Shown: one piece after another, positions 1 to 48,512 of the stretch
How positions within the stretch are numbered: the stretch's first letter is position 1
Layout of the letters: every line of letters starts with the position of its first letter
NCBI GenBank assembly: GCA_948469375.1
Contig: CAOKLO010000023.1
Coordinates: 1-48,512, forward strand
Reading direction: 5' to 3'
Length of the DNA: 48,512 bases
Source: an uncultured bacterium
GTDB lineage: Bacteria; Bacillota; Clostridia; Oscillospirales; Oscillospiraceae
Program-made: the position numbers and the translations under genes
The notes under the pieces: generated by a model
Database searches by the model: none
Told to the model about the DNA's origin: nothing
What the model saw: the letters and a program-made list of their open reading frames with translations, nothing else

Positions 1-39
1 CTGTCTTGTGGGGTAGCGAGCATAGCTTTTGTGTTGCCG

Positions 40-112
40 GGGGCGCCCCAAAAGCGGGCGGCGCTTTGCGCCGAAAGGGGTTCCACCCCTATCACCCCGG
101 CCAGAAAGGAGC
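40..112. other. candidate transfer origin (oriT) upstream of the mobilisation genes
   Basis: Two short perfect inverted repeats lie just before the MobC-like gene: CGGCGC-TTT-GCGCCG and, immediately after, AGGGGT-TCC-ACCCCT. Clustered small dyads directly upstream of mobC/relaxase genes are typical of MOBP oriT regions. The nic site cannot be identified from sequence alone, and the window starts too close to show the whole region, so this is an inference from position and structure. Confidence 0.35.
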
Positions 113-119
113 GGATCAA

Positions 120-425
120 ATGACCGACAGAAAGAGAACGACAGCCATCCAGGTACGGGTGACTGAGCAGGAAAAGCGGAAACTGGAACGACAGGCCAGA
201 CGGTGCGGCCTGTCTTTGTCCGGGTATCTCCGGCGGGTAGGCACTGGCAAATCTGCGGCGGTGTTCCCCCGCCAGCGGTTTCATGCCCTTTATCAGCAGG
301 TAAACGTCCTGCGAGATAACCTCACCACCCAGCCCATGGAGCGGACAGCGGCCCAACTGGACGAGTTGGCGGGTAAAATTTTAACCGTTTACACCAGCGA
401 GGGAACGGACGATGGCAGTAACTAA
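120..425 (+). CDS. MobC-like relaxosome accessory protein
   Basis: A 101-residue protein that would bind oriT DNA and help the relaxase open the transfer origin. The start at the ATG preceded by AGAAAGGAG was chosen; the longer open frame upstream has no ribosome site. The N-terminal half (RTTAIQVRVTEQEKRKLERQA) looks like a ribbon-helix-helix DNA-binding fold, followed by GLSLSGYLRR, a pattern typical of MobC-type plasmid mobilisation proteins. The C-terminal half is a helical segment. The gene overlaps the relaxase start by 14 bases, which indicates translational coupling and one functional module. Family assignment rests on this pattern and the neighbour. Confidence 0.75.
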   Translation: MTDRKRTTAIQVRVTEQEKRKLERQARRCGLSLSGYLRRVGTGKSAAVFPRQRFHALYQQVNVLRDNLTTQPMERTAAQLDELAGKILTVYTSEGTDDGSN

Positions 426-1794
426 AATTTGGCCCGTCAAGGACAGTCTGGCCCGTGTGGTGGACTACGCCCAAAACCCGGATAAGACCATTTATTCAGA
501 TTTGCGGAGCGTTCTCCATTACGCCGCCAACGAGGAAAAGACCGTTGAGGGCCAAGAATGGGCCATGTTCGTCACCGGCGTAAACTGCAACCAGGACACC
601 GCTTTTCAGGAAATGCAAGCAGTCAAAGAGCGGTTTGGCAAAACGGGCGGTAACGTGGCCTATCACGCCTATCAGAGCTTCAAACCCGGTGAAGTCACCC
701 CAGAGCTGTGCCACCGGCTCGGTGTGGAACTGGCGAAGCGGATGTGGGGGGACGAATACCAAGTGCTTGTTGCTACCCATTTCAACACTGGCACCTACCA
801 TAACCACTTTGTCGTCAATTCCGTGGGCCTGTGGGACGGCAGGAAATTCAACTGCGGCAAACGGGCCTACTATCAGTTTCGCCAGTTATCGGACGATTTA
901 TGCAGGGAATACCAGCTTTCCACCATCAAAAATCCGAAAGGGAAAACGCCCCGGAGCATATACTTTTCTGAAAAGAACGGCGAACCCACCAAATACAACC
1001 TGATGCGGGAAGCCCTGGACGCCGTCCTTAAGGTCAGCGTGGACGGGAACGACCTGCGGAAAGCCCTCCGGGAACAGGGCTACGAGCTGGACGCCAACCC
1101 CACCCACAAATATGCCACCTTGCGTCGGATCGGGAGCAAAAAGGCGGTTCGGCTCTACCGATTGGGCGAGGGCTACGATCTCCCGGCCCTCCGGGAACGG
1201 ATCGAGGAAAACCGCCAACGATATGCCTACGACCTGGGCTATCAGCGGTACAAGCCCATCCCCATCCAGCGGCACCGTCCTAAACACTTGCGGTTGAACG
1301 GCTCTTTCAGCACAGTGAAGAAAATCGGCGGTTTCCGAGGGCTGTATCTCCACTACTGTTACTGCCTGGGCATCCTGCCGAAAGGGAGCAGCCACCGTCC
1401 GCTTTCCCCGGAACTGCGGGAGGAGTGCCGCCGTCTGGACACCATCAGCCGTCAAGCGCAGTTGATTTGCCGGGAAGAGCTGGACACAGCGGAAGATGTT
1501 GCGGACTTTATCAGTAGAAAACAGGCTGAAATAAAGGAACTGGGGGACGCCCGTCAGAAATGCTATAACCGTCTGCGCCGCTGTGGCGATGGGGCGGAAA
1601 TCATCCAGATCAAGGCCCAGCGTGACCGGCTGACGGCGGCAATGGCCGTTTGCCGAAAGGACATCAAAACCGCTAAGAGCATACTTTCCCGGAGTAACCG
1701 GCTGAAAGAAAATTTGAAGCTGGAGCAGGAGATGCAGGCCCAGCGCATGGGCCGCACGCAAAACAAGCGGAAGGAAAGGAGCGTTGCCAGATGA
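412..1794 (+). CDS. MOBP-type relaxase / mobilisation nuclease
   Basis: A 460-residue relaxase expected to nick one strand at oriT and stay linked to the 5' end through a tyrosine. The N-terminal domain shows the metal-binding histidine cluster ATHFNTGTYHNHF (His123, His130, His132), diagnostic of VirD2/MobA-like relaxases. Tyr19 in VDYAQNP is a candidate catalytic tyrosine. Residues 280-460 are basic and coiled, as in DNA-processing tails. The length is normal for the relaxases of Tn4451-like and other Firmicute mobilisable elements. It overlaps mobC upstream and shares an ATGA junction with the tnpW-like gene downstream, so all three are probably co-transcribed. No type IV secretion genes are visible, so the element would need a helper. 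Confidence 0.85.
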   Translation: MAVTKIWPVKDSLARVVDYAQNPDKTIYSDLRSVLHYAANEEKTVEGQEWAMFVTGVNCNQDTAFQEMQAVKERFGKTGGNVAYHAYQSFKPGEVTPELCHRLGVELAKRMWGDEYQVLVATHFNTGTYHNHFVVNSVGLWDGRKFNCGKRAYYQFRQLSDDLCREYQLSTIKNPKGKTPRSIYFSEKNGEPTKYNLMREALDAVLKVSVDGNDLRKALREQGYELDANPTHKYATLRRIGSKKAVRLYRLGEGYDLPALRERIEENRQRYAYDLGYQRYKPIPIQRHRPKHLRLNGSFSTVKKIGGFRGLYLHYCYCLGILPKGSSHRPLSPELREECRRLDTISRQAQLICREELDTAEDVADFISRKQAEIKELGDARQKCYNRLRRCGDGAEIIQIKAQRDRLTAAMAVCRKDIKTAKSILSRSNRLKENLKLEQEMQAQRMGRTQNKRKERSVAR

Positions 1795-2060
1795 GCGCAT
1801 TTCAAATCGAATTGTCAGAAAAAGAATGGGAAATTGTTGAGGAAGTATGGGCAAAAGTGGAACAGGAAACCGCCTATCTCGCTACGTTGAGCCAGGAACA
1901 GCGCCTTTTATGGTTTCAAGAACATCAATATCCCCACCCCATCAGTTTTGAACGGGAAATCGGCGGCACCGTCTATACTGTCAACGCCCGTTTCAGTGAA
2001 AACGCCGAAACTGCGGAAAAGAAAGTAAATCGCATTCTCAATCAAAATATCACACTGTAA
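1791..2060 (+). CDS. tnpW: TnpW-like transposon-encoded small protein
   Basis: An 89-residue protein whose start codon overlaps the relaxase stop (ATGA). The C-terminal half contains IGGTVYTVNARFSENAETA followed by a basic stretch (KKVNRIL), matching the short TnpW proteins encoded in Tn4451-related mobilisable transposons. The family's biochemical role is not established. Its position between the mobilisation gene and tnpX fits such an element. The N-terminal part (residues 1-50) is acidic and helical and is longer than in the shortest TnpW proteins. Confidence 0.65.
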   Translation: MSAFQIELSEKEWEIVEEVWAKVEQETAYLATLSQEQRLLWFQEHQYPHPISFEREIGGTVYTVNARFSENAETAEKKVNRILNQNITL

Positions 2061-2095
2061 AGTGTTGAAGTTTTGCGCCGGATGTGGTATGATAA

Positions 2096-3820
<1,725 letters not shown>

Positions 3821-3869
3821 CCATAGCTACACCGTCCCAATAGACAGAATTTCTTTACAGGTTAGCCGG

Positions 3870-3902
3870 AAGGCCGACACTTCTTTACGGAGTGTCGGCC
3901 TT
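3870..3902. terminator. hairpin downstream of tnpX
   Basis: A perfect 12-bp inverted repeat (AAGGCCGACACT / AGTGTCGGCCTT) with a 9-base loop TCTTTACGG lies 50 bases after the tnpX stop. No good T-run follows on the plus strand, so it may be a weak terminator or part of the element end. Its loop resembles that of the hairpin after the second tnpX (TCCTTACGGG). Confidence 0.5.
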
Positions 3903-3991
3903 CTGTGGGAAAATCATTTCACTGATATGGACAAGACCACAAAAACTATGCGGAACTGCTGACAAGAAACTCCATTTATGTGGTGCAAAGT

Positions 3992-4034
3992 GCAGAACGG
4001 CAATCAGCGTCATCATAGCTGATTGCCGTTCTGC
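3992..4034. terminator. 17-bp perfect hairpin, tnpX / HxlR convergent terminator
   Basis: GCAGAACGGCAATCAGC pairs perfectly with its complement at 4018-4034 across a 9-base loop. It sits between the convergent tnpX and HxlR genes and is followed on the plus strand by TTTACTT. It most likely stops transcription from tnpX and possibly from both sides. Confidence 0.7.
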
Positions 4035-4035
4035 T

Positions 4036-4401
4036 TTACTTAATGTAACGAAATCCCCACTTAGTCATCTCATAAAAAATGGGGAGCAAATCATGTCCCA
4101 TTTCTGTCAAAGAGTATTCCACGTGTGGTGGAATCTCGTTGTATTGTATTCTGGATACTAAACCATCTTTCTCTAATTCTCTCAAAGATGAAGCCAGCAT
4201 GGTATTTGTAATGCCATCAATATTTTTGCGTAGTTCTCCAAACCGAATAGGGTCTTTAATGCACAGCTCATAGAGAATATGGAATTTCCATTTCCCTTGC
4301 AACATCAGGAGCAGAGATGTCACAGGACAGTTGCCAGCGTCCGTGAGGATACAGGTTTTCACCTCCTGGGTGTATTCTTCATAAGTCATATCTTTATTCA
4401 T
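4036..4401 (-). CDS. HxlR-family transcriptional regulator
   Basis: A winged-helix regulator of about 121 residues. It carries the HxlR signature CPVTSLLLMLQGKWKFHIL, then FGELRKNIDGITNTMLASSL, and a wing region ending EYSLTEMGHDLLPI. The start at 4401 was chosen because AGAAAGG lies at proper distance; an ATG three codons earlier abuts the ribosome site. It is divergent from the flavin reductase gene at 4551, the usual layout for HxlR regulators that sense redox or electrophile stress and control a neighbouring flavoprotein. Cys20 and Cys28, near the N-terminus, could be sensing residues. It lies between two recombinase genes, so it is probably element cargo. Confidence 0.88.
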   Translation of the reverse strand: MNKDMTYEEYTQEVKTCILTDAGNCPVTSLLLMLQGKWKFHILYELCIKDPIRFGELRKNIDGITNTMLASSLRELEKDGLVSRIQYNEIPPHVEYSLTEMGHDLLPIFYEMTKWGFRYIK

Positions 4402-4459
4402 ATATGGCATCCTTTCTGTTGGTATGGTCTACAGTACTATGTAAGAATATTCTGCGTAC

Positions 4460-4487
4460 TTGAAGCTATCTTCAAACTAAGTATAAT
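4460..4487 (+). promoter_or_regulatory. sigma-A promoter of the flavin reductase gene, with nearby dyads
   Basis: TTGAAG (4460-4465) and TATAAT (4482-4487) are separated by 16 bases. Upstream in the shared intergenic region are AGTAC (4433) with GTACT (4456), and GAATATTC (4445-4452), which are candidate HxlR operator half-sites for this divergent pair. Confidence 0.65.
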
Positions 4488-4550
4488 AATCTTATCAGCG
4501 AAAGTCAACTGTGCTGTGCTAAACAAAATCGTGAAAGGATGGTTTTTACC

Positions 4551-5054
4551 ATGAAAGAAATCAACATTGGGCAGGCAACCGCCCTCACTTCCCCCGATCC
4601 CCTCGTCCTGGTCTGCACCCAAAAGGAGGATGGCTCCTTAAACATGGCCCCGGTGTCCTTCTTCATGTACGCTTCGTTCAATCCTCCCATGCTGGTTTTT
4701 GGGATGGGCAAGGCCGCCAACTCCGGCGAGAATATCCGCAGGACGGGCAAGGCAGTTTTGGCCACACCGGGCATTAGCCTCAAAGACACTGTTATGGCTT
4801 ACGGCTCCGCAACCGGCAGTAAAACCGATAAGCTGAAAGAAACGCCCATTGCTCTCAAAACCATTGCGGGCAGCGACATCCAAATCCCGGAGGACAGCCG
4901 GGTAGCCTTTGTTGTTTCTCTGGCACAGACCGTGGAGGCTGGCGATCACTATTTGTATCTCTGTAACATTGAGAAAATGGTAGCGGATGATACCAAGGAG
5001 GCACTGTTCACCTGGGATGGTTATGCTAAGGTTGCACCTGCTCAGGAAAAATAA
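4551..5054 (+). CDS. flavin reductase family protein (FMN-binding split barrel)
   Basis: A 167-residue FMN-binding protein of the flavin reductase-like family, expected to reduce flavin or act as a flavoprotein reductase in the cytoplasm. It begins MKEINIGQATALTSPDPLVL and contains the conserved substrate/flavin strands NMAPVSFFMYASFNPPMLVF and the NSGENIRRTG segment typical of the family. An ATG at 4539 lies directly on the AAAGGA ribosome site, so the ATG at 4551 is preferred. It is divergent from the HxlR gene. The physiological partner is unknown. Confidence 0.85.
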   Translation: MKEINIGQATALTSPDPLVLVCTQKEDGSLNMAPVSFFMYASFNPPMLVFGMGKAANSGENIRRTGKAVLATPGISLKDTVMAYGSATGSKTDKLKETPIALKTIAGSDIQIPEDSRVAFVVSLAQTVEAGDHYLYLCNIEKMVADDTKEALFTWDGYAKVAPAQEK

Positions 5055-5084
5055 TTTATCGCATTTGCAGAGTAGTCTTGCCGC

Positions 5085-5175
5085 ACGACGGCAAAAGAAA
5101 AAAAGCCGTCGTACAAGCAGGAGTATAATCACGCCCGGAGCGGCGGCTTTGAGAAGTCAGAGCCGCCGCTCTTTT
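5085..5175 (+). terminator. two hairpins after the flavin reductase gene
   Basis: ACGACGGC/GCCGTCGT (5085-5112) encloses an A-rich loop. A second perfect 11-bp stem, GAGCGGCGGCT/AGCCGCCGCTC (5138-5171), is followed by TTTTGCG. The second is a standard intrinsic terminator for the flavin reductase transcript. Confidence 0.7.
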
Positions 5176-5205
5176 GCGTTTTGGCGGCAACAGGAGGATG
5201 TCGCC

Positions 5206-5247
5206 ATGCGATTACGAATAGATAGGTACTTGTCAAAAAAAGCCTAA
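5206..5247 (+). CDS. 13-codon mini-ORF, possible leader peptide or gene remnant
   Basis: ATG follows a strong AGGAGG at correct spacing and encodes MRLRIDRYLSKKA before a TAA. It could be a leader peptide or the truncated start of a larger gene lost by deletion. The following 75 bases hold nothing recognisable before the terminator hairpin at 5322. Nothing in the sequence decides between these readings. Confidence 0.25.
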   Translation: MRLRIDRYLSKKA

Positions 5248-5321
5248 TCTTCACAGCGGCATCCCCTACCCAGGTTTGCGAAAATAGTCGTTTCTTGTCT
5301 ACCCATATCGCCAACCCCAAC

Positions 5322-5361
5322 GCCCGAACAGCCTTGTGCTGTTCGGGCATTTTTGCTTTTT
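5322..5361 (+). terminator. intrinsic terminator
   Basis: Perfect 10-bp stem GCCCGAACAG / CTGTTCGGGC with a 7-base loop, followed by ATTTTTGCTTTTT. It separates the mini-ORF region from the small glycine-rich gene. Confidence 0.75.
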
Positions 5362-5403
5362 CGGAGGGCTGTCCCATCCGGCCCCGGTGTCGCGGTCCGC
5401 CCT

Positions 5404-5444
5404 TCCTGTTCAGATTTCGCATTTCCCCAAATCTGAACAGGAGG
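5404..5444 (+). promoter_or_regulatory. hairpin that sequesters the ribosome site of the next small gene
   Basis: A perfect 14-bp stem (5404-5417 with 5429-5442; arm sequence TCCTGTTCAGATTT) has an 11-base loop. The AGGAGG ribosome site at 5439-5444 overlaps the 3' arm, so the folded form would hide it. This suggests translational control of the gene at 5453, or an RNA processing signal. Confidence 0.5.
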
Positions 5445-5452
5445 ATAACACG

Positions 5453-5656
5453 ATGGAAATTACCATCAAGAGATACAGCCGCAAACTGACCTATGAGCTG
5501 ACCGCAGACGGCCTGCGGTGCAAGTTCAGCAGTCTGTCCCCGGTGGCCATCGGCTATCAGACGGCCACAAAGCCCAATCCCCAGCCGAATCCAGGCGGCA
5601 ACTCCGGCGGTGGCTCCGGCGGCGGGGGCTGGAGTTCCAGCACCTACGCCATCTGA
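5453..5656 (+). CDS. small hypothetical protein with glycine-rich tail
   Basis: A 67-residue product of no family recognised here. It begins MEITIKRYSRKLTYELTADG and has a predicted beta-rich first half. A proline spacer (KPNPQPNPGG) leads to a Gly/Ser tail (NSGGGSGGGGWSSSTYAI). The ATG follows AGGAGG at good spacing, but that site lies in a strong hairpin. The stop codon is within a few bases of the junction with the group II intron fragment, so the native protein may have been longer. Base use resembles the neighbouring mobile genes. Confidence 0.45.
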   Translation: MEITIKRYSRKLTYELTADGLRCKFSSLSPVAIGYQTATKPNPQPNPGGNSGGGSGGGGWSSSTYAI

Positions 5657-6369
5657 TATTCCGGCGTAAATTTCTTCTCTTTGGGTTTGTCGAAGTCCCT
5701 GGCGAGGTTGACAACAAACTTGTCCAGCTCATGCAGGTAGATGTTCGCAAAAATTGGTGAGCAGATTCCGTCCTGCGGCGTTCCGCTGTATGTCATGTGA
5801 TACTGCCAATCTTCACAATATCCCGCTTTCAGCAGTTTCCAAATCAGCTTGATGAGCCGTGCGTCTTTGATTTTGCCGTTGATAATGCCCACCAAAGCCG
5901 AATGGTCTATGTTGTCAAAACAGCCTTTGATGTCGCCCTCCACAAACCAGCGGATACCGTTGAAGCCCTTTTTGATTGATTTTAGTGCGGTGTGACAGCT
6001 CCGATTGGGTCGAAACCCATGTGAGCAGTCCAGAAATACAGGTTCATATACCGCTTCCAATATCATCCGCAGAACCTCTTGCACCAGCTTGTCCGCAAAA
6101 GTTGGGATTCCAAGGGGACGCATTTTGCCGCTTTTTTTGTAGATATAAGTACGGCGGGCCGGATGTGGGGTATAGGTTTCATCGGAGAGCGTTTTGATGA
6201 TTCGTTCTATCTTTGCCTTGCTGAAACCGTCCGCCGTGTCCTCGTTTACCCCTCGGGTTGACGCTCCGTTATTTGCGTATAGGTTTTGATACGCCTGATA
6301 GTACAGGTCTGGACGAAGCATATACCGGTATAACCGCGTAAAAACCTCGTCCCTGTTCCTCGCAGAGTT
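5651..6369 (-). pseudogene. internal fragment of a group II intron reverse transcriptase (LtrA-type)
   Basis: The minus-strand frame encodes group II intron RT blocks 0 to 4. Visible motifs are LYYQAYQNLYANNGASTRGV, HPARRTYIYKKSGKMRPLGI, FADKLVQEVLRMILEAVYEP, SHGFRPNRSCHTALKSIK, RWFVEGDIKGCFDNIDH and SGTPQDGICSPIFANIYLHE. It stops just after, before the catalytic YADD block, so maturase and endonuclease domains and both ribozyme ends are missing. The N-terminal edge near 6369 joins directly to tnpX-like sequence on the other strand. This is a dead remnant left by insertion and deletion. RT block 4 reads QDG where QGG is usual. Confidence 0.88.
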
Positions 6370-7644
6370 TTGTTCAATGAGTGGCACGCAAAAAATACCA
6401 GTGACAAGGTGCGGAGGGTTATGCAGAGCCGTGGCAATGCTGGGATACCGCTCACCACCAACGTCCCCTATGGCTACAAGAAAGACCCAATGGACAAGAA
6501 CAGGTGGATGGTAGACGGGCCAGCGGCAGAGGTGGTACAGCGGATTTTCCGAATGAGCGTGTCCGGCCTGGGGCCTACCCAAATCGCCAAGCGGCTGAAA
6601 GCTGACGGTGTGCTGACCCCCAGCGAGTACCAGCGTGGCAACGGCGTGAACTGTCCGACCAAACTCCCCGAATATCCGCATAAGTGGTGTTCGCACACGG
6701 TAGCGGAAATTCTGGACAGGCAGGAGTATGTGGGCGATACCGTGAACTTCCGTACTTACCGGCAGTCTTTTAAGCTGAAAAAGCAGTTGGACAGGCCGCA
6801 GGAGGAATGGAAAGTGTTCCCCAATACCCATCCCGCCATCATTGACCGGGAAACCTTTGCCCTTGTTCAGAATCTTCGTCAGCACCGCCGCAGGCCCACG
6901 AGAACGGGCGCTGTGAGTATGTTTTCCGGCCTGCTCTATTGCGCCGACTGCGGCAGTAAGCTGGGATACAGCGCCACCAATAACTACAAGCGGGAGCAAG
7001 CCTACTTTTTCTGTTCCGGCTACCGCAAGAATACTGACCTGTGTTCCGCTCACTATATCCGGGAGAAAGTGGTGGCACAGCTTGTCCTTGAGGGGCTGCA
7101 ACGGCTTTTATGGTATGTCCAGGTCTATGAAAAACGGTTTGCCCAGGAGCAGATGGAGCGGTTTGGCTTGCAGGAGAAAAGGGAGCTGACCGCAAAGCGC
7201 CGGGAGTTGGACAAGGCCAAGCAGCGGGTGTCAGAAATCGACCAGCTTATCCAGAAAAGCTATGAGGACATGAGCAAGGGCCTGTTGTCCGAGGAACGCT
7301 TTGCCACACTGTCCTTGTCGCTTGAAGCCGAGCAGAAGCAGTTGAAAATGGCGATCCCGGCAATGGAAGCCAGCCTGGACGCCACCACGGACAAGGCCGC
7401 TGACTTGCAGCGGTTTATTGAGCGAGCCAGACAGGTGACGCGGCTGACGGAGCTTACGCCTGAAATCGTCCACGAGTTCATTGAGAAAATCGTGGTGTCC
7501 AAGCCCAACAAGGTAGACGGTAAGCGCCATCAACGGGTGGACATCCATTACAACACCATTGGTCTGTGGTGTGCCCCGTCCCCGGAGGAAATGGAGAAAC
7601 TGTTCCAGGAGCATCTTGCAGGCCAGCATAAAAAGACAGCGTAG
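6370..7644 (+). pseudogene. second TnpX copy lacking the N-terminal catalytic domain
   Basis: This 424-codon frame matches residues from about 136 to the end of the intact TnpX at 2144-3820. It starts at [20 protein letters not shown] and includes the recombinase domain, the zinc ribbon ([14 protein letters not shown]), the coiled coil and the KKTA end. The resolvase domain with the active serine is absent, replaced by the intron RT fragment in opposite orientation. There is no ribosome site before the nominal TTG start. The two copies differ at many codons, so they look like independently acquired relatives rather than a recent duplication. A protein from this frame could not catalyse recombination. 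Confidence 0.9.
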
Positions 7645-7686
7645 CCGAAGCCACGCCGTCCAAATAGGTAACTTATTACTTGCTGT

Positions 7687-7732
7687 CCCCCGGTTGGGGC
7701 AACTTCCTTACGGGAGTTGCCCCAACCGGGGG
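7687..7732. repeat. 18-bp perfect hairpin at the right edge of the mobile region
   Basis: CCCCCGGTTGGGGCAACT pairs perfectly with 7715-7732 across the 10-base loop TCCTTACGGG. The core (GGCAACT, loop, AGTTGCC) recurs nearly unchanged at 44252-44275, also next to a recombinase 3' end. It sits between the truncated tnpX and the convergent chromosomal gene and may act as a terminator as well as marking the element end. Confidence 0.65.
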
Positions 7733-7739
7733 GCCTATA

Positions 7740-8651
7740 TTACTTCCACAAATTGTCCGGATACAGTCCCTCCTGAGTCATACGGGCAATGGCGGCGGAC
7801 ACAGCGGGCTTATCCTCCTTGTAGGTGACGCCGTACCACTTATCGCCGGAGGACAGGGCCCGCACGGTAACGGCCCCCTCGTCGATCAGCCTGCCCACCA
7901 GGGTGGGCAGAAGATACTCCGCCTTCAAGGGATTTTCGGCCAGGGCCTTGTCCAGAAAGCGGGGGAAGTACTCCCGGGCCCACTCCAGCAGGGAGGGGGT
8001 GAAGCCCCAGAAATTCATGGACACCAGGGTATTCCCCGGCAGCTCGGACCAGGTTTTTCCGCCGTTCTCGGTAAACCGGGGGGGCGGGCCCTTTTCAATT
8101 TGGGTGCGCTCAGTGATGGCGGTGAGGCAACCGTCGTCCCCCACCTGGCACACCCCCCGGGCCACGTAGCCATAGTCGGTGACGGTGTTTTCCAGACGGT
8201 AGGATACCATGGCGTATTCATTCCCATCTGGGTGTGTACAAAGATAATCGTAGATGATGCGAAAGGCCTCCGGTCCATAGTAATCGTCTGCATTGATGAT
8301 GGCAAAGGGACCGTTGATGAAGGGCAGGGCTGCCAGCGCTGCCTGAGCGGTGCCCCAGGGCTTGGTGCGGCCCTCGGGAATGGCATAGCCCTCCGGCAGG
8401 TCGTCCATGCGCTGGAAGGCGTACCGCACGTCCATATGCCGCTCCACCCGGGAGCCGATGCGCTCCTTGAAATCCGCCTCGATCTCGTGCTTGATGACGA
8501 AGATTACCGTCTCAAAGCCCGCCCGGCGGGCGTCATAGATGGAGTAATCCAAAATAACCTGGTCGCAGCTCCCTACGGGGTCCATCTGCTTGCACCCGCC
8601 GTAGCGGCTGCCCATGCCTGCGGCCATAATGACGAGGACCGGCTTTTTCAT
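7740..8651 (-). CDS. sugar-phosphate nucleotidyltransferase family protein
   Basis: A 303-residue NTP-transferase fold enzyme expected to couple a nucleotide to a sugar phosphate in the cytoplasm. The N-terminal glycine-rich nucleotide site reads VIMAAGMGSRYGG with a downstream Lys, and NADDYYG provides the metal-binding aspartates. The start at 8651 was chosen because AGGAGG precedes it; nine extra upstream codons have no support. The sugar substrate cannot be told from sequence. It lies 37 bases after the CaCA antiporter gene on the same strand and may be co-transcribed with it. Confidence 0.8.
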   Translation of the reverse strand: MKKPVLVIMAAGMGSRYGGCKQMDPVGSCDQVILDYSIYDARRAGFETVIFVIKHEIEADFKERIGSRVERHMDVRYAFQRMDDLPEGYAIPEGRTKPWGTAQAALAALPFINGPFAIINADDYYGPEAFRIIYDYLCTHPDGNEYAMVSYRLENTVTDYGYVARGVCQVGDDGCLTAITERTQIEKGPPPRFTENGGKTWSELPGNTLVSMNFWGFTPSLLEWAREYFPRFLDKALAENPLKAEYLLPTLVGRLIDEGAVTVRALSSGDKWYGVTYKEDKPAVSAAIARMTQEGLYPDNLWK

Positions 8652-8688
8652 GGTAGCAAAATACCTCCTTTGGGTCATAAGACCCCGG

Positions 8689-9660
8689 TCAAATGGTGAA
8701 CTGAACGGCGCAGAACGCCGCGTAAACCGCCAGCAGGACGACGCCCTGGAACCGGCTGAGTCTCCCCCGCTTGAGGGCGGGGAGGGTGAGGAAGGCCATG
8801 ACGGCGAACATCACCGGGATGTCCAGCACCAGCGAGGCGTTATGGCCCGCGATGGTGGAGCTCTGGGGGATGGAGAAGGGGGCCAGGGTGACGGACACGC
8901 CGGACACCAGCACCAGGTTGAAGAGGTTGGCCCCGATGACGTTGCCCAGGGACAGGGCCCCGTGGCCCTTGAGCAGGGAGGTGATTGCGGTGACCAGTTC
9001 GGGCAGGGAGGTGCCCAGGGCCACGAAGGTGAGAGCGATCACCGACTCGGGCACCCCCAGGGCTTGGGCGATGAGGGTGCCGTTGTCCACCAGCAGGCTG
9101 GCCCCTGCGGCGATGAGAGCGGCCCCCACGACGATCAGAGCCACATCCTTGAGGACAGAATTCTCCTCCGCCTGGGGCTTAGGGCGGGAATGGGCCTTAG
9201 AGCCGGAGTCCGCCTTCATCTGCCACACTGTGGCGGCCATATAGGCCGCGAACATGGCCAGCAGGATAAAGCCGGAAATCTGGCTGAAATAGCCGGTGGT
9301 ATAGGCGATTCCGGCATAAATGGCGGCGGCGGTGAAGAAAAAGACCACCGGCAGGCGCAGGGACTTGGGGTCCACCCGGCCGGGCTTGACGGCCACGGTG
9401 ATGGCGGCGATGAGGGCGGTGTTGCAGATCACGGAGCCGATGGCATTGCCATAGGCGATTTCGCCGTGGCCGCTGAGGGCGGAGGTGGTGGACACCATTA
9501 CCTCGGGCAGTGTGGTGCCGATGGACACCACCGTGGCACCAATGAGCAGCTCGGGCAGGCCGAACCGCCGGGCGATGCCGGTGGAGCCGTCCACGAACCA
9601 GTCGCCCCCTTTGATGAGGAAGACCAGTCCCACGGCGAACAGAAGAACGGGAATGAGCAT
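8689..9660 (-). CDS. calcium/sodium antiporter, CaCA family (YrbG-like)
   Basis: A 323-residue membrane exchanger with two inverted halves, each carrying an alpha-repeat. The first shows GATVVSIGTTLPEVMVS and NAIGSVICNT; the second shows LTFVALGTSLPELVTAI and NVIGANLFNL. These acidic and asparagine positions bind cations in the family. About ten membrane segments are expected, with a hydrophilic central loop near residue 160 (KADSGSKAHSRPKPQAEE). The start has GGGAGG at good spacing. The transported ion (Ca2+ against Na+ or H+) is inferred from the family. Confidence 0.9.
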   Translation of the reverse strand: MLIPVLLFAVGLVFLIKGGDWFVDGSTGIARRFGLPELLIGATVVSIGTTLPEVMVSTTSALSGHGEIAYGNAIGSVICNTALIAAITVAVKPGRVDPKSLRLPVVFFFTAAAIYAGIAYTTGYFSQISGFILLAMFAAYMAATVWQMKADSGSKAHSRPKPQAEENSVLKDVALIVVGAALIAAGASLLVDNGTLIAQALGVPESVIALTFVALGTSLPELVTAITSLLKGHGALSLGNVIGANLFNLVLVSGVSVTLAPFSIPQSSTIAGHNASLVLDIPVMFAVMAFLTLPALKRGRLSRFQGVVLLAVYAAFCAVQFTI

Positions 9661-9896
9661 GGAAATACCTCCCAGGACCTCAGCGCGTTTGCCGGGTCGG
9701 CTCTGATGTGACAGGCAGATTAAATCTACTATAGTTTAACCACTTTTCCCCTGGTTTGTCAATGATTGTTTTGCGGCGCCCTGCGGCGGCGGGTCGGCGA
9801 AGCCCGAGCTTGGGCATAAGGGCGAACAGGACTGCGGGATTGTGGGAATAACACAATTCTGAGGCCCTTTCCGCCGCTTCTTTGGAGGAACCGGAA
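9661..9896. other. intergenic region between divergent genes, no gene seen
   Basis: On the minus strand TTGACA (9757-9762) precedes A/T-rich sequence including TATAGT (9728-9733), but the spacing is too long for a clean promoter; TTAAAC at 9734-9739 is a poor alternative -10. The stretch 9770-9890 is GC-rich and shows no coding or RNA structure that could be supported. Confidence 0.3.
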
Positions 9897-9925
9897 TTGA
9901 CAAATGGAAGCGGTGCGTGTATGAT
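9897..9925 (+). promoter_or_regulatory. strong sigma-A promoter of the degV-fabT operon
   Basis: TTGACA (9897-9902), 17-base spacer, TATGAT (9920-9925). It starts the DegV/MarR operon. The start point would fall inside the first FabT-type box, so binding there should block initiation. Confidence 0.85.
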
Positions 9926-9927
9926 AC

Positions 9928-9940
9928 TTTGAAAGTCAAA
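9928..9940 (+). promoter_or_regulatory. FabT-type operator box 1
   Basis: TTTGA-AAG-TCAAA, an exact match to the TTTGA-N3-TCAAA core known for streptococcal FabT sites. It lies just downstream of the -10 element. A FabT-like regulator is encoded second in the same operon. It is also part of a larger 12-bp inverted repeat (9924-9935 with 9949-9960). Confidence 0.65.
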
Positions 9941-9959
9941 AGATTTGGCTTTCAAAGTA

Positions 9960-9972
9960 TTTGAGAATCAAA
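9960..9972 (+). promoter_or_regulatory. FabT-type operator box 2
   Basis: TTTGA-GAA-TCAAA, the same core as box 1, with centres 32 bases (about three helical turns) apart. Paired, phased boxes suggest binding of two dimers on one DNA face. Confidence 0.65.
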
Positions 9973-9994
9973 CTATCTGTGAGGAGCTGTTAAT

Positions 9995-10840
9995 ATGGTA
10001 CGCATTATCACCGACGGCACCAGCGACATGACCGCCCAGCAGGCGGCGGAGCTGAATATAGACGTCATACCCATGCGGGTTTTCTTTGGCCAGGAGTGCT
10101 TCCTGGACGGGGTGGACATCACCCGGGAGGAATTCTTTGCCCGGCTGGCCTCCAGCGAGGAGCTGCCCACCACCTCCCAGCTGAACCCGGACGATTTTCT
10201 GGAGCTGTTTCAGAAGTACGCCGACCAGGGGGACCAGGTCGTGGGTATTTTCCTGTCCACAGAGCTCAGCGGCACCTGCCAATCCGCCTGCATTGCCCGG
10301 GATATGGTGAAGGGGGGCGAGATCCACATCGTGGATTCCCGCACCGTGACCTTTGCCATGGCTCTGCTGGTGGAGGAGGCGGCACGGATGCGGGATCAGG
10401 GTCTGCCCGCTGCGGAGATCGCCGCTGGGGTGGAAAAGCTGGCCCAGCGGACGAAGCTGCTGGCCATCGTGGACACCCTGACCTATCTGAAAAAGGGCGG
10501 GCGCATCTCCGCCGCCACCGCCGCCGTGGGCGGCCTGCTGGGCATCAAGCCCATTGTAGGGGTGGACAGCCGGGGCACCGTGGAGGCCCTGGGCAAGGCC
10601 CGCTCCATGACTTCCGGCCTGGAATGGATCGCCAAGCATATCCAGAGCGCGCCGGCGGACCCGGCCCGCCCGGTGGCCTACGGCCACTCCAACTCCCCCG
10701 AGCGGGTGCCCGTGTGCATGGAGGCGCTGAAGGACGTGCTGCCCCAGACCCTGCCCGCCATGATGGGCTCCATCGGCGCGGTGATCGGCACTCACGTGGG
10801 CCCCGGGGCGGTGGGCGTGGCCTATATCGCCGCGGAGTAA
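9995..10840 (+). CDS. DegV family fatty-acid-binding protein (FakB-like)
   Basis: A 281-residue two-domain DegV protein. The family binds a fatty acid and presents it to the FakA kinase for phosphorylation and entry into phospholipids. Visible hallmarks are the N-terminal IITDGTSDM, the LPTTSQLNPDDF loop, FLSTELSGTCQSA, and LKKGGRISAATAAVGGLLGIKPI. The ribosome site GAGGAG is well placed. The next gene encodes a FabT-like regulator and the promoter carries FabT-type boxes, which supports a role in use of exogenous fatty acids. The fatty acid bound is unknown; no fakA gene is present in the window. Confidence 0.9.
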   Translation: MVRIITDGTSDMTAQQAAELNIDVIPMRVFFGQECFLDGVDITREEFFARLASSEELPTTSQLNPDDFLELFQKYADQGDQVVGIFLSTELSGTCQSACIARDMVKGGEIHIVDSRTVTFAMALLVEEAARMRDQGLPAAEIAAGVEKLAQRTKLLAIVDTLTYLKKGGRISAATAAVGGLLGIKPIVGVDSRGTVEALGKARSMTSGLEWIAKHIQSAPADPARPVAYGHSNSPERVPVCMEALKDVLPQTLPAMMGSIGAVIGTHVGPGAVGVAYIAAE

Positions 10841-10845
10841 CCGCC

Positions 10846-11307
10846 ATGGGAAACAACCGCTATGCCGGCGAGCTGAACGCCTTTTTGGTGGAGGTGTTCA
10901 ACGATATTCTGAAAACGGAGGAGCTCTATGTCACTGAGAGCTGCGCCGACCTGTCCGTGCGGGAGATGCACATCATCGAGGAGGTGTGCCGGGCGGTGGA
11001 CGAGGGGCGGGACAACCGCTCCTCCGCCATTGCCGCCGCCCAGCACGTGACGGCGGGCACCCTCACCGTGGCGGTGAACCAGCTGGAATCCAAGGGCTAT
11101 CTGGAGCGGGTGCGGGACGGGAGCGACAAGCGCTCGGTCCGGCTGCGCCCCACGGAGAAGGGCCGGGAGGCCGACCGCCGCCACGCCGATTTCCACCGGG
11201 AGCTGGTGGAGGCCACCGTATCAGCCCTGGCGCCGGAGGAGGCGGAGGTGCTGGCCCGGGGGCTGAGCGGCATCGCCGCCTTCATCCGGGAGAAATATCT
11301 GGGCTGA
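10846..11307 (+). CDS. fabT: MarR-family regulator resembling FabT
   Basis: A 153-residue winged-helix regulator starting five bases after the degV stop. The N-terminal helix FLVEVFNDILKTEEL, the segment LSVREMHIIEEV, and the recognition/wing region TAGTLTVAVNQLESKGYLER followed by RDGSDKRSVRLRPTEKG follow the pattern of streptococcal FabT, a repressor of fatty acid synthesis genes that binds DNA with acyl-ACP. The operon promoter has two TTTGA-N3-TCAAA boxes, so autoregulation is likely. No fab genes occur in the window. The ATG lacks a strong ribosome site, consistent with translational coupling to degV. Confidence 0.75.
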   Translation: MGNNRYAGELNAFLVEVFNDILKTEELYVTESCADLSVREMHIIEEVCRAVDEGRDNRSSAIAAAQHVTAGTLTVAVNQLESKGYLERVRDGSDKRSVRLRPTEKGREADRRHADFHRELVEATVSALAPEEAEVLARGLSGIAAFIREKYLG

Positions 11308-11313
11308 AAACGC

Positions 11314-11347
11314 AAAGAACCGGGGCGTAAGCCCCGGCTCTTTTCTT
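11314..11347 (+). terminator. intrinsic terminator of degV-fabT
   Basis: CCGGGGC-GTAA-GCCCCGG stem-loop (11320-11337) followed by CTCTTTTCTT. The next 100 bases to the convergent DUF4317 gene hold nothing else visible. Confidence 0.85.
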
Positions 11348-11446
11348 GAGGATGGAGGATAGAATGAAAAAGAAAGGATATCTCTTGCAAGAATTAGAAT
11401 AAGGGAAAGTCGTTACGAAACTTAGGGGGAAACTGTTACAAAAGTA

Positions 11447-12601
11447 TTAAATCTTTCCGGCGGTCTCAGCTTCGATTTCCACGGCCAGGCCGTTGACCTC
11501 CACGCCCTCTCCGGCGGGGATGAGAATGTACTTGCGGCCCTCCAGCACCCGGGCCTCCACCTGGCCGCTGAGCTCCGGCTTGACGGTGATGGTAATCTCC
11601 CCGGCCTTGATCTGGAACCGCTTGCTGTCGATCAGGTTGGCGGGGTCCATGGCGGCGTCCTCCCCCAGCCGCTGTGTGCAGTAGTCCTGGAAGGCGGCCA
11701 CCCGCTCCTCCTCCACGCCGCATTCCCGCAACATCCCGCCCACGTCGCGGGCGGTGACGGTGAGGGGCTCCGGGTCCTGACTCTCCTTGTGCAGCTCCAT
11801 CCGCTCCCGCATCTGCTCGTGGACGGCCTGGACCAGCTCCATGCTGCATTCCACCCCCAGCGCGTCGGACAGGGCGGACTCAAAGGCCTCCTTTTGCTCC
11901 GGGGCGGACATGGGGGCCTGAGCGCCGAACACTCCCTCAATGAATTCGCCGTGAATAAGCTCCGGTTTGTGGGCGTAGTAAAGAATGTTGTACAGATTGG
12001 CGGCCCGGCCGTCAAAGGCGGGGAAGAGGAAGCCGATTTCCGGGGCCGCGGCCAGCTGCCCGGCGGTCTTCATGTGGAGCACGTTGTCGGCGGGAATGTA
12101 GCCCAGTCCCGGCTTGCCCTCCCGCATGGGACACAGGGCGCACACAAGATAGGAGAACACGGTATCGGAGGAGTCGTCCAGCAAATCGTCGTTTTTGGAG
12201 CGGAAGGGTACGTCATAGGTGTCGTGGGCCAGCAGAATGAGGTAGTTTTCCTCATCCATGTCCACGTTCTGGATGACTTTTTCAAAGAAGTGACGGCGAA
12301 GAGCCGGGTCCTTCAGCTTGGAGTCCCGCAGGTCCCGCAGCAGCTTGTGCTCCTCGCCCTCGGCTACCTGCCGGGTGGTGAAGCCCACGTCGATGAGATT
12401 GCGGCCCAGAGAGCCGGACAGGGCCTTTTTCAGCAGCCCCAGGCAACCCTCCATATCGTCCTCGCTGAGCAGGGCCAGGGACTGGTCCACCTCGCCGATG
12501 ATCTCCTTGGCGGCGCCCACGTAGCAGCCGTATACGTGGCTGATGGCGTTTTTATGGGGGCGGAAGCGGCGGCGCAGCTCGCCCAGCTCTTTTGTGTTCA
12601 T
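11447..12601 (-). CDS. DUF4317 domain-containing protein
   Basis: A 384-residue soluble protein of the DUF4317 family, common in Clostridia and without a known function. Recognisable features are the N-terminal LRRRFRPHKNAISHVYGCYV and the central LILLAHDTYDVPFRSKND, followed by VFSYLVCALCP. The length is typical. It has no signal peptide or membrane segment, so a cytoplasmic location is expected. It appears monocistronic, with its own intergenic regions on both sides. Confidence 0.85.
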   Translation of the reverse strand: MNTKELGELRRRFRPHKNAISHVYGCYVGAAKEIIGEVDQSLALLSEDDMEGCLGLLKKALSGSLGRNLIDVGFTTRQVAEGEEHKLLRDLRDSKLKDPALRRHFFEKVIQNVDMDEENYLILLAHDTYDVPFRSKNDDLLDDSSDTVFSYLVCALCPMREGKPGLGYIPADNVLHMKTAGQLAAAPEIGFLFPAFDGRAANLYNILYYAHKPELIHGEFIEGVFGAQAPMSAPEQKEAFESALSDALGVECSMELVQAVHEQMRERMELHKESQDPEPLTVTARDVGGMLRECGVEEERVAAFQDYCTQRLGEDAAMDPANLIDSKRFQIKAGEITITVKPELSGQVEARVLEGRKYILIPAGEGVEVNGLAVEIEAETAGKI

Positions 12602-12705
12602 GGGATATCCCTCGCTTGTCGTAGATTGCCCGCCAGTGGGGCGGTGAAACCTATCTTAGCACATTTCAGCAGCTTTGTCACGCCCAATCGGCCGTGCGCT
12701 TTGTG

Positions 12706-12734
12706 TTGCAATTTTCCTTTGCATACGGTATAAT
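12706..12734 (+). promoter_or_regulatory. sigma-A promoter of the DUF975 gene
   Basis: TTGCAA (12706-12711), 17-base spacer, TATAAT (12729-12734), 50 bases before the start codon, with AAAGGAGG as ribosome site. Confidence 0.8.
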
Positions 12735-12784
12735 GGCAGAGAGAAAATGGGGCGGTTTGGTCCCAGGGAAAAGGAGGTTTTTCG

Positions 12785-13921
12785 ATGGAATTCGACCGTG
12801 CGCAGCTGAAGTGGAATGTGAAGCTGTCTATGAAGAACACCAGGCCCAGTCCTATCCTGGTGACGCTGCTGTTCAGTGTCGTTGTTTCGGTGGGCACCTG
12901 GCTGATTAACACGGTTCTGGGCTGGCTGCTCACCGGAGGTATGGGCAGGATTTCTGATACAGTTTTGATTTACATGCAGCAGGGCTATGAGATGCAGCAG
13001 GCCATGTACATCGCCATGCTGGAGCTGTTCCGCCGGGGGCCGGGAGCTGTGTTCAGCGTGGTCATGGGGGGATTGACGCTGTCCGTCATCGTCGCCCTGT
13101 GGCAGAGCGCCATGGGCGTGGGCTATAAGGATTACTGCCTGTCCATGGTCCGCGGCGACAATCCCCCGATGGGCAGAATATTCAACGCCCTGCCCCGTCT
13201 AGGCCAGGTGCTGGTCACGCGTGTTCTCACGGGGATTTTTGAGGCGCTGTGGTCGCTGCTGGTGCTGGCGGGCTGCTGCGTGGTGTTTGTTGCGGCCGTC
13301 GCCCTGGATATGCCGTTTATCAGCCCGCTGCTGCTTTTTCTTGACTGGATTCTGATGGCTCTGGGCGTCGCTTGGCTGACCATGCGCTATGCGCTGGTGG
13401 ACTATGTGCTGTTGGACAAGGGCCTGTCCGGTATGGAGGCTATCCGGGAGAGCAAGCGGATGATGCAGGGCAACATTGGCAGAGGGTTTATGCTCCAGCT
13501 GTCCTTCTTTGGCTGGGGACTTCTGATTATGGCAATCGGAGGTACCGGCGTCCTGGTGCCGCTGGCGGTGATTTTGTCCCAGTTGGGGGGATACGGCATG
13601 TCCATGAATATGGACGGACTGCTGGCCGCCGCAGGGGTGTCGCTGCTTATTGCCGCCGCCGCATCCATTGTGGTTACGGTGCTCATACTGTGGCTTCAGC
13701 CCTATGTCAACGGCTGCTGGGCCAGCTTTTACGACTGGGCCAAGGGCACGCCTGCCGGGTCCGGCGGCGGGGCCGGCTATGGCGGCGGCTGGAGCGGGCC
13801 CGGCGACTACACCTGGTCCTCGGGCTCGAGCTCCAGGGGCACGGGCATGGGCCCCGGTTCCGGAAACGGAGGGCCCTCCACCCACAATCCCCCCAAGCCC
13901 AGGGACGACCCCTGGAACTGA
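12785..13921 (+). CDS. DUF975 family membrane protein with Gly-rich tail
   Basis: A 378-residue polytopic membrane protein. The pattern matches DUF975: GVGYKDYCLSMVRGD, then IFEALWSLLVL, LLDKGLSGMEAIRESKRMMQ, GFMLQLSFFGWGLL, and a final LWLQPYVNGCWASFYDW. About six membrane helices are visible. After residue 320 the protein continues into an unusual glycine, serine and proline-rich tail of some 55 residues that is not part of the family core. The family has no defined function. The gene is followed by icd after 68 bases and could be co-transcribed with it. Confidence 0.8.
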   Translation: MEFDRAQLKWNVKLSMKNTRPSPILVTLLFSVVVSVGTWLINTVLGWLLTGGMGRISDTVLIYMQQGYEMQQAMYIAMLELFRRGPGAVFSVVMGGLTLSVIVALWQSAMGVGYKDYCLSMVRGDNPPMGRIFNALPRLGQVLVTRVLTGIFEALWSLLVLAGCCVVFVAAVALDMPFISPLLLFLDWILMALGVAWLTMRYALVDYVLLDKGLSGMEAIRESKRMMQGNIGRGFMLQLSFFGWGLLIMAIGGTGVLVPLAVILSQLGGYGMSMNMDGLLAAAGVSLLIAAAASIVVTVLILWLQPYVNGCWASFYDWAKGTPAGSGGGAGYGGGWSGPGDYTWSSGSSSRGTGMGPGSGNGGPSTHNPPKPRDDPWN

Positions 13922-13989
13922 GTGAAGCGGACCAAAAGGCGGGGACGGTTTTCCGCCCCTGCCTTTACTTTGAAAAGGAGCGATCATCC

Positions 13990-15189
13990 ATGGACAAACT
14001 GCAAATGAAAACCCCTCTGGTGGAGATGGACGGCGACGAGATGACCCGTATTCTCTGGCAGCAGATCAAAGAGGAGCTGCTGGAGCCCTACATCGACCTG
14101 AAAACCGAGTATTACGACCTGGGCCTGCCCCAGCGGGAGCGCACCGGCGATCAGGTGACCATCGACGCCGCCGAGGCGAACAAAGAATACGGCGTGGCGG
14201 TGAAGTGCGCCACCATCACCCCCAACGCCCAGCGGGTGGAGGAGTACAAGCTGTCCCAGATGTGGAAGTCCCCCAACGGCACCATCCGGGCCATTCTGGA
14301 CGGCACCGTATTCCGGGCCCCCATCATGGTCAAGGGGCTGAATCCGGTGGTGAAGAACTGGCAGGCCCCCATCACCATCGCCCGCCACGCCTTCGGCGAT
14401 GTGTATAAAGCCGCCGAGTACAAGGTGCCCGGCCCCGGCACGGCGGAGCTGGTGTTCACCGGCGCGGACGGCAAGGAGACCCGGCAGACCATCAATGAGT
14501 TCGACGGTCCCGGCGTCATCCAGGGACAGTTCAACGTGAACAAGTCCATTACGTCCTTTGCCCATTCCTGTTTCAAGTTCGCGCTGGACACCAGGCAGGA
14601 TTTGTGGTTTTCCACTAAGGATACCATCTCCAAGCAGTACGACCACACCTTCAAGGACGTCTTCGCGGAGATATACGAAGAGGAATATCGGGAGAAATTT
14701 GAACAGGCAGGAATCACCTATTTTTATACCCTCATTGACGACGCGGTGGCCCGCGTGATCCGCTCCAAGGGCGGCTTCATCTGGGCCTGTAAGAACTATG
14801 ACGGCGACGTGATGAGCGACATGGTGTCCACCGCCTTTGGCTCCCTGGCTATGATGACCTCCGTGCTGGTGTCCCCCGAGGGCAATTACGAATACGAGGC
14901 CGCCCACGGCACCGTCACCCAGCACTATTACCGCCACCTGAAGGGGGAAGAGGTGTCCACCAACCCCATGGCCACCCTGTTTGCCTGGACGGGCGCCTTG
15001 GCCAAGCGGGGTGAACTGGACGGCCTGCCTGAGCTCACCGCCTTTGCCAAGAAGCTGGAGAAAGCCGCCGTTGACACCATTGAGAGCGGCGTTATGACCG
15101 GGGACCTGGTGGGCCTGTGGGAAGGCGAGGCCAAGGCGCAGAAGGTGACGGGACTGGAGTTCCTGCGGGCCATCCGCTCGAGGTTGTAG
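13990..15189 (+). CDS. icd: NADP-dependent isocitrate dehydrogenase
   Basis: A 399-residue enzyme converting isocitrate to 2-oxoglutarate with NADPH formation. The sequence is of the eukaryote-like IDH type: EMDGDEMTRILW near the start, the substrate segment SPNGTIRAILDGTVFRAPI, YTLIDDAVARVIRSKGGFIW with the catalytic Tyr/Asp region, YDGDVMSDMVSTAFGS, and EAAHGTVTQHYY. The start ATG at 13990 follows AAAGGAG. In fermentative gut Clostridia this enzyme usually supplies 2-oxoglutarate for glutamate synthesis; that role is inferred. No citrate synthase or aconitase is nearby. Confidence 0.95.
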   Translation: MDKLQMKTPLVEMDGDEMTRILWQQIKEELLEPYIDLKTEYYDLGLPQRERTGDQVTIDAAEANKEYGVAVKCATITPNAQRVEEYKLSQMWKSPNGTIRAILDGTVFRAPIMVKGLNPVVKNWQAPITIARHAFGDVYKAAEYKVPGPGTAELVFTGADGKETRQTINEFDGPGVIQGQFNVNKSITSFAHSCFKFALDTRQDLWFSTKDTISKQYDHTFKDVFAEIYEEEYREKFEQAGITYFYTLIDDAVARVIRSKGGFIWACKNYDGDVMSDMVSTAFGSLAMMTSVLVSPEGNYEYEAAHGTVTQHYYRHLKGEEVSTNPMATLFAWTGALAKRGELDGLPELTAFAKKLEKAAVDTIESGVMTGDLVGLWEGEAKAQKVTGLEFLRAIRSRL

Positions 15190-15307
15190 GCCGTTCCTGC
15201 TTCTTGTAAGAAAAAGGAACTAAAATAGAACTTTTGGTTCGTGACGAGTGTTTCACTGAGCTTTTCGGCTGACGCTCGTCAACGAGAAGTACCAGGAGGG
15301 GTATGAT

Positions 15308-16024
15308 ATGATCTATTTCTTGACCAGCAGCCCTTGTTTGCCGGATTCTCCGGCGCTGAATCCGGCCAACGGCTTTGTGGAAGAGCTGAGGATGGCCCTG
15401 CCCGAGGCCTGTTCTGCCTTGTTCATCTGCTCCGACCCGGACCAGCCCTCCCTGACCTATGGCTTTGCGGAGGATATGCGGGACAGCTTCGCTCAAATCG
15501 GCGTGAGGCTTACGGATGCGGCTGTGCTGGAGCGGGAAAATCAGGACCGGTGCGCCGAGCTGGTTTCCAACGCGGACTTAATTTTCTTGTGCGGCGGCCA
15601 TGTGCCCACTCAAAACCGGTTTTTTCAAGATATCTTCCTGCGAGACTGCCTCACGAATTTTTGCGGTGTGATTATAGGCGTCAGCGCGGGCAGCATGAAC
15701 GCCGCCGACCTGGTTTACGCCCAGCCGGAGGAGCCGGGGGAGGCCGTTGACCCGGATTATCAGCGGTTTTTGCGGGGACTGGGGCTAACGGAGCGCATGA
15801 CGGTTCCGCACTACAATCAGGATAGGGATTGGCTTCTGGACGGAATGCGGCTGTATGAGGATATCACCTACACCGACAGCATGGGGCATCAGTTCTATGT
15901 GCTGGTGGACGGCAGCTACATTCTGGGCCGGGATGGTCGAGAGGAGCTGCGGGGTGAGGCATATCTCATCGAAAATGGTTCGATCCGGCAGGTCGGCTGG
16001 GAAGGAGACATAATCCTGTTGTAA
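15308..16024 (+). CDS. peptidase E-like (family S51) protein
   Basis: A 238-residue class I glutamine-amidotransferase-like fold protein. The nucleophile elbow GVSAGSMN places Ser126 at the active site, and LIFLCGGHVPTQNRFF is the family's substrate-side segment. VPHYNQDRDW resembles the histidine-bearing region of Asp-specific dipeptidase PepE. The RBS is AGGAGG. The upstream 118-base spacer contains a GACGAG/CTCGTC dyad of unknown role. A dipeptidase specific for N-terminal Asp is the family's known activity; the exact substrate here is not certain. Confidence 0.82.
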   Translation: MIYFLTSSPCLPDSPALNPANGFVEELRMALPEACSALFICSDPDQPSLTYGFAEDMRDSFAQIGVRLTDAAVLERENQDRCAELVSNADLIFLCGGHVPTQNRFFQDIFLRDCLTNFCGVIIGVSAGSMNAADLVYAQPEEPGEAVDPDYQRFLRGLGLTERMTVPHYNQDRDWLLDGMRLYEDITYTDSMGHQFYVLVDGSYILGRDGREELRGEAYLIENGSIRQVGWEGDIILL

Positions 16025-16030
16025 AGAAAT

Positions 16031-16064
16031 CCCCGCGCCGCTGAAAAGCGGCGCGGGGGTTTTC
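16031..16064. terminator. bidirectional intrinsic terminator
   Basis: CCCCGCGCCGCT-GAAA-AGCGGCGCGGGG followed by GTTTTC on the plus strand and an A-rich flank (AAAGAAAT) upstream that gives T-rich sequence on the minus strand. It separates the convergent peptidase E and DUF4358 genes. Confidence 0.88.
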
Positions 16065-16075
16065 ATGCTCTGAGC

Positions 16076-16579
16076 TCAGCTGGTCTGAAAAAACTTCTGG
16101 AATTCGTTCTGTACCAGCCCGTTTTTCTTGGAGACGATCAGGACCACGTACCGCCCTTCACTGGTGATTACCGCCCCCTCCGTCAGGGGGACCTGCTCCG
16201 GGTCGTACTCTTCAAAGGTGCCCTGCCGGGCCTCTACGTGCCGGTGCAGGGACTCCATCAGGGCGGCGGCGTCCGCCTTGTCCTTCAGCTTCACCACCGC
16301 CATCTCCTCCGCGGTCCCCGCGTCGGCATAGGTGTAGCAGTACCCCTCCACCTTGCCGTAGTCCAGGTCGGACAGGTAGAAGAAATTGTCCTTGGCCTCG
16401 GCGTCGGCGCTGGAGCGGGTCACCATCTCAGGCAGGGTGGTGTCCGCCGCGGCCATGGCCTGGAGGATCTCCGCCGGGTCCAGGTCCGGCCCGCCGCTGT
16501 CCTTGGGGCCGCAGGCGGCGCAGCCCGCCAGCGTCAGCGCCGCCAGGGCGAGGCAGATCGCCCGTTTCAAATGTTTCAT
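16076..16579 (-). CDS. DUF4358 lipoprotein
   Basis: A 167-residue predicted lipoprotein with signal MKHLKRAICLALAALTLAGC; the lipobox LAGC puts the lipidated cysteine at residue 20. The remaining sequence fits DUF4358 (DNFFYLSDLDYGKVEGYCYT; GRYVVLIVSKKN), a family of small secreted Clostridial lipoproteins without known function. It starts 15 bases after the transglutaminase gene on the same strand, so the two form an operon and probably act together at the outer face of the membrane. Confidence 0.82.
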   Translation of the reverse strand: MKHLKRAICLALAALTLAGCAACGPKDSGGPDLDPAEILQAMAAADTTLPEMVTRSSADAEAKDNFFYLSDLDYGKVEGYCYTYADAGTAEEMAVVKLKDKADAAALMESLHRHVEARQGTFEEYDPEQVPLTEGAVITSEGRYVVLIVSKKNGLVQNEFQKFFQTS

Positions 16580-16594
16580 GTGCTTCCCTCCTTG

Positions 16595-17872
16595 TCAGCG
16601 CAGCTCTACGCTGCCGCCGCCGTCCCAGGTGTTGACCACGGTGCCGTCCGGATTAGTGACGACCTCGACGGGACCATCGGCTCCGCTGACGATGTCGTCG
16701 ATGGGGTAGTCGCCGCCCTCCGGATCGCCGCCCAGCATGGCCGGGTCGAGGCCAAAGACCTCAGCCACCTGCTTGATGATCTCCTTCGCCTCGGGGGAGT
16801 CCATATCGATGCCGGTCTCCTCCTCGGAATCGTGGCTCTCCAGCAGCAGGCCCAGGATGTAGTCGTCCTCCCGGTCGCTGGGATACCAGGCGGCCCCGAA
16901 GTAGTAGCTCCCGCCGTCCTCCAGCATCCCGCCGCTGAGCACCGTGTCCAGGATGTTCACCAGGAAGTCCGCCTTGCCCATGTCCTCGTCGGACAGGGGC
17001 TGCTTGAACTTATAGAATAGGGTGGTGCTCTTGCCGTCCAGGGCCTCGAGCATGGCGGCGGGGATGTCCATGAGGCCGTCCACTTCCACCGCGTTCTGCA
17101 CGGCGGGGGAGTACTTCACGCTCTTGGCCTCGGGCAGGGCGGACTCGTCCCAGTTGTGGCCGTTCCGGGCGGTCTGGTCGGTCATGTTGAAGTTGCCGTA
17201 CAGCACCCCGTGGGCGTCGCTGTAGATGTCCACGTGATACCAGCCGTCCTCCAGCTTCACCAGGTCCCAGGAGTGGTACTCGTTGTGGACGATGCGGCAG
17301 TCCATACCCAGCATGTTCATGAACAGCCGGAAGGTGGTGGCGTAGCCCACGCACACCGCCCCCTTGGAGATCAGCACGTCGTGGGGGGTGAAGGCGGAGC
17401 GGTCCATCCCCGGGCGGCTGATGACGCCGCCCCGGCCGTGGCCGATGTTCTTCACCATCCACTTGTAGACGGCCTCCTCCTTCTCGTAGTCGCTCATGCC
17501 GTCCTCTACGACCTCGTCCAGCACTTCCTTGGCCATCTTCAGCGTCTCCTTGTCCTCCTCGCTGAGCTGGCTGTCATCGCCGCTCTTGTAGGCGTCGGAG
17601 ATGTGGGTGGTGGAGCGGATTTCATATTCCCCGCCCACCTTGTAGCCGTCCTCGATGTATTCGTTTTCCTTCTTTTCCGACTCGGCGATACGCTCATACA
17701 TATAGTCTATAAAATCGGCGGTTTTTTGATTTGGGACAACGGCCTGATAGATGTTCAGGCCCAGGCTGGCCGCCAGACACCCGCCAAAGACAACGCCGGC
17801 GATGATTTTGGCCGCCTTGCCGCCCTTTTTGGACTGCTTAGCTTCATTGGCTTCGTTGATCTCAGTGCTCAT
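16595..17872 (-). CDS. membrane-anchored transglutaminase-like protein
   Basis: A 425-residue protein with a short cytoplasmic N-terminus, one membrane helix (about residues 22-48) and an extracellular transglutaminase-like domain. The papain-like triad is visible: Cys174 in KGAVCVGYATTF, His200 in NEYHSW and Asp215 in WYHVDIY. The start at 17872 was chosen because TGGAGGA lies at a good distance; an ATG six codons earlier overlaps that site. The C-terminal third is acidic and unlike known domains. Bacterial members act as proteases or cross-linking enzymes at the cell wall; the specific role is unknown. Confidence 0.85.
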   Translation of the reverse strand: MSTEINEANEAKQSKKGGKAAKIIAGVVFGGCLAASLGLNIYQAVVPNQKTADFIDYMYERIAESEKKENEYIEDGYKVGGEYEIRSTTHISDAYKSGDDSQLSEEDKETLKMAKEVLDEVVEDGMSDYEKEEAVYKWMVKNIGHGRGGVISRPGMDRSAFTPHDVLISKGAVCVGYATTFRLFMNMLGMDCRIVHNEYHSWDLVKLEDGWYHVDIYSDAHGVLYGNFNMTDQTARNGHNWDESALPEAKSVKYSPAVQNAVEVDGLMDIPAAMLEALDGKSTTLFYKFKQPLSDEDMGKADFLVNILDTVLSGGMLEDGGSYYFGAAWYPSDREDDYILGLLLESHDSEEETGIDMDSPEAKEIIKQVAEVFGLDPAMLGGDPEGGDYPIDDIVSGADGPVEVVTNPDGTVVNTWDGGGSVELR

Positions 17873-17911
17873 GATTTCAGAGTCCTCCATTCCATCAAAA
17901 ATAACAGGGAT

Positions 17912-17940
17912 AGGATACCATAGGTTTATGAACGATTCAA
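17912..17940 (-). promoter_or_regulatory. promoter of the transglutaminase-DUF4358 operon
   Basis: On the minus strand TTGAAT (17935-17940) and TATCCT (17912-17917) are spaced by 17 bases, about 40 bases before the start codon. Confidence 0.65.
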
Positions 17941-18011
17941 TATTTTAAACCTTAAAATCGGCTTAAGAACTGGTATCAAAGCTGTAACAAAGGTGGAAAA
18001 AGGGTTACAAG

Positions 18012-18039
18012 CAGGGCGGCGGGAATTCCCGCCGCCCTG
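18012..18039 (-). terminator. 28-nt perfect palindrome terminating the clp transcript
   Basis: The 28 bases form a perfect palindrome centred on GAATTC (CAGGGCGGCGGGAA and its complement). On the minus strand it is followed by CTTGTAACCCTTTTTCC, consistent with an intrinsic terminator just after the Clp ATPase stop codon. Confidence 0.8.
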
Positions 18040-18043
18040 GCTG

Positions 18044-20599
18044 TCAATGGATGTTGATATGCATCTCGCCGTCATGTGCGGACAGTTCGATGCACGTGAT
18101 GGGGTCGGCGTACCGCTGGATGAGCTTGGCGGCAATGGGGTCCTCCAGGTCCTTTTGAATCTGGCGGCGCAGGTTCCGGGCGCCGTAGGCGGCGGAGTAG
18201 GACTTCTTCACCAGGTAGTCCAGTACGCTGTCGTTGTAGGAGAAGGCGATGTTCTTGTCCCTCATGACGGCGTCCAGCTCGGACAGCATGATGCGGGCGA
18301 TGGCCTTAAAATTGTTCTCAGTGAGCTGGTTGAAGTAGACGATCTCGTCCACCCGGTTGATGAACTCGGGCCGCAGGAAGGACTCCAGCCCCTTCATGGC
18401 CTTCTCCTTGCCCAGCTGGTTGGCGGAGCGGTCAAAGCCCAGGGAACCGCCCTTGATGTCGCTGCCCGCGTTGGAGGTCATGACAATGACGGTGTTCTCG
18501 AAATTGACCACCTTGCCGTGGGCGTCGGAGATGTGCCCGTCGTCCAGGATTTGCAGCAGCACGTTGAGCACATCGGGATGGGCCTTCTCAATCTCATCGA
18601 AGAGCACCACGGTGTAGGGCTTGCGGCGGATCTTTTCGGTAAGCTGCCCCGCGTCGTCATAGCCGACGTAGCCTGGGGGGGAGCCTATGATCCGGGACAC
18701 AGAGTGCTTCTCCATGAACTCGCTCATGTCCAGGCGGATGAGGGACTCGGGGGAGGAGAACAGGTCGGCGGCCAGCTGCTTGACCAGCTCCGTTTTGCCC
18801 ACGCCGGTGGAGCCCACAAAGATGAAGGATACCGGCTTATGCTTGGCGGAGATGCCTACCCGGCCCCGCCGGATGGCGTTGGACACTGCGTCCACCGCGT
18901 CGTCCTGACCGACGATGTGGGCCTTCAGCCGCTCGTCCAGCTTGGCCAGACGCTCGAACTCCTGCTCCTGAATGGAGGTGGCGGGGATTTTGGTCCACAG
19001 CTCGATGACCCTTGCCAGGTGGGCTGCGGTCAGCGGGGGATTCCCCTTGGCGGCCAGGGCGTCCCGCTCCCCGGTGAGCTGGGCCTGACGGCTTTTCAGC
19101 TCGGCCAGCCGCTGGTAGGCCTTGTCGTTGGCGGCGGACTGCACCGCCTGCTTTTCCGTGGTGACGGAGGCCAGCTTTTCCTGGAGCTCGGCAATCTGCC
19201 TGCGGCGGCCCTCCTGACGCTCCTGGAAGGCGGGGTCCTCCCGGTTGGGGGCCTCGGCGTCGTCCCGATTCACCGCCATCTCCAGGGTGTCCCGCTGGCG
19301 CTGGAGCTTTTGCTCCTGCTTTTGCAGCTCCTGGAGACGGGGGTCGTTCTGCCCGCCGGTGGAGGCCAGCACCACCTCCATCTCCTTGGCGTAGTCGGCC
19401 AGCTCCTTGTCGATCTCGGCCAGCCGGGCCAGGTCCTTGTTGTGGAGGTTCACGTCGGAGGACGCCTCGTCGATGAGGTCGATGGCCTTGTCGGGCAGGT
19501 AGCGGTCGGTGATGTACCGTTCGCTCATGGTCACGGCCTGACGGCAGATGTCCGGGCTGATGGTCACATGGTGGAAGGATTCATAATAGGGCGCAATGCC
19601 CTTCAAAATTTCCACAGAATCGTCGATGGAGGGCTCCTCCACAATGACGGGCTGGAACCGGCGCTCCAGAGCGGAGTCCTTCTCGATGTACTTGCGGTAC
19701 TCGGTCAGGGTGGTGGCGCCGATGACCTGAATCTCCCCCCGGCTCAGGGCGGGCTTGAGGATGTTGGCGGCGTTCATGGAGCCCTCGGCATCCCCCGCGC
19801 CCACGATGGAGTGGACCTCGTCGATGACCAGGATGATGTTGCCCAGCTTCTTGACCTCGTCGATCAGGCCCTTCATGCGGCTCTCAAACTGGCCCCGGAA
19901 CTGGGTGCCTGCCACCAGGGCGGTGAGGTCCAGCAGGTAGACCTCCTTGTCCAGCAGCTTATAGGGCACGTCCCGGTCGTAGATACGCTGGGCCAGCCCC
20001 TCGGCGATGGCGGTCTTGCCCACGCCGGGGTCGCCGATAAGACAGGGGTTGTTTTTCTGCCGCCGGTTCAAAATCTGAATGGTCCGCTCGATCTCGTTGG
20101 AGCGCCCCACAATGCGGTCCAGCTTGCCGTCGTGGGCCTTGCGGGTGAGAGAGATACAGTAATTCTCCAAAAACTTCCGCTTCTGCCCCCGTTCCGTCTT
20201 GCTGGAAGCCGTCTTCTCTTCCTTGTCCTTGGCAGCGCCGCCCCGCTGGATGGGGTCCCGGTCGGGGGTACTGTCCGACTGGCCGCCAAACAGTTTGTTC
20301 AGGAAGGGGAAGGTGGCGGTGCGGCCCTCATCCTCCTCGCCGTCGCCGTCGTCGTCGGAGGAGCTCATGCCGTCGGGCTCCTCCGCGCCGCCGAAGGCGG
20401 ACATCATCTCGGTGGAGATGGAGTCCAAATCCTCGTCGGAGATGCCCATTTTTTTCATCATGTCGTCCACCGGCTTAATGCCCAGCTCACGGGCGCACTT
20501 GAGGCACAGGCCCTCATTTTTGGTCTCGCCGTTTTCAATTTTTGTTATAAAGACCACCGCTACGTTCTTCTTACAGCGGGTACACAGGGTAGGATGCAT
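18044..20599 (-). CDS. Clp protease ATP-binding subunit, ClpE-like
   Basis: An 851-residue AAA+ unfoldase with two ATPase domains. An N-terminal zinc finger (Cys6, Cys9, Cys32, Cys35) replaces the usual Clp-N domain, which is the ClpE arrangement. Domain 1 has Walker A GDPGVGKT (189-196) and Walker B LVIDEVHS; domain 2 has [14 protein letters not shown] and [14 protein letters not shown] coiled-coil middle domain of about 130 residues lies between them. SLGFD is the ClpP-binding loop, so it should feed substrates to ClpP. No CtsR box was seen upstream, where ClpE of model Firmicutes is CtsR-controlled. It is the last gene of a long leftward cluster. Confidence 0.9.
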
Positions 20600-20753
20600 G
20601 GTGTCGCTCCTTTCAGGGAGAAAATTTCTCGCGTTTGATAGGCAGTTTGCAGTACCATATCAGATAAATATGAACGTGTCATGAATTTTAGAGTGGTAAT
20701 TTTCCGCCGGACAGGGAAAAGTCCGCGTTCCTGGAAGCGGCCTGGAAATCGGC

Positions 20754-21437
20754 TCAGGCGGGCAGGGTGCTGAGCAGCTCCCACAGCTTGTCTACGGTGA
20801 ACAGGGAGATCACGGGGGATTCCGGCGGGATGGGGATAAGGCCCGCCAGCTGAGCCAGCCACACCAGCACAATGGACAGCAGCGTGCCCTTGACCAGACC
20901 TAGAATCAGCCCGCCGGCCAGATTTACCTGGGCCAGAATGGGCAGGCTGAAGGCCAGATCCAGTGCGTGGCTCAGGAGGAACCAGGCCAGCAGCCCGCCG
21001 AAAAACACTATGCCGAACAGCAGCGCCTTGGCGATGGCCTTTGCCAGGTAGCCCGCCAGGGCGTCCATAGGTGACAAGGGGCCGCGGCCGTCGATGGTGT
21101 CATTGGCTACGCCTTGCTCTAGGAAGTCGGAAAAACCCTCGAACAGCCCTTCCTTCCGGATGGAAGCCAGCAGCTCGTCTACGGTGTAGACGTCCTCCGG
21201 GTTGTCCGGGTCTATCTCCGGCTCGGCGTCCGCTCCCCGGACGGTCTGGATGATGATAGGCCGCAGAATATTGCCCACCGGTTCGCAGAACGTCTCAGAA
21301 ACGAACTGGGCGGCGAAAAAGGCCACAAAAATGGCCGCCAGTCCGCAAAGGGATAGGATCAGACCTTTTACCGCCCCCCGCCAGGCAAACAATACCAGCA
21401 GGACCAGAATGATGATGTCAAATATGTAGTCTCCCAT
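20754..21437 (-). CDS. CvpA family membrane protein
   Basis: A 227-residue protein with four predicted membrane helices and the CvpA pattern: DIIILVLLVLFAWRGAVKGL at the N-terminus and NLAGGLILGLVKGTLLSIVLV near the C-terminus. A hydrophilic insert (about residues 75-125) separates the helix pairs. CvpA was named for colicin V production; its direct biochemical role is unclear. The ribosome site is AGGAGGAG. It lies 39 bases downstream of the DUF5711 gene and in the same orientation. Confidence 0.85.
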   Translation of the reverse strand: MGDYIFDIIILVLLVLFAWRGAVKGLILSLCGLAAIFVAFFAAQFVSETFCEPVGNILRPIIIQTVRGADAEPEIDPDNPEDVYTVDELLASIRKEGLFEGFSDFLEQGVANDTIDGRGPLSPMDALAGYLAKAIAKALLFGIVFFGGLLAWFLLSHALDLAFSLPILAQVNLAGGLILGLVKGTLLSIVLVWLAQLAGLIPIPPESPVISLFTVDKLWELLSTLPA

Positions 21438-21476
21438 AAGCTCCTCCTACCTGCCCCGAACCCCTGGGGCGTTGTC

Positions 21477-22697
21477 TTAGGGGATATAGAATCCGGCGGT
21501 GTCCGCCGAGATCAAAATGGCGGAGCCGTCCGCCATAAGCAATACAACCCGGGCGCTCTGGGTGCCCTCCAGGGTGTCGTACAGCTCCAGCTCATCGGTG
21601 TAGATGTCCAGCCGGTCGCCGGTGAGCACCGCCAGATATCGCCCCGCGGCGGAGATGGACAAAACCTGCTCGTTCAGGTCCAAAGTCTTTCGCTGGCCCG
21701 ACTCGTCCACCACCCACAGCTCGGCCTGGCTGCCCGCCCGGTATTTGCCCAACAGGACGGCGGCAAAGCCGTCCCCGCCCAGAGTGTACCGCCGCAGGTG
21801 CTTGTCCGCCCAGCTGACGCCGGAGGAGCGGCCGTCGTGGCCGGTAACGGTGAGCCCCCGGTCCCCCAGGGCCCACACCGAAGAGGCGGTGTGCCGGGTT
21901 TCCAGCACCACGCTGCTCCCCAGCTGACAGGTGAAGTCGGAGGTATACTGGCCGCTGGAGTAACTCATGTCGTACAGCTCCAGACTGGTGGCAAAGGAGC
22001 CGTTGGTCTGGCCTACGGTGAGGATGGCCAGGGTGTGTCCGTCGTCGGACAGCGCCGCGTCCATCACAAAGGCGGAGGACAGGTCAATGCGCATCACAGG
22101 GGAGTAGGCGGCGTCGTATACCGACACCGTTCCCCGGTAGCCGCTGGACTGGGTGACCACGGTGAGCTGGCCGTTTTTGTTCAGCCGTGCGGATAGGATG
22201 GATTCCAGCTCGTCCGTTGACCACACCAGCGTCCGCTGGCCCAATACATACAGGCTGGAGCCCCCGGCGTCGTACACCACAGCCAGGGAGCCGTTGGTGT
22301 TCACCACCGGGTTTTCCATGCTGACGGACTCATTGATATACTGGGTGCCGCTGCCGGAATAGAGGGAGATGGCGTTGCGGGAGCATGTCAGCAGGTCGCC
22401 GTCCAGCACGGCGAAGGTGTCGGTCAAATCGCCGTCATAGACGAAGGACTCCGCCCGCCCGTTGTCGCCGCGCAGCAGGGAGCGGTAGGTGAACCAGCGC
22501 TTGGCACTGTCCAAATTCAGACTGTCCCGGAAGGCCACCGCTGCCACCAGGCACAGCGCCGCCGCCAGCACAATAAGAGTGGCAATCACATGAACCAGGA
22601 AGCGGGACAGCCTGCCCCTGGGCTTTGAAGGCTGTTCCGGTTCCGGCTGCTCCGGCTGGGGTTGCGTGTTCGGTTTTAATTGGTTTTGCTCTTCCAT
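21477..22697 (-). CDS. DUF5711 family membrane-anchored beta-propeller protein
   Basis: A 406-residue protein with a proline/glutamate-rich cytoplasmic N-terminus (residues 1-28), a single membrane helix (about 33-53) and a long extracellular part of repeated beta-strands (for example GSLAVVYDAGGSSLYVLGQ and GRYLAVLTGDRLDIYTD), consistent with a WD/PQQ-like propeller. The architecture and the cvpA neighbour match DUF5711 proteins of Oscillospiraceae. Function is unknown. It starts 15 bases after truA and is probably co-transcribed. Confidence 0.72.
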   Translation of the reverse strand: MEEQNQLKPNTQPQPEQPEPEQPSKPRGRLSRFLVHVIATLIVLAAALCLVAAVAFRDSLNLDSAKRWFTYRSLLRGDNGRAESFVYDGDLTDTFAVLDGDLLTCSRNAISLYSGSGTQYINESVSMENPVVNTNGSLAVVYDAGGSSLYVLGQRTLVWSTDELESILSARLNKNGQLTVVTQSSGYRGTVSVYDAAYSPVMRIDLSSAFVMDAALSDDGHTLAILTVGQTNGSFATSLELYDMSYSSGQYTSDFTCQLGSSVVLETRHTASSVWALGDRGLTVTGHDGRSSGVSWADKHLRRYTLGGDGFAAVLLGKYRAGSQAELWVVDESGQRKTLDLNEQVLSISAAGRYLAVLTGDRLDIYTDELELYDTLEGTQSARVVLLMADGSAILISADTAGFYIP

Positions 22698-22712
22698 AGG
22701 GATACTCCGTTG

Positions 22713-23468
22713 TCACAGGACGTTTTCCTCGTACCAGAGGTTGGTCATATATAAGCCGTCCGGCGGCGCGGTGGGGCCCGCCAGGGTTCGGTTGCGGGAT
22801 TCCAGAATGGAGGGGATATCCGCTGGGTCCAGCTTGCCCTCCGCAGCGTAGACGCAGGTGCCCACCATGGCCCTCACCATGTTATAGAGGAAGCCGTCGG
22901 CGCACACCCGGCAGTCGATGATGTCTCCATGCCGCTGAACGTCGAAATAATGGACGGTGCGCACGGTGGTGCGGGTCTCGGTGCCCACCGAGCGGACGGC
23001 GGCGAAGTCGTGGGTGCCCGCGAATTGCCCGGCGGCCCGGGCCATGACGGCCTCGTCCAACGGCTTTGGGTAGAACCACACCCGGTTGACGTAAAATGGG
23101 TCCCGGATGCGGGAGTTGTAAATGCGGTAGGTGTATTCCTTTTTCAGGCAGGAACCGATGGCGTTAAACCCGTCGGGAACCACCGTGGCCTTGAACACCG
23201 AGATATCGTCGGGCAGGCGGGTATTCACTGCCAGGGGCAGACGCTCGACGGGAATGCCGGAGGTGGTGCGGAAGTTGGCGATATATACCTGAGCGTGGAC
23301 CCTCGCGTCGGTGCGGCCCGCGCCGGTGACCTTCACCGGATGGCACACCACGGAGGCCAGGGCCTTTTCCAACGTCTCCGCTACGGATACGGCGTTTTTC
23401 TGTACCTGCCAGCCGTGATAGGCGGTGCCGGTGTAGCTCAGCCGCAGAGCGATGTTGCGCCGCTCCAT
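22713..23468 (-). CDS. truA: tRNA pseudouridine(38-40) synthase
   Basis: A 251-residue TruA that isomerises uridines 38-40 in the anticodon arm of tRNAs. The catalytic aspartate is in GAGRTDARVHA. Other family segments are LSYTGTAYHGWQVQKN at the start and DGFLYNMVRAMVGTCVYAAEG near the end. The length is typical. Its ATG lies one base after the ecfT stop, so it is translationally coupled to the ECF transporter genes, a gene order seen in many Firmicutes. Confidence 0.95.
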   Translation of the reverse strand: MERRNIALRLSYTGTAYHGWQVQKNAVSVAETLEKALASVVCHPVKVTGAGRTDARVHAQVYIANFRTTSGIPVERLPLAVNTRLPDDISVFKATVVPDGFNAIGSCLKKEYTYRIYNSRIRDPFYVNRVWFYPKPLDEAVMARAAGQFAGTHDFAAVRSVGTETRTTVRTVHYFDVQRHGDIIDCRVCADGFLYNMVRAMVGTCVYAAEGKLDPADIPSILESRNRTLAGPTAPPDGLYMTNLWYEENVL

Positions 23469-23469
23469 A

Positions 23470-24276
23470 TCACAGCCCCCGGTGGCCCAGCACGCCGATG
23501 AACACCGCCAGCGCCAGCGCGCCCAACATAAACAGGATATCGCCGGACTTGTAGTGGAGCTGCTTCATACGGGTGCGGCCCTCGCCGCCGTGGTAGCAGC
23601 GGCACTCCATGGCGGTGGCCAGCTCGTCCGCCCGCCGGAAGGCGGAGATAAACAGCGGCACCAGCAGGGGAATCAGGGCCTTGGCCTTCTGGACCAGGCT
23701 GCCCGAGTCGAAATCCGCGCCCCGGGCCCGCTGGGCGGACATGATCTTGTCCGTCTCCTCGATGAGGGTGGGAATGAACCGCAGGGCGATGGACATCATC
23801 ATGGACAGCTCGTGGACGGGGACGTGAATTTTTTTCAGCGGCCCCATCAGCGACTCCAGCCCGTCGGTGAGGGACAGGGGGGAAGTGGTGTAGGTGAGCA
23901 GAAAGGTGCAGGTAATAAGCATGATAATGCGCACCACCATGAAAAAGGCGTGGAGAAGGCCCTCCTTTGTGATGGTAAAAATCCAGAAGGAGGCCAATGG
24001 CTCGCCGGGGGTATAGAAAATATTCAGTACGGCGGTGAACACCAAAATGAACACCACCGGCTTCAGGCCCCGCAGCAGCGCCTTTGGCTTGACGGTGGAC
24101 ACCTTCACCACCACGGCCAGCACCGCCAGCAAAATGGCGTAGGTGACAAACCACTGGCCCATGAACAGGGCTACGATGTAGCAGATCATGGCCACCAGCT
24201 TGGCACGGGGGTCCAGGTTGTGGATGGGGGAGCTTCCGGGGAAGAACTGCCCCAGGGTGATATCGCGCAGCGCCAT
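23470..24276 (-). CDS. ecfT: energy-coupling factor transporter transmembrane protein EcfT
   Basis: A 268-residue membrane protein that links the two ECF ATPases to interchangeable vitamin or metal binding S-components. Five or more helices are visible, and the coupling helices carry the ARG motifs: AQRARGADFD and FISAFRRADELATAMECR. The start overlaps the ecfA2 stop by one base. No S-component gene lies in the window, so it is a shared group II ECF module. Confidence 0.93.
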   Translation of the reverse strand: MALRDITLGQFFPGSSPIHNLDPRAKLVAMICYIVALFMGQWFVTYAILLAVLAVVVKVSTVKPKALLRGLKPVVFILVFTAVLNIFYTPGEPLASFWIFTITKEGLLHAFFMVVRIIMLITCTFLLTYTTSPLSLTDGLESLMGPLKKIHVPVHELSMMMSIALRFIPTLIEETDKIMSAQRARGADFDSGSLVQKAKALIPLLVPLFISAFRRADELATAMECRCYHGGEGRTRMKQLHYKSGDILFMLGALALAVFIGVLGHRGL

Positions 24277-25142
24277 TATCGTTCCTCCCTTCGGTGGAGG
24301 GCGGCCAATATGGCCTCTCTGGCCTGGGGGATGGTGTACACCGAGGCGGGTACGTCCACCCCCATGGACCGCAGCCGGGCGAACACCCGGGTCATGGCGG
24401 GTACGCCCAGGCCCATGGCCTCCAGCTCCTCGCCGTGGGCAAAGACCTGTGCCGGAGAGCCGGAGAAGGGGATGGTCCCCCGGTGGATGACCACCAGCCG
24501 TTCCGCCTCCCGGGCCACCTCCTCCATGGAGTGGGACACCAGGATGATACAGGCGTTTTTCTCCTGGTGGTAGGTGCGGATGTTGTCCAGGATGCGGGCC
24601 GACCCGGAGGGGTCCAGCCCCGCGGTGGGCTCGTCCAGCACCAGCACCTTGGGCTCCATGGCGATAACCCCCGCGATGGCCACCCGGCGCTTCTGGCCGC
24701 CGGACAGGTCGAAGGGGGACTTCTCCAGCACACCGGGCTCCAGCCCCACGAACCGGGCGGACTGCTTTACCCTGCGGTCCACCTCGTCGGCGTCCAGCCC
24801 CATATTTTTGGGGCCGAAAGCGATGTCCTGATACACTGTTTCCTCAAAAAGCTGATACTCCGGATATTGGAACACCAGCCCCACCTGGCACCGAACCTGC
24901 CGGGTGCGCTCCTTGCTCTCCCAAATGTCGGTTCCCTCAAAGAGGACCTGGCCGGAGGTGGGCTTGAGCAGGCCGTTCAGGTGCTGAATAAGGGTGGATT
25001 TCCCCGACCCGGTGCGGCCGATAACGGCCAGATACTCCCCAGGGGCGGCGGAGAAGTCCACGGCGTGGAGGGCGGTGTGCTCAAAGGGCGTGCCCGCGCT
25101 GTAGAGGTGGGTCAGTTCTTTTGTCTCGATAATAGCGCCCAT
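24276..25142 (-). CDS. ecfA2: ECF transporter ATPase EcfA2
   Basis: A 288-residue ABC ATPase. Walker A is GRTGSGKST, the Q-loop region VGLVFQYPEYQLFEETV, the signature LSGGQKRRVAIAG, Walker B VLVLDEPTAGLDP and the switch histidine in VSHSMEEV. The start follows AAGGAG. It pairs with EcfA1 to drive EcfT. In this genome the two ATPase genes are separated by a GNAT gene of different base composition. Confidence 0.93.
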   Translation of the reverse strand: MGAIIETKELTHLYSAGTPFEHTALHAVDFSAAPGEYLAVIGRTGSGKSTLIQHLNGLLKPTSGQVLFEGTDIWESKERTRQVRCQVGLVFQYPEYQLFEETVYQDIAFGPKNMGLDADEVDRRVKQSARFVGLEPGVLEKSPFDLSGGQKRRVAIAGVIAMEPKVLVLDEPTAGLDPSGSARILDNIRTYHQEKNACIILVSHSMEEVAREAERLVVIHRGTIPFSGSPAQVFAHGEELEAMGLGVPAMTRVFARLRSMGVDVPASVYTIPQAREAILAALHRREER

Positions 25143-25217
25143 GAATCAAACTCCTTGGAATGGGGATGGCATGTAGAGATTATTTGCGGGGGAGGAAGAA
25201 ATAAACTGGACTGGAAG

Positions 25218-25655
25218 TCATCTCAATGCTTTTTCCATGATAATTTCATCTTTATCGCATGCTCCAGTTAAATAAAAGCCTAACTTTTCATACATTTTTT
25301 TTGCGGCTTCGTTTCCCTCAATATAACATAGAATTACTTTATCGTATTTGCCGTCGGATTTCATAAATTCCAGAATTTGCCTCGCCGCTTCGGAGCCAAA
25401 CCCTTTCCCCTGATAGCGTTCATCTATAAATAGCTGGCTAAAATCAAATGCCTTTAGTTCCTCGCAATCATAGTACAGCGCCATTCCAACGGGGATATCG
25501 TCATCATAAATGACATATGCGCTGCTTCTGCTCTCCCGGTACGCATAGGCTCTGGCCAACAGCCTCATATCATCGGACACAAAATGCTTTTGCGATTCGG
25601 AAACCCGAAGGCCCAATCTCCAATTCTCGGGCCCTATTATTTCAAGCCTAATCAC
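25218..25655 (-). CDS. GNAT family N-acetyltransferase
   Basis: A 145-residue acetyltransferase. The acetyl-CoA site is QLFIDERYQGKGFGSEAARQ, followed by LCYIEGNEAAKKMYEKLGF, a pattern close to PaiA/BltD-type (polyamine) and related acetyltransferases. The substrate is not certain. It starts with GTG behind GGGGGA. The gene is clearly more AT-rich than its neighbours and sits between ecfA1 and ecfA2, which are normally adjacent; it looks like a horizontally acquired insertion that left the reading frames around it intact. Confidence 0.88.
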   Translation of the reverse strand: MIRLEIIGPENWRLGLRVSESQKHFVSDDMRLLARAYAYRESRSSAYVIYDDDIPVGMALYYDCEELKAFDFSQLFIDERYQGKGFGSEAARQILEFMKSDGKYDKVILCYIEGNEAAKKMYEKLGFYLTGACDKDEIIMEKALR

Positions 25656-25671
25656 GGTTTCCCCCGCTGAA

Positions 25672-26532
25672 TTATGATTTGCAGCGCTGCGCCAGCAGTT
25701 CCTTGAGAACCCTGGCGCATTCGTCCACCGTCAGCGCGGTGAGGGGCACATCCACCCCGTTCTGCCGCAGCTCGTACAGCAGGGCCACCGGCTCAGGCAC
25801 CTCCAGCCCCAGGGAGCGCAGGCCGTCCACATTCTGGAACACCAGCTCGGGCCGGTCGTCGGCCACGATGTGTCCGTCGTGCATGACCACCAGCCGGTCC
25901 GCCTGGGCAGCCTCGTCCATGTGGTGGGTGATGAGCGCCACGGTGATATTCTGCTCCCGATTGAGTCGGCGGACGGTGTCCATGACCTCTTTCCGGCCTA
26001 CCGGGTCCAGCATGGCGGTGGGCTCGTCCAGCACGATGCACCGAGGGCGCATAGCCAGCACCCCGGCAATGGCCACCCGCTGCTTCTGCCCGCCGGACAG
26101 CAGATGGGGGGCGTGCCGGGCATATTCGCTCATGCCCACGGCGGCCAGGGCGGCGTCCACCCGCTCCCGGATTTCCTCGGAGGGGACCCCCAGGTTTTCC
26201 GGGCCGAAGGCCACGTCCTCCTCCACCACGCTGGCCACGATCTGGTTATCGGGGTTTTGGAACACCATGCCCACCTGACGGCGGATGTCCAGCAGCTTTT
26301 CCTCGTCGCAGGTGTCCATGCCGTCTACGAACACCCTGCCCCCGGAGGGGAGGAGGATGGCGTTCAAGTGCTTGGCCAGGGTAGACTTGCCGGAGCCGTT
26401 GTGGCCTAAGACCGCTACGAACTCCCCCGGCCGGATGAACAGTGACACCCCGTCCAGCACGGTAGGCGCCACGCCCTCCTCGGTGGTGTAGCGGAAGGTG
26501 AGGTTTTCAGTTTGAATGATGAACTGGGACAT
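25672..26532 (-). CDS. ecfA1: ECF transporter ATPase EcfA1
   Basis: A 286-residue ABC ATPase with Walker A GHNGSGKST, Q-loop VGMVFQNPDNQIVASVV, signature LSGGQKQRVAIAG, Walker B CIVLDEPTAMLDP and switch ITHHMDEA. The start at 26532 follows a GAGGT ribosome site; an upstream TTG in frame overlaps it and was not used. It forms the energy module with EcfA2 and EcfT. It begins 15 bases after the VanZ-like gene. Confidence 0.93.
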   Translation of the reverse strand: MSQFIIQTENLTFRYTTEEGVAPTVLDGVSLFIRPGEFVAVLGHNGSGKSTLAKHLNAILLPSGGRVFVDGMDTCDEEKLLDIRRQVGMVFQNPDNQIVASVVEEDVAFGPENLGVPSEEIRERVDAALAAVGMSEYARHAPHLLSGGQKQRVAIAGVLAMRPRCIVLDEPTAMLDPVGRKEVMDTVRRLNREQNITVALITHHMDEAAQADRLVVMHDGHIVADDRPELVFQNVDGLRSLGLEVPEPVALLYELRQNGVDVPLTALTVDECARVLKELLAQRCKS

Positions 26533-26547
26533 GAAAAAATACCTCAA

Positions 26548-27144
26548 TCAGAAAGAAGTGATGGGAAAGAGCAGCAGCTCCGCGGCAAACCGGGGGCGCA
26601 ACCGCCGGACCGCCAGCGCTAGCAGGAAGCCGCAGAACACGCCCAGGGTGTTGAGCATCAAATCGTCGATGTCAAAGGTCCGGCCAATGAAAAGCTGGCA
26701 GGATTCGATGAAAAGAGTGATGCAGACCCCGGTCAGCAGCGCCTGTTTCCAGCCGAAGCCCCGCCACAGAAGGGCGGAAAACAGGCCGAAAGGCATGAAC
26801 AGAATGACATTGGCAGCTAAAATGTAGGTGGATTGAGAAAAGGTGTCAAATAGGACCAGATTGACATTTCCCGGGCTGAAAAAGGGAAGCCCTGCCTCAT
26901 TCCAAGGCATTCCCAACGGCAGGCCCGCAAGGGAACGGACCACCCATCTGGGGGTCAGGCCTAGGATTGCGGCCCCTCCGCAGTACATCCAAAAGAGGGC
27001 CAGGGCGGCCTCCCTGCGGGGGGAGCTGCACAACCCATTCCATTTCAGCCGCCGCAGGTGCAGGGGGCGCAGGCTGAAAAACAGCAGCAGCGCCGGGAGA
27101 GCGCCGCAGAGCATGGCGAACAGATAACGAAATGTGAGACTCAT
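26548..27144 (-). CDS. VanZ family membrane protein
   Basis: A 198-residue membrane protein with five predicted helices. The VanZ core is visible in NVNLVLFDTF, AANVILFMPFGLFSALL, LLTGVCITLFIESCQLF and GRTFDIDDLMLNTLGVFCGF. The start at 27144 lies one base past the stop of the methyltransferase gene, indicating translational coupling. VanZ relatives can raise tolerance to teicoplanin or lipoglycopeptides, but most are uncharacterised and no resistance cluster is nearby. Confidence 0.85.
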   Translation of the reverse strand: MSLTFRYLFAMLCGALPALLLFFSLRPLHLRRLKWNGLCSSPRREAALALFWMYCGGAAILGLTPRWVVRSLAGLPLGMPWNEAGLPFFSPGNVNLVLFDTFSQSTYILAANVILFMPFGLFSALLWRGFGWKQALLTGVCITLFIESCQLFIGRTFDIDDLMLNTLGVFCGFLLALAVRRLRPRFAAELLLFPITSF

Positions 27145-27145
27145 A

Positions 27146-28009
27146 TCAGTGAATGGTCCACCGCCCCGTGGCCCCGCAGGGCAGGGCAAGGCCGGTCTGG
27201 GTAACGGGCAGGCCCAGCTCGTCGGACACGGTGCGCCCGCCGAACTTGCCGCCGATGACGGTCTGCAGAATATAGGTGAGCACCGACGGAGCCAGCCCCG
27301 TGGTGTAGGAGTTCAGAATCACGAACAGCGGCTGGTTGGACAACACCCCGGACACCAGCTCCACGAAGGAGTACAGGTTTTCCTCCAGCTTCCAGACCTC
27401 GCCGGAGGGCCCGCGTCCATAGGAGGGCGGGTCCATGATGATGGCGTCGTATTTCCGCCCCCGGCGGATTTCTCGCTCTACAAACTTGCCGCAGTCGTCC
27501 ACGATCCAGCGGATGGGCCTGTCCTCCAGCCCGGAGGTCTTGGCGTTGTCCCGGGCCCATTGGACCATGCCCTTTGCCGCATCCACGTGGCACACGCTGG
27601 CGCCCGCCGCCGCGCAGGCGATGGTGGCCCCGCCGGTGTAGGCGAACAGGTTGAGCACGCTGACAGGCCGTCCGGCATTTTGAATCTGCTCCCGGGCGAA
27701 ATCCCAGTTGGCGGCCTGCTCGGGGAACACGCCGGTGTGCTTGAAATTCATCAGCCCCACGTTAAAGGTCAGGTCTTTGTAGTGGACCTGCCACCGCTGA
27801 GGGACGCTTTTGTCTGCCCACTGCCCGCCGCCGGAGCTAGAACGGGCATACCGGGCGTCGGGCTTCCGCCAGCCCCGGTGCTTCCTGGGGGTGTTCCAGA
27901 TGGCCTGGGGGTCGGGCCGCACCAGGAGCTTGTCCCCCCAGCGCTCCAGCTTCTCGCCCCAGCCGCAGTCAATCAGCTCGTAATCCTTCCATTGGTCTGC
28001 GACCCACAT
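27146..28009 (-). CDS. class I SAM-dependent (rRNA-type) methyltransferase
   Basis: A 287-residue methyltransferase related to the RlmI/RlmK group (COG1092-like). SAM-binding motif I reads VLNLFAYTGGATIACAAAGA, and the catalytic segment is IIMDPPSYGRG. The start at 28009 was chosen: MWVADQWKDYELIDCGWGEK is the family-like N-terminus and follows an AAGGGGG site, while 49 upstream codons look non-coding. The RNA target cannot be identified. It is the first gene of the leftward run through VanZ and the ecf genes. Confidence 0.85.
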   Translation of the reverse strand: MWVADQWKDYELIDCGWGEKLERWGDKLLVRPDPQAIWNTPRKHRGWRKPDARYARSSSGGGQWADKSVPQRWQVHYKDLTFNVGLMNFKHTGVFPEQAANWDFAREQIQNAGRPVSVLNLFAYTGGATIACAAAGASVCHVDAAKGMVQWARDNAKTSGLEDRPIRWIVDDCGKFVEREIRRGRKYDAIIMDPPSYGRGPSGEVWKLEENLYSFVELVSGVLSNQPLFVILNSYTTGLAPSVLTYILQTVIGGKFGGRTVSDELGLPVTQTGLALPCGATGRWTIH

Positions 28010-28090
28010 CCGGCTTTGCCCCCTTCGCCAAAGAATCAAGATATTATACAACATCGGCGGCCAATAGTCAAATCTTAAGCGGAAAGGAAT

Positions 28091-28123
28091 AAAAAACCAT
28101 TGGAGGGCCTTTCGGCCCTCCAA
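28091..28123 (-). terminator. intrinsic terminator of the pot operon
   Basis: TTGGAGGGCC-GAAA-GGCCCTCCAA on the minus strand followed by TGGTTTTTTATT, a textbook terminator a few bases after the potCD stop codon. Confidence 0.92.
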
Positions 28124-28134
28124 CAGCGCTGTGT

Positions 28135-30144
28135 TCAGGCGCCCAGCTCGATCCACAGATCGTTGTACAGCCTGCGGGTTTCGGCGGGAAGCACGGTGTA
28201 CATCTCACACCGCTCCAGCACTTCGGCGGGGGCGGCCATAATCTCATACAGCTCGGGGTCCAGCTCCTCGCCGTACTCGTTCTCGTACCAATCGGGATAC
28301 TGCTCCAGCGCTTCGGCGTTGGGAGAGGCGTACCAGATATAATCCATGTTGGCCAGGTTGGAGTCGGTGGAGGCAATGAAGTTGATCCATTTCATCGCGT
28401 CCTCGTAGTGGGGGGCGTCCTTCAGCACACACATGGCGTCCACAAACCAGTTGGAGCCCTCCTTGGGAATGACATAGCGCAGATCCACGCCCTCCCCCTG
28501 ATTTTCCAGCATGGACAGGTAATCCCCGGCGTAGTAGGTGGCGATGGCGGCGTTGCCGCCCTCCATCTTCTGGAACACCTGGTCGGACACCTTGCCCTGG
28601 AACACGCCCCGGCGGCTGGCGTCGGCAATGAGCGCAAAGGCTTCACGAATCTTGGCCGGGTCGGTGGTGTTTACCGAGCAGCCGGAATAGAGCAGGGCCT
28701 CGCCCAGCGCGTCCCGGGAGTTGTTGATAAGCAGCACGTCCCCGGCGTATTTGCTGTCGTACAGAACGCCCCAGCTGTCGATCTCCTCCTCCACCATGGC
28801 AGCGTTGTAGATAATGCCCAGAGTGCCCCAGGTGTAGGGAACGGTGTACTTGTTTGACCGGTCATAGGACAGGTTTCGGAACCGCTGGTCAATGAGCTGG
28901 AAATTGGGGATTGCGTCATAGTCCAGCTCCTCCAGCATGTCCTCCTCGATGAGCTGGGCGATCATATAATCGGAGGTGACGATCACGTCGTAATCCGCGC
29001 CGCCGCTTTTCAGCAGGGAATACATGGCCTCGTTGCTCTCGGCGGTCTGGTAATTGACCCGGATGCCCGTTTCGTCCTCGAACTGGGTGATGAGGTCCTC
29101 GTCGATGTATTCGCCCAGGCTGCACACATTGACCACCGGCTGGGAATAGGCGGCCCCGGAGAGCAAAACAGTCACCACGATGAAGGCGCAGGCCATCGCC
29201 GCCGTCACGCCCCGGCGCACCCACTGGAAGGAGGGCTGATTGAAGCGCATGGACAGCTTCTCAAAGAAGGAGGGCGCCCGGACCTCCTGCCGGTCCGCCC
29301 GGCGCTCCTGGCGGACCTCCCGGACGTTGTTGAGCACCAGCAACGCCAGCACCGACAAAAACAGCAGGGTGGACACCGCGTTGACCTCCGGGGTGATGCG
29401 CTTTTTGGTCATGGAATAGATGCGCATGGCCAGGGTGGAGGTGGACGACCCGGCGGTGAAGTAGGAGATGACAAAGTCGTCGATGGACATGGTGAAGGCA
29501 ATGAGGGCCCCGGATACAATGCCCGGTTTGATTTCCGGCAGAATCACCTTCCAGAAGGCCTGCATCCAGGTGCAGCCCAGATCCTGGGCGGCGTCCACCA
29601 GATTTTTGTCCATTTGACGCAGCTTGGGGGCCACGTTTAGGATGACATAGGGGATGTTGAAGGCAATGTGGGCCAGCAGCATGGTGGTAAAGCCCAGAGT
29701 GAACCGCTCAGGCAGCTCGACGGCGCTCTGCATGCCGTTGAACCACTGGGCGAAGGCCCCCCAGCCCTGAAAAAAGGCCACAAAGAACAGGCACAGGGAT
29801 ACGCCGGTGACGATATCCGCGTTCATCATAGGGATGTCGTTGACCACCAGCAGGGCGTCCCGCTTGCGCCTGCCCAGGCTGTAAAGCCCGATGGCGGCAA
29901 AGGTGCCCGCCGCAGTGGCGATGGCGGTGGCCAGCAGGGATACCAGCAGGGTGGTGTACAGGCTTTCCATGATGAGCCGGTTTTGGAAGAGAGCCTCGTA
30001 CCATTGCAGGGAGAAGCCCTGCCACACGGCGCTGGAGTCCCCGGCGTTGAAGGAGAAAATGATGAGCAGGAAAATGGGCAGGTACAGGAACAGGAAGGTG
30101 AGGCCGATGAGCAGGCGGCTTCCAATACGGTTACCGTGCTTCAC
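28135..30144 (-). CDS. potCD: spermidine/putrescine ABC transporter, fused permease PotC and binding protein PotD
   Basis: A 669-residue fusion. Residues 1-270 are a PotC-like permease with six helices and the coupling motif DAAQDLGCTWMQAFWKVILP. A basic linker and another membrane helix (about 312-332) lead to an extracellular PotD-like binding domain starting VVNVCSLGEYIDEDL, with YDVIVTSDYMIAQL and VPYTWGTLGIIYN as family segments. The start is GTG behind AAGGGGG. The fused layout tethers the binding protein to the permease and is known in several Firmicutes. Polyamine import is inferred from the family. Confidence 0.92.
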   Translation of the reverse strand: MKHGNRIGSRLLIGLTFLFLYLPIFLLIIFSFNAGDSSAVWQGFSLQWYEALFQNRLIMESLYTTLLVSLLATAIATAAGTFAAIGLYSLGRRKRDALLVVNDIPMMNADIVTGVSLCLFFVAFFQGWGAFAQWFNGMQSAVELPERFTLGFTTMLLAHIAFNIPYVILNVAPKLRQMDKNLVDAAQDLGCTWMQAFWKVILPEIKPGIVSGALIAFTMSIDDFVISYFTAGSSTSTLAMRIYSMTKKRITPEVNAVSTLLFLSVLALLVLNNVREVRQERRADRQEVRAPSFFEKLSMRFNQPSFQWVRRGVTAAMACAFIVVTVLLSGAAYSQPVVNVCSLGEYIDEDLITQFEDETGIRVNYQTAESNEAMYSLLKSGGADYDVIVTSDYMIAQLIEEDMLEELDYDAIPNFQLIDQRFRNLSYDRSNKYTVPYTWGTLGIIYNAAMVEEEIDSWGVLYDSKYAGDVLLINNSRDALGEALLYSGCSVNTTDPAKIREAFALIADASRRGVFQGKVSDQVFQKMEGGNAAIATYYAGDYLSMLENQGEGVDLRYVIPKEGSNWFVDAMCVLKDAPHYEDAMKWINFIASTDSNLANMDYIWYASPNAEALEQYPDWYENEYGEELDPELYEIMAAPAEVLERCEMYTVLPAETRRLYNDLWIELGA

Positions 30145-30250
30145 AGCAACGACCCCCTTTCGTCACCGGGCGATAACGTGGAGGGAACGCAAGCAAAAGG
30201 AAGCGAATTAAAATTCTTTTTGCCTGCTTTTTCTCTTGAGAAAAAGGAAG

Positions 30251-31195
30251 TCATAGCATCACCGCCTGTTCTTCGCCCTCACCGAAGTGGTTCATGACCA
30301 CCATGCAGACCACAACGACCACCATCATCACCATGGAGATGGCCGCGCCCAAATGGGGGTTGTAGGCCCCGCCCAGGAACTGGGCCTCAATGAGGTCACC
30401 CAGCATCATCTGCGTGCCTCCGCCCAGCAGGTTGGAGATGGCAAAGGTGGACACGGAGGGGACAAATACCATGGTCACCCCTGACAAAATCCCCGGCAGG
30501 GACAAGGGGAAGATCACCTTGGAGAACACCCGGGCCGAATCAGCCCCCAAATCCCGGGCCGCCTCAATGAGCGAACCGTCCAGCTTGACGATGACGGAAT
30601 AGATGGGCAGGATCATAAAAGGAAGGTAGTTGTACACCATGCCCAGAACCACCGCGCCGGGGGTGCCGATCATCTGAAAGTAGCGGATGGGCTGATATAC
30701 GATGGGGATGAATTGGTCGGGGTCCTCCGCAAAGCGGATGGCAATGCTGTTGCGCAGGTCCGTAAACAGGGCGCCGGCCTGATTGTAGAGGTCGATCACC
30801 CCGATATTCTGGAACAGCTGATTCAAAAGCCCGTTGTTCTCCAGGATGGACATCCAGGAGTAGGTGCGCAGCAGGAAGTTCATCCACATGGGCAGCATAA
30901 TGAGGGCCATGGCGACACGCTGGAACCTGGGACCCTCCTTGGCCATCCAGTAGGACGCCGGATAGCCGATGAGCAGGCACACCAGCGTGGCCAGCAGGGC
31001 GAGCCAGAAGGAGCGCAGGAATACGTTCAGATAGATGCCCATCCCCGTGAAGTTGTCCGCCGTGGCGTAGGTGGCGTTGGTGACGGGATCGGCGGCGGTG
31101 AAGGCGTACACCGCCATGATGAGGATGGGGATGACCACAAACAGGGCCATCCAAATCACATAGGGAAAGGCAAACCAGGCCCGCTTATTTTTCAT
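30251..31195 (-). CDS. potB: spermidine/putrescine ABC transporter permease PotB
   Basis: A 314-residue permease with six membrane helices and the coupling motif [20 protein letters not shown]. The start at 31195 ([15 protein letters not shown]) overlaps the end of potA by 11 bases, a coupled junction; the longer frame upstream is the antisense of potA sequence. A gap of 106 bases separates it from potCD, the only loose joint in the operon. It forms the channel with the PotC half of the fusion. Confidence 0.93.
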
Positions 31196-32372
31196 AGCCG
31201 CCCTCCTGGGAGCCGCTCTCCTCTCCGTTTTCCTCCTCGGGCTCCACCACATCCAGCTCCTCGTACTCCTCGGAGTAAGAGGAGTAGTCCCCGAACATCC
31301 CGGAGTAATGGCTCTTTTTCATAACGTGGATGCCGTCCGGGTCAATTTTGATGCCGATGCGGCTGTCCACGGGGCAGAAATCGGTGGTCTGTATGAGCCA
31401 CTTAAAGCCATAGAAGTCCACGATGGTGTCGTACTGGGCTCCCTTGAAGGTGACGGCAGTGACGGTGCCTTTGAGCTGTCCCGCGGCCTCGTCCACAATG
31501 TCCACGTCCTCTGGGCGGATGACCACATCCACCGGCTCGTCCTTGTCAAAGCCCTTGTCCAGACATTGGAACCTGCGGTTGAAAATCTCCACCACTCCGT
31601 CGGTGCGCATGATGCCGTCGATGATGTTGGATTCACCGATGAAGTCCGCAACGAAGGCGTTTTTCGGCTCGTTATAAATGTCCGTGGGTGTGCCGATCTG
31701 CTGGATGCGCCCGCCGTCCATTACCACTACGGTGTCGGACATGGCCAGCGCCTCCTCCTGGTCGTGGGTCACATAGATGAAGGTGATCTCCATCTCCTGC
31801 TGAATGCGCTTCAGCTCGATCTGCATATCCTTGCGCAGACGCATGTCCAGTGCGCCCAGCGGCTCGTCCAGCAGCAGAACCTTGGGCCGGTTTACCAGGG
31901 CCCGGGCGATGGCCACCCGCTGCTGCTGCCCGCCGGACAGGGCGGACACCGGGCGTTTCTCAAAGCCCTTCAGGTTCACCACCGCCAGCATCTCCATGAC
32001 GCGCTCGTGGATCTCCTGCTCAGGAATTTTCACCTTTCGGCCCGACCCGTCCGTCTTGGGAATGCGCAGGCCGAAGGCCACGTTCTCGAACACGTTGAGG
32101 TGCGGGAACAGGGCGTAGCGCTGGAACACAGTGTTCACCGCCCGCTGGTGGGGCGGGACATCATTAATCCTCACGCCGTCAAACAAAACGTCCCCGGCGG
32201 TCGGCGACAGAAACCCGCCTATCATCCGAAGCGTGGTTGTCTTGCCGCACCCGCTGGGGCCCAGCAGCGTGAGGAATTCCTTGTCATTGATATACAGATT
32301 GATGTGGTCGAGCACGACCTCGTCGCCGTAGGACATGACGCAGTCCCGCAGGCGGATCAGCTCCTTGGACAT
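31185..32372 (-). CDS. potA: spermidine/putrescine ABC transporter ATP-binding protein PotA
   Basis: A 395-residue ATPase. Walker A is GPSGCGKTT, the Q-loop [19 protein letters not shown], signature [16 protein letters not shown], Walker [13 protein letters not shown] and switch [12 protein letters not shown]-terminal TOBE-type regulatory domain follows (about residues 240-355), then an acidic tail of about 35 residues rich in Glu, Ser and Tyr that is not part of the usual family. The RBS is GGGGGAGG. Confidence 0.95.
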
Positions 32373-32495
32373 TTATCCTCCCCCATTTCTAATGATGAGT
32401 GTTTTGTCAGCTCCCTTTTTGTATTCCCTGGCAAGTGCCCGCCGCGGCGAACAACTGGATGTGGCCAGCCCAGGGTTTCACGGATAGCGAATTGC

Positions 32496-32524
32496 ATTAT
32501 ACTGGTTTGTTACCTGCTTGTCAA
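32496..32524 (-). promoter_or_regulatory. consensus promoter of the pot operon
   Basis: On the minus strand TTGACA (32519-32524), exactly 17 bases, TATAAT (32496-32501): a perfect consensus. The transcript would have a leader of roughly 117 bases before potA, in which no clear riboswitch fold was recognised. Confidence 0.9.
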
Positions 32525-32637
32525 TCACTATAGGGGAAATTTATCAGAAAAAGGGGGCGTTATTTTCTGGTAGCTTTTGGGCGGGGGCTGTGGTAAAATT
32601 CAGACAGATCATTTCCAAAGAAATGGGGGAAGGCCAA

Positions 32638-33423
32638 ATGAAAATTGCCTATCTGGGCATCGATCTGCTCAAGCCCGTGCTGGACGCTCTGCTGGAGGAG
32701 GGGTGCCGGGTGCTGAAGCTGTTCACCTGTCCGGTGGACAATGTGACGGAGTTCAACACCGCCGTGCTCCGGACGGCGCAGGCGCGGGGGATACCCCATA
32801 CGCTGGAGCGGATCACGCCGGTCGACTTGGCCGAGCTGGCGGCCCAGGGCTGTGAGCTGCTGGTGTGCGCGGGCTACTATTACCGTGCGCCTATCACGGA
32901 CGCCTTTCCCATGGTGAACTTCCACCCCACCCCTCTGCCCGCTGGCCGGGGGTCCTGGCCCATGCCCCGGCTGATTTTGGACGGGGCGGAGTGGGGAGGC
33001 GTCACCGCCCACAAAATGGCGGCGGAGTTTGACACGGGAGAAATTTTGCTCCGGGAGCGGTTTCCGCTGGACCGGCGGGAGGACCATCAGACTTACATGG
33101 AAAAGGTATACGAGCGGGTCCCGGGCATGGTCCGAGAGCTGGTGAACCACCTGCCCCAGGTGCTGGCCTACGCCCAGCCCCAGGGAGCGGGAGAGTATTG
33201 GGCCGTGCCTGCCGAGGCGGACTGGACGGTGACCCCGGACATGGAGGCGGCTCGGGCGGACCTGATTCTCCGGGCTTTTTACGGCTACGAGTGTGTCTAC
33301 CGGGATGGGGAGCGCAAAACCGAGCTGGTGGGAGGCCGCGTCATTTATGGAAGCTCCGGGGGCAGGGCGTTCCCGGTGAAGGGCGGCTATGTGGCCGCGG
33401 ATAGAATTCGGGAACTGACATAA
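32638..33423 (+). CDS. formyltransferase family protein (methionyl-tRNA formyltransferase-like)
   Basis: A 261-residue protein with the formyltransferase N-terminal fold. The catalytic triad is present: Asn94 and His96 in VNFHPTPLPAGRGSWPMPRL, and Asp132 in FDTGEIL. It is shorter than true Fmt and lacks its C-terminal tRNA-binding domain in recognisable form, so the acceptor may be a sugar nucleotide or another small molecule. The start at the ATG after GGGGGAAGG was preferred. It appears monocistronic, ending in a strong terminator. Confidence 0.75.
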   Translation: MKIAYLGIDLLKPVLDALLEEGCRVLKLFTCPVDNVTEFNTAVLRTAQARGIPHTLERITPVDLAELAAQGCELLVCAGYYYRAPITDAFPMVNFHPTPLPAGRGSWPMPRLILDGAEWGGVTAHKMAAEFDTGEILLRERFPLDRREDHQTYMEKVYERVPGMVRELVNHLPQVLAYAQPQGAGEYWAVPAEADWTVTPDMEAARADLILRAFYGYECVYRDGERKTELVGGRVIYGSSGGRAFPVKGGYVAADRIRELT

Positions 33424-33428
33424 ACAGG

Positions 33429-33468
33429 AGCAGGCCCCACGCCATAGGCGCGGGGCCTGCTGTGTTTT
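33429..33468 (+). terminator. intrinsic terminator of the formyltransferase gene
   Basis: AGCAGGCCCC pairs with GGGGCCTGCT (33452-33461) with an inner GCC-ATA-GGC, followed by GTGTTTTCTC. It separates the gene from the convergent lsrK arm. Confidence 0.85.
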
Positions 33469-33469
33469 C

Positions 33470-33964
33470 TCACAGGGTGATCTGAATTTTCTGCTCCTCC
33501 GTAAAGAGAATTTTGCAGGTGTCGTTGAGATAGGTCCGCTCGGGCAGGCAGATGAGCACCGTGCCGTCGTGGTGGACGGGGAAGGGTGCGCCGTGCCACG
33601 CCCCGGCCCGGAACACGACCATGGTGCCCGCCGGGACGATGAACGCCTCCTGCTTATCAAACTCCACCTTGCCGCCGTTGGCGGGGGCGGCGGCCATAAT
33701 CATGTCGTCGTCCAGAGGCATCATCACCTCCATGGCGTAGCTGTGGTATTCCGCGTCGGCGATGACCATGTCCCGCTTGCCCACCTTCAGGCTGCCGAAG
33801 GCGGTGATAGACGGGCTGGCGTTGGGCACCAGGACCATATCACGGTGGAAGGTGCAGGGGTAGTCCCCCATGCCATAGGCCGCGCCGGGGTCGGTGATGT
33901 TGGCGATGAAGCCATAAGGGGCAAAATTTTCCGCCGTGATGGGAACGGCCTTGATGGTTTTCAT
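33470..33964 (-). CDS. ureidoglycolate lyase (AllA)-like cupin-fold protein
   Basis: A 164-residue protein resembling ureidoglycolate lyase: it starts MKTIKAVPITAENFAPYGF and has ASPSITAFGSLKVGKRD, HSYAMEVMMPLDDD, EAFIVPAGTMVVFRAGAWHG and HDGTVLICLPE. AllA releases urea from ureidoglycolate in allantoin use, but no other allantoin gene is present. It starts 12 bases after the cupin gene that follows lsrK, so it belongs to the autoinducer-2 operon. Its place there suggests a different substrate, perhaps a phospho-DPD derivative; this is an inference. The RBS is GAGGAGGG. Confidence 0.75.
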   Translation of the reverse strand: MKTIKAVPITAENFAPYGFIANITDPGAAYGMGDYPCTFHRDMVLVPNASPSITAFGSLKVGKRDMVIADAEYHSYAMEVMMPLDDDMIMAAAPANGGKVEFDKQEAFIVPAGTMVVFRAGAWHGAPFPVHHDGTVLICLPERTYLNDTCKILFTEEQKIQITL

Positions 33965-33976
33965 ATCAAGCCCTCC

Positions 33977-34327
33977 TCAGTATACCGGGTTGTCCACGTT
34001 AACCTTGTCTACCTCCTGGAAGGGGGCCAGGGTGGACACCATTTTCACCGGCTCGTCGTAGGCGTTTTTTACATAGTGGACCTCGCCGGGCTCGATGTGG
34101 ATCAAATCGCCTGTACTCAGCACGTGCTTGACACCGTCCACCACGATGTCCACCTTGCCCTCCAGGATAAAGAAATCCTCTTCCATCACGTTGTGGTAGT
34201 GGGCCTGGAAATCCTCCCCGGGGCGGAAGCGCACCAGGGCAAAGTTCATTCGGGGGCCCTTCATCAAATACTTCGGGCCGCTCTCTCCAAAGCGGTACTC
34301 CCGCTCATTCTCATTGACAATAAACAT
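33977..34327 (-). CDS. small cupin domain protein in the lsr operon
   Basis: A 116-residue single-domain cupin. Motif 1 reads FRPGEDFQAHYHNVMEEDFFILEG, carrying the two histidines and glutamate that bind metal, and motif 2 reads GDLIHIEPGEVHYVKNA. Such small cupins are often metal-dependent isomerases, dioxygenases or sugar-binding enzymes. It lies 36 bases after lsrK and 12 bases before the AllA-like gene. No LsrG homologue is encoded in this locus, so this protein is a candidate for the phospho-DPD isomerase step. The RBS is AGGAGGAG. Confidence 0.85.
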   Translation of the reverse strand: MFIVNENEREYRFGESGPKYLMKGPRMNFALVRFRPGEDFQAHYHNVMEEDFFILEGKVDIVVDGVKHVLSTGDLIHIEPGEVHYVKNAYDEPVKMVSTLAPFQEVDKVNVDNPVY

Positions 34328-34363
34328 ATTCTTCTCCTCCTATCCAAAATTGGCCGGACCCAA

Positions 34364-35926
34364 TCAGAGGCCGGGGGCGATCCACATATTCCGGGTCAGC
34401 CCCTGGTCGCACAGCGCCAGCTGGGCGGGATAAAGCTTCTTCCAGTTGGCGTACAGCTCGTCATATACCGCCTTGACGGAGGCGTTGGGCTGGAAGATCT
34501 GGTCCCATTTCACCGTCCGCTCCACAGCCTCCTCCACGCTGGCGTACAGCTTCACGCCCACGCCCGCCAGAATGGCCGCGCCCAGGGCGGTGGCCTCCTT
34601 CACCACGGGCACCTTCACCGGCTTGCCGGTGACGTCGGCCACAATCTGGCTCCACAAGGGACTCTTGGCCGCGCCGCCGGCGAAAATCAGCTCGTCGGGC
34701 TCGTGTCCGGTGGCCTCCTTGACCAGCTCGATGTGGCCCCGCACCAGCAGGGCGGTATTCTCCAGAATGGCCCGGTAGAAGGTGTATTTGTTGAACTTCT
34801 CCGGCTCCAGCAGGAAGTTGGTGAAGGTGGGGCTGGCGTGCTTCCAATTGATGAAATTCATGGTGTCGCTGAAGCAGCATTGCATCCCATAGGACCCGGC
34901 GGGGATGTCCTTTGCCTTCTCATTCATCAGGTCGTAGGTGTCCCGGCCCGTGCGTTTGGCCTCCTCTGCCTCCGCCTGACAGAAGCCGTCCCGGAACCAG
35001 CGCATCACCAGCCCGGGCTTGAAGGCCAGGGCCTCATACTGCCATAGGCCGGGCAGGGCGGCGCAGTTCACCCGCACCCGGCAGCCGGGGTCGGTTTTGC
35101 CGGAGTCGGTGTTGAACTCGTACTGCCAGAAGCTCCCGCCGAACACGGCGGCCTGATTGGCCTTGTAGGCCCCCACGCCCAGCGTGCCCAGCTGGCAGTC
35201 ACCGCCGCCCACCACAACGGGGGTGCCCTCCAACAGCCCGGTGTCCGCGGCGCCCTTGGCGCTCACCTTGGCGAAATTGGCGCCGCACTCCACCACAGGT
35301 GGGAAGATGTCCGCCCGCAGGCCGCACTTCTCCGCAATCTCCGGCAGCCAGTCCCGGCTTTGCAGGTCCATAATGCCGGTGGTGCTGCCGTTGCTGGGCT
35401 CCACCGCCAGCCTGCCGGTGAGCTTGTAGATCAGCCAGTCGTTGAACATGCCCAGGTTGGCGGTCTTTTCGTAGACCTCGGGCAGGTTGTCCCGCACCCA
35501 TAAAATCCGAGGCAGGGCCCCCAGGGCATAGGTCTGGCCGGACTTTAAGTACACTTCCTTTTCCAGCGCCGGGTCCAGCTCCTTGAGCTGGCCCACCTGG
35601 GCGTCGCTGCGGGCGTCCACATTGGCGCAGGCCCAAATTTCATTCCCGTCCTTGTCGTAAAGCAGGATGCCCTCCCGCATACAGGTGGTGGACACGGCGG
35701 CGATATCGGTGGGGGCAATGCCCGTCTCCTCCAGCACGCCCTTGACGCAGCCCCGGGCGAGCTCCCAGTTGTGCACCCAGTCGAAGTCCATGCTGCCCGG
35801 CCAGCGCGGGTCCTCCCGGTGGGACCACTCCTGCTGGACGCAGCCCACCTGTTCGCCGTCCAGGGAAAAGACCACGGCCCGGACGCTGCCGGTGCCCGCG
35901 TCCACTGCCATCAGGTATTTCGCCAT
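34364..35926 (-). CDS. lsrK: autoinducer-2 kinase LsrK
   Basis: A 520-residue FGGY-family kinase that phosphorylates imported DPD/AI-2, trapping it and creating the inducer for LsrR. It begins MAKYLMAVDAGTGSVRAVVF and shows the LsrK-specific stretches STTCMREGILLYDKDGNEIW, CANVDARSDAQVGQLKEL, VEPSNGSTTGIMDLQSRDW, VVGGGDCQLGTLGVGAYK and VPVVKEATALGAAILAGVG. The C-terminus GLTRNMWIAPGL parallels that of enterobacterial LsrK. The ribosome site is AGGAGG. It lies 55 bases after lsrR on the same strand, so lsrR-lsrK-cupin-AllA-like form one operon divergent from lsrACDBF. Confidence 0.95.
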   Translation of the reverse strand: MAKYLMAVDAGTGSVRAVVFSLDGEQVGCVQQEWSHREDPRWPGSMDFDWVHNWELARGCVKGVLEETGIAPTDIAAVSTTCMREGILLYDKDGNEIWACANVDARSDAQVGQLKELDPALEKEVYLKSGQTYALGALPRILWVRDNLPEVYEKTANLGMFNDWLIYKLTGRLAVEPSNGSTTGIMDLQSRDWLPEIAEKCGLRADIFPPVVECGANFAKVSAKGAADTGLLEGTPVVVGGGDCQLGTLGVGAYKANQAAVFGGSFWQYEFNTDSGKTDPGCRVRVNCAALPGLWQYEALAFKPGLVMRWFRDGFCQAEAEEAKRTGRDTYDLMNEKAKDIPAGSYGMQCCFSDTMNFINWKHASPTFTNFLLEPEKFNKYTFYRAILENTALLVRGHIELVKEATGHEPDELIFAGGAAKSPLWSQIVADVTGKPVKVPVVKEATALGAAILAGVGVKLYASVEEAVERTVKWDQIFQPNASVKAVYDELYANWKKLYPAQLALCDQGLTRNMWIAPGL

Positions 35927-35981
35927 GGGATTACCTCCTATTTAATAAATGTATGTTGTTTCGTACGCGTTGGAAAACTGA

Positions 35982-36932
35982 TTAGGAATCGGACGCCTCC
36001 AGCAGCAGCTGGGCGGTGTCATCGTCGGTGATGAGCACGTCCAGGTAGCCCCCCCGGAGGACGGCTAGGATGGCTTCCGCCTTGTCCGGCCCGCCCGCCG
36101 CGCCGATGACGTTGTCCAGCGTTCTGAGCTGGTCCATGGAGGTGCTCATGAGCCGCCCCTCCATGTCATGGGAGACCACGTTCCCGTTTTTGTCCAGGAA
36201 GTGACTGAGCACATCGCCCACCGCTCCCTGCATTTTCAGGAAGGTGAAGTCGTTATTGTTGAGAATGCCGTTTTTTACGATGGTGGCCCGGTCGTTCATG
36301 GAGCCGATGCCCACCACGCTCATGCTGGACAGGGGGATCATGCGGAAGATCTCCTCCACATCCGGCTCCCGCCGCAGAGCGTCCCGCACGTCCGCGCTGG
36401 ACAGCAGCAGGGGAGAGGGGATCAGGTACAGCTTGGCGTTGAACACGCTGGAGATGGCGTTGGGCAAGTAATAATTCACGCCCCCCGCCAAGCTCACCAC
36501 ATTCAGCGGAAGCTGCGCCGCCGTGGCCAGGTGGTTGAGAATGCGGCTGGTGGTGTCGCCATAGCCCATGTTGATGAAAGCGCCGTCCGCCGCCCGGCGC
36601 AGTATGTACATGGCGGCGGCCTGGGCGATGCTCTCGTTGGGGCTGGATAGGGTGGCCGCCCCGGGGACGATGAAGGCGTCCCGCAGGCCGAAGCGGCCCA
36701 GCAGTTCCCGCTCCAGCTCCATACGGCGGCTGCTGTCCTGCTGGACGTTGAACTGGATGACCCCCGCCTGGCGGGCCCGCTCCAGCAGGGCGATGACCTT
36801 GGAACGGCTGACGCCCAGAAGGTGGGAGATGCTCTGCTGGGTATAGTTCTCTATATAATAGTACCATACCGCCTTGACCATCAGCCGGTGCTCGTAGTCG
36901 GCCTTGTTGAGCCTGTCTATTTTTTCATCCAT
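35982..36932 (-). CDS. lsrR: LsrR-like SorC/DeoR-type repressor of the lsr genes
   Basis: A 316-residue regulator with an N-terminal helix-turn-helix (YTQQSISHLLGVSRSKVIAL) and a C-terminal sugar-phosphate-binding SorC domain (SLAGGVNYYLPNA, VVGIGSMNDRATI, VIGAAGGPDKAEAI). LsrR releases DNA on binding phospho-AI-2 made by LsrK. The start at 36932 was chosen because GGAG precedes it and it gives the usual LsrR length; an ATG 13 codons earlier has weak support. It is divergent from lsrA and should control both arms from the region between them. Confidence 0.88.
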   Translation of the reverse strand: MDEKIDRLNKADYEHRLMVKAVWYYYIENYTQQSISHLLGVSRSKVIALLERARQAGVIQFNVQQDSSRRMELERELLGRFGLRDAFIVPGAATLSSPNESIAQAAAMYILRRAADGAFINMGYGDTTSRILNHLATAAQLPLNVVSLAGGVNYYLPNAISSVFNAKLYLIPSPLLLSSADVRDALRREPDVEEIFRMIPLSSMSVVGIGSMNDRATIVKNGILNNNDFTFLKMQGAVGDVLSHFLDKNGNVVSHDMEGRLMSTSMDQLRTLDNVIGAAGGPDKAEAILAVLRGGYLDVLITDDDTAQLLLEASDS

Positions 36933-36993
36933 TTCCAATACCGCTCCAAAATCCGACAAAAGTTTTAACATCCGGCAAATGTCTTATGTCAAT

Positions 36994-37023
36994 AGTATAG
37001 CACCTGCCCTTGGCTGCTGTCAA
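36994..37023 (-). promoter_or_regulatory. promoter of the lsrR-lsrK operon
   Basis: On the minus strand TTGACA (37018-37023), 18-base spacer, TATACT (36994-36999). Its -35 element touches the 9-bp dyad at 37022-37049, so a repressor bound there would block it. Confidence 0.75.
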
Positions 37024-37070
37024 ATGAAAGCGAAAAAAATCTTTCATTTTCTGTAAAATCGTTGAAAGCG
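37022..37070. promoter_or_regulatory. candidate LsrR operator cluster
   Basis: AAATGAAAG (37022-37030) pairs perfectly with CTTTCATTT (37041-37049). A third half-site TTGAAAGCG follows at 37062-37070, and GAAAGCG occurs twice, 38 bases apart. The cluster lies between the divergent lsr promoters. The rest of the 350-base region up to lsrA shows no gene. Confidence 0.55.
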
Positions 37071-37189
37071 CTAAAAATCGAGTATAGTTATTGTGCATAA
37101 CTGACAAAAAAGCGCATTTTTTGACGGAGAGAGAAGGATTTATTGCCGAAAATGGCCAAAAAATTCATGCCGGAAAGGTTTCATCGATA

Positions 37190-37218
37190 TTGACAAACGC
37201 AAGAAAAAACCTTATGAT
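37190..37218 (+). promoter_or_regulatory. strong promoter of lsrACDBF
   Basis: TTGACA (37190-37195), 17 bases, TATGAT (37213-37218), with the start point about 60 bases before the lsrA ATG. A weaker possible promoter (TTGAAA at 37062 with TATAGT at 37083) lies inside the operator cluster. Confidence 0.82.
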
Positions 37219-37286
37219 AAAGCAAACAGCAAAAAGTGATTTCTCGGGACATTTGTGCATTGCCGCACAGGAATGGGAGAGCTGCA

Positions 37287-38819
37287 ATGGAAGCGAAGGA
37301 AACCACAGGGAAAACCGCCCCCCTGTTGAGCGTGCGGGGCATCTATAAGGCCTTTGGCCTCAACGCCGTGCTCAAAGGCATCGATATGGACGTCATGCCG
37401 GGAGAGGTGCTTGCCCTCATCGGCGGCAACGGCGCGGGCAAGTCCACCTTAATGAAAATCATCATGGGCATTTACAGCAGCGACCAGGGAGAGTTGGCAA
37501 TGAACGGTCGGACGGTGGCGCTGAACCGGCCTTCCGACGCCCTGGCCCAGGGCATCTACATGGTGCCCCAGGAGCCGCTGCTCTTCCCCAACATGACGGT
37601 GGAGGAGAACATTACCATCGGCTTTGACAAGAGCAAGGCGGAGCTGCATAAGGAACTGGTTGACACCATGGCGGACATCGGCTGGAACCTGGATCTGGGC
37701 CGGAAGGCCGGCAGCCTGTCCATCGCTGAGCAGCAGCTGGTGGAGATTTTGCGGGGCATCCTGCGCCACGCCCGCCTGCTGATTCTGGACGAACCCACCT
37801 CCGCCCTCACCTTCGACGAGGTGAAGAGCCTGTTCAAGGTGGTGCGGGATCTGCGGGAGAAGGGCATCGGCATCATTTACATCACCCACCGCCTGGCGGA
37901 GGTGTTCGACATCTCCACCCATGTGGCCATCATGCGGGACGGCATGATTACCGTTCAGGGCCCGGTGGAGAACTTCACCCGGGAGGACCTGGTAAAGGGC
38001 CTGCTGCCCCCCGACGCGGAGGACGGCGCTCAGAGCCGGACGGCGGGGATCTCCAAGGTGGACTACTCGGCCAGGCCGGTGCTGGAGCTGGAAAACTTCA
38101 GCGGCTACGGCTTCTCCAATGTGAGCCTGAAGGTCTGGCCCGGTGAGATTCTGGGCGTGGCCGGCGTGGTGGGCGCGGGCCGCAGCGAGATGGCCACCAC
38201 CATTTTCGGCATGGACAAGGTGCTGGGCGGCCGGGTGCTCCTGAATGGGAATGATATCACCGGCAAAAAGACCCGGCAGGTCATCGCGGCGGGCCTGAAC
38301 TATGTGCCGGAGGACCGGCACCTCAACGGCCTGTTCAAGATCTGCGACGTGGCCGCCAACACCACCAGCGCCAGCCTGTTCGGCGGGGCGTTGGGCAAGG
38401 TGTTCCTCAACCGGAAGGCGGAATACGACATCACCGAGAAGTATGTGAAGAATTTCCGCACCAAAATTACTGGGCACGACCAGCTGACAGGCAGCCTGTC
38501 CGGCGGCAACCAGCAGAAGATTGTCATCGGCCGCTCTCTGGCCACCGACCCGGGCATCGTCATTTTGGACGAACCCACCCGCGGCATTGACGCCGCCGCC
38601 CGCGGCGATGTGTACAGCATCATCCACCAGCTGCGGGAGCAGGGGCTGTCCATCCTGCTCATCTCCAGCGACATGGAGGAGCTGGAGGAGCTGGCCGACC
38701 GGGTGGTGGCTATGTATCAGGGCCGCATCAACGGGTCGTTCCAGGGGGCGGACATCAACCAGGATAATCTCACGGCCGCCGCCTTCGGCATCGTGGAACA
38801 GGAGGCGAAGGAAGCATGA
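37287..38819 (+). CDS. lsrA: AI-2 import ATP-binding protein LsrA
   Basis: A 510-residue protein with two ABC domains, as in LsrA/RbsA. Domain 1 has Walker A GGNGAGKST, signature SLSIAEQQLVEILRGIL and Walker B LLILDEPTSAL. Domain 2 has the degenerate Walker A GVVGAGRSE and intact SLSGGNQQKIVIGRSLA and VILDEPTRGID. The start at 37287 (MEAKETTGK) follows GGGAGAG and gives the same length as enterobacterial LsrA. It overlaps lsrC by four bases. Assignment to AI-2 rather than ribose rests on the lsrB, lsrF, lsrK and lsrR neighbours. Confidence 0.92.
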   Translation: MEAKETTGKTAPLLSVRGIYKAFGLNAVLKGIDMDVMPGEVLALIGGNGAGKSTLMKIIMGIYSSDQGELAMNGRTVALNRPSDALAQGIYMVPQEPLLFPNMTVEENITIGFDKSKAELHKELVDTMADIGWNLDLGRKAGSLSIAEQQLVEILRGILRHARLLILDEPTSALTFDEVKSLFKVVRDLREKGIGIIYITHRLAEVFDISTHVAIMRDGMITVQGPVENFTREDLVKGLLPPDAEDGAQSRTAGISKVDYSARPVLELENFSGYGFSNVSLKVWPGEILGVAGVVGAGRSEMATTIFGMDKVLGGRVLLNGNDITGKKTRQVIAAGLNYVPEDRHLNGLFKICDVAANTTSASLFGGALGKVFLNRKAEYDITEKYVKNFRTKITGHDQLTGSLSGGNQQKIVIGRSLATDPGIVILDEPTRGIDAAARGDVYSIIHQLREQGLSILLISSDMEELEELADRVVAMYQGRINGSFQGADINQDNLTAAAFGIVEQEAKEA

Positions 38820-39832
38820 GCGCGGTAAAAAAATTCGTGAAGGCCCGGGAGTTCACCAGCTTCCTGTTCCTGGTGGCCCTGTTCCTCATTGTGGGCGTTA
38901 TCAACCCGTCCTTTTTAACCCTGCCCAACATCAGCGCGTGCTTTAACTCCTCAGTGGTGTACACCCTCATCGCTGTGGGCATGGCTTTCGCCATCTTCAT
39001 CGGTGAGATCGACGTGTCGGTGGGCTCCACCATGGGTCTGTCCGCCGCCGTGGTGGGCACCATGATTCAAAACGGCTCCAACTGGTTCCTGGCCTTTCTC
39101 GCCGGCGTTCTCATCGGCGTTGTGGTGGGCCTGATTAACGGCTGGGGCGTGGCGGTCATGAAGATTCCCTCTCTGATTTTCACGCTGGGCACCAACGGCA
39201 TTCTTCGGGGCCTGATGTACTTACAGGTGGGCGCGGAGCAGGTCAACAGCCTGCCCAAGGAGTTCAAGGACATTTCCTCCATGACCCTCGTCGGCAGCTT
39301 TACCGTCTACTACTGCTGCGCTGTGGTGCTGACCGTCGCCATTCACCTCCTGCTCACCCGCACCAAGCGGGGGCGCTACTTCATCGCTGTGGGCGACAAC
39401 GCCGGCGGCGCGGAGCTGGTGGGCATCCCTGCCACCCGCACCAAGGTGACGGCTTATCTGATCTGCGGCGTGCTCAGCGCCGTGTCGGGCATTATTTTCG
39501 CCAGCCGTATCGGCATCGTCACCTCTCTGAGCGGCAACGGCTATGAGATGAAGGCCGTGGCGGCCTGCGTGCTGGGCGGCATCAGCCTGTCCGGCGGCGT
39601 GGGCTCGGTAATCGGCGCGGGCATCGGCGCAGTCATCATGGCCTCTATCAGCTATCTGCTGGTGTTCATGGGCACCTCCTCCAACTACGACAACGCCATC
39701 ACCGGCGTGATTCTCATCACCATCGTGGTGGTGGACGCGCTGATGCAGCACAGGGCTGCGGTGAATAACCGCCACGCCCGTCTGGCCGCCCGCACCTCGG
39801 CGGCCCCTGGTGGAAAGGAGGAGCGGCAATGA
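38816..39832 (+). CDS. lsrC: AI-2 import permease LsrC
   Basis: A 338-residue permease of the ribose/AI-2 family with about nine helices. Family features are FAIFIGEIDVSVGSTMGLSA, PSLIFTLGTNGILRGLMYL and ACVLGGISLSGGVGSVIGA. Stop and start codons overlap with lsrA and lsrD (ATGA junctions), so the three are translationally coupled. It forms a heterodimeric channel with LsrD. Confidence 0.92.
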   Translation: MSAVKKFVKAREFTSFLFLVALFLIVGVINPSFLTLPNISACFNSSVVYTLIAVGMAFAIFIGEIDVSVGSTMGLSAAVVGTMIQNGSNWFLAFLAGVLIGVVVGLINGWGVAVMKIPSLIFTLGTNGILRGLMYLQVGAEQVNSLPKEFKDISSMTLVGSFTVYYCCAVVLTVAIHLLLTRTKRGRYFIAVGDNAGGAELVGIPATRTKVTAYLICGVLSAVSGIIFASRIGIVTSLSGNGYEMKAVAACVLGGISLSGGVGSVIGAGIGAVIMASISYLLVFMGTSSNYDNAITGVILITIVVVDALMQHRAAVNNRHARLAARTSAAPGGKEERQ

Positions 39833-40896
39833 GCGAACCCACAGTCAAGCTGGGCGGTCAGAACGGTTTGCGTCGTCTGTGGAACGGCCCCAATTTCCGC
39901 TGGAACCTGTTCCTGCTGGTGCTGCTGATTGGGGAGTGCGCGGTGTTCGGCGCGGCAAATCCCAAGTTTTTGTCCTTGAGCCGCATTTTCACCTCCGCCA
40001 ACAGCGACCTGCCCATCTGGTACATCTCTATCTTTGTCACCTTTGTTATGATTACCGGCGGCATCGACATCCAGTCCTGCGCCATCGTGGGCCTCACCTC
40101 CATTATCATCGGTGTGGCCTGGCAGGATTTCGGCTTGAACATCTGGGCGGCGTCGCTGCTGGCCGTGGTGGTGGCCGTGGCCTGCGGAGCCCTCAGCGGC
40201 TTCTTTGTGGCCTACTGCGGCGTTCAGGCCATGGTGGTCACCCTGGGTGGCAGCTTCCTCTATTCGGGCCTGGGACTGCTGGTGACCACGCTGTCCAGCA
40301 CGGAGGCGTATAAGGGCATCAGCGGCTTCCCCGACAGCTTCAAGGCGCTGACCAAAACCAAGCTGTTTGATTTGGTGCCCCTCCCGATTATCATTTTCCT
40401 TATCATGTTGCTGGCGGCGTACCTGTTGCTCCACCGGAGCAAATACGGCCGGAAGGTTTTCCTGGTGGGCGTCAACCCGGCGGCGGCGGAGTACTCCGGC
40501 GTGAACAGCCGCTGGATCAGCATGTCCACCTATATGCTCACCGGTCTGGCGGCGGGCATCACCGGCGTGGTCATGACCTCTCAGCTGGGCACCGCCAAGT
40601 CCGATTTGGGCGGTAGCTTCACCATGACCATCATCACTGCCTGCGTGCTGGGCGGTACCCTGTCCACCGGCGGCAAGGGCAGCGCCCTAGGCACCGCGCT
40701 GGCGGCCATCGCCATTACCCTGATGCGGTTTGGTATGCCCCTGTGCTTCGGCATCAACAAGCAGTATCTGGACATCCCCATCGGCGTGCTGCTGGTGGTC
40801 GTGGTGGTGGGCCGTGCCATTGTCAGCAATCCTACCGTTATCGCCTGGGTGGGCAGGCTGCGCGGCAAGGGGAAGGAATCCAAGGCCGGCGCATAG
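39829..40896 (+). CDS. lsrD: AI-2 import permease LsrD
   Basis: A 355-residue permease related to LsrC. It shows VMITGGIDIQSCAIVGLTSI, AMVVTLGGSFLYSGLGLLVT and ACVLGGTLSTGGKGSALGTA, the last being the coupling-region pattern of ribose-type permeases. AGGAGC precedes its ATG inside the end of lsrC. A 60-base spacer with an imperfect hairpin separates it from lsrB. Confidence 0.92.
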   Translation: MSEPTVKLGGQNGLRRLWNGPNFRWNLFLLVLLIGECAVFGAANPKFLSLSRIFTSANSDLPIWYISIFVTFVMITGGIDIQSCAIVGLTSIIIGVAWQDFGLNIWAASLLAVVVAVACGALSGFFVAYCGVQAMVVTLGGSFLYSGLGLLVTTLSSTEAYKGISGFPDSFKALTKTKLFDLVPLPIIIFLIMLLAAYLLLHRSKYGRKVFLVGVNPAAAEYSGVNSRWISMSTYMLTGLAAGITGVVMTSQLGTAKSDLGGSFTMTIITACVLGGTLSTGGKGSALGTALAAIAITLMRFGMPLCFGINKQYLDIPIGVLLVVVVVGRAIVSNPTVIAWVGRLRGKGKESKAGA

Positions 40897-40902
40897 TCAA
40901 GG

Positions 40903-40933
40903 TATATTCCGGGACGTTTTGTCCCTGAATATA
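40903..40933 (+). promoter_or_regulatory. hairpin in the lsrD-lsrB spacer
   Basis: TATATTC-C-GGGAC pairs with GTCCC-T-GAATATA around a GTTTT loop (one mismatch). No T-run follows, so it probably acts as an RNA-stabilising or processing structure that favours lsrB expression over the permease genes. GGAGG and the ATG follow closely. Confidence 0.5.
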
Positions 40934-40956
40934 AAATATCTATGGAGGTATGAAAA

Positions 40957-42126
40957 ATGAAACTGAAAAGACTTGCAGCATTGCTTCTGGCTCTGAGCAT
41001 GATGTTTGCTCTGGCCGCCTGTGGCGGCGACACTCCGCCTGCGGATTCTCAGCCCGCCGAAAGCCAGTCCGACGGTCAGGAGAGCACGACTCCCGAGGAC
41101 AACACCCCTGAGCCCGCCGACGAGAACAAGTCCGCCGTTGAGGGCATGACCGTGGCTTACATCCCCAAGCTGACCGGCAACGCCTTCTTTGAGGCCGCCA
41201 ACGTCGGCGCTCAGAAGTATGCCGCCGAGTGGGGCATGACCGTGGACTACATGGGCGATCCCAACGCCACTGCCGCCGCTCAGGTCGCCGTCATCAATGA
41301 CGCCGTGGCCAAGGGCGTGGACGCCATCTGCATCTCCGCCGTGGACGCCGCCGGCGTGTCCGACGCGCTGAAGGAGGCCGCCGCCGCTGGCATCGTCATC
41401 TCCACCTGGGACTCCGACGCCAATCCCGAGGACCGCTCCCTCATCGTCTCCCAGGGCACTCCCGAGGTGCTGGGCCAGATGCTGGTGGATATGTCCGTGG
41501 CCGGCCTGAAGGACCGCGGCGTTGACCCCGACAACGACGCCGTGAAGTATGCCTGGCACTACTCCCAGGCCACTGTGACCGACCAGAACTCCTGGCAGGT
41601 CGCCGCTGAGGCCATCATCAAGGACAAGTACCCCAACTGGGAGAACGTTCACCCCGACAACTACTACTCCGAGCAGGACGCTGAGAAGTCCGTCACCATC
41701 GGCGAGGCCGTGCTGGCCGACACCCCCGACATCGACCTGATCATCTGCAACGACTCCACCGCTCTGCCCGGCCAGCTCCAGGCCGCCGAGAACAAGGGCC
41801 TGACCAAGGACGACGTGACCATCACCGGTTTTGCCACCCCCAACGCCATCAAGGAGTACTGCAACAACGGCACCCTGTACAACTGGGGCCTGTGGGACTG
41901 CGGCATCCAGGGCGCTATGGCCTGCTACGTGTCCGCTTACATCGCCGCCGGTAACGACGTGAAGGTGGGCGACGTCATCGACATCCCCGGCATCGGCAAG
42001 TGCGAGGTCCTGCCCAACGACAGCATCGCTGAGGGCGCTGCTACCGCCGACGTGAACAACGGCGTGGTTCTGCTCCCCGAGGACGTGATCTTCACCTCCG
42101 AGAACATGAACGACTACGACTTCTAA
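40957..42126 (+). CDS. lsrB: AI-2 binding lipoprotein LsrB
   Basis: A 389-residue substrate-binding lipoprotein. The lipobox LAAC places the lipid on Cys22, followed by an acidic Ser/Pro-rich linker (25-60). The binding domain matches LsrB: VAYIPKLTGNAFFEAA, STWDSDANPEDRS, SQGTPEVLGQMLVDMS, SQATVTDQNSWQ, GFATPNAIKEY and the C-terminus VVLLPEDVIFTSENMNDYDF. Of six known AI-2 contacts in Salmonella LsrB, four are kept (Lys71, Asp152, Asp209, Gln210) and two differ: Asn265 for Pro220 and Ser267 for Ala222. Codon use is strongly biased, which suggests high expression. Confidence 0.93.
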   Translation: MKLKRLAALLLALSMMFALAACGGDTPPADSQPAESQSDGQESTTPEDNTPEPADENKSAVEGMTVAYIPKLTGNAFFEAANVGAQKYAAEWGMTVDYMGDPNATAAAQVAVINDAVAKGVDAICISAVDAAGVSDALKEAAAAGIVISTWDSDANPEDRSLIVSQGTPEVLGQMLVDMSVAGLKDRGVDPDNDAVKYAWHYSQATVTDQNSWQVAAEAIIKDKYPNWENVHPDNYYSEQDAEKSVTIGEAVLADTPDIDLIICNDSTALPGQLQAAENKGLTKDDVTITGFATPNAIKEYCNNGTLYNWGLWDCGIQGAMACYVSAYIAAGNDVKVGDVIDIPGIGKCEVLPNDSIAEGAATADVNNGVVLLPEDVIFTSENMNDYDF

Positions 42127-42174
42127 TCGAGGTCACCATGTCCTGAAACAGGTCCGCAGGGGCCTGTGACGGGT

Positions 42175-42244
42175 GGAGCGGGGCTTTTGCAGCCCCGCTC
42201 CGCTCCCAAAAGAGCGCCGCTTGCCGGCGCTTTTTTGGGAGCGG
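42175..42244 (+). terminator. terminator and nested hairpins between lsrB and lsrF
   Basis: Hairpin 1 is GGAGCGGGGCT / AGCCCCGCTCC (42175-42201). Hairpin 2 is AGCGCCG / CGGCGCT (42213-42231) followed by TTTTT, an intrinsic terminator; it is itself enclosed by CCGCTCCC (42200-42207) pairing with GGGAGCGG (42237-42244). Partial read-through would make lsrF less abundant than lsrB. Confidence 0.75.
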
Positions 42245-42295
42245 AGGAGCGTTTCCTTCGCCGCTGATATTTACCAACACAAGGAGGATATATTT

Positions 42296-43177
42296 ATGGC
42301 TGATTTGGAAGGTCTGAAGGTCTCCAAGGACTATCACGTGGAGGTCCCCTTCGCCAATCAGAAGGGCTTCTATCTTAAGGGTATCAACAGTCTGGACTGG
42401 GGCATGAAAAAGCACATGTCTAACATTTTCAACCCAGAGAGCGGCAACACCGTCATGTTTGCCTTTGACCACGGCTATTTTATGGGCTCCACCGCCGGTC
42501 TGGAGCGTCTGGACCTGCTGCTGCCCCAGCTGGCCCCCTATGTGGACTGCTTTATGGGCACCCGGGGCGCGCTGCGCACCTGCGTTCCCCCTGAGGCGGT
42601 GAAGAGCGTGGCCCTGCGGGTCACCTCCGGCTCCTCTATGCTCCAGGACGATATGAGCCACGAGGTGGTGGCGGTGAACATTGAGGACGCCATCCGCATG
42701 AACGCCGACTGCATGGCGGTGCAGACCTTTATCGGTGCCGACGGCCAGCTGTCCAGCCTGGACAACCTGAATCAGGTCATCAATTCGGGTATGCGCTATT
42801 CCATCCCCACCATGGGCGTGTGCGCCGTGGGCAAGGACATGGCCCGCACCGGCCGGTTCTTCAAGCTGGCCACCCGCATCATCGCCGAGATGGGCGTGCA
42901 GGTGGTCAAGACCTACGACTGCGAGGACTTCGAGGAGGTCGTGGCGGCCTGCCCGGTGCCCATCGTGGTGGCGGGCGGCAAGAAGCTGTCCGAGCCGGAC
43001 GCGCTGAAGCTGGCCTACGGCGTGATGCAGAAGGGCGCCCACGGCGTGGACATGGGCCGGAACATCTTCCAGAGTACTCACCCCGTGGCGATGGCCCAGG
43101 CGGTGTCCATGATTGTCCACAAGGGAGCCACCGACAAGGAGGCCCTGGAGTTCTTCGAGGACCAGTGCCACAAGTAA
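42296..43177 (+). CDS. lsrF: 3-hydroxy-5-phosphonooxypentane-2,4-dione thiolase LsrF
   Basis: A 293-residue class I aldolase-fold enzyme that cleaves the isomerised phospho-AI-2, transferring an acetyl group to CoA and giving dihydroxyacetone phosphate. Family marks are FNPESGNTVMFAFDHGYFMG, CFMGTRGALRTCVPPE, MGVCAVGKDMARTGRFFKLA, the lysine in VQVVKTYDCEDFEE and VPIVVAGGKKLSEPDAL, ending VDMGRNIFQSTHPVAM. The start follows AAGGAGGA. Its substrate requires an isomerase (LsrG in enterobacteria) that is not encoded beside it. Confidence 0.94.
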   Translation: MADLEGLKVSKDYHVEVPFANQKGFYLKGINSLDWGMKKHMSNIFNPESGNTVMFAFDHGYFMGSTAGLERLDLLLPQLAPYVDCFMGTRGALRTCVPPEAVKSVALRVTSGSSMLQDDMSHEVVAVNIEDAIRMNADCMAVQTFIGADGQLSSLDNLNQVINSGMRYSIPTMGVCAVGKDMARTGRFFKLATRIIAEMGVQVVKTYDCEDFEEVVAACPVPIVVAGGKKLSEPDALKLAYGVMQKGAHGVDMGRNIFQSTHPVAMAQAVSMIVHKGATDKEALEFFEDQCHK

Positions 43178-43189
43178 GACAGTTGACGG

Positions 43190-43225
43190 AAGGAGGGGAA
43201 AAGCGGTTGCTTTCCCCTCCTTTTT
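43190..43225 (+). terminator. intrinsic terminator of the lsr operon
   Basis: AAGGAGGGGAAA pairs perfectly with TTTCCCCTCCTT (43211-43222), followed by TTTCC. Confidence 0.88.
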
Positions 43226-43235
43226 CCTGTATAAT
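43207..43235 (+). promoter_or_regulatory. promoter of the AEC transporter gene, overlapping the lsr terminator
   Basis: TTGCTT (43207-43212), 17 bases, TATAAT (43230-43235). The -35 element lies in the loop and 3' arm of the terminator hairpin. Confidence 0.68.
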
Positions 43236-43289
43236 ATGGGGACGATCCGCGCATAATCGTCTACTTTTGCAAGAAATTGGGAGGAGAAT

Positions 43290-44216
43290 ATGGTTTTACA
43301 AGTAATCCAAATGGTGCTGCCCATTGTGATCATGCTGGGGCTGGGCATGCTGTGTCGCCGGAAGAATATTTTCGATATGAACGGTCTGGCGGGACTGAAG
43401 GCGGTGGTGGGGGATATCTGCCTGCCGGTGGTGCTGTTCAACGCCTTTTTCACCGCCAAGTATTCCCTGGCTGTGGCGCTGATCTTTGTGCTGGTGTACG
43501 CCGGATTTGGTCTGGCTCTGGCGGCAGGTTTCGGCCTGCGGAAGCTGGCCGCGCCCCATGGGAAGTTTTTCCCCTTTCTGCTGGCCAGCGCCGAGGGCGG
43601 TATGCTGGGCTACGCGCTGTACGGTGTGCTCATGGGGGAGCAGTCCGGCTTTGCCGCCGTGGACCTGGGACAGACGGTGTTTGCCTATACGGCGTTTTTG
43701 GGCCTCCTTTCACTGACCGATGGAGGCAAGCCCACGGTGGGCGGTCTGGTGAAGAACATGGTCACCAATAAATCCTGTATCGGCATGGCTCTGGGTATTT
43801 TGCTGGGCGTGCTGGGCGTGGGCCAGTGGGTGCTGTCCAGCCCCGCTTCCGGGGTGGTGACCGGGATTATTTCTATGATTACTGCGCCCACCAGCGCTCT
43901 GGTGCTGGTGGTGGTGGGCTATGAGCTGGACCTGGACAAGTCTTTGCTGCGCCCGGTGGCGGTGACGGTGGTATGCCGTCTGGTCATCATGGCGTTGCTG
44001 CTGGCGGTGGTGAGCTTCATTCTGTTTCAGCTGGTGCCCTACGACAAGGGGCTGCAAATCGCGCTGATGATCCTCTACGCCCTGCCTGCGCCTTTCATCA
44101 TCCCCTTGTTCGCCGACGTGGGGGAGGAGGGCAAATATATTTCCACCAGTTTGTCCGTTCATACGTTGTGTACCATCCTGCTGTTTGTGGCCATCGCGGC
44201 GTTCAGCCTGAGATAA
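43290..44216 (+). CDS. AEC family transporter (auxin efflux carrier-like)
   Basis: A 308-residue membrane protein with about ten helices arranged as two halves, typical of the AEC/BART permeases. Features are VLPIVIMLGLGMLCRRKNIFD at the start, LVVVGYELDLDKSLLRPV at the beginning of the second half, and ILYALPAPFIIPLFAD, a common AEC motif. Bacterial members carry malate, other organic acids or amino acid derivatives; the substrate here is unknown. The ribosome site is GGAGGAG. It has its own promoter and need not be tied to the lsr genes. Confidence 0.85.
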   Translation: MVLQVIQMVLPIVIMLGLGMLCRRKNIFDMNGLAGLKAVVGDICLPVVLFNAFFTAKYSLAVALIFVLVYAGFGLALAAGFGLRKLAAPHGKFFPFLLASAEGGMLGYALYGVLMGEQSGFAAVDLGQTVFAYTAFLGLLSLTDGGKPTVGGLVKNMVTNKSCIGMALGILLGVLGVGQWVLSSPASGVVTGIISMITAPTSALVLVVVGYELDLDKSLLRPVAVTVVCRLVIMALLLAVVSFILFQLVPYDKGLQIALMILYALPAPFIIPLFADVGEEGKYISTSLSVHTLCTILLFVAIAAFSLR

Positions 44217-44251
44217 CCGATAGAAAACGCTCAAAAAGGGCGCAACCTTGA

Positions 44252-44275
44252 GGCAACTCCCATGAGGAAGTTGCC
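44252..44275. repeat. second copy of the element-end hairpin
   Basis: GGCAACT-CCCATGAGGA-AGTTGCC. In reverse complement it equals the core of the hairpin at 7696-7723 apart from two loop bases. Like that copy, it lies a short distance beyond a recombinase-type 3' end, here on the minus strand. Confidence 0.6.
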
Positions 44276-44314
44276 CTAAGAGGCAGGGGCCCCAAATGAC
44301 AATTTTCCTATTTG

Positions 44315-44345
44315 GACGGCGTAGCTATGGCTACGCCGTCTTTTT
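44315..44345 (+). terminator. intrinsic terminator overlapping a recombinase 3' end
   Basis: GACGGCGTAGC-TATG-GCTACGCCGTC followed by TTTTT. Read on the minus strand, the same bases include the codons for the KKTA end and stop of a TnpX-type protein, as in the copies at 3806-3835 and 7630-7663. Confidence 0.78.
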
Positions 44346-44440
44346 CCTGCGCTTCCGCATAGCCTGATAGTAAGTCATAAATTCCTGCCCCAGCATTTCC
44401 GGTTCCGGTGCCGTCCAATTTCCGGCGCTTATTGGTGGGA
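44331..44440 (-). pseudogene. C-terminal remnant of a TnpX-type serine recombinase
   Basis: The minus-strand frame ends WTAPEPEMLGQEF...RKRRKKTA, which parallels [13 protein letters not shown]...GQRKKTA in the two TnpX proteins. The stop region and downstream palindrome are also shared. Upstream the frame dissolves, so only some 35 codons of the gene survive. Because the similarity is short, the assignment to this family rather than another recombinase is moderate. Confidence 0.5.
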
Positions 44441-44487
44441 CGGCGGCGGTAGATAAGGGACTCGGCGGCTGTTGGCTTACAGCGCTG

Positions 44488-44640
44488 GTGGAGGCTGAGG
44501 CAGGAAAGGCGTATGGAGTCACCCGTGAGATGCAGGACGCCTGGTCCTGCCGCAGCCGGAAGAAGTGGGCAGAGGGCGAGGCCGGGGGTGCGTTCAACGA
44601 GGAGCGCTTCCCCGTTGAAACTAAGGTGAGGAATGACACC
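44488..44640 (+). pseudogene. thiolase-like fragment
   Basis: The frame encodes AGKAYGVTREMQDAWSCRSR followed by GAFNEERFPVETK. This resembles the segment of acetyl-CoA acetyltransferases that reads YGITREEQDAFALRSQ ... GKFDDEIVPV. Only about 50 codons are present, with no start and none of the catalytic cysteine or histidine regions. It runs in frame into the next fragment. It is probably scar DNA left by integration and deletion. Confidence 0.5.
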
Positions 44641-44769
44641 GTGAAACGCGCAGTAAAGTATTGCGGTGGGTGTAATCCCCGCTGCGACAGAGCGGCATTT
44701 GTGCGCCACCTGGAAGAAAAATTCGGTGTGGCCTTGATTCCCGCCGGATGCGAAAGGGAGGCCCTGCCA
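44641..44769 (+). pseudogene. truncated CGGC-motif protein
   Basis: GTG behind AAGGTGAGG starts MKRAVKYCGGCNPRCDRAAF, a pattern found at the N-terminus of small clostridial proteins with a CGGCNPRYDR motif. After about 43 codons the frame runs into the antisense of the next gene, so the usual C-terminal half with further cysteines is absent. The intact start and ribosome site suggest the break is at the 3' side, near 44755-44770. Function of the family is unknown. Confidence 0.5.
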
Positions 44770-46293
44770 TTACCAGGAAAACGCAAAATGGAGAGCCAGC
44801 AGCACTGCTGTATTCACCACAGGCACCGTCACAGTGTCATTGCCGCCCCGGGAAATCAGCTCGGTGTACGCCCCGGGAATAGCCGTGGCCAGCGCGGACA
44901 GCAGTCATTGATACCACGGCATATCTGCCATGACCAGCATGAAGGCGGTCCCCACCAGAGCGGACACGCCAGCCATGGCGGCGGAACCCTCCCAGGTTTT
45001 CTTGGGATCGGCCAGGGGCAGCTTTACATAGTGCTTCCCGAACCGGTGACCCACCAGCGCCGCAGCACCGTCCCCGGTCCCCCACATGAGGATGGAAGCT
45101 GCTGCGGCCCAAGGAAGTCCAAACCCGCCCCAGCACACCGTCACCAGGGCCGCGTCCATGACGAACAGCAAAAGCAGACTCTTTTTGACCTCTCCTGGTC
45201 CCTTCTGGACAAAAAGCCCGTCAAACCAGGGCTGGCCTTCCAACGCGCACAGGATGGGGTATACCGCCGCCGCAAACAGCAGGGCGGTGAGGGACGCCTG
45301 ATACCACTTCTCCGCCGCCCACATCATTTCCACCAGGCAGGTGAACGCCGCCAGGTGCAGCAGCTTGCGGAATACGTAGGACGGGATCTTGAAAAAACGG
45401 TGTAGGCAGAGCAGAATAACGGCAGCTGGAACGATGTACTCCAAAAACTCCAGCGTACAGGCGAACACGCCGTACAGCAGCGGCGCGGCCTTGATCTGCT
45501 CCCAGTAGTGGAGCAAAATCAGCGCCGCCCCCAGCAGGGTGAGCACCACCCCGGTTACCAGTCCCACAGTACGGCTGTCCACTCGGTTGGCAAACCGGGC
45601 GGAGGCCAGGGACGCCGTTGTGGCTGCGGTCATGCAAAGGATCAGTACAGGCCACCGCTCCAGCAGGATAGCTGGGTGGATGAGGATGTGGCTCACTGAG
45701 GCGATGAGGGCAGTAAAGGTCATAATAAAGGTGCTGGTGCCCACGGCGACCTTCCGCTCCATGCCCAGAAAGGCGGTGAACACCACCAGCATCATCATGC
45801 CCCCGCCCGAACCTACAAAGCCTGTGCCAAAGCCGATGGTTAGTCCGAAAAACAGAGAAACGGCCACGCCCTTCCAGCCCAGCGCCGCTCCTTTTGCCGT
45901 CGTGGCAGACCGCTCCGTGCCGGGCTTTACCAGAAAGCGGATGCCGATGCAGAAGGTCAAGATCAAGGTGAAGCCCCCCAGCACCACATTCCCCGCACTC
46001 CAGGCAGCGAAGCTGCCCACGGTACACATCCCGATGATACAGCTCAGCATAATCCAACCCCGGCGCAGGTCGATGTTTTTGTGGCGGATGTAGGTGGCGG
46101 TGGTCACAGCTGAACCTAAAATATCCGAGGCCAGGGCGATGGCGGTGGCCTGGTAGGCCCCTGTCTCTCCGGCGAAAGAGGGGCAAAGCACAATCAAAAT
46201 GGGCACCATCACCGTGGCCGCCGACAGGCCCACCAGCCCTGTCCCCACCCCAGCCAGCACCGAGGCCAGGATATACCAGAAACACTCCAACAT
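44770..46293 (-). pseudogene. TSUP (TauE/SafE) transporter fused to dolichol/phytol kinase-like domain, interrupted by in-frame TGA
   Basis: A 507-codon frame with one internal TGA at codon 463 (44905-44907). Residues 1-265 are a TSUP sulfite/sulfonate exporter-type domain with repeats such as GVGTGLVGLSAATVMVPILI and GFGTGFVGSGGGMMMLVVFT. Residues 280-507 resemble CTP-dependent dolichol or phytol kinases: FRKLLHLAAFT, WGTGDGAAALVGHRFGKHYV and DPKKTWEGSAAMAG. After the TGA the same frame continues with IPGAYTELISRGGNDTVTVP and a last membrane helix to TAA at 44770, which is the expected family tail. It may be a recent nonsense mutation, a sequencing error or recoding. A 462-residue product would lack the last helices. 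Confidence 0.8.
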
Positions 46294-46372
46294 ACGCTTC
46301 CGCTCCTTGCGTTCAATTGCTTTTTTATGGTATCATGAAACAGAAGATATGTCCAGAAAGGAACGGATGTTT

Positions 46373-47371
46373 ATGAAGGAAAAGTATTGGGCCGCGCTGG
46401 CAGCGGGTGTGGGAATTGGCGCGTGGTGTGTCCATCGAAATAAAAAATACCCTGTGCGCCGGGAACTGCGCTTCGCCAACAAGCTGGCGATTCCCGGCTG
46501 TGCCGTCAGCCTAGGCACGGCGCGGCTCTTCAACCGGCTACTGAGCCGGATGCCATTGCCCACCCCGCCCCAAAGTACAGAGCGCTGGGGCACACAGTTT
46601 TTTTCAGCGGACGGAACGCCGGTCCGCTTGACTCTCTACCGCCCAAAAGGTCTGGACTGGGCCGCGCCCTGCCTGGTCTATTTCCATGGCGGTGGGTTCT
46701 GCCTGGAGGATGCGGGATATATCCACCGCTATGCCGCCCGGTATGCGGAAGGGGCCCGGTGCATGGCGGTGTTCGTCCACTACCGCACAGCGGATATCAC
46801 CCCCTTCCCCGCACCGTTTGAGGACTGTTATGCCGCTGTGCGCTGGGTGTGGGATAACGCTCCGAGACTGCGCGTGGACCGAGCGAGGATTGCCGTGGGT
46901 GGAGACAGTGCCGGGGGCGCGCTGGCCGCTGCCTGTGCCCTGCGGGCCAGGGATGAGGGCGGCCCCCGGCTGTGCTTCCAGCTGCTGATCTATCCCGTGA
47001 CCGACTGCCGGATGGAGACGGACTCCATGCGGAAATATACCGACAGCCCCATGTGGAACGCCAGGCTGAATCAAAAAATGTGGGAGCTGTATCTGCGGGA
47101 GGGGAACCGCGGAATGCTGCCGTATGCGGCTCCCTTACTGGCCCGCGATTTCTCAGATCTTCCGCCCGCCTATGTGGAGGTGGAAGAATTCGACTGCCTC
47201 CATGATGAAGGACTCGCCTATGCCAAGGCTCTGGAGGCGGCGGGTGTGGCGGTACAGGTGGAGGATGTGCGGGACACCTTCCACGGCTTTGATTTTTTTA
47301 CAGGCAAAGAGGTTTCAAAGGCAATGATTCAAAAACGGATACAAGCGCTTCGACAATTTTTCGCCCTCTAA
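46373..47371 (+). CDS. alpha/beta hydrolase, HSL-type esterase
   Basis: A 332-residue hydrolase of the hormone-sensitive-lipase group. The oxyanion motif is YFHGGGFCLEDAG (His105-Phe109), and the nucleophile elbow GGDSAGG places the serine at residue 179. VEEFDCLHDEG and DTFHGFDFF supply the likely Asp and His of the triad. The N-terminus has a hydrophobic helix (ALAAGVGIGAWCV) that could anchor it to the membrane. ATG at 46373 has better spacing from AGAAAGGA than the in-frame ATG at 46367. Substrate is unknown; short-chain or acetyl esters are typical. Confidence 0.87.
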   Translation: MKEKYWAALAAGVGIGAWCVHRNKKYPVRRELRFANKLAIPGCAVSLGTARLFNRLLSRMPLPTPPQSTERWGTQFFSADGTPVRLTLYRPKGLDWAAPCLVYFHGGGFCLEDAGYIHRYAARYAEGARCMAVFVHYRTADITPFPAPFEDCYAAVRWVWDNAPRLRVDRARIAVGGDSAGGALAAACALRARDEGGPRLCFQLLIYPVTDCRMETDSMRKYTDSPMWNARLNQKMWELYLREGNRGMLPYAAPLLARDFSDLPPAYVEVEEFDCLHDEGLAYAKALEAAGVAVQVEDVRDTFHGFDFFTGKEVSKAMIQKRIQALRQFFAL

Positions 47372-47640
47372 ACGGGGGAGCGTTGGGTGTTGCATTCAGA
47401 CGCTGTTATGGCACAGTCCTTTTCAGCGATAGCGATAAATACAATGTTCTGCAAACCTTCCAACGATTCCTTCGCGTTCTGATAATTGTTGTCATAGCGG
47501 GCCAGTGTGCAGCTTTCCCAGTCCATTCTTGGAAGGTCCTGTACCTTGGCCATGATACGGTCAAGCTCATCCGGGGCATTCGCATAAAAATCGCCATACG
47601 GAACGCCGGCTTTACTATCTTCATCCGGCTTGCGTCGTTG
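47372..47640 (-). pseudogene. decayed coding fragment, unrecognised
   Basis: A minus-strand frame without a start reads KAGVPYGDFYANAPDELDRI, then MAKVQDLPRMDWESCTLARY and NNYQNAKESLEGLQNIVFIA, ending QRSPV before a TAG at 47370. The composition and flow look like real protein, but two stops lie at its upstream side, and the frame continues beyond them (HDAQNGPLYRVQ) into 47660-47800. It is not recognised; proteins of conjugative elements are one possibility. The stretch is more AT-rich than the core chromosome. Confidence 0.4.
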
Positions 47641-47803
47641 TACTTTCGCTACGTATCATTATTGCACACGGTATAGCGGTCCATTTTGGGCATCATGATA
47701 TCCAGTATTCTCCAATTTTCTCCAATGCGCGCCGTGGGCATCATCCTGCTGGACTACGGTATCCTCCTGATAGGCCTCCCTTGTCCCAGTGCGGCATTCC
47801 ATG

Positions 47804-48355
47804 TTATAGTGGCGGCAAAGATTGCGAGGGGGACATATTGTGAAAGAAGAATGCCTGTGTGCCAAAATCTTTTGCAACGTAATATCCGTTTTCCAGAAGG
47901 AAAACCTGTACAGACTTATCAGTGGGGTCTACGATCCAATATTCCCGAATGCCCGCGCGCTGGTACAAGTTGAATTTGACAAATCTATCATGGCGGCTGG
48001 TAGAAGGCGAGAGAATTTCCATCACCAAATCAGGTGCGCCTTTGCAGCCGATGTCATCCAGCTTGGAAGGGTCGCACACCACTGTAATGTCCGGTTCCAC
48101 CATCGTGTCCACGTTCTCTGGGCAGTCTCCATCGCACTCTAATGGCCGAACCGCAAACGGTGATGGGTAAACCTCACATTTTTTCCCGTCCAGATTATTG
48201 CCCAGCTGCCGGTTAAACTCGGATACAGCTTTCTGGTGTACTCTGGTAGGCGGGGCCATCATCACCGGGTCTCCGTAAATCAATTCAATGCGATCCTGCT
48301 CATCCCAAGCCAGTGTATCGGCCAGGGTATGGTGTTTTTCCAACGGTAACGGCAT
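47804..48355 (-). CDS. Uma2 family endonuclease-fold protein (DUF820)
   Basis: A 183-residue protein of the Uma2/DUF820 family, which has a PD-(D/E)XK nuclease fold. It starts with PLEKHHTLADTLAWDEQDR and IELIYGDPVMMAPPTRVHQK. Metal-site residues are in VEPDITVVCD and APDLVMEILSPSTSRHDRFV, followed by KFNLYQRAGIREYWIVDP. The RBS is GAGGAGGG. Function in cells is poorly known; such genes are abundant in mobile or variable regions. It lies beside decayed sequence at the edge of an accessory stretch. Confidence 0.88.
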   Translation of the reverse strand: MPLPLEKHHTLADTLAWDEQDRIELIYGDPVMMAPPTRVHQKAVSEFNRQLGNNLDGKKCEVYPSPFAVRPLECDGDCPENVDTMVEPDITVVCDPSKLDDIGCKGAPDLVMEILSPSTSRHDRFVKFNLYQRAGIREYWIVDPTDKSVQVFLLENGYYVAKDFGTQAFFFHNMSPSQSLPPL

Positions 48356-48463
48356 ATGAATCCCTCCTCATTCATCAGCAAGCTGTCCCTGCGCCATACT
48401 GTTTCTGTTCTGCCTATATTCTAAACGTTTTTTCAAAAGAAAACAAGGGAAGGAGCAAATAGT

Positions 48464-48512
48464 GTGAAAGATACCCGGATTAGAGGTGCACCCAAAAAGG
48501 GCACAAAAACCC
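48464..48512 (+). CDS. start of an unidentified gene cut by the window edge
   Basis: GTG follows GGAAGGAG with eight-base spacing and opens MKDTRIRGAPKKGTKT, running off the window. The basic N-terminus gives no family. It is divergent from the Uma2 gene. Confidence 0.45.
   Translation, partial: MKDTRIRGAPKKGTKT

Follow-up and report, generated by a model that had tools for sequence, protein, structure and literature searches.

A small cupin encoded directly behind lsrK as a candidate phospho-DPD isomerase in autoinducer-2 loci without an LsrG match

The autoinducer-2 (AI-2) locus of an uncultured Oscillospiraceae bacterium, located on the 48,512-nucleotide stretch of DNA analysed here (the window), encodes candidates for all core Lsr proteins and, 36 nt 3' of lsrK, a small cupin of 116 aa (33977..34327, minus strand) that is probably a metal-dependent phospho-DPD isomerase and the non-homologous counterpart of LsrG in this Lsr system. 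In known systems, LsrG isomerizes phospho-DPD and LsrF cleaves the product in a CoA-dependent reaction, consistent with the NCBIfam family names, and to our knowledge LsrG is the only enzyme known for the isomerization step. The gene set, the adjacency of the cupin and lsrK genes, their co-occurrence, the lack of an LsrG match, and residue conservation all point to this assignment.

The locus comprises lsrACDBF on the plus strand and a divergent lsrR-lsrK-cupin-AllA-like unit on the minus strand. The first-pass annotation had listed LsrR, LsrK, LsrA, LsrC, LsrD, LsrB, and LsrF as all present, which was confirmed by the gene coordinates and the best NCBIfam hits. On the minus strand, the genes for an lsrR-type regulator (35982..36971) and the AI-2 kinase LsrK (34364..35926) are followed by the cupin gene and, 12 nt behind it, a gene for an AllA-like protein of the ureidoglycolate-lyase fold (33470..33964, 164 aa). 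A terminator-like stem of 15 pairs (33429..33461, minus strand), the longest of its kind in the window (10 such sites found vs. 3.8 expected in shuffled sequences), likely marks the end of this unit. On the plus strand, lsrA for the importer ATPase (37287..38819), the permease genes lsrC (38816..39832) and lsrD (39829..40896), lsrB for the predicted AI-2-binding protein (40957..42126), and the thiolase gene lsrF (42296..43177) are followed by a gene for an AEC-family permease (43290..44216). The start codons of lsrA and lsrF are likely those at 37287 and 42296, in open reading frames that open at 37236 and 42173, respectively. The divergent control region (36994..37218) contains promoter-like sites on the minus (37023-36994) and plus strands (37190-37218), each matching the consensus at 11 of 12 positions, a weak signal given that 1.3 such sites are expected in shuffled sequences. 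A search with PADLOC for a defence role of the locus gave no match.

LsrK (NF008187, 738.7 bits, cut-off 528) and LsrF (NF006081, 393.8 bits, cut-off 297) passed the thresholds of their NCBIfam models, and LsrK also matched the autoinducer-2 kinase of PDB entry 5ya0 with 562.8 bits. For the remaining proteins, the respective lsr model was the top match but stayed below its cut-off (LsrA, 542.3 vs. 586 bits; LsrC, 251.6 vs. 388; LsrD, 227.9 vs. 500; LsrB, 312.9 vs. 384; LsrR, 196.6 vs. 486). LsrB additionally matched PDB entry 6dsp, titled "Autoinducer 2-binding protein LsrB", with 501.9 bits, and most of its residues at the positions that we take to face AI-2 are retained in the alignment. K203 of E. 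coli LsrF, presumably the catalytic residue, is also a lysine in the window's protein.

Compared to the Lsr system of E. coli K-12 (L033), the window shares LsrK, LsrF, the divergent layout, and, by best model match, LsrR and LsrACDB, but differs in a cupin gene behind lsrK and an AEC permease gene behind lsrF, and its genome has neither an LsrG nor a luxS match. Another counterpart is the locus of genome G168 (L032), which also has lsrRK-cupin and lsrACDB and whose cupin is 62% identical, whereas the AllA-like gene was not found and the lsrF frame is broken by one stop. By eye, LsrB of this locus corresponds to the chain of PDB 6dsp, which we take to be LsrB of C. saccharobutylicum.

Whether cupins accompany lsr genes in relatives, a count proposed in the first-pass annotation, was addressed in a locus survey of 80 out of 283 LsrK relatives, those nearest to the window's LsrK. 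The part of the LsrK family to which the window belongs is represented by 66 loci; in 63 of them, the small cupin gene immediately follows lsrK, and the three exceptions are contig ends. LsrG was found in none of these 66 loci, while lsrF is visible in 58. All enterobacterial loci retrieved (n = 16) contain LsrG and none a cupin of this kind, and in the whole genomes carrying these LsrG loci, no protein scored above 31.5 bits against the cupin profile. Among 320 genomes of the window's family, including its own, LsrK and the cupin occur in the same nine genomes (6 of 106 genera), and each pair is adjacent; the small cupin thus tracks the lsr genes at the level of loci and of family genomes. 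Out of 197 Enterobacterales genomes, 14 encode LsrK, 13 of them together with LsrG; in the 14th (G575), the cupin scores 206 bits and is encoded in a locus built like that of the window. The 183 Enterobacterales genomes without LsrK yielded neither LsrG nor the cupin at the limits used. The pairing is also visible in reduced loci: L045 and L080 retain lsrF-lsrK-cupin without a visible importer, and Deinococcus retains lsrK-cupin alone; on the LsrG side, the equivalents are lsrF-lsrG-lsrK (L113) and lsrG-lsrK (L104, L107, L108). An LsrG-like protein is encoded in exactly this slot behind lsrK in Thalassospira and Ensifer, and the likeness of the cupin to LsrG (NF007791) lies in its proposed place in the pathway. 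Pairwise distance correlations between the cupin and Lsr proteins (Spearman 0.41-0.68) were not above those of other lsr pairs (0.50-0.79) and were not used as an argument.

The earlier statement that no lsrG gene is seen also held: the LsrG model NF007791 had no match in the window's own genome at E ≤ 0.001, which is not proof of absence given a genome completeness of 91.6% and a contamination of 6.24%. E. coli K-12 LsrG (191.8 bits) served as the working control for this model, since the built-in E. coli control genome gave no match. Nor did LsrG exceed the cut-off in any of the 50 cupin-locus genomes (out of 65) that were searched as whole genomes, which argues against an LsrG hidden elsewhere. 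The isomerization could instead be catalysed by an unlinked enzyme, such as an ABM-fold protein, or be spontaneous, with the cupin being carried along as a passenger or sensing phospho-AI-2. The own genome does encode one other protein of the ABM fold (C3:103535), and weak matches to the LsrG model occur in 3 of the 50 related genomes. However, this protein did not match the LsrG model even at E ≤ 0.1, the other 47 genomes had no match at E ≤ 0.001, and a matching distribution with LsrK across the 320 family genomes would be unexpected for a passenger; we thus consider this scenario improbable. Another conserved gene as a stand-in for LsrG was sought among the families shared by the 66 loci and discarded: lsr genes aside, the AEC permease is found in 28 loci and the next family in only 6 after cleaning of the clustering.

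The first-pass annotation had put forward both cupin-fold genes as possible LsrG stand-ins. Context and co-occurrence favour the small cupin, but the AllA-like gene is present in only 8 of the 63 cupin loci, which makes it unlikely as a general LsrG substitute; the small cupin is the relevant one of the two, and the AllA-like gene is accessory. It is most improbable that the AllA-like protein, alone or together with the cupin, takes the place of LsrG, even though its gene follows the cupin gene closely on the same strand ahead of the terminator-like stem and its relatives in the seven other loci (62-93% identical) are always encoded behind the cupin. It was not found in the other 55 loci, and L038, which is among these, offers no space for it behind the cupin. 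As for its own function, the protein passes the cut-off of Pfam Ureidogly_lyase (PF04115, 36.6 vs. 23 bits) but none of those of the NCBIfam AllA models, which lie far higher (35, 29.2, 28.7, and 27.7 bits vs. 160, 260, 230, and 212). The AEC permease (Pfam Mem_trans, 33.4 bits, cut-off 25.7) is a possible accessory of the Lsr system; among the 34 loci with a relative, 30 encode it on the lsrF strand and within 173 nt of that gene.

The small cupin itself passes Pfam Cupin_2 (70 bits, cut-off 27.2) but no listed NCBIfam cut-off. It matches cupin models alone and not NF007791, which in turn is the only model matched by E. coli LsrG; the two proteins would hold the same place in the pathway with no sequence kinship. 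The cupin contains HxH(x)4E ... H, presumably the metal motif of small metal-dependent Cupin_2 proteins, and metal binding is predicted. The presumed metal set (H43, H45, E50, and H84) is found in all 65 cupins of LsrG-less loci, in which R12, K19, R26, E49, H77, N88, S98, and L100 are likewise invariant. We infer a substrate, reaction, metal, and residue roles as follows. AI-2 would enter through LsrACDB and be phosphorylated by LsrK, and phospho-DPD would then bind via neighbouring oxygens to a divalent metal held in the cupin by H43, H45, E50, and H84, with its phosphate held by R26 and perhaps K19 and K23. The C3 carbonyl and C4 hydroxyl groups would be swapped via a metal-bound enediolate, with E49 as candidate base, and the product, 3-hydroxy-5-phosphonooxypentane-2,4-dione, would be cleaved by LsrF with CoA. 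In four Clostridia genomes, cupin relatives scoring 95-130 bits are encoded outside lsr loci, so the subfamily extends beyond AI-2. The non-lsr paralogues compared retain E49, weakening it as a marker of AI-2 specificity; R26 is the better marker.

A strict either-or of cupin and LsrG is ruled out by Salmonella (L132) and genome G634 (L145), both of which have a cupin gene behind lsrK and also encode LsrG. The Salmonella cupin (L132:9989-10339; 42% identical) shares the slot behind lsrK and the presumed metal set, but unlike the window's cupin it occurs alongside LsrG and has R26 and E49 replaced by G and C, respectively; in G634, the replacements are E and S. Given these two genomes, the cupin may have a function other than that of LsrG, for instance opening, dehydrating, or epimerizing AI-2 or phospho-AI-2, with the LsrG step being provided elsewhere or occurring spontaneously. 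The Salmonella protein is presumably STM4071, whose number in S. Typhimurium directly precedes that of lsrK (STM4072). In line with a role in the AI-2 pathway, STM4071 is tabulated together with lsr genes among those changed in a fabR mutant (PMC4804515), and it is also named in PMC11000858. However, the Salmonella and G634 cupins deviate at R26, E49, H77, S98, and L100, all invariant in the LsrG-less loci, and LsrG is missing above the cut-off from all 50 cupin-locus genomes searched, making a different step a possible but rather unlikely explanation. Our literature searches gave no match for a cupin with lsrG or autoinducer-2 kinase, and the word cupin was absent among the AI-2 matches listed, although Torcato 2019, Marques 2011, and Marques 2014 may mention the gene.

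LsrG is restricted to one proteobacterial group of the LsrK tree, and cupin-associated sequences appear at more than one position beyond this group, although two of them have long branches and the placement of the root is uncertain. The cupin and LsrG labels fall on few branches (at least three changes), so the split between Clostridia and Enterobacterales provides few independent events. LsrK of G575 falls in the cupin group, and its locus was thus probably gained as a whole rather than by an independent swap. With the same caveat about the two long branches and the root, the direction implied by "replacement of LsrG" may be reversed. Tentatively, and at somewhat less than even chances, the isomerization of phospho-AI-2 would originally have been the task of the lsr cupin, a metal enzyme that partners LsrK in anaerobes from several phyla; LsrG would be a later, mainly proteobacterial substitute, and the Salmonella cupin a drifted relic of the earlier arrangement.

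In one study, 66 gut species, most of them Clostridia, are described as having AI-2 receptor genes but no luxS (PMC12503165). The window's own genome also lacks a luxS match, and its organism would therefore import AI-2 made by others. Many AI-2 importer loci of anaerobes have no LsrG, and the leading candidate for their missing breakdown step is the cupin. A cupin gene following lsrK offers a simple genome marker by which AI-2 consumers could be recognized among Clostridia, Atopobiaceae, and Treponema, and with a named candidate and its marker residues, the question of the LsrG step becomes testable.

The Lsr gene set proposed in the first-pass annotation is present in the window as a divergent locus, with the + strand encoding lsrACDBF (37287-43177) and the - strand, from 36971 down to 33470, encoding lsrR, lsrK, a small cupin (33977-34327, 116 aa) and an AllA-like protein (33470-33964). 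LsrK and LsrF pass the NCBIfam cut-offs, and for LsrA, LsrB, LsrC, LsrD and LsrR the best matches are lsr models, with scores under these cut-offs. Among PDB sequences, LsrK matches the autoinducer-2 kinase 5ya0 (562.8 bits) and LsrB matches 6dsp, named as an AI-2-binding LsrB (501.9 bits). The gap between lsrK and the cupin gene is 36 nt, and that between the cupin and AllA-like genes, from gene coordinates, is 12 nt. Promoter-like sites pointing apart lie between lsrR and lsrA, and a 15-pair terminator-like stem lies 3' of the AllA-like gene, both being consensus matches and thus weak evidence. By our reading of the gene calls, the lsr locus adjoins genes for a spermidine/putrescine-type ABC transporter (28135-32372) in which permease and binding protein are fused.

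Relatives were sought by scanning genome contigs with an LsrK alignment of the window, genome G168 and E. coli, which gave 345 stretches and 283 relatives, the best 80 of which were used. The window-side set of 66 loci (each limited to 10 kb per side, some short) comprises the window, the G168 locus, and 64 of these 80, among them Clostridia, Atopobiaceae, Treponema, another Spirochaetaceae and one Leptolinea MAG. The cupin gene co-occurs with lsr genes across this set. In 63 of the 66 loci it follows lsrK in the same orientation, at a distance of 17 to 445 nt, and in the other three the contig breaks off, 52 nt past the lsrK match in L053 and inside lsrK in L066 and L096. Besides lsrK (n = 66), the loci contain lsrR (n = 61), lsrA (n = 60), lsrC (n = 58), lsrD (n = 57), lsrB (n = 56) and lsrF (n = 58); in the G168 locus, one in-frame stop splits lsrF (17072-17956), with an LsrF match in both halves. 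None of the 66 loci gave a match to E. coli LsrG at E<=1e-4, and the same query found LsrG in all 16 enterobacterial loci, none of which contains the cupin. Beyond the lsr, cupin and AllA-like genes, the top shared family is an AEC permease (28 loci; every other family in at most 6). In the window it is encoded directly behind lsrF on the same strand (43290-44216), as in 30 of the 34 loci having a relative, three of them from Treponema at 27-29% identity, and it could transport AI-2 or a breakdown product.

Of the two cupin-fold genes first put forward as LsrG stand-ins, only the small cupin holds up in this survey. The AllA-like gene is an optional addition, found in 8 of the 63 cupin loci and always behind the cupin, the seven other copies being 62-93% identical to that of the window. 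Its product in the window passes Pfam PF04115, misses the NCBIfam AllA cut-offs and has no match among PDB sequences at E<=0.01.

The LsrG model NF007791 had no match at E<=0.001 in the window's own genome, in line with the first-pass reading, although at 91.6% completeness this absence is not proof. One other ABM-fold protein of this genome (46 bits to PF03992) had no LsrG-model match at E<=0.1. The E. coli control genome gave no match to this model, and E. coli K-12 LsrG (191.8 bits) served as the working control. LsrG exceeded the cut-off of 135 bits in none of the genomes searched, those of 50 of 65 cupin loci, with weak matches in three (best 43.7, 26.9 and 23.3 bits). Conversely, the cupin profile (E<=1e-4) gave weak matches in 4 of the 16 LsrG-locus genomes, with a top score of 31.5 bits vs. 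more than 200 for lsr-type cupins. Among 320 genomes of the window's family, its own included, LsrK and the cupin occur in the identical nine, which represent 6 of 106 genera and, by the listed positions, all have the two genes next to each other; four of these six genera have another listed member with neither gene. The corresponding chance figure of 1.2e-17 takes no account of kinship and should not be read literally. Samples of the class, which include the window's own genome, contain two genomes with LsrK over the cut-off (of 291) and two with a cupin above 200 bits (of 391), and these are the same two.

A sample of 197 Enterobacterales genomes, drawn around Morganella genome G441 in the knowledge that it has LsrK, contained LsrK (E<=1e-140) in 14, LsrG (E<=1e-25) in 13, all with LsrK, and the cupin (E<=1e-10) in two. 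One of these, G575, encodes LsrK and a 206-bit cupin within a full window-type lsr locus, with no LsrG match at E<=1e-25. Because its LsrK falls in the cupin group of the LsrK tree, the locus was probably gained whole, and as the neighbouring genes look Gram-negative, contamination seems unlikely. The other, G634, encodes LsrK, LsrG and an 88-bit cupin. In a plasmid collection, the cupin was found in seven records (four Salmonella, two Lacticaseibacillus paracasei, one Deinococcus). In L132, the one of the four Salmonella records that was inspected, a 42% identical cupin is encoded behind lsrK, and lsrF and lsrG are also present. Its record (NZ_CP051374.1) has tpiA, pfkA and fieF beside lsr, suggesting chromosomal sequence filed as plasmid. 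An L. paracasei plasmid typed as conjugative (NZ_CP064315.1) harbours a cupin-type lsr locus that is complete and has rbsD behind it. Strict replacement of LsrG by the cupin is opposed by the presence of both genes in L132 and G634.

The LsrK tree (94 rows, quick method) places both of these within the LsrG group. The cupin rows of Clostridia, Spirochaetota and Atopobiaceae form one group, and those of L. paracasei and Deinococcus fall elsewhere; the branches of these two and of the outgroup are long, and the tree program cautions that joins may be false. The least number of cupin/LsrG label changes is three, with the contig-end loci L053 and L096 entered as cupin and Thalassospira and Ensifer as LsrG (121 and 104 bits; cut-off 135). 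Given this number, the split rests on few events. One reading of the tree is that LsrG is the newcomer relative to the cupin.

Reduced loci retain the kinase with one or the other small protein: lsrF, lsrK and cupin in L045 and L080 (no importer or lsrR in view), lsrF, lsrG and lsrK in L113, lsrG and lsrK in L104, L107 and L108, and lsrK and cupin as the only lsr content of the Deinococcus plasmid stretch. Thalassospira and Ensifer encode an LsrG-like protein directly 3' of lsrK. The alphaproteobacterial loci L136 and L137 have a class II aldolase gene in the place of lsrF and an LsrG-like gene behind lsrK. This recurring pairing of the kinase with either of two unrelated small proteins has the appearance expected of a kinase-isomerase unit. 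LsrK reportedly forms phospho-DPD, which LsrG is said to convert to 3-hydroxy-5-phosphonooxypentane-2,4-dione for CoA-dependent cleavage by LsrF (Marques 2011 and 2014); the NCBIfam names agree with this pathway. Metal cupins such as cupin-type phosphoglucose isomerase and lyxose isomerase shift a carbonyl between neighbouring carbons via an enediol. In the LsrG step, the cupin would likewise move the phospho-DPD carbonyl to the adjacent carbon through a metal-dependent enediol. The nearest PDB sequences are quercetin dioxygenase YxaG and Cupin_2 proteins, one of the latter labelled mannose-6-phosphate isomerase, with none pointing to AI-2. On balance, we somewhat favour the small cupin as the phospho-DPD isomerase of this Lsr system.

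The presumed metal ligands H43, H45, E50 and H84 are conserved in all 65 lsr cupins of LsrG-less loci (the 63 plus L. paracasei and G575) and in all paralogues compared. R12, K19, R26, E49, H77, N88, S98 and L100 are likewise invariant in the 65, and position 23 has K in 63 of them and R in the other two. At R26, E49, H77, S98 and L100, the Salmonella cupin has G, C, Q, F and K, that of G634 has E, S, V, F and K, and that of Deinococcus has R, E, R, F and K and also G in place of K19. As the three nearest non-lsr paralogues keep E49 and have T, K or N at position 26, R26 best distinguishes the LsrG-less set and is a candidate phosphate-binding residue. Four Clostridia genomes (L126-L129) also have cupins of this subfamily (95-130 bits) away from lsr loci; in L129, a 110-aa frame matching LsrK (42% over 89 residues) lies within a few kb of the cupin.

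A search of the open-access literature for lsrG or autoinducer-2 kinase together with a cupin found none; key AI-2 papers lie outside this scope, and an earlier mention is possible. One study describes the fate of AI-2 as undetermined in several Clostridium without LsrF homologues (PMC7828210), a survey of Lsr systems has a figure legend marking the lsrG end for B. cereus and R. sphaeroides (PMC3420918), and STM4071, presumably the lsrK-linked cupin of S. Typhimurium, is tabulated as a hypothetical protein with lsr genes among fabR-mutant changes (PMC4804515); a second paper also names STM4071 (PMC11000858). Finally, a search for luxS in the window's own genome gave no match, and this organism would thus import the AI-2 of other makers.
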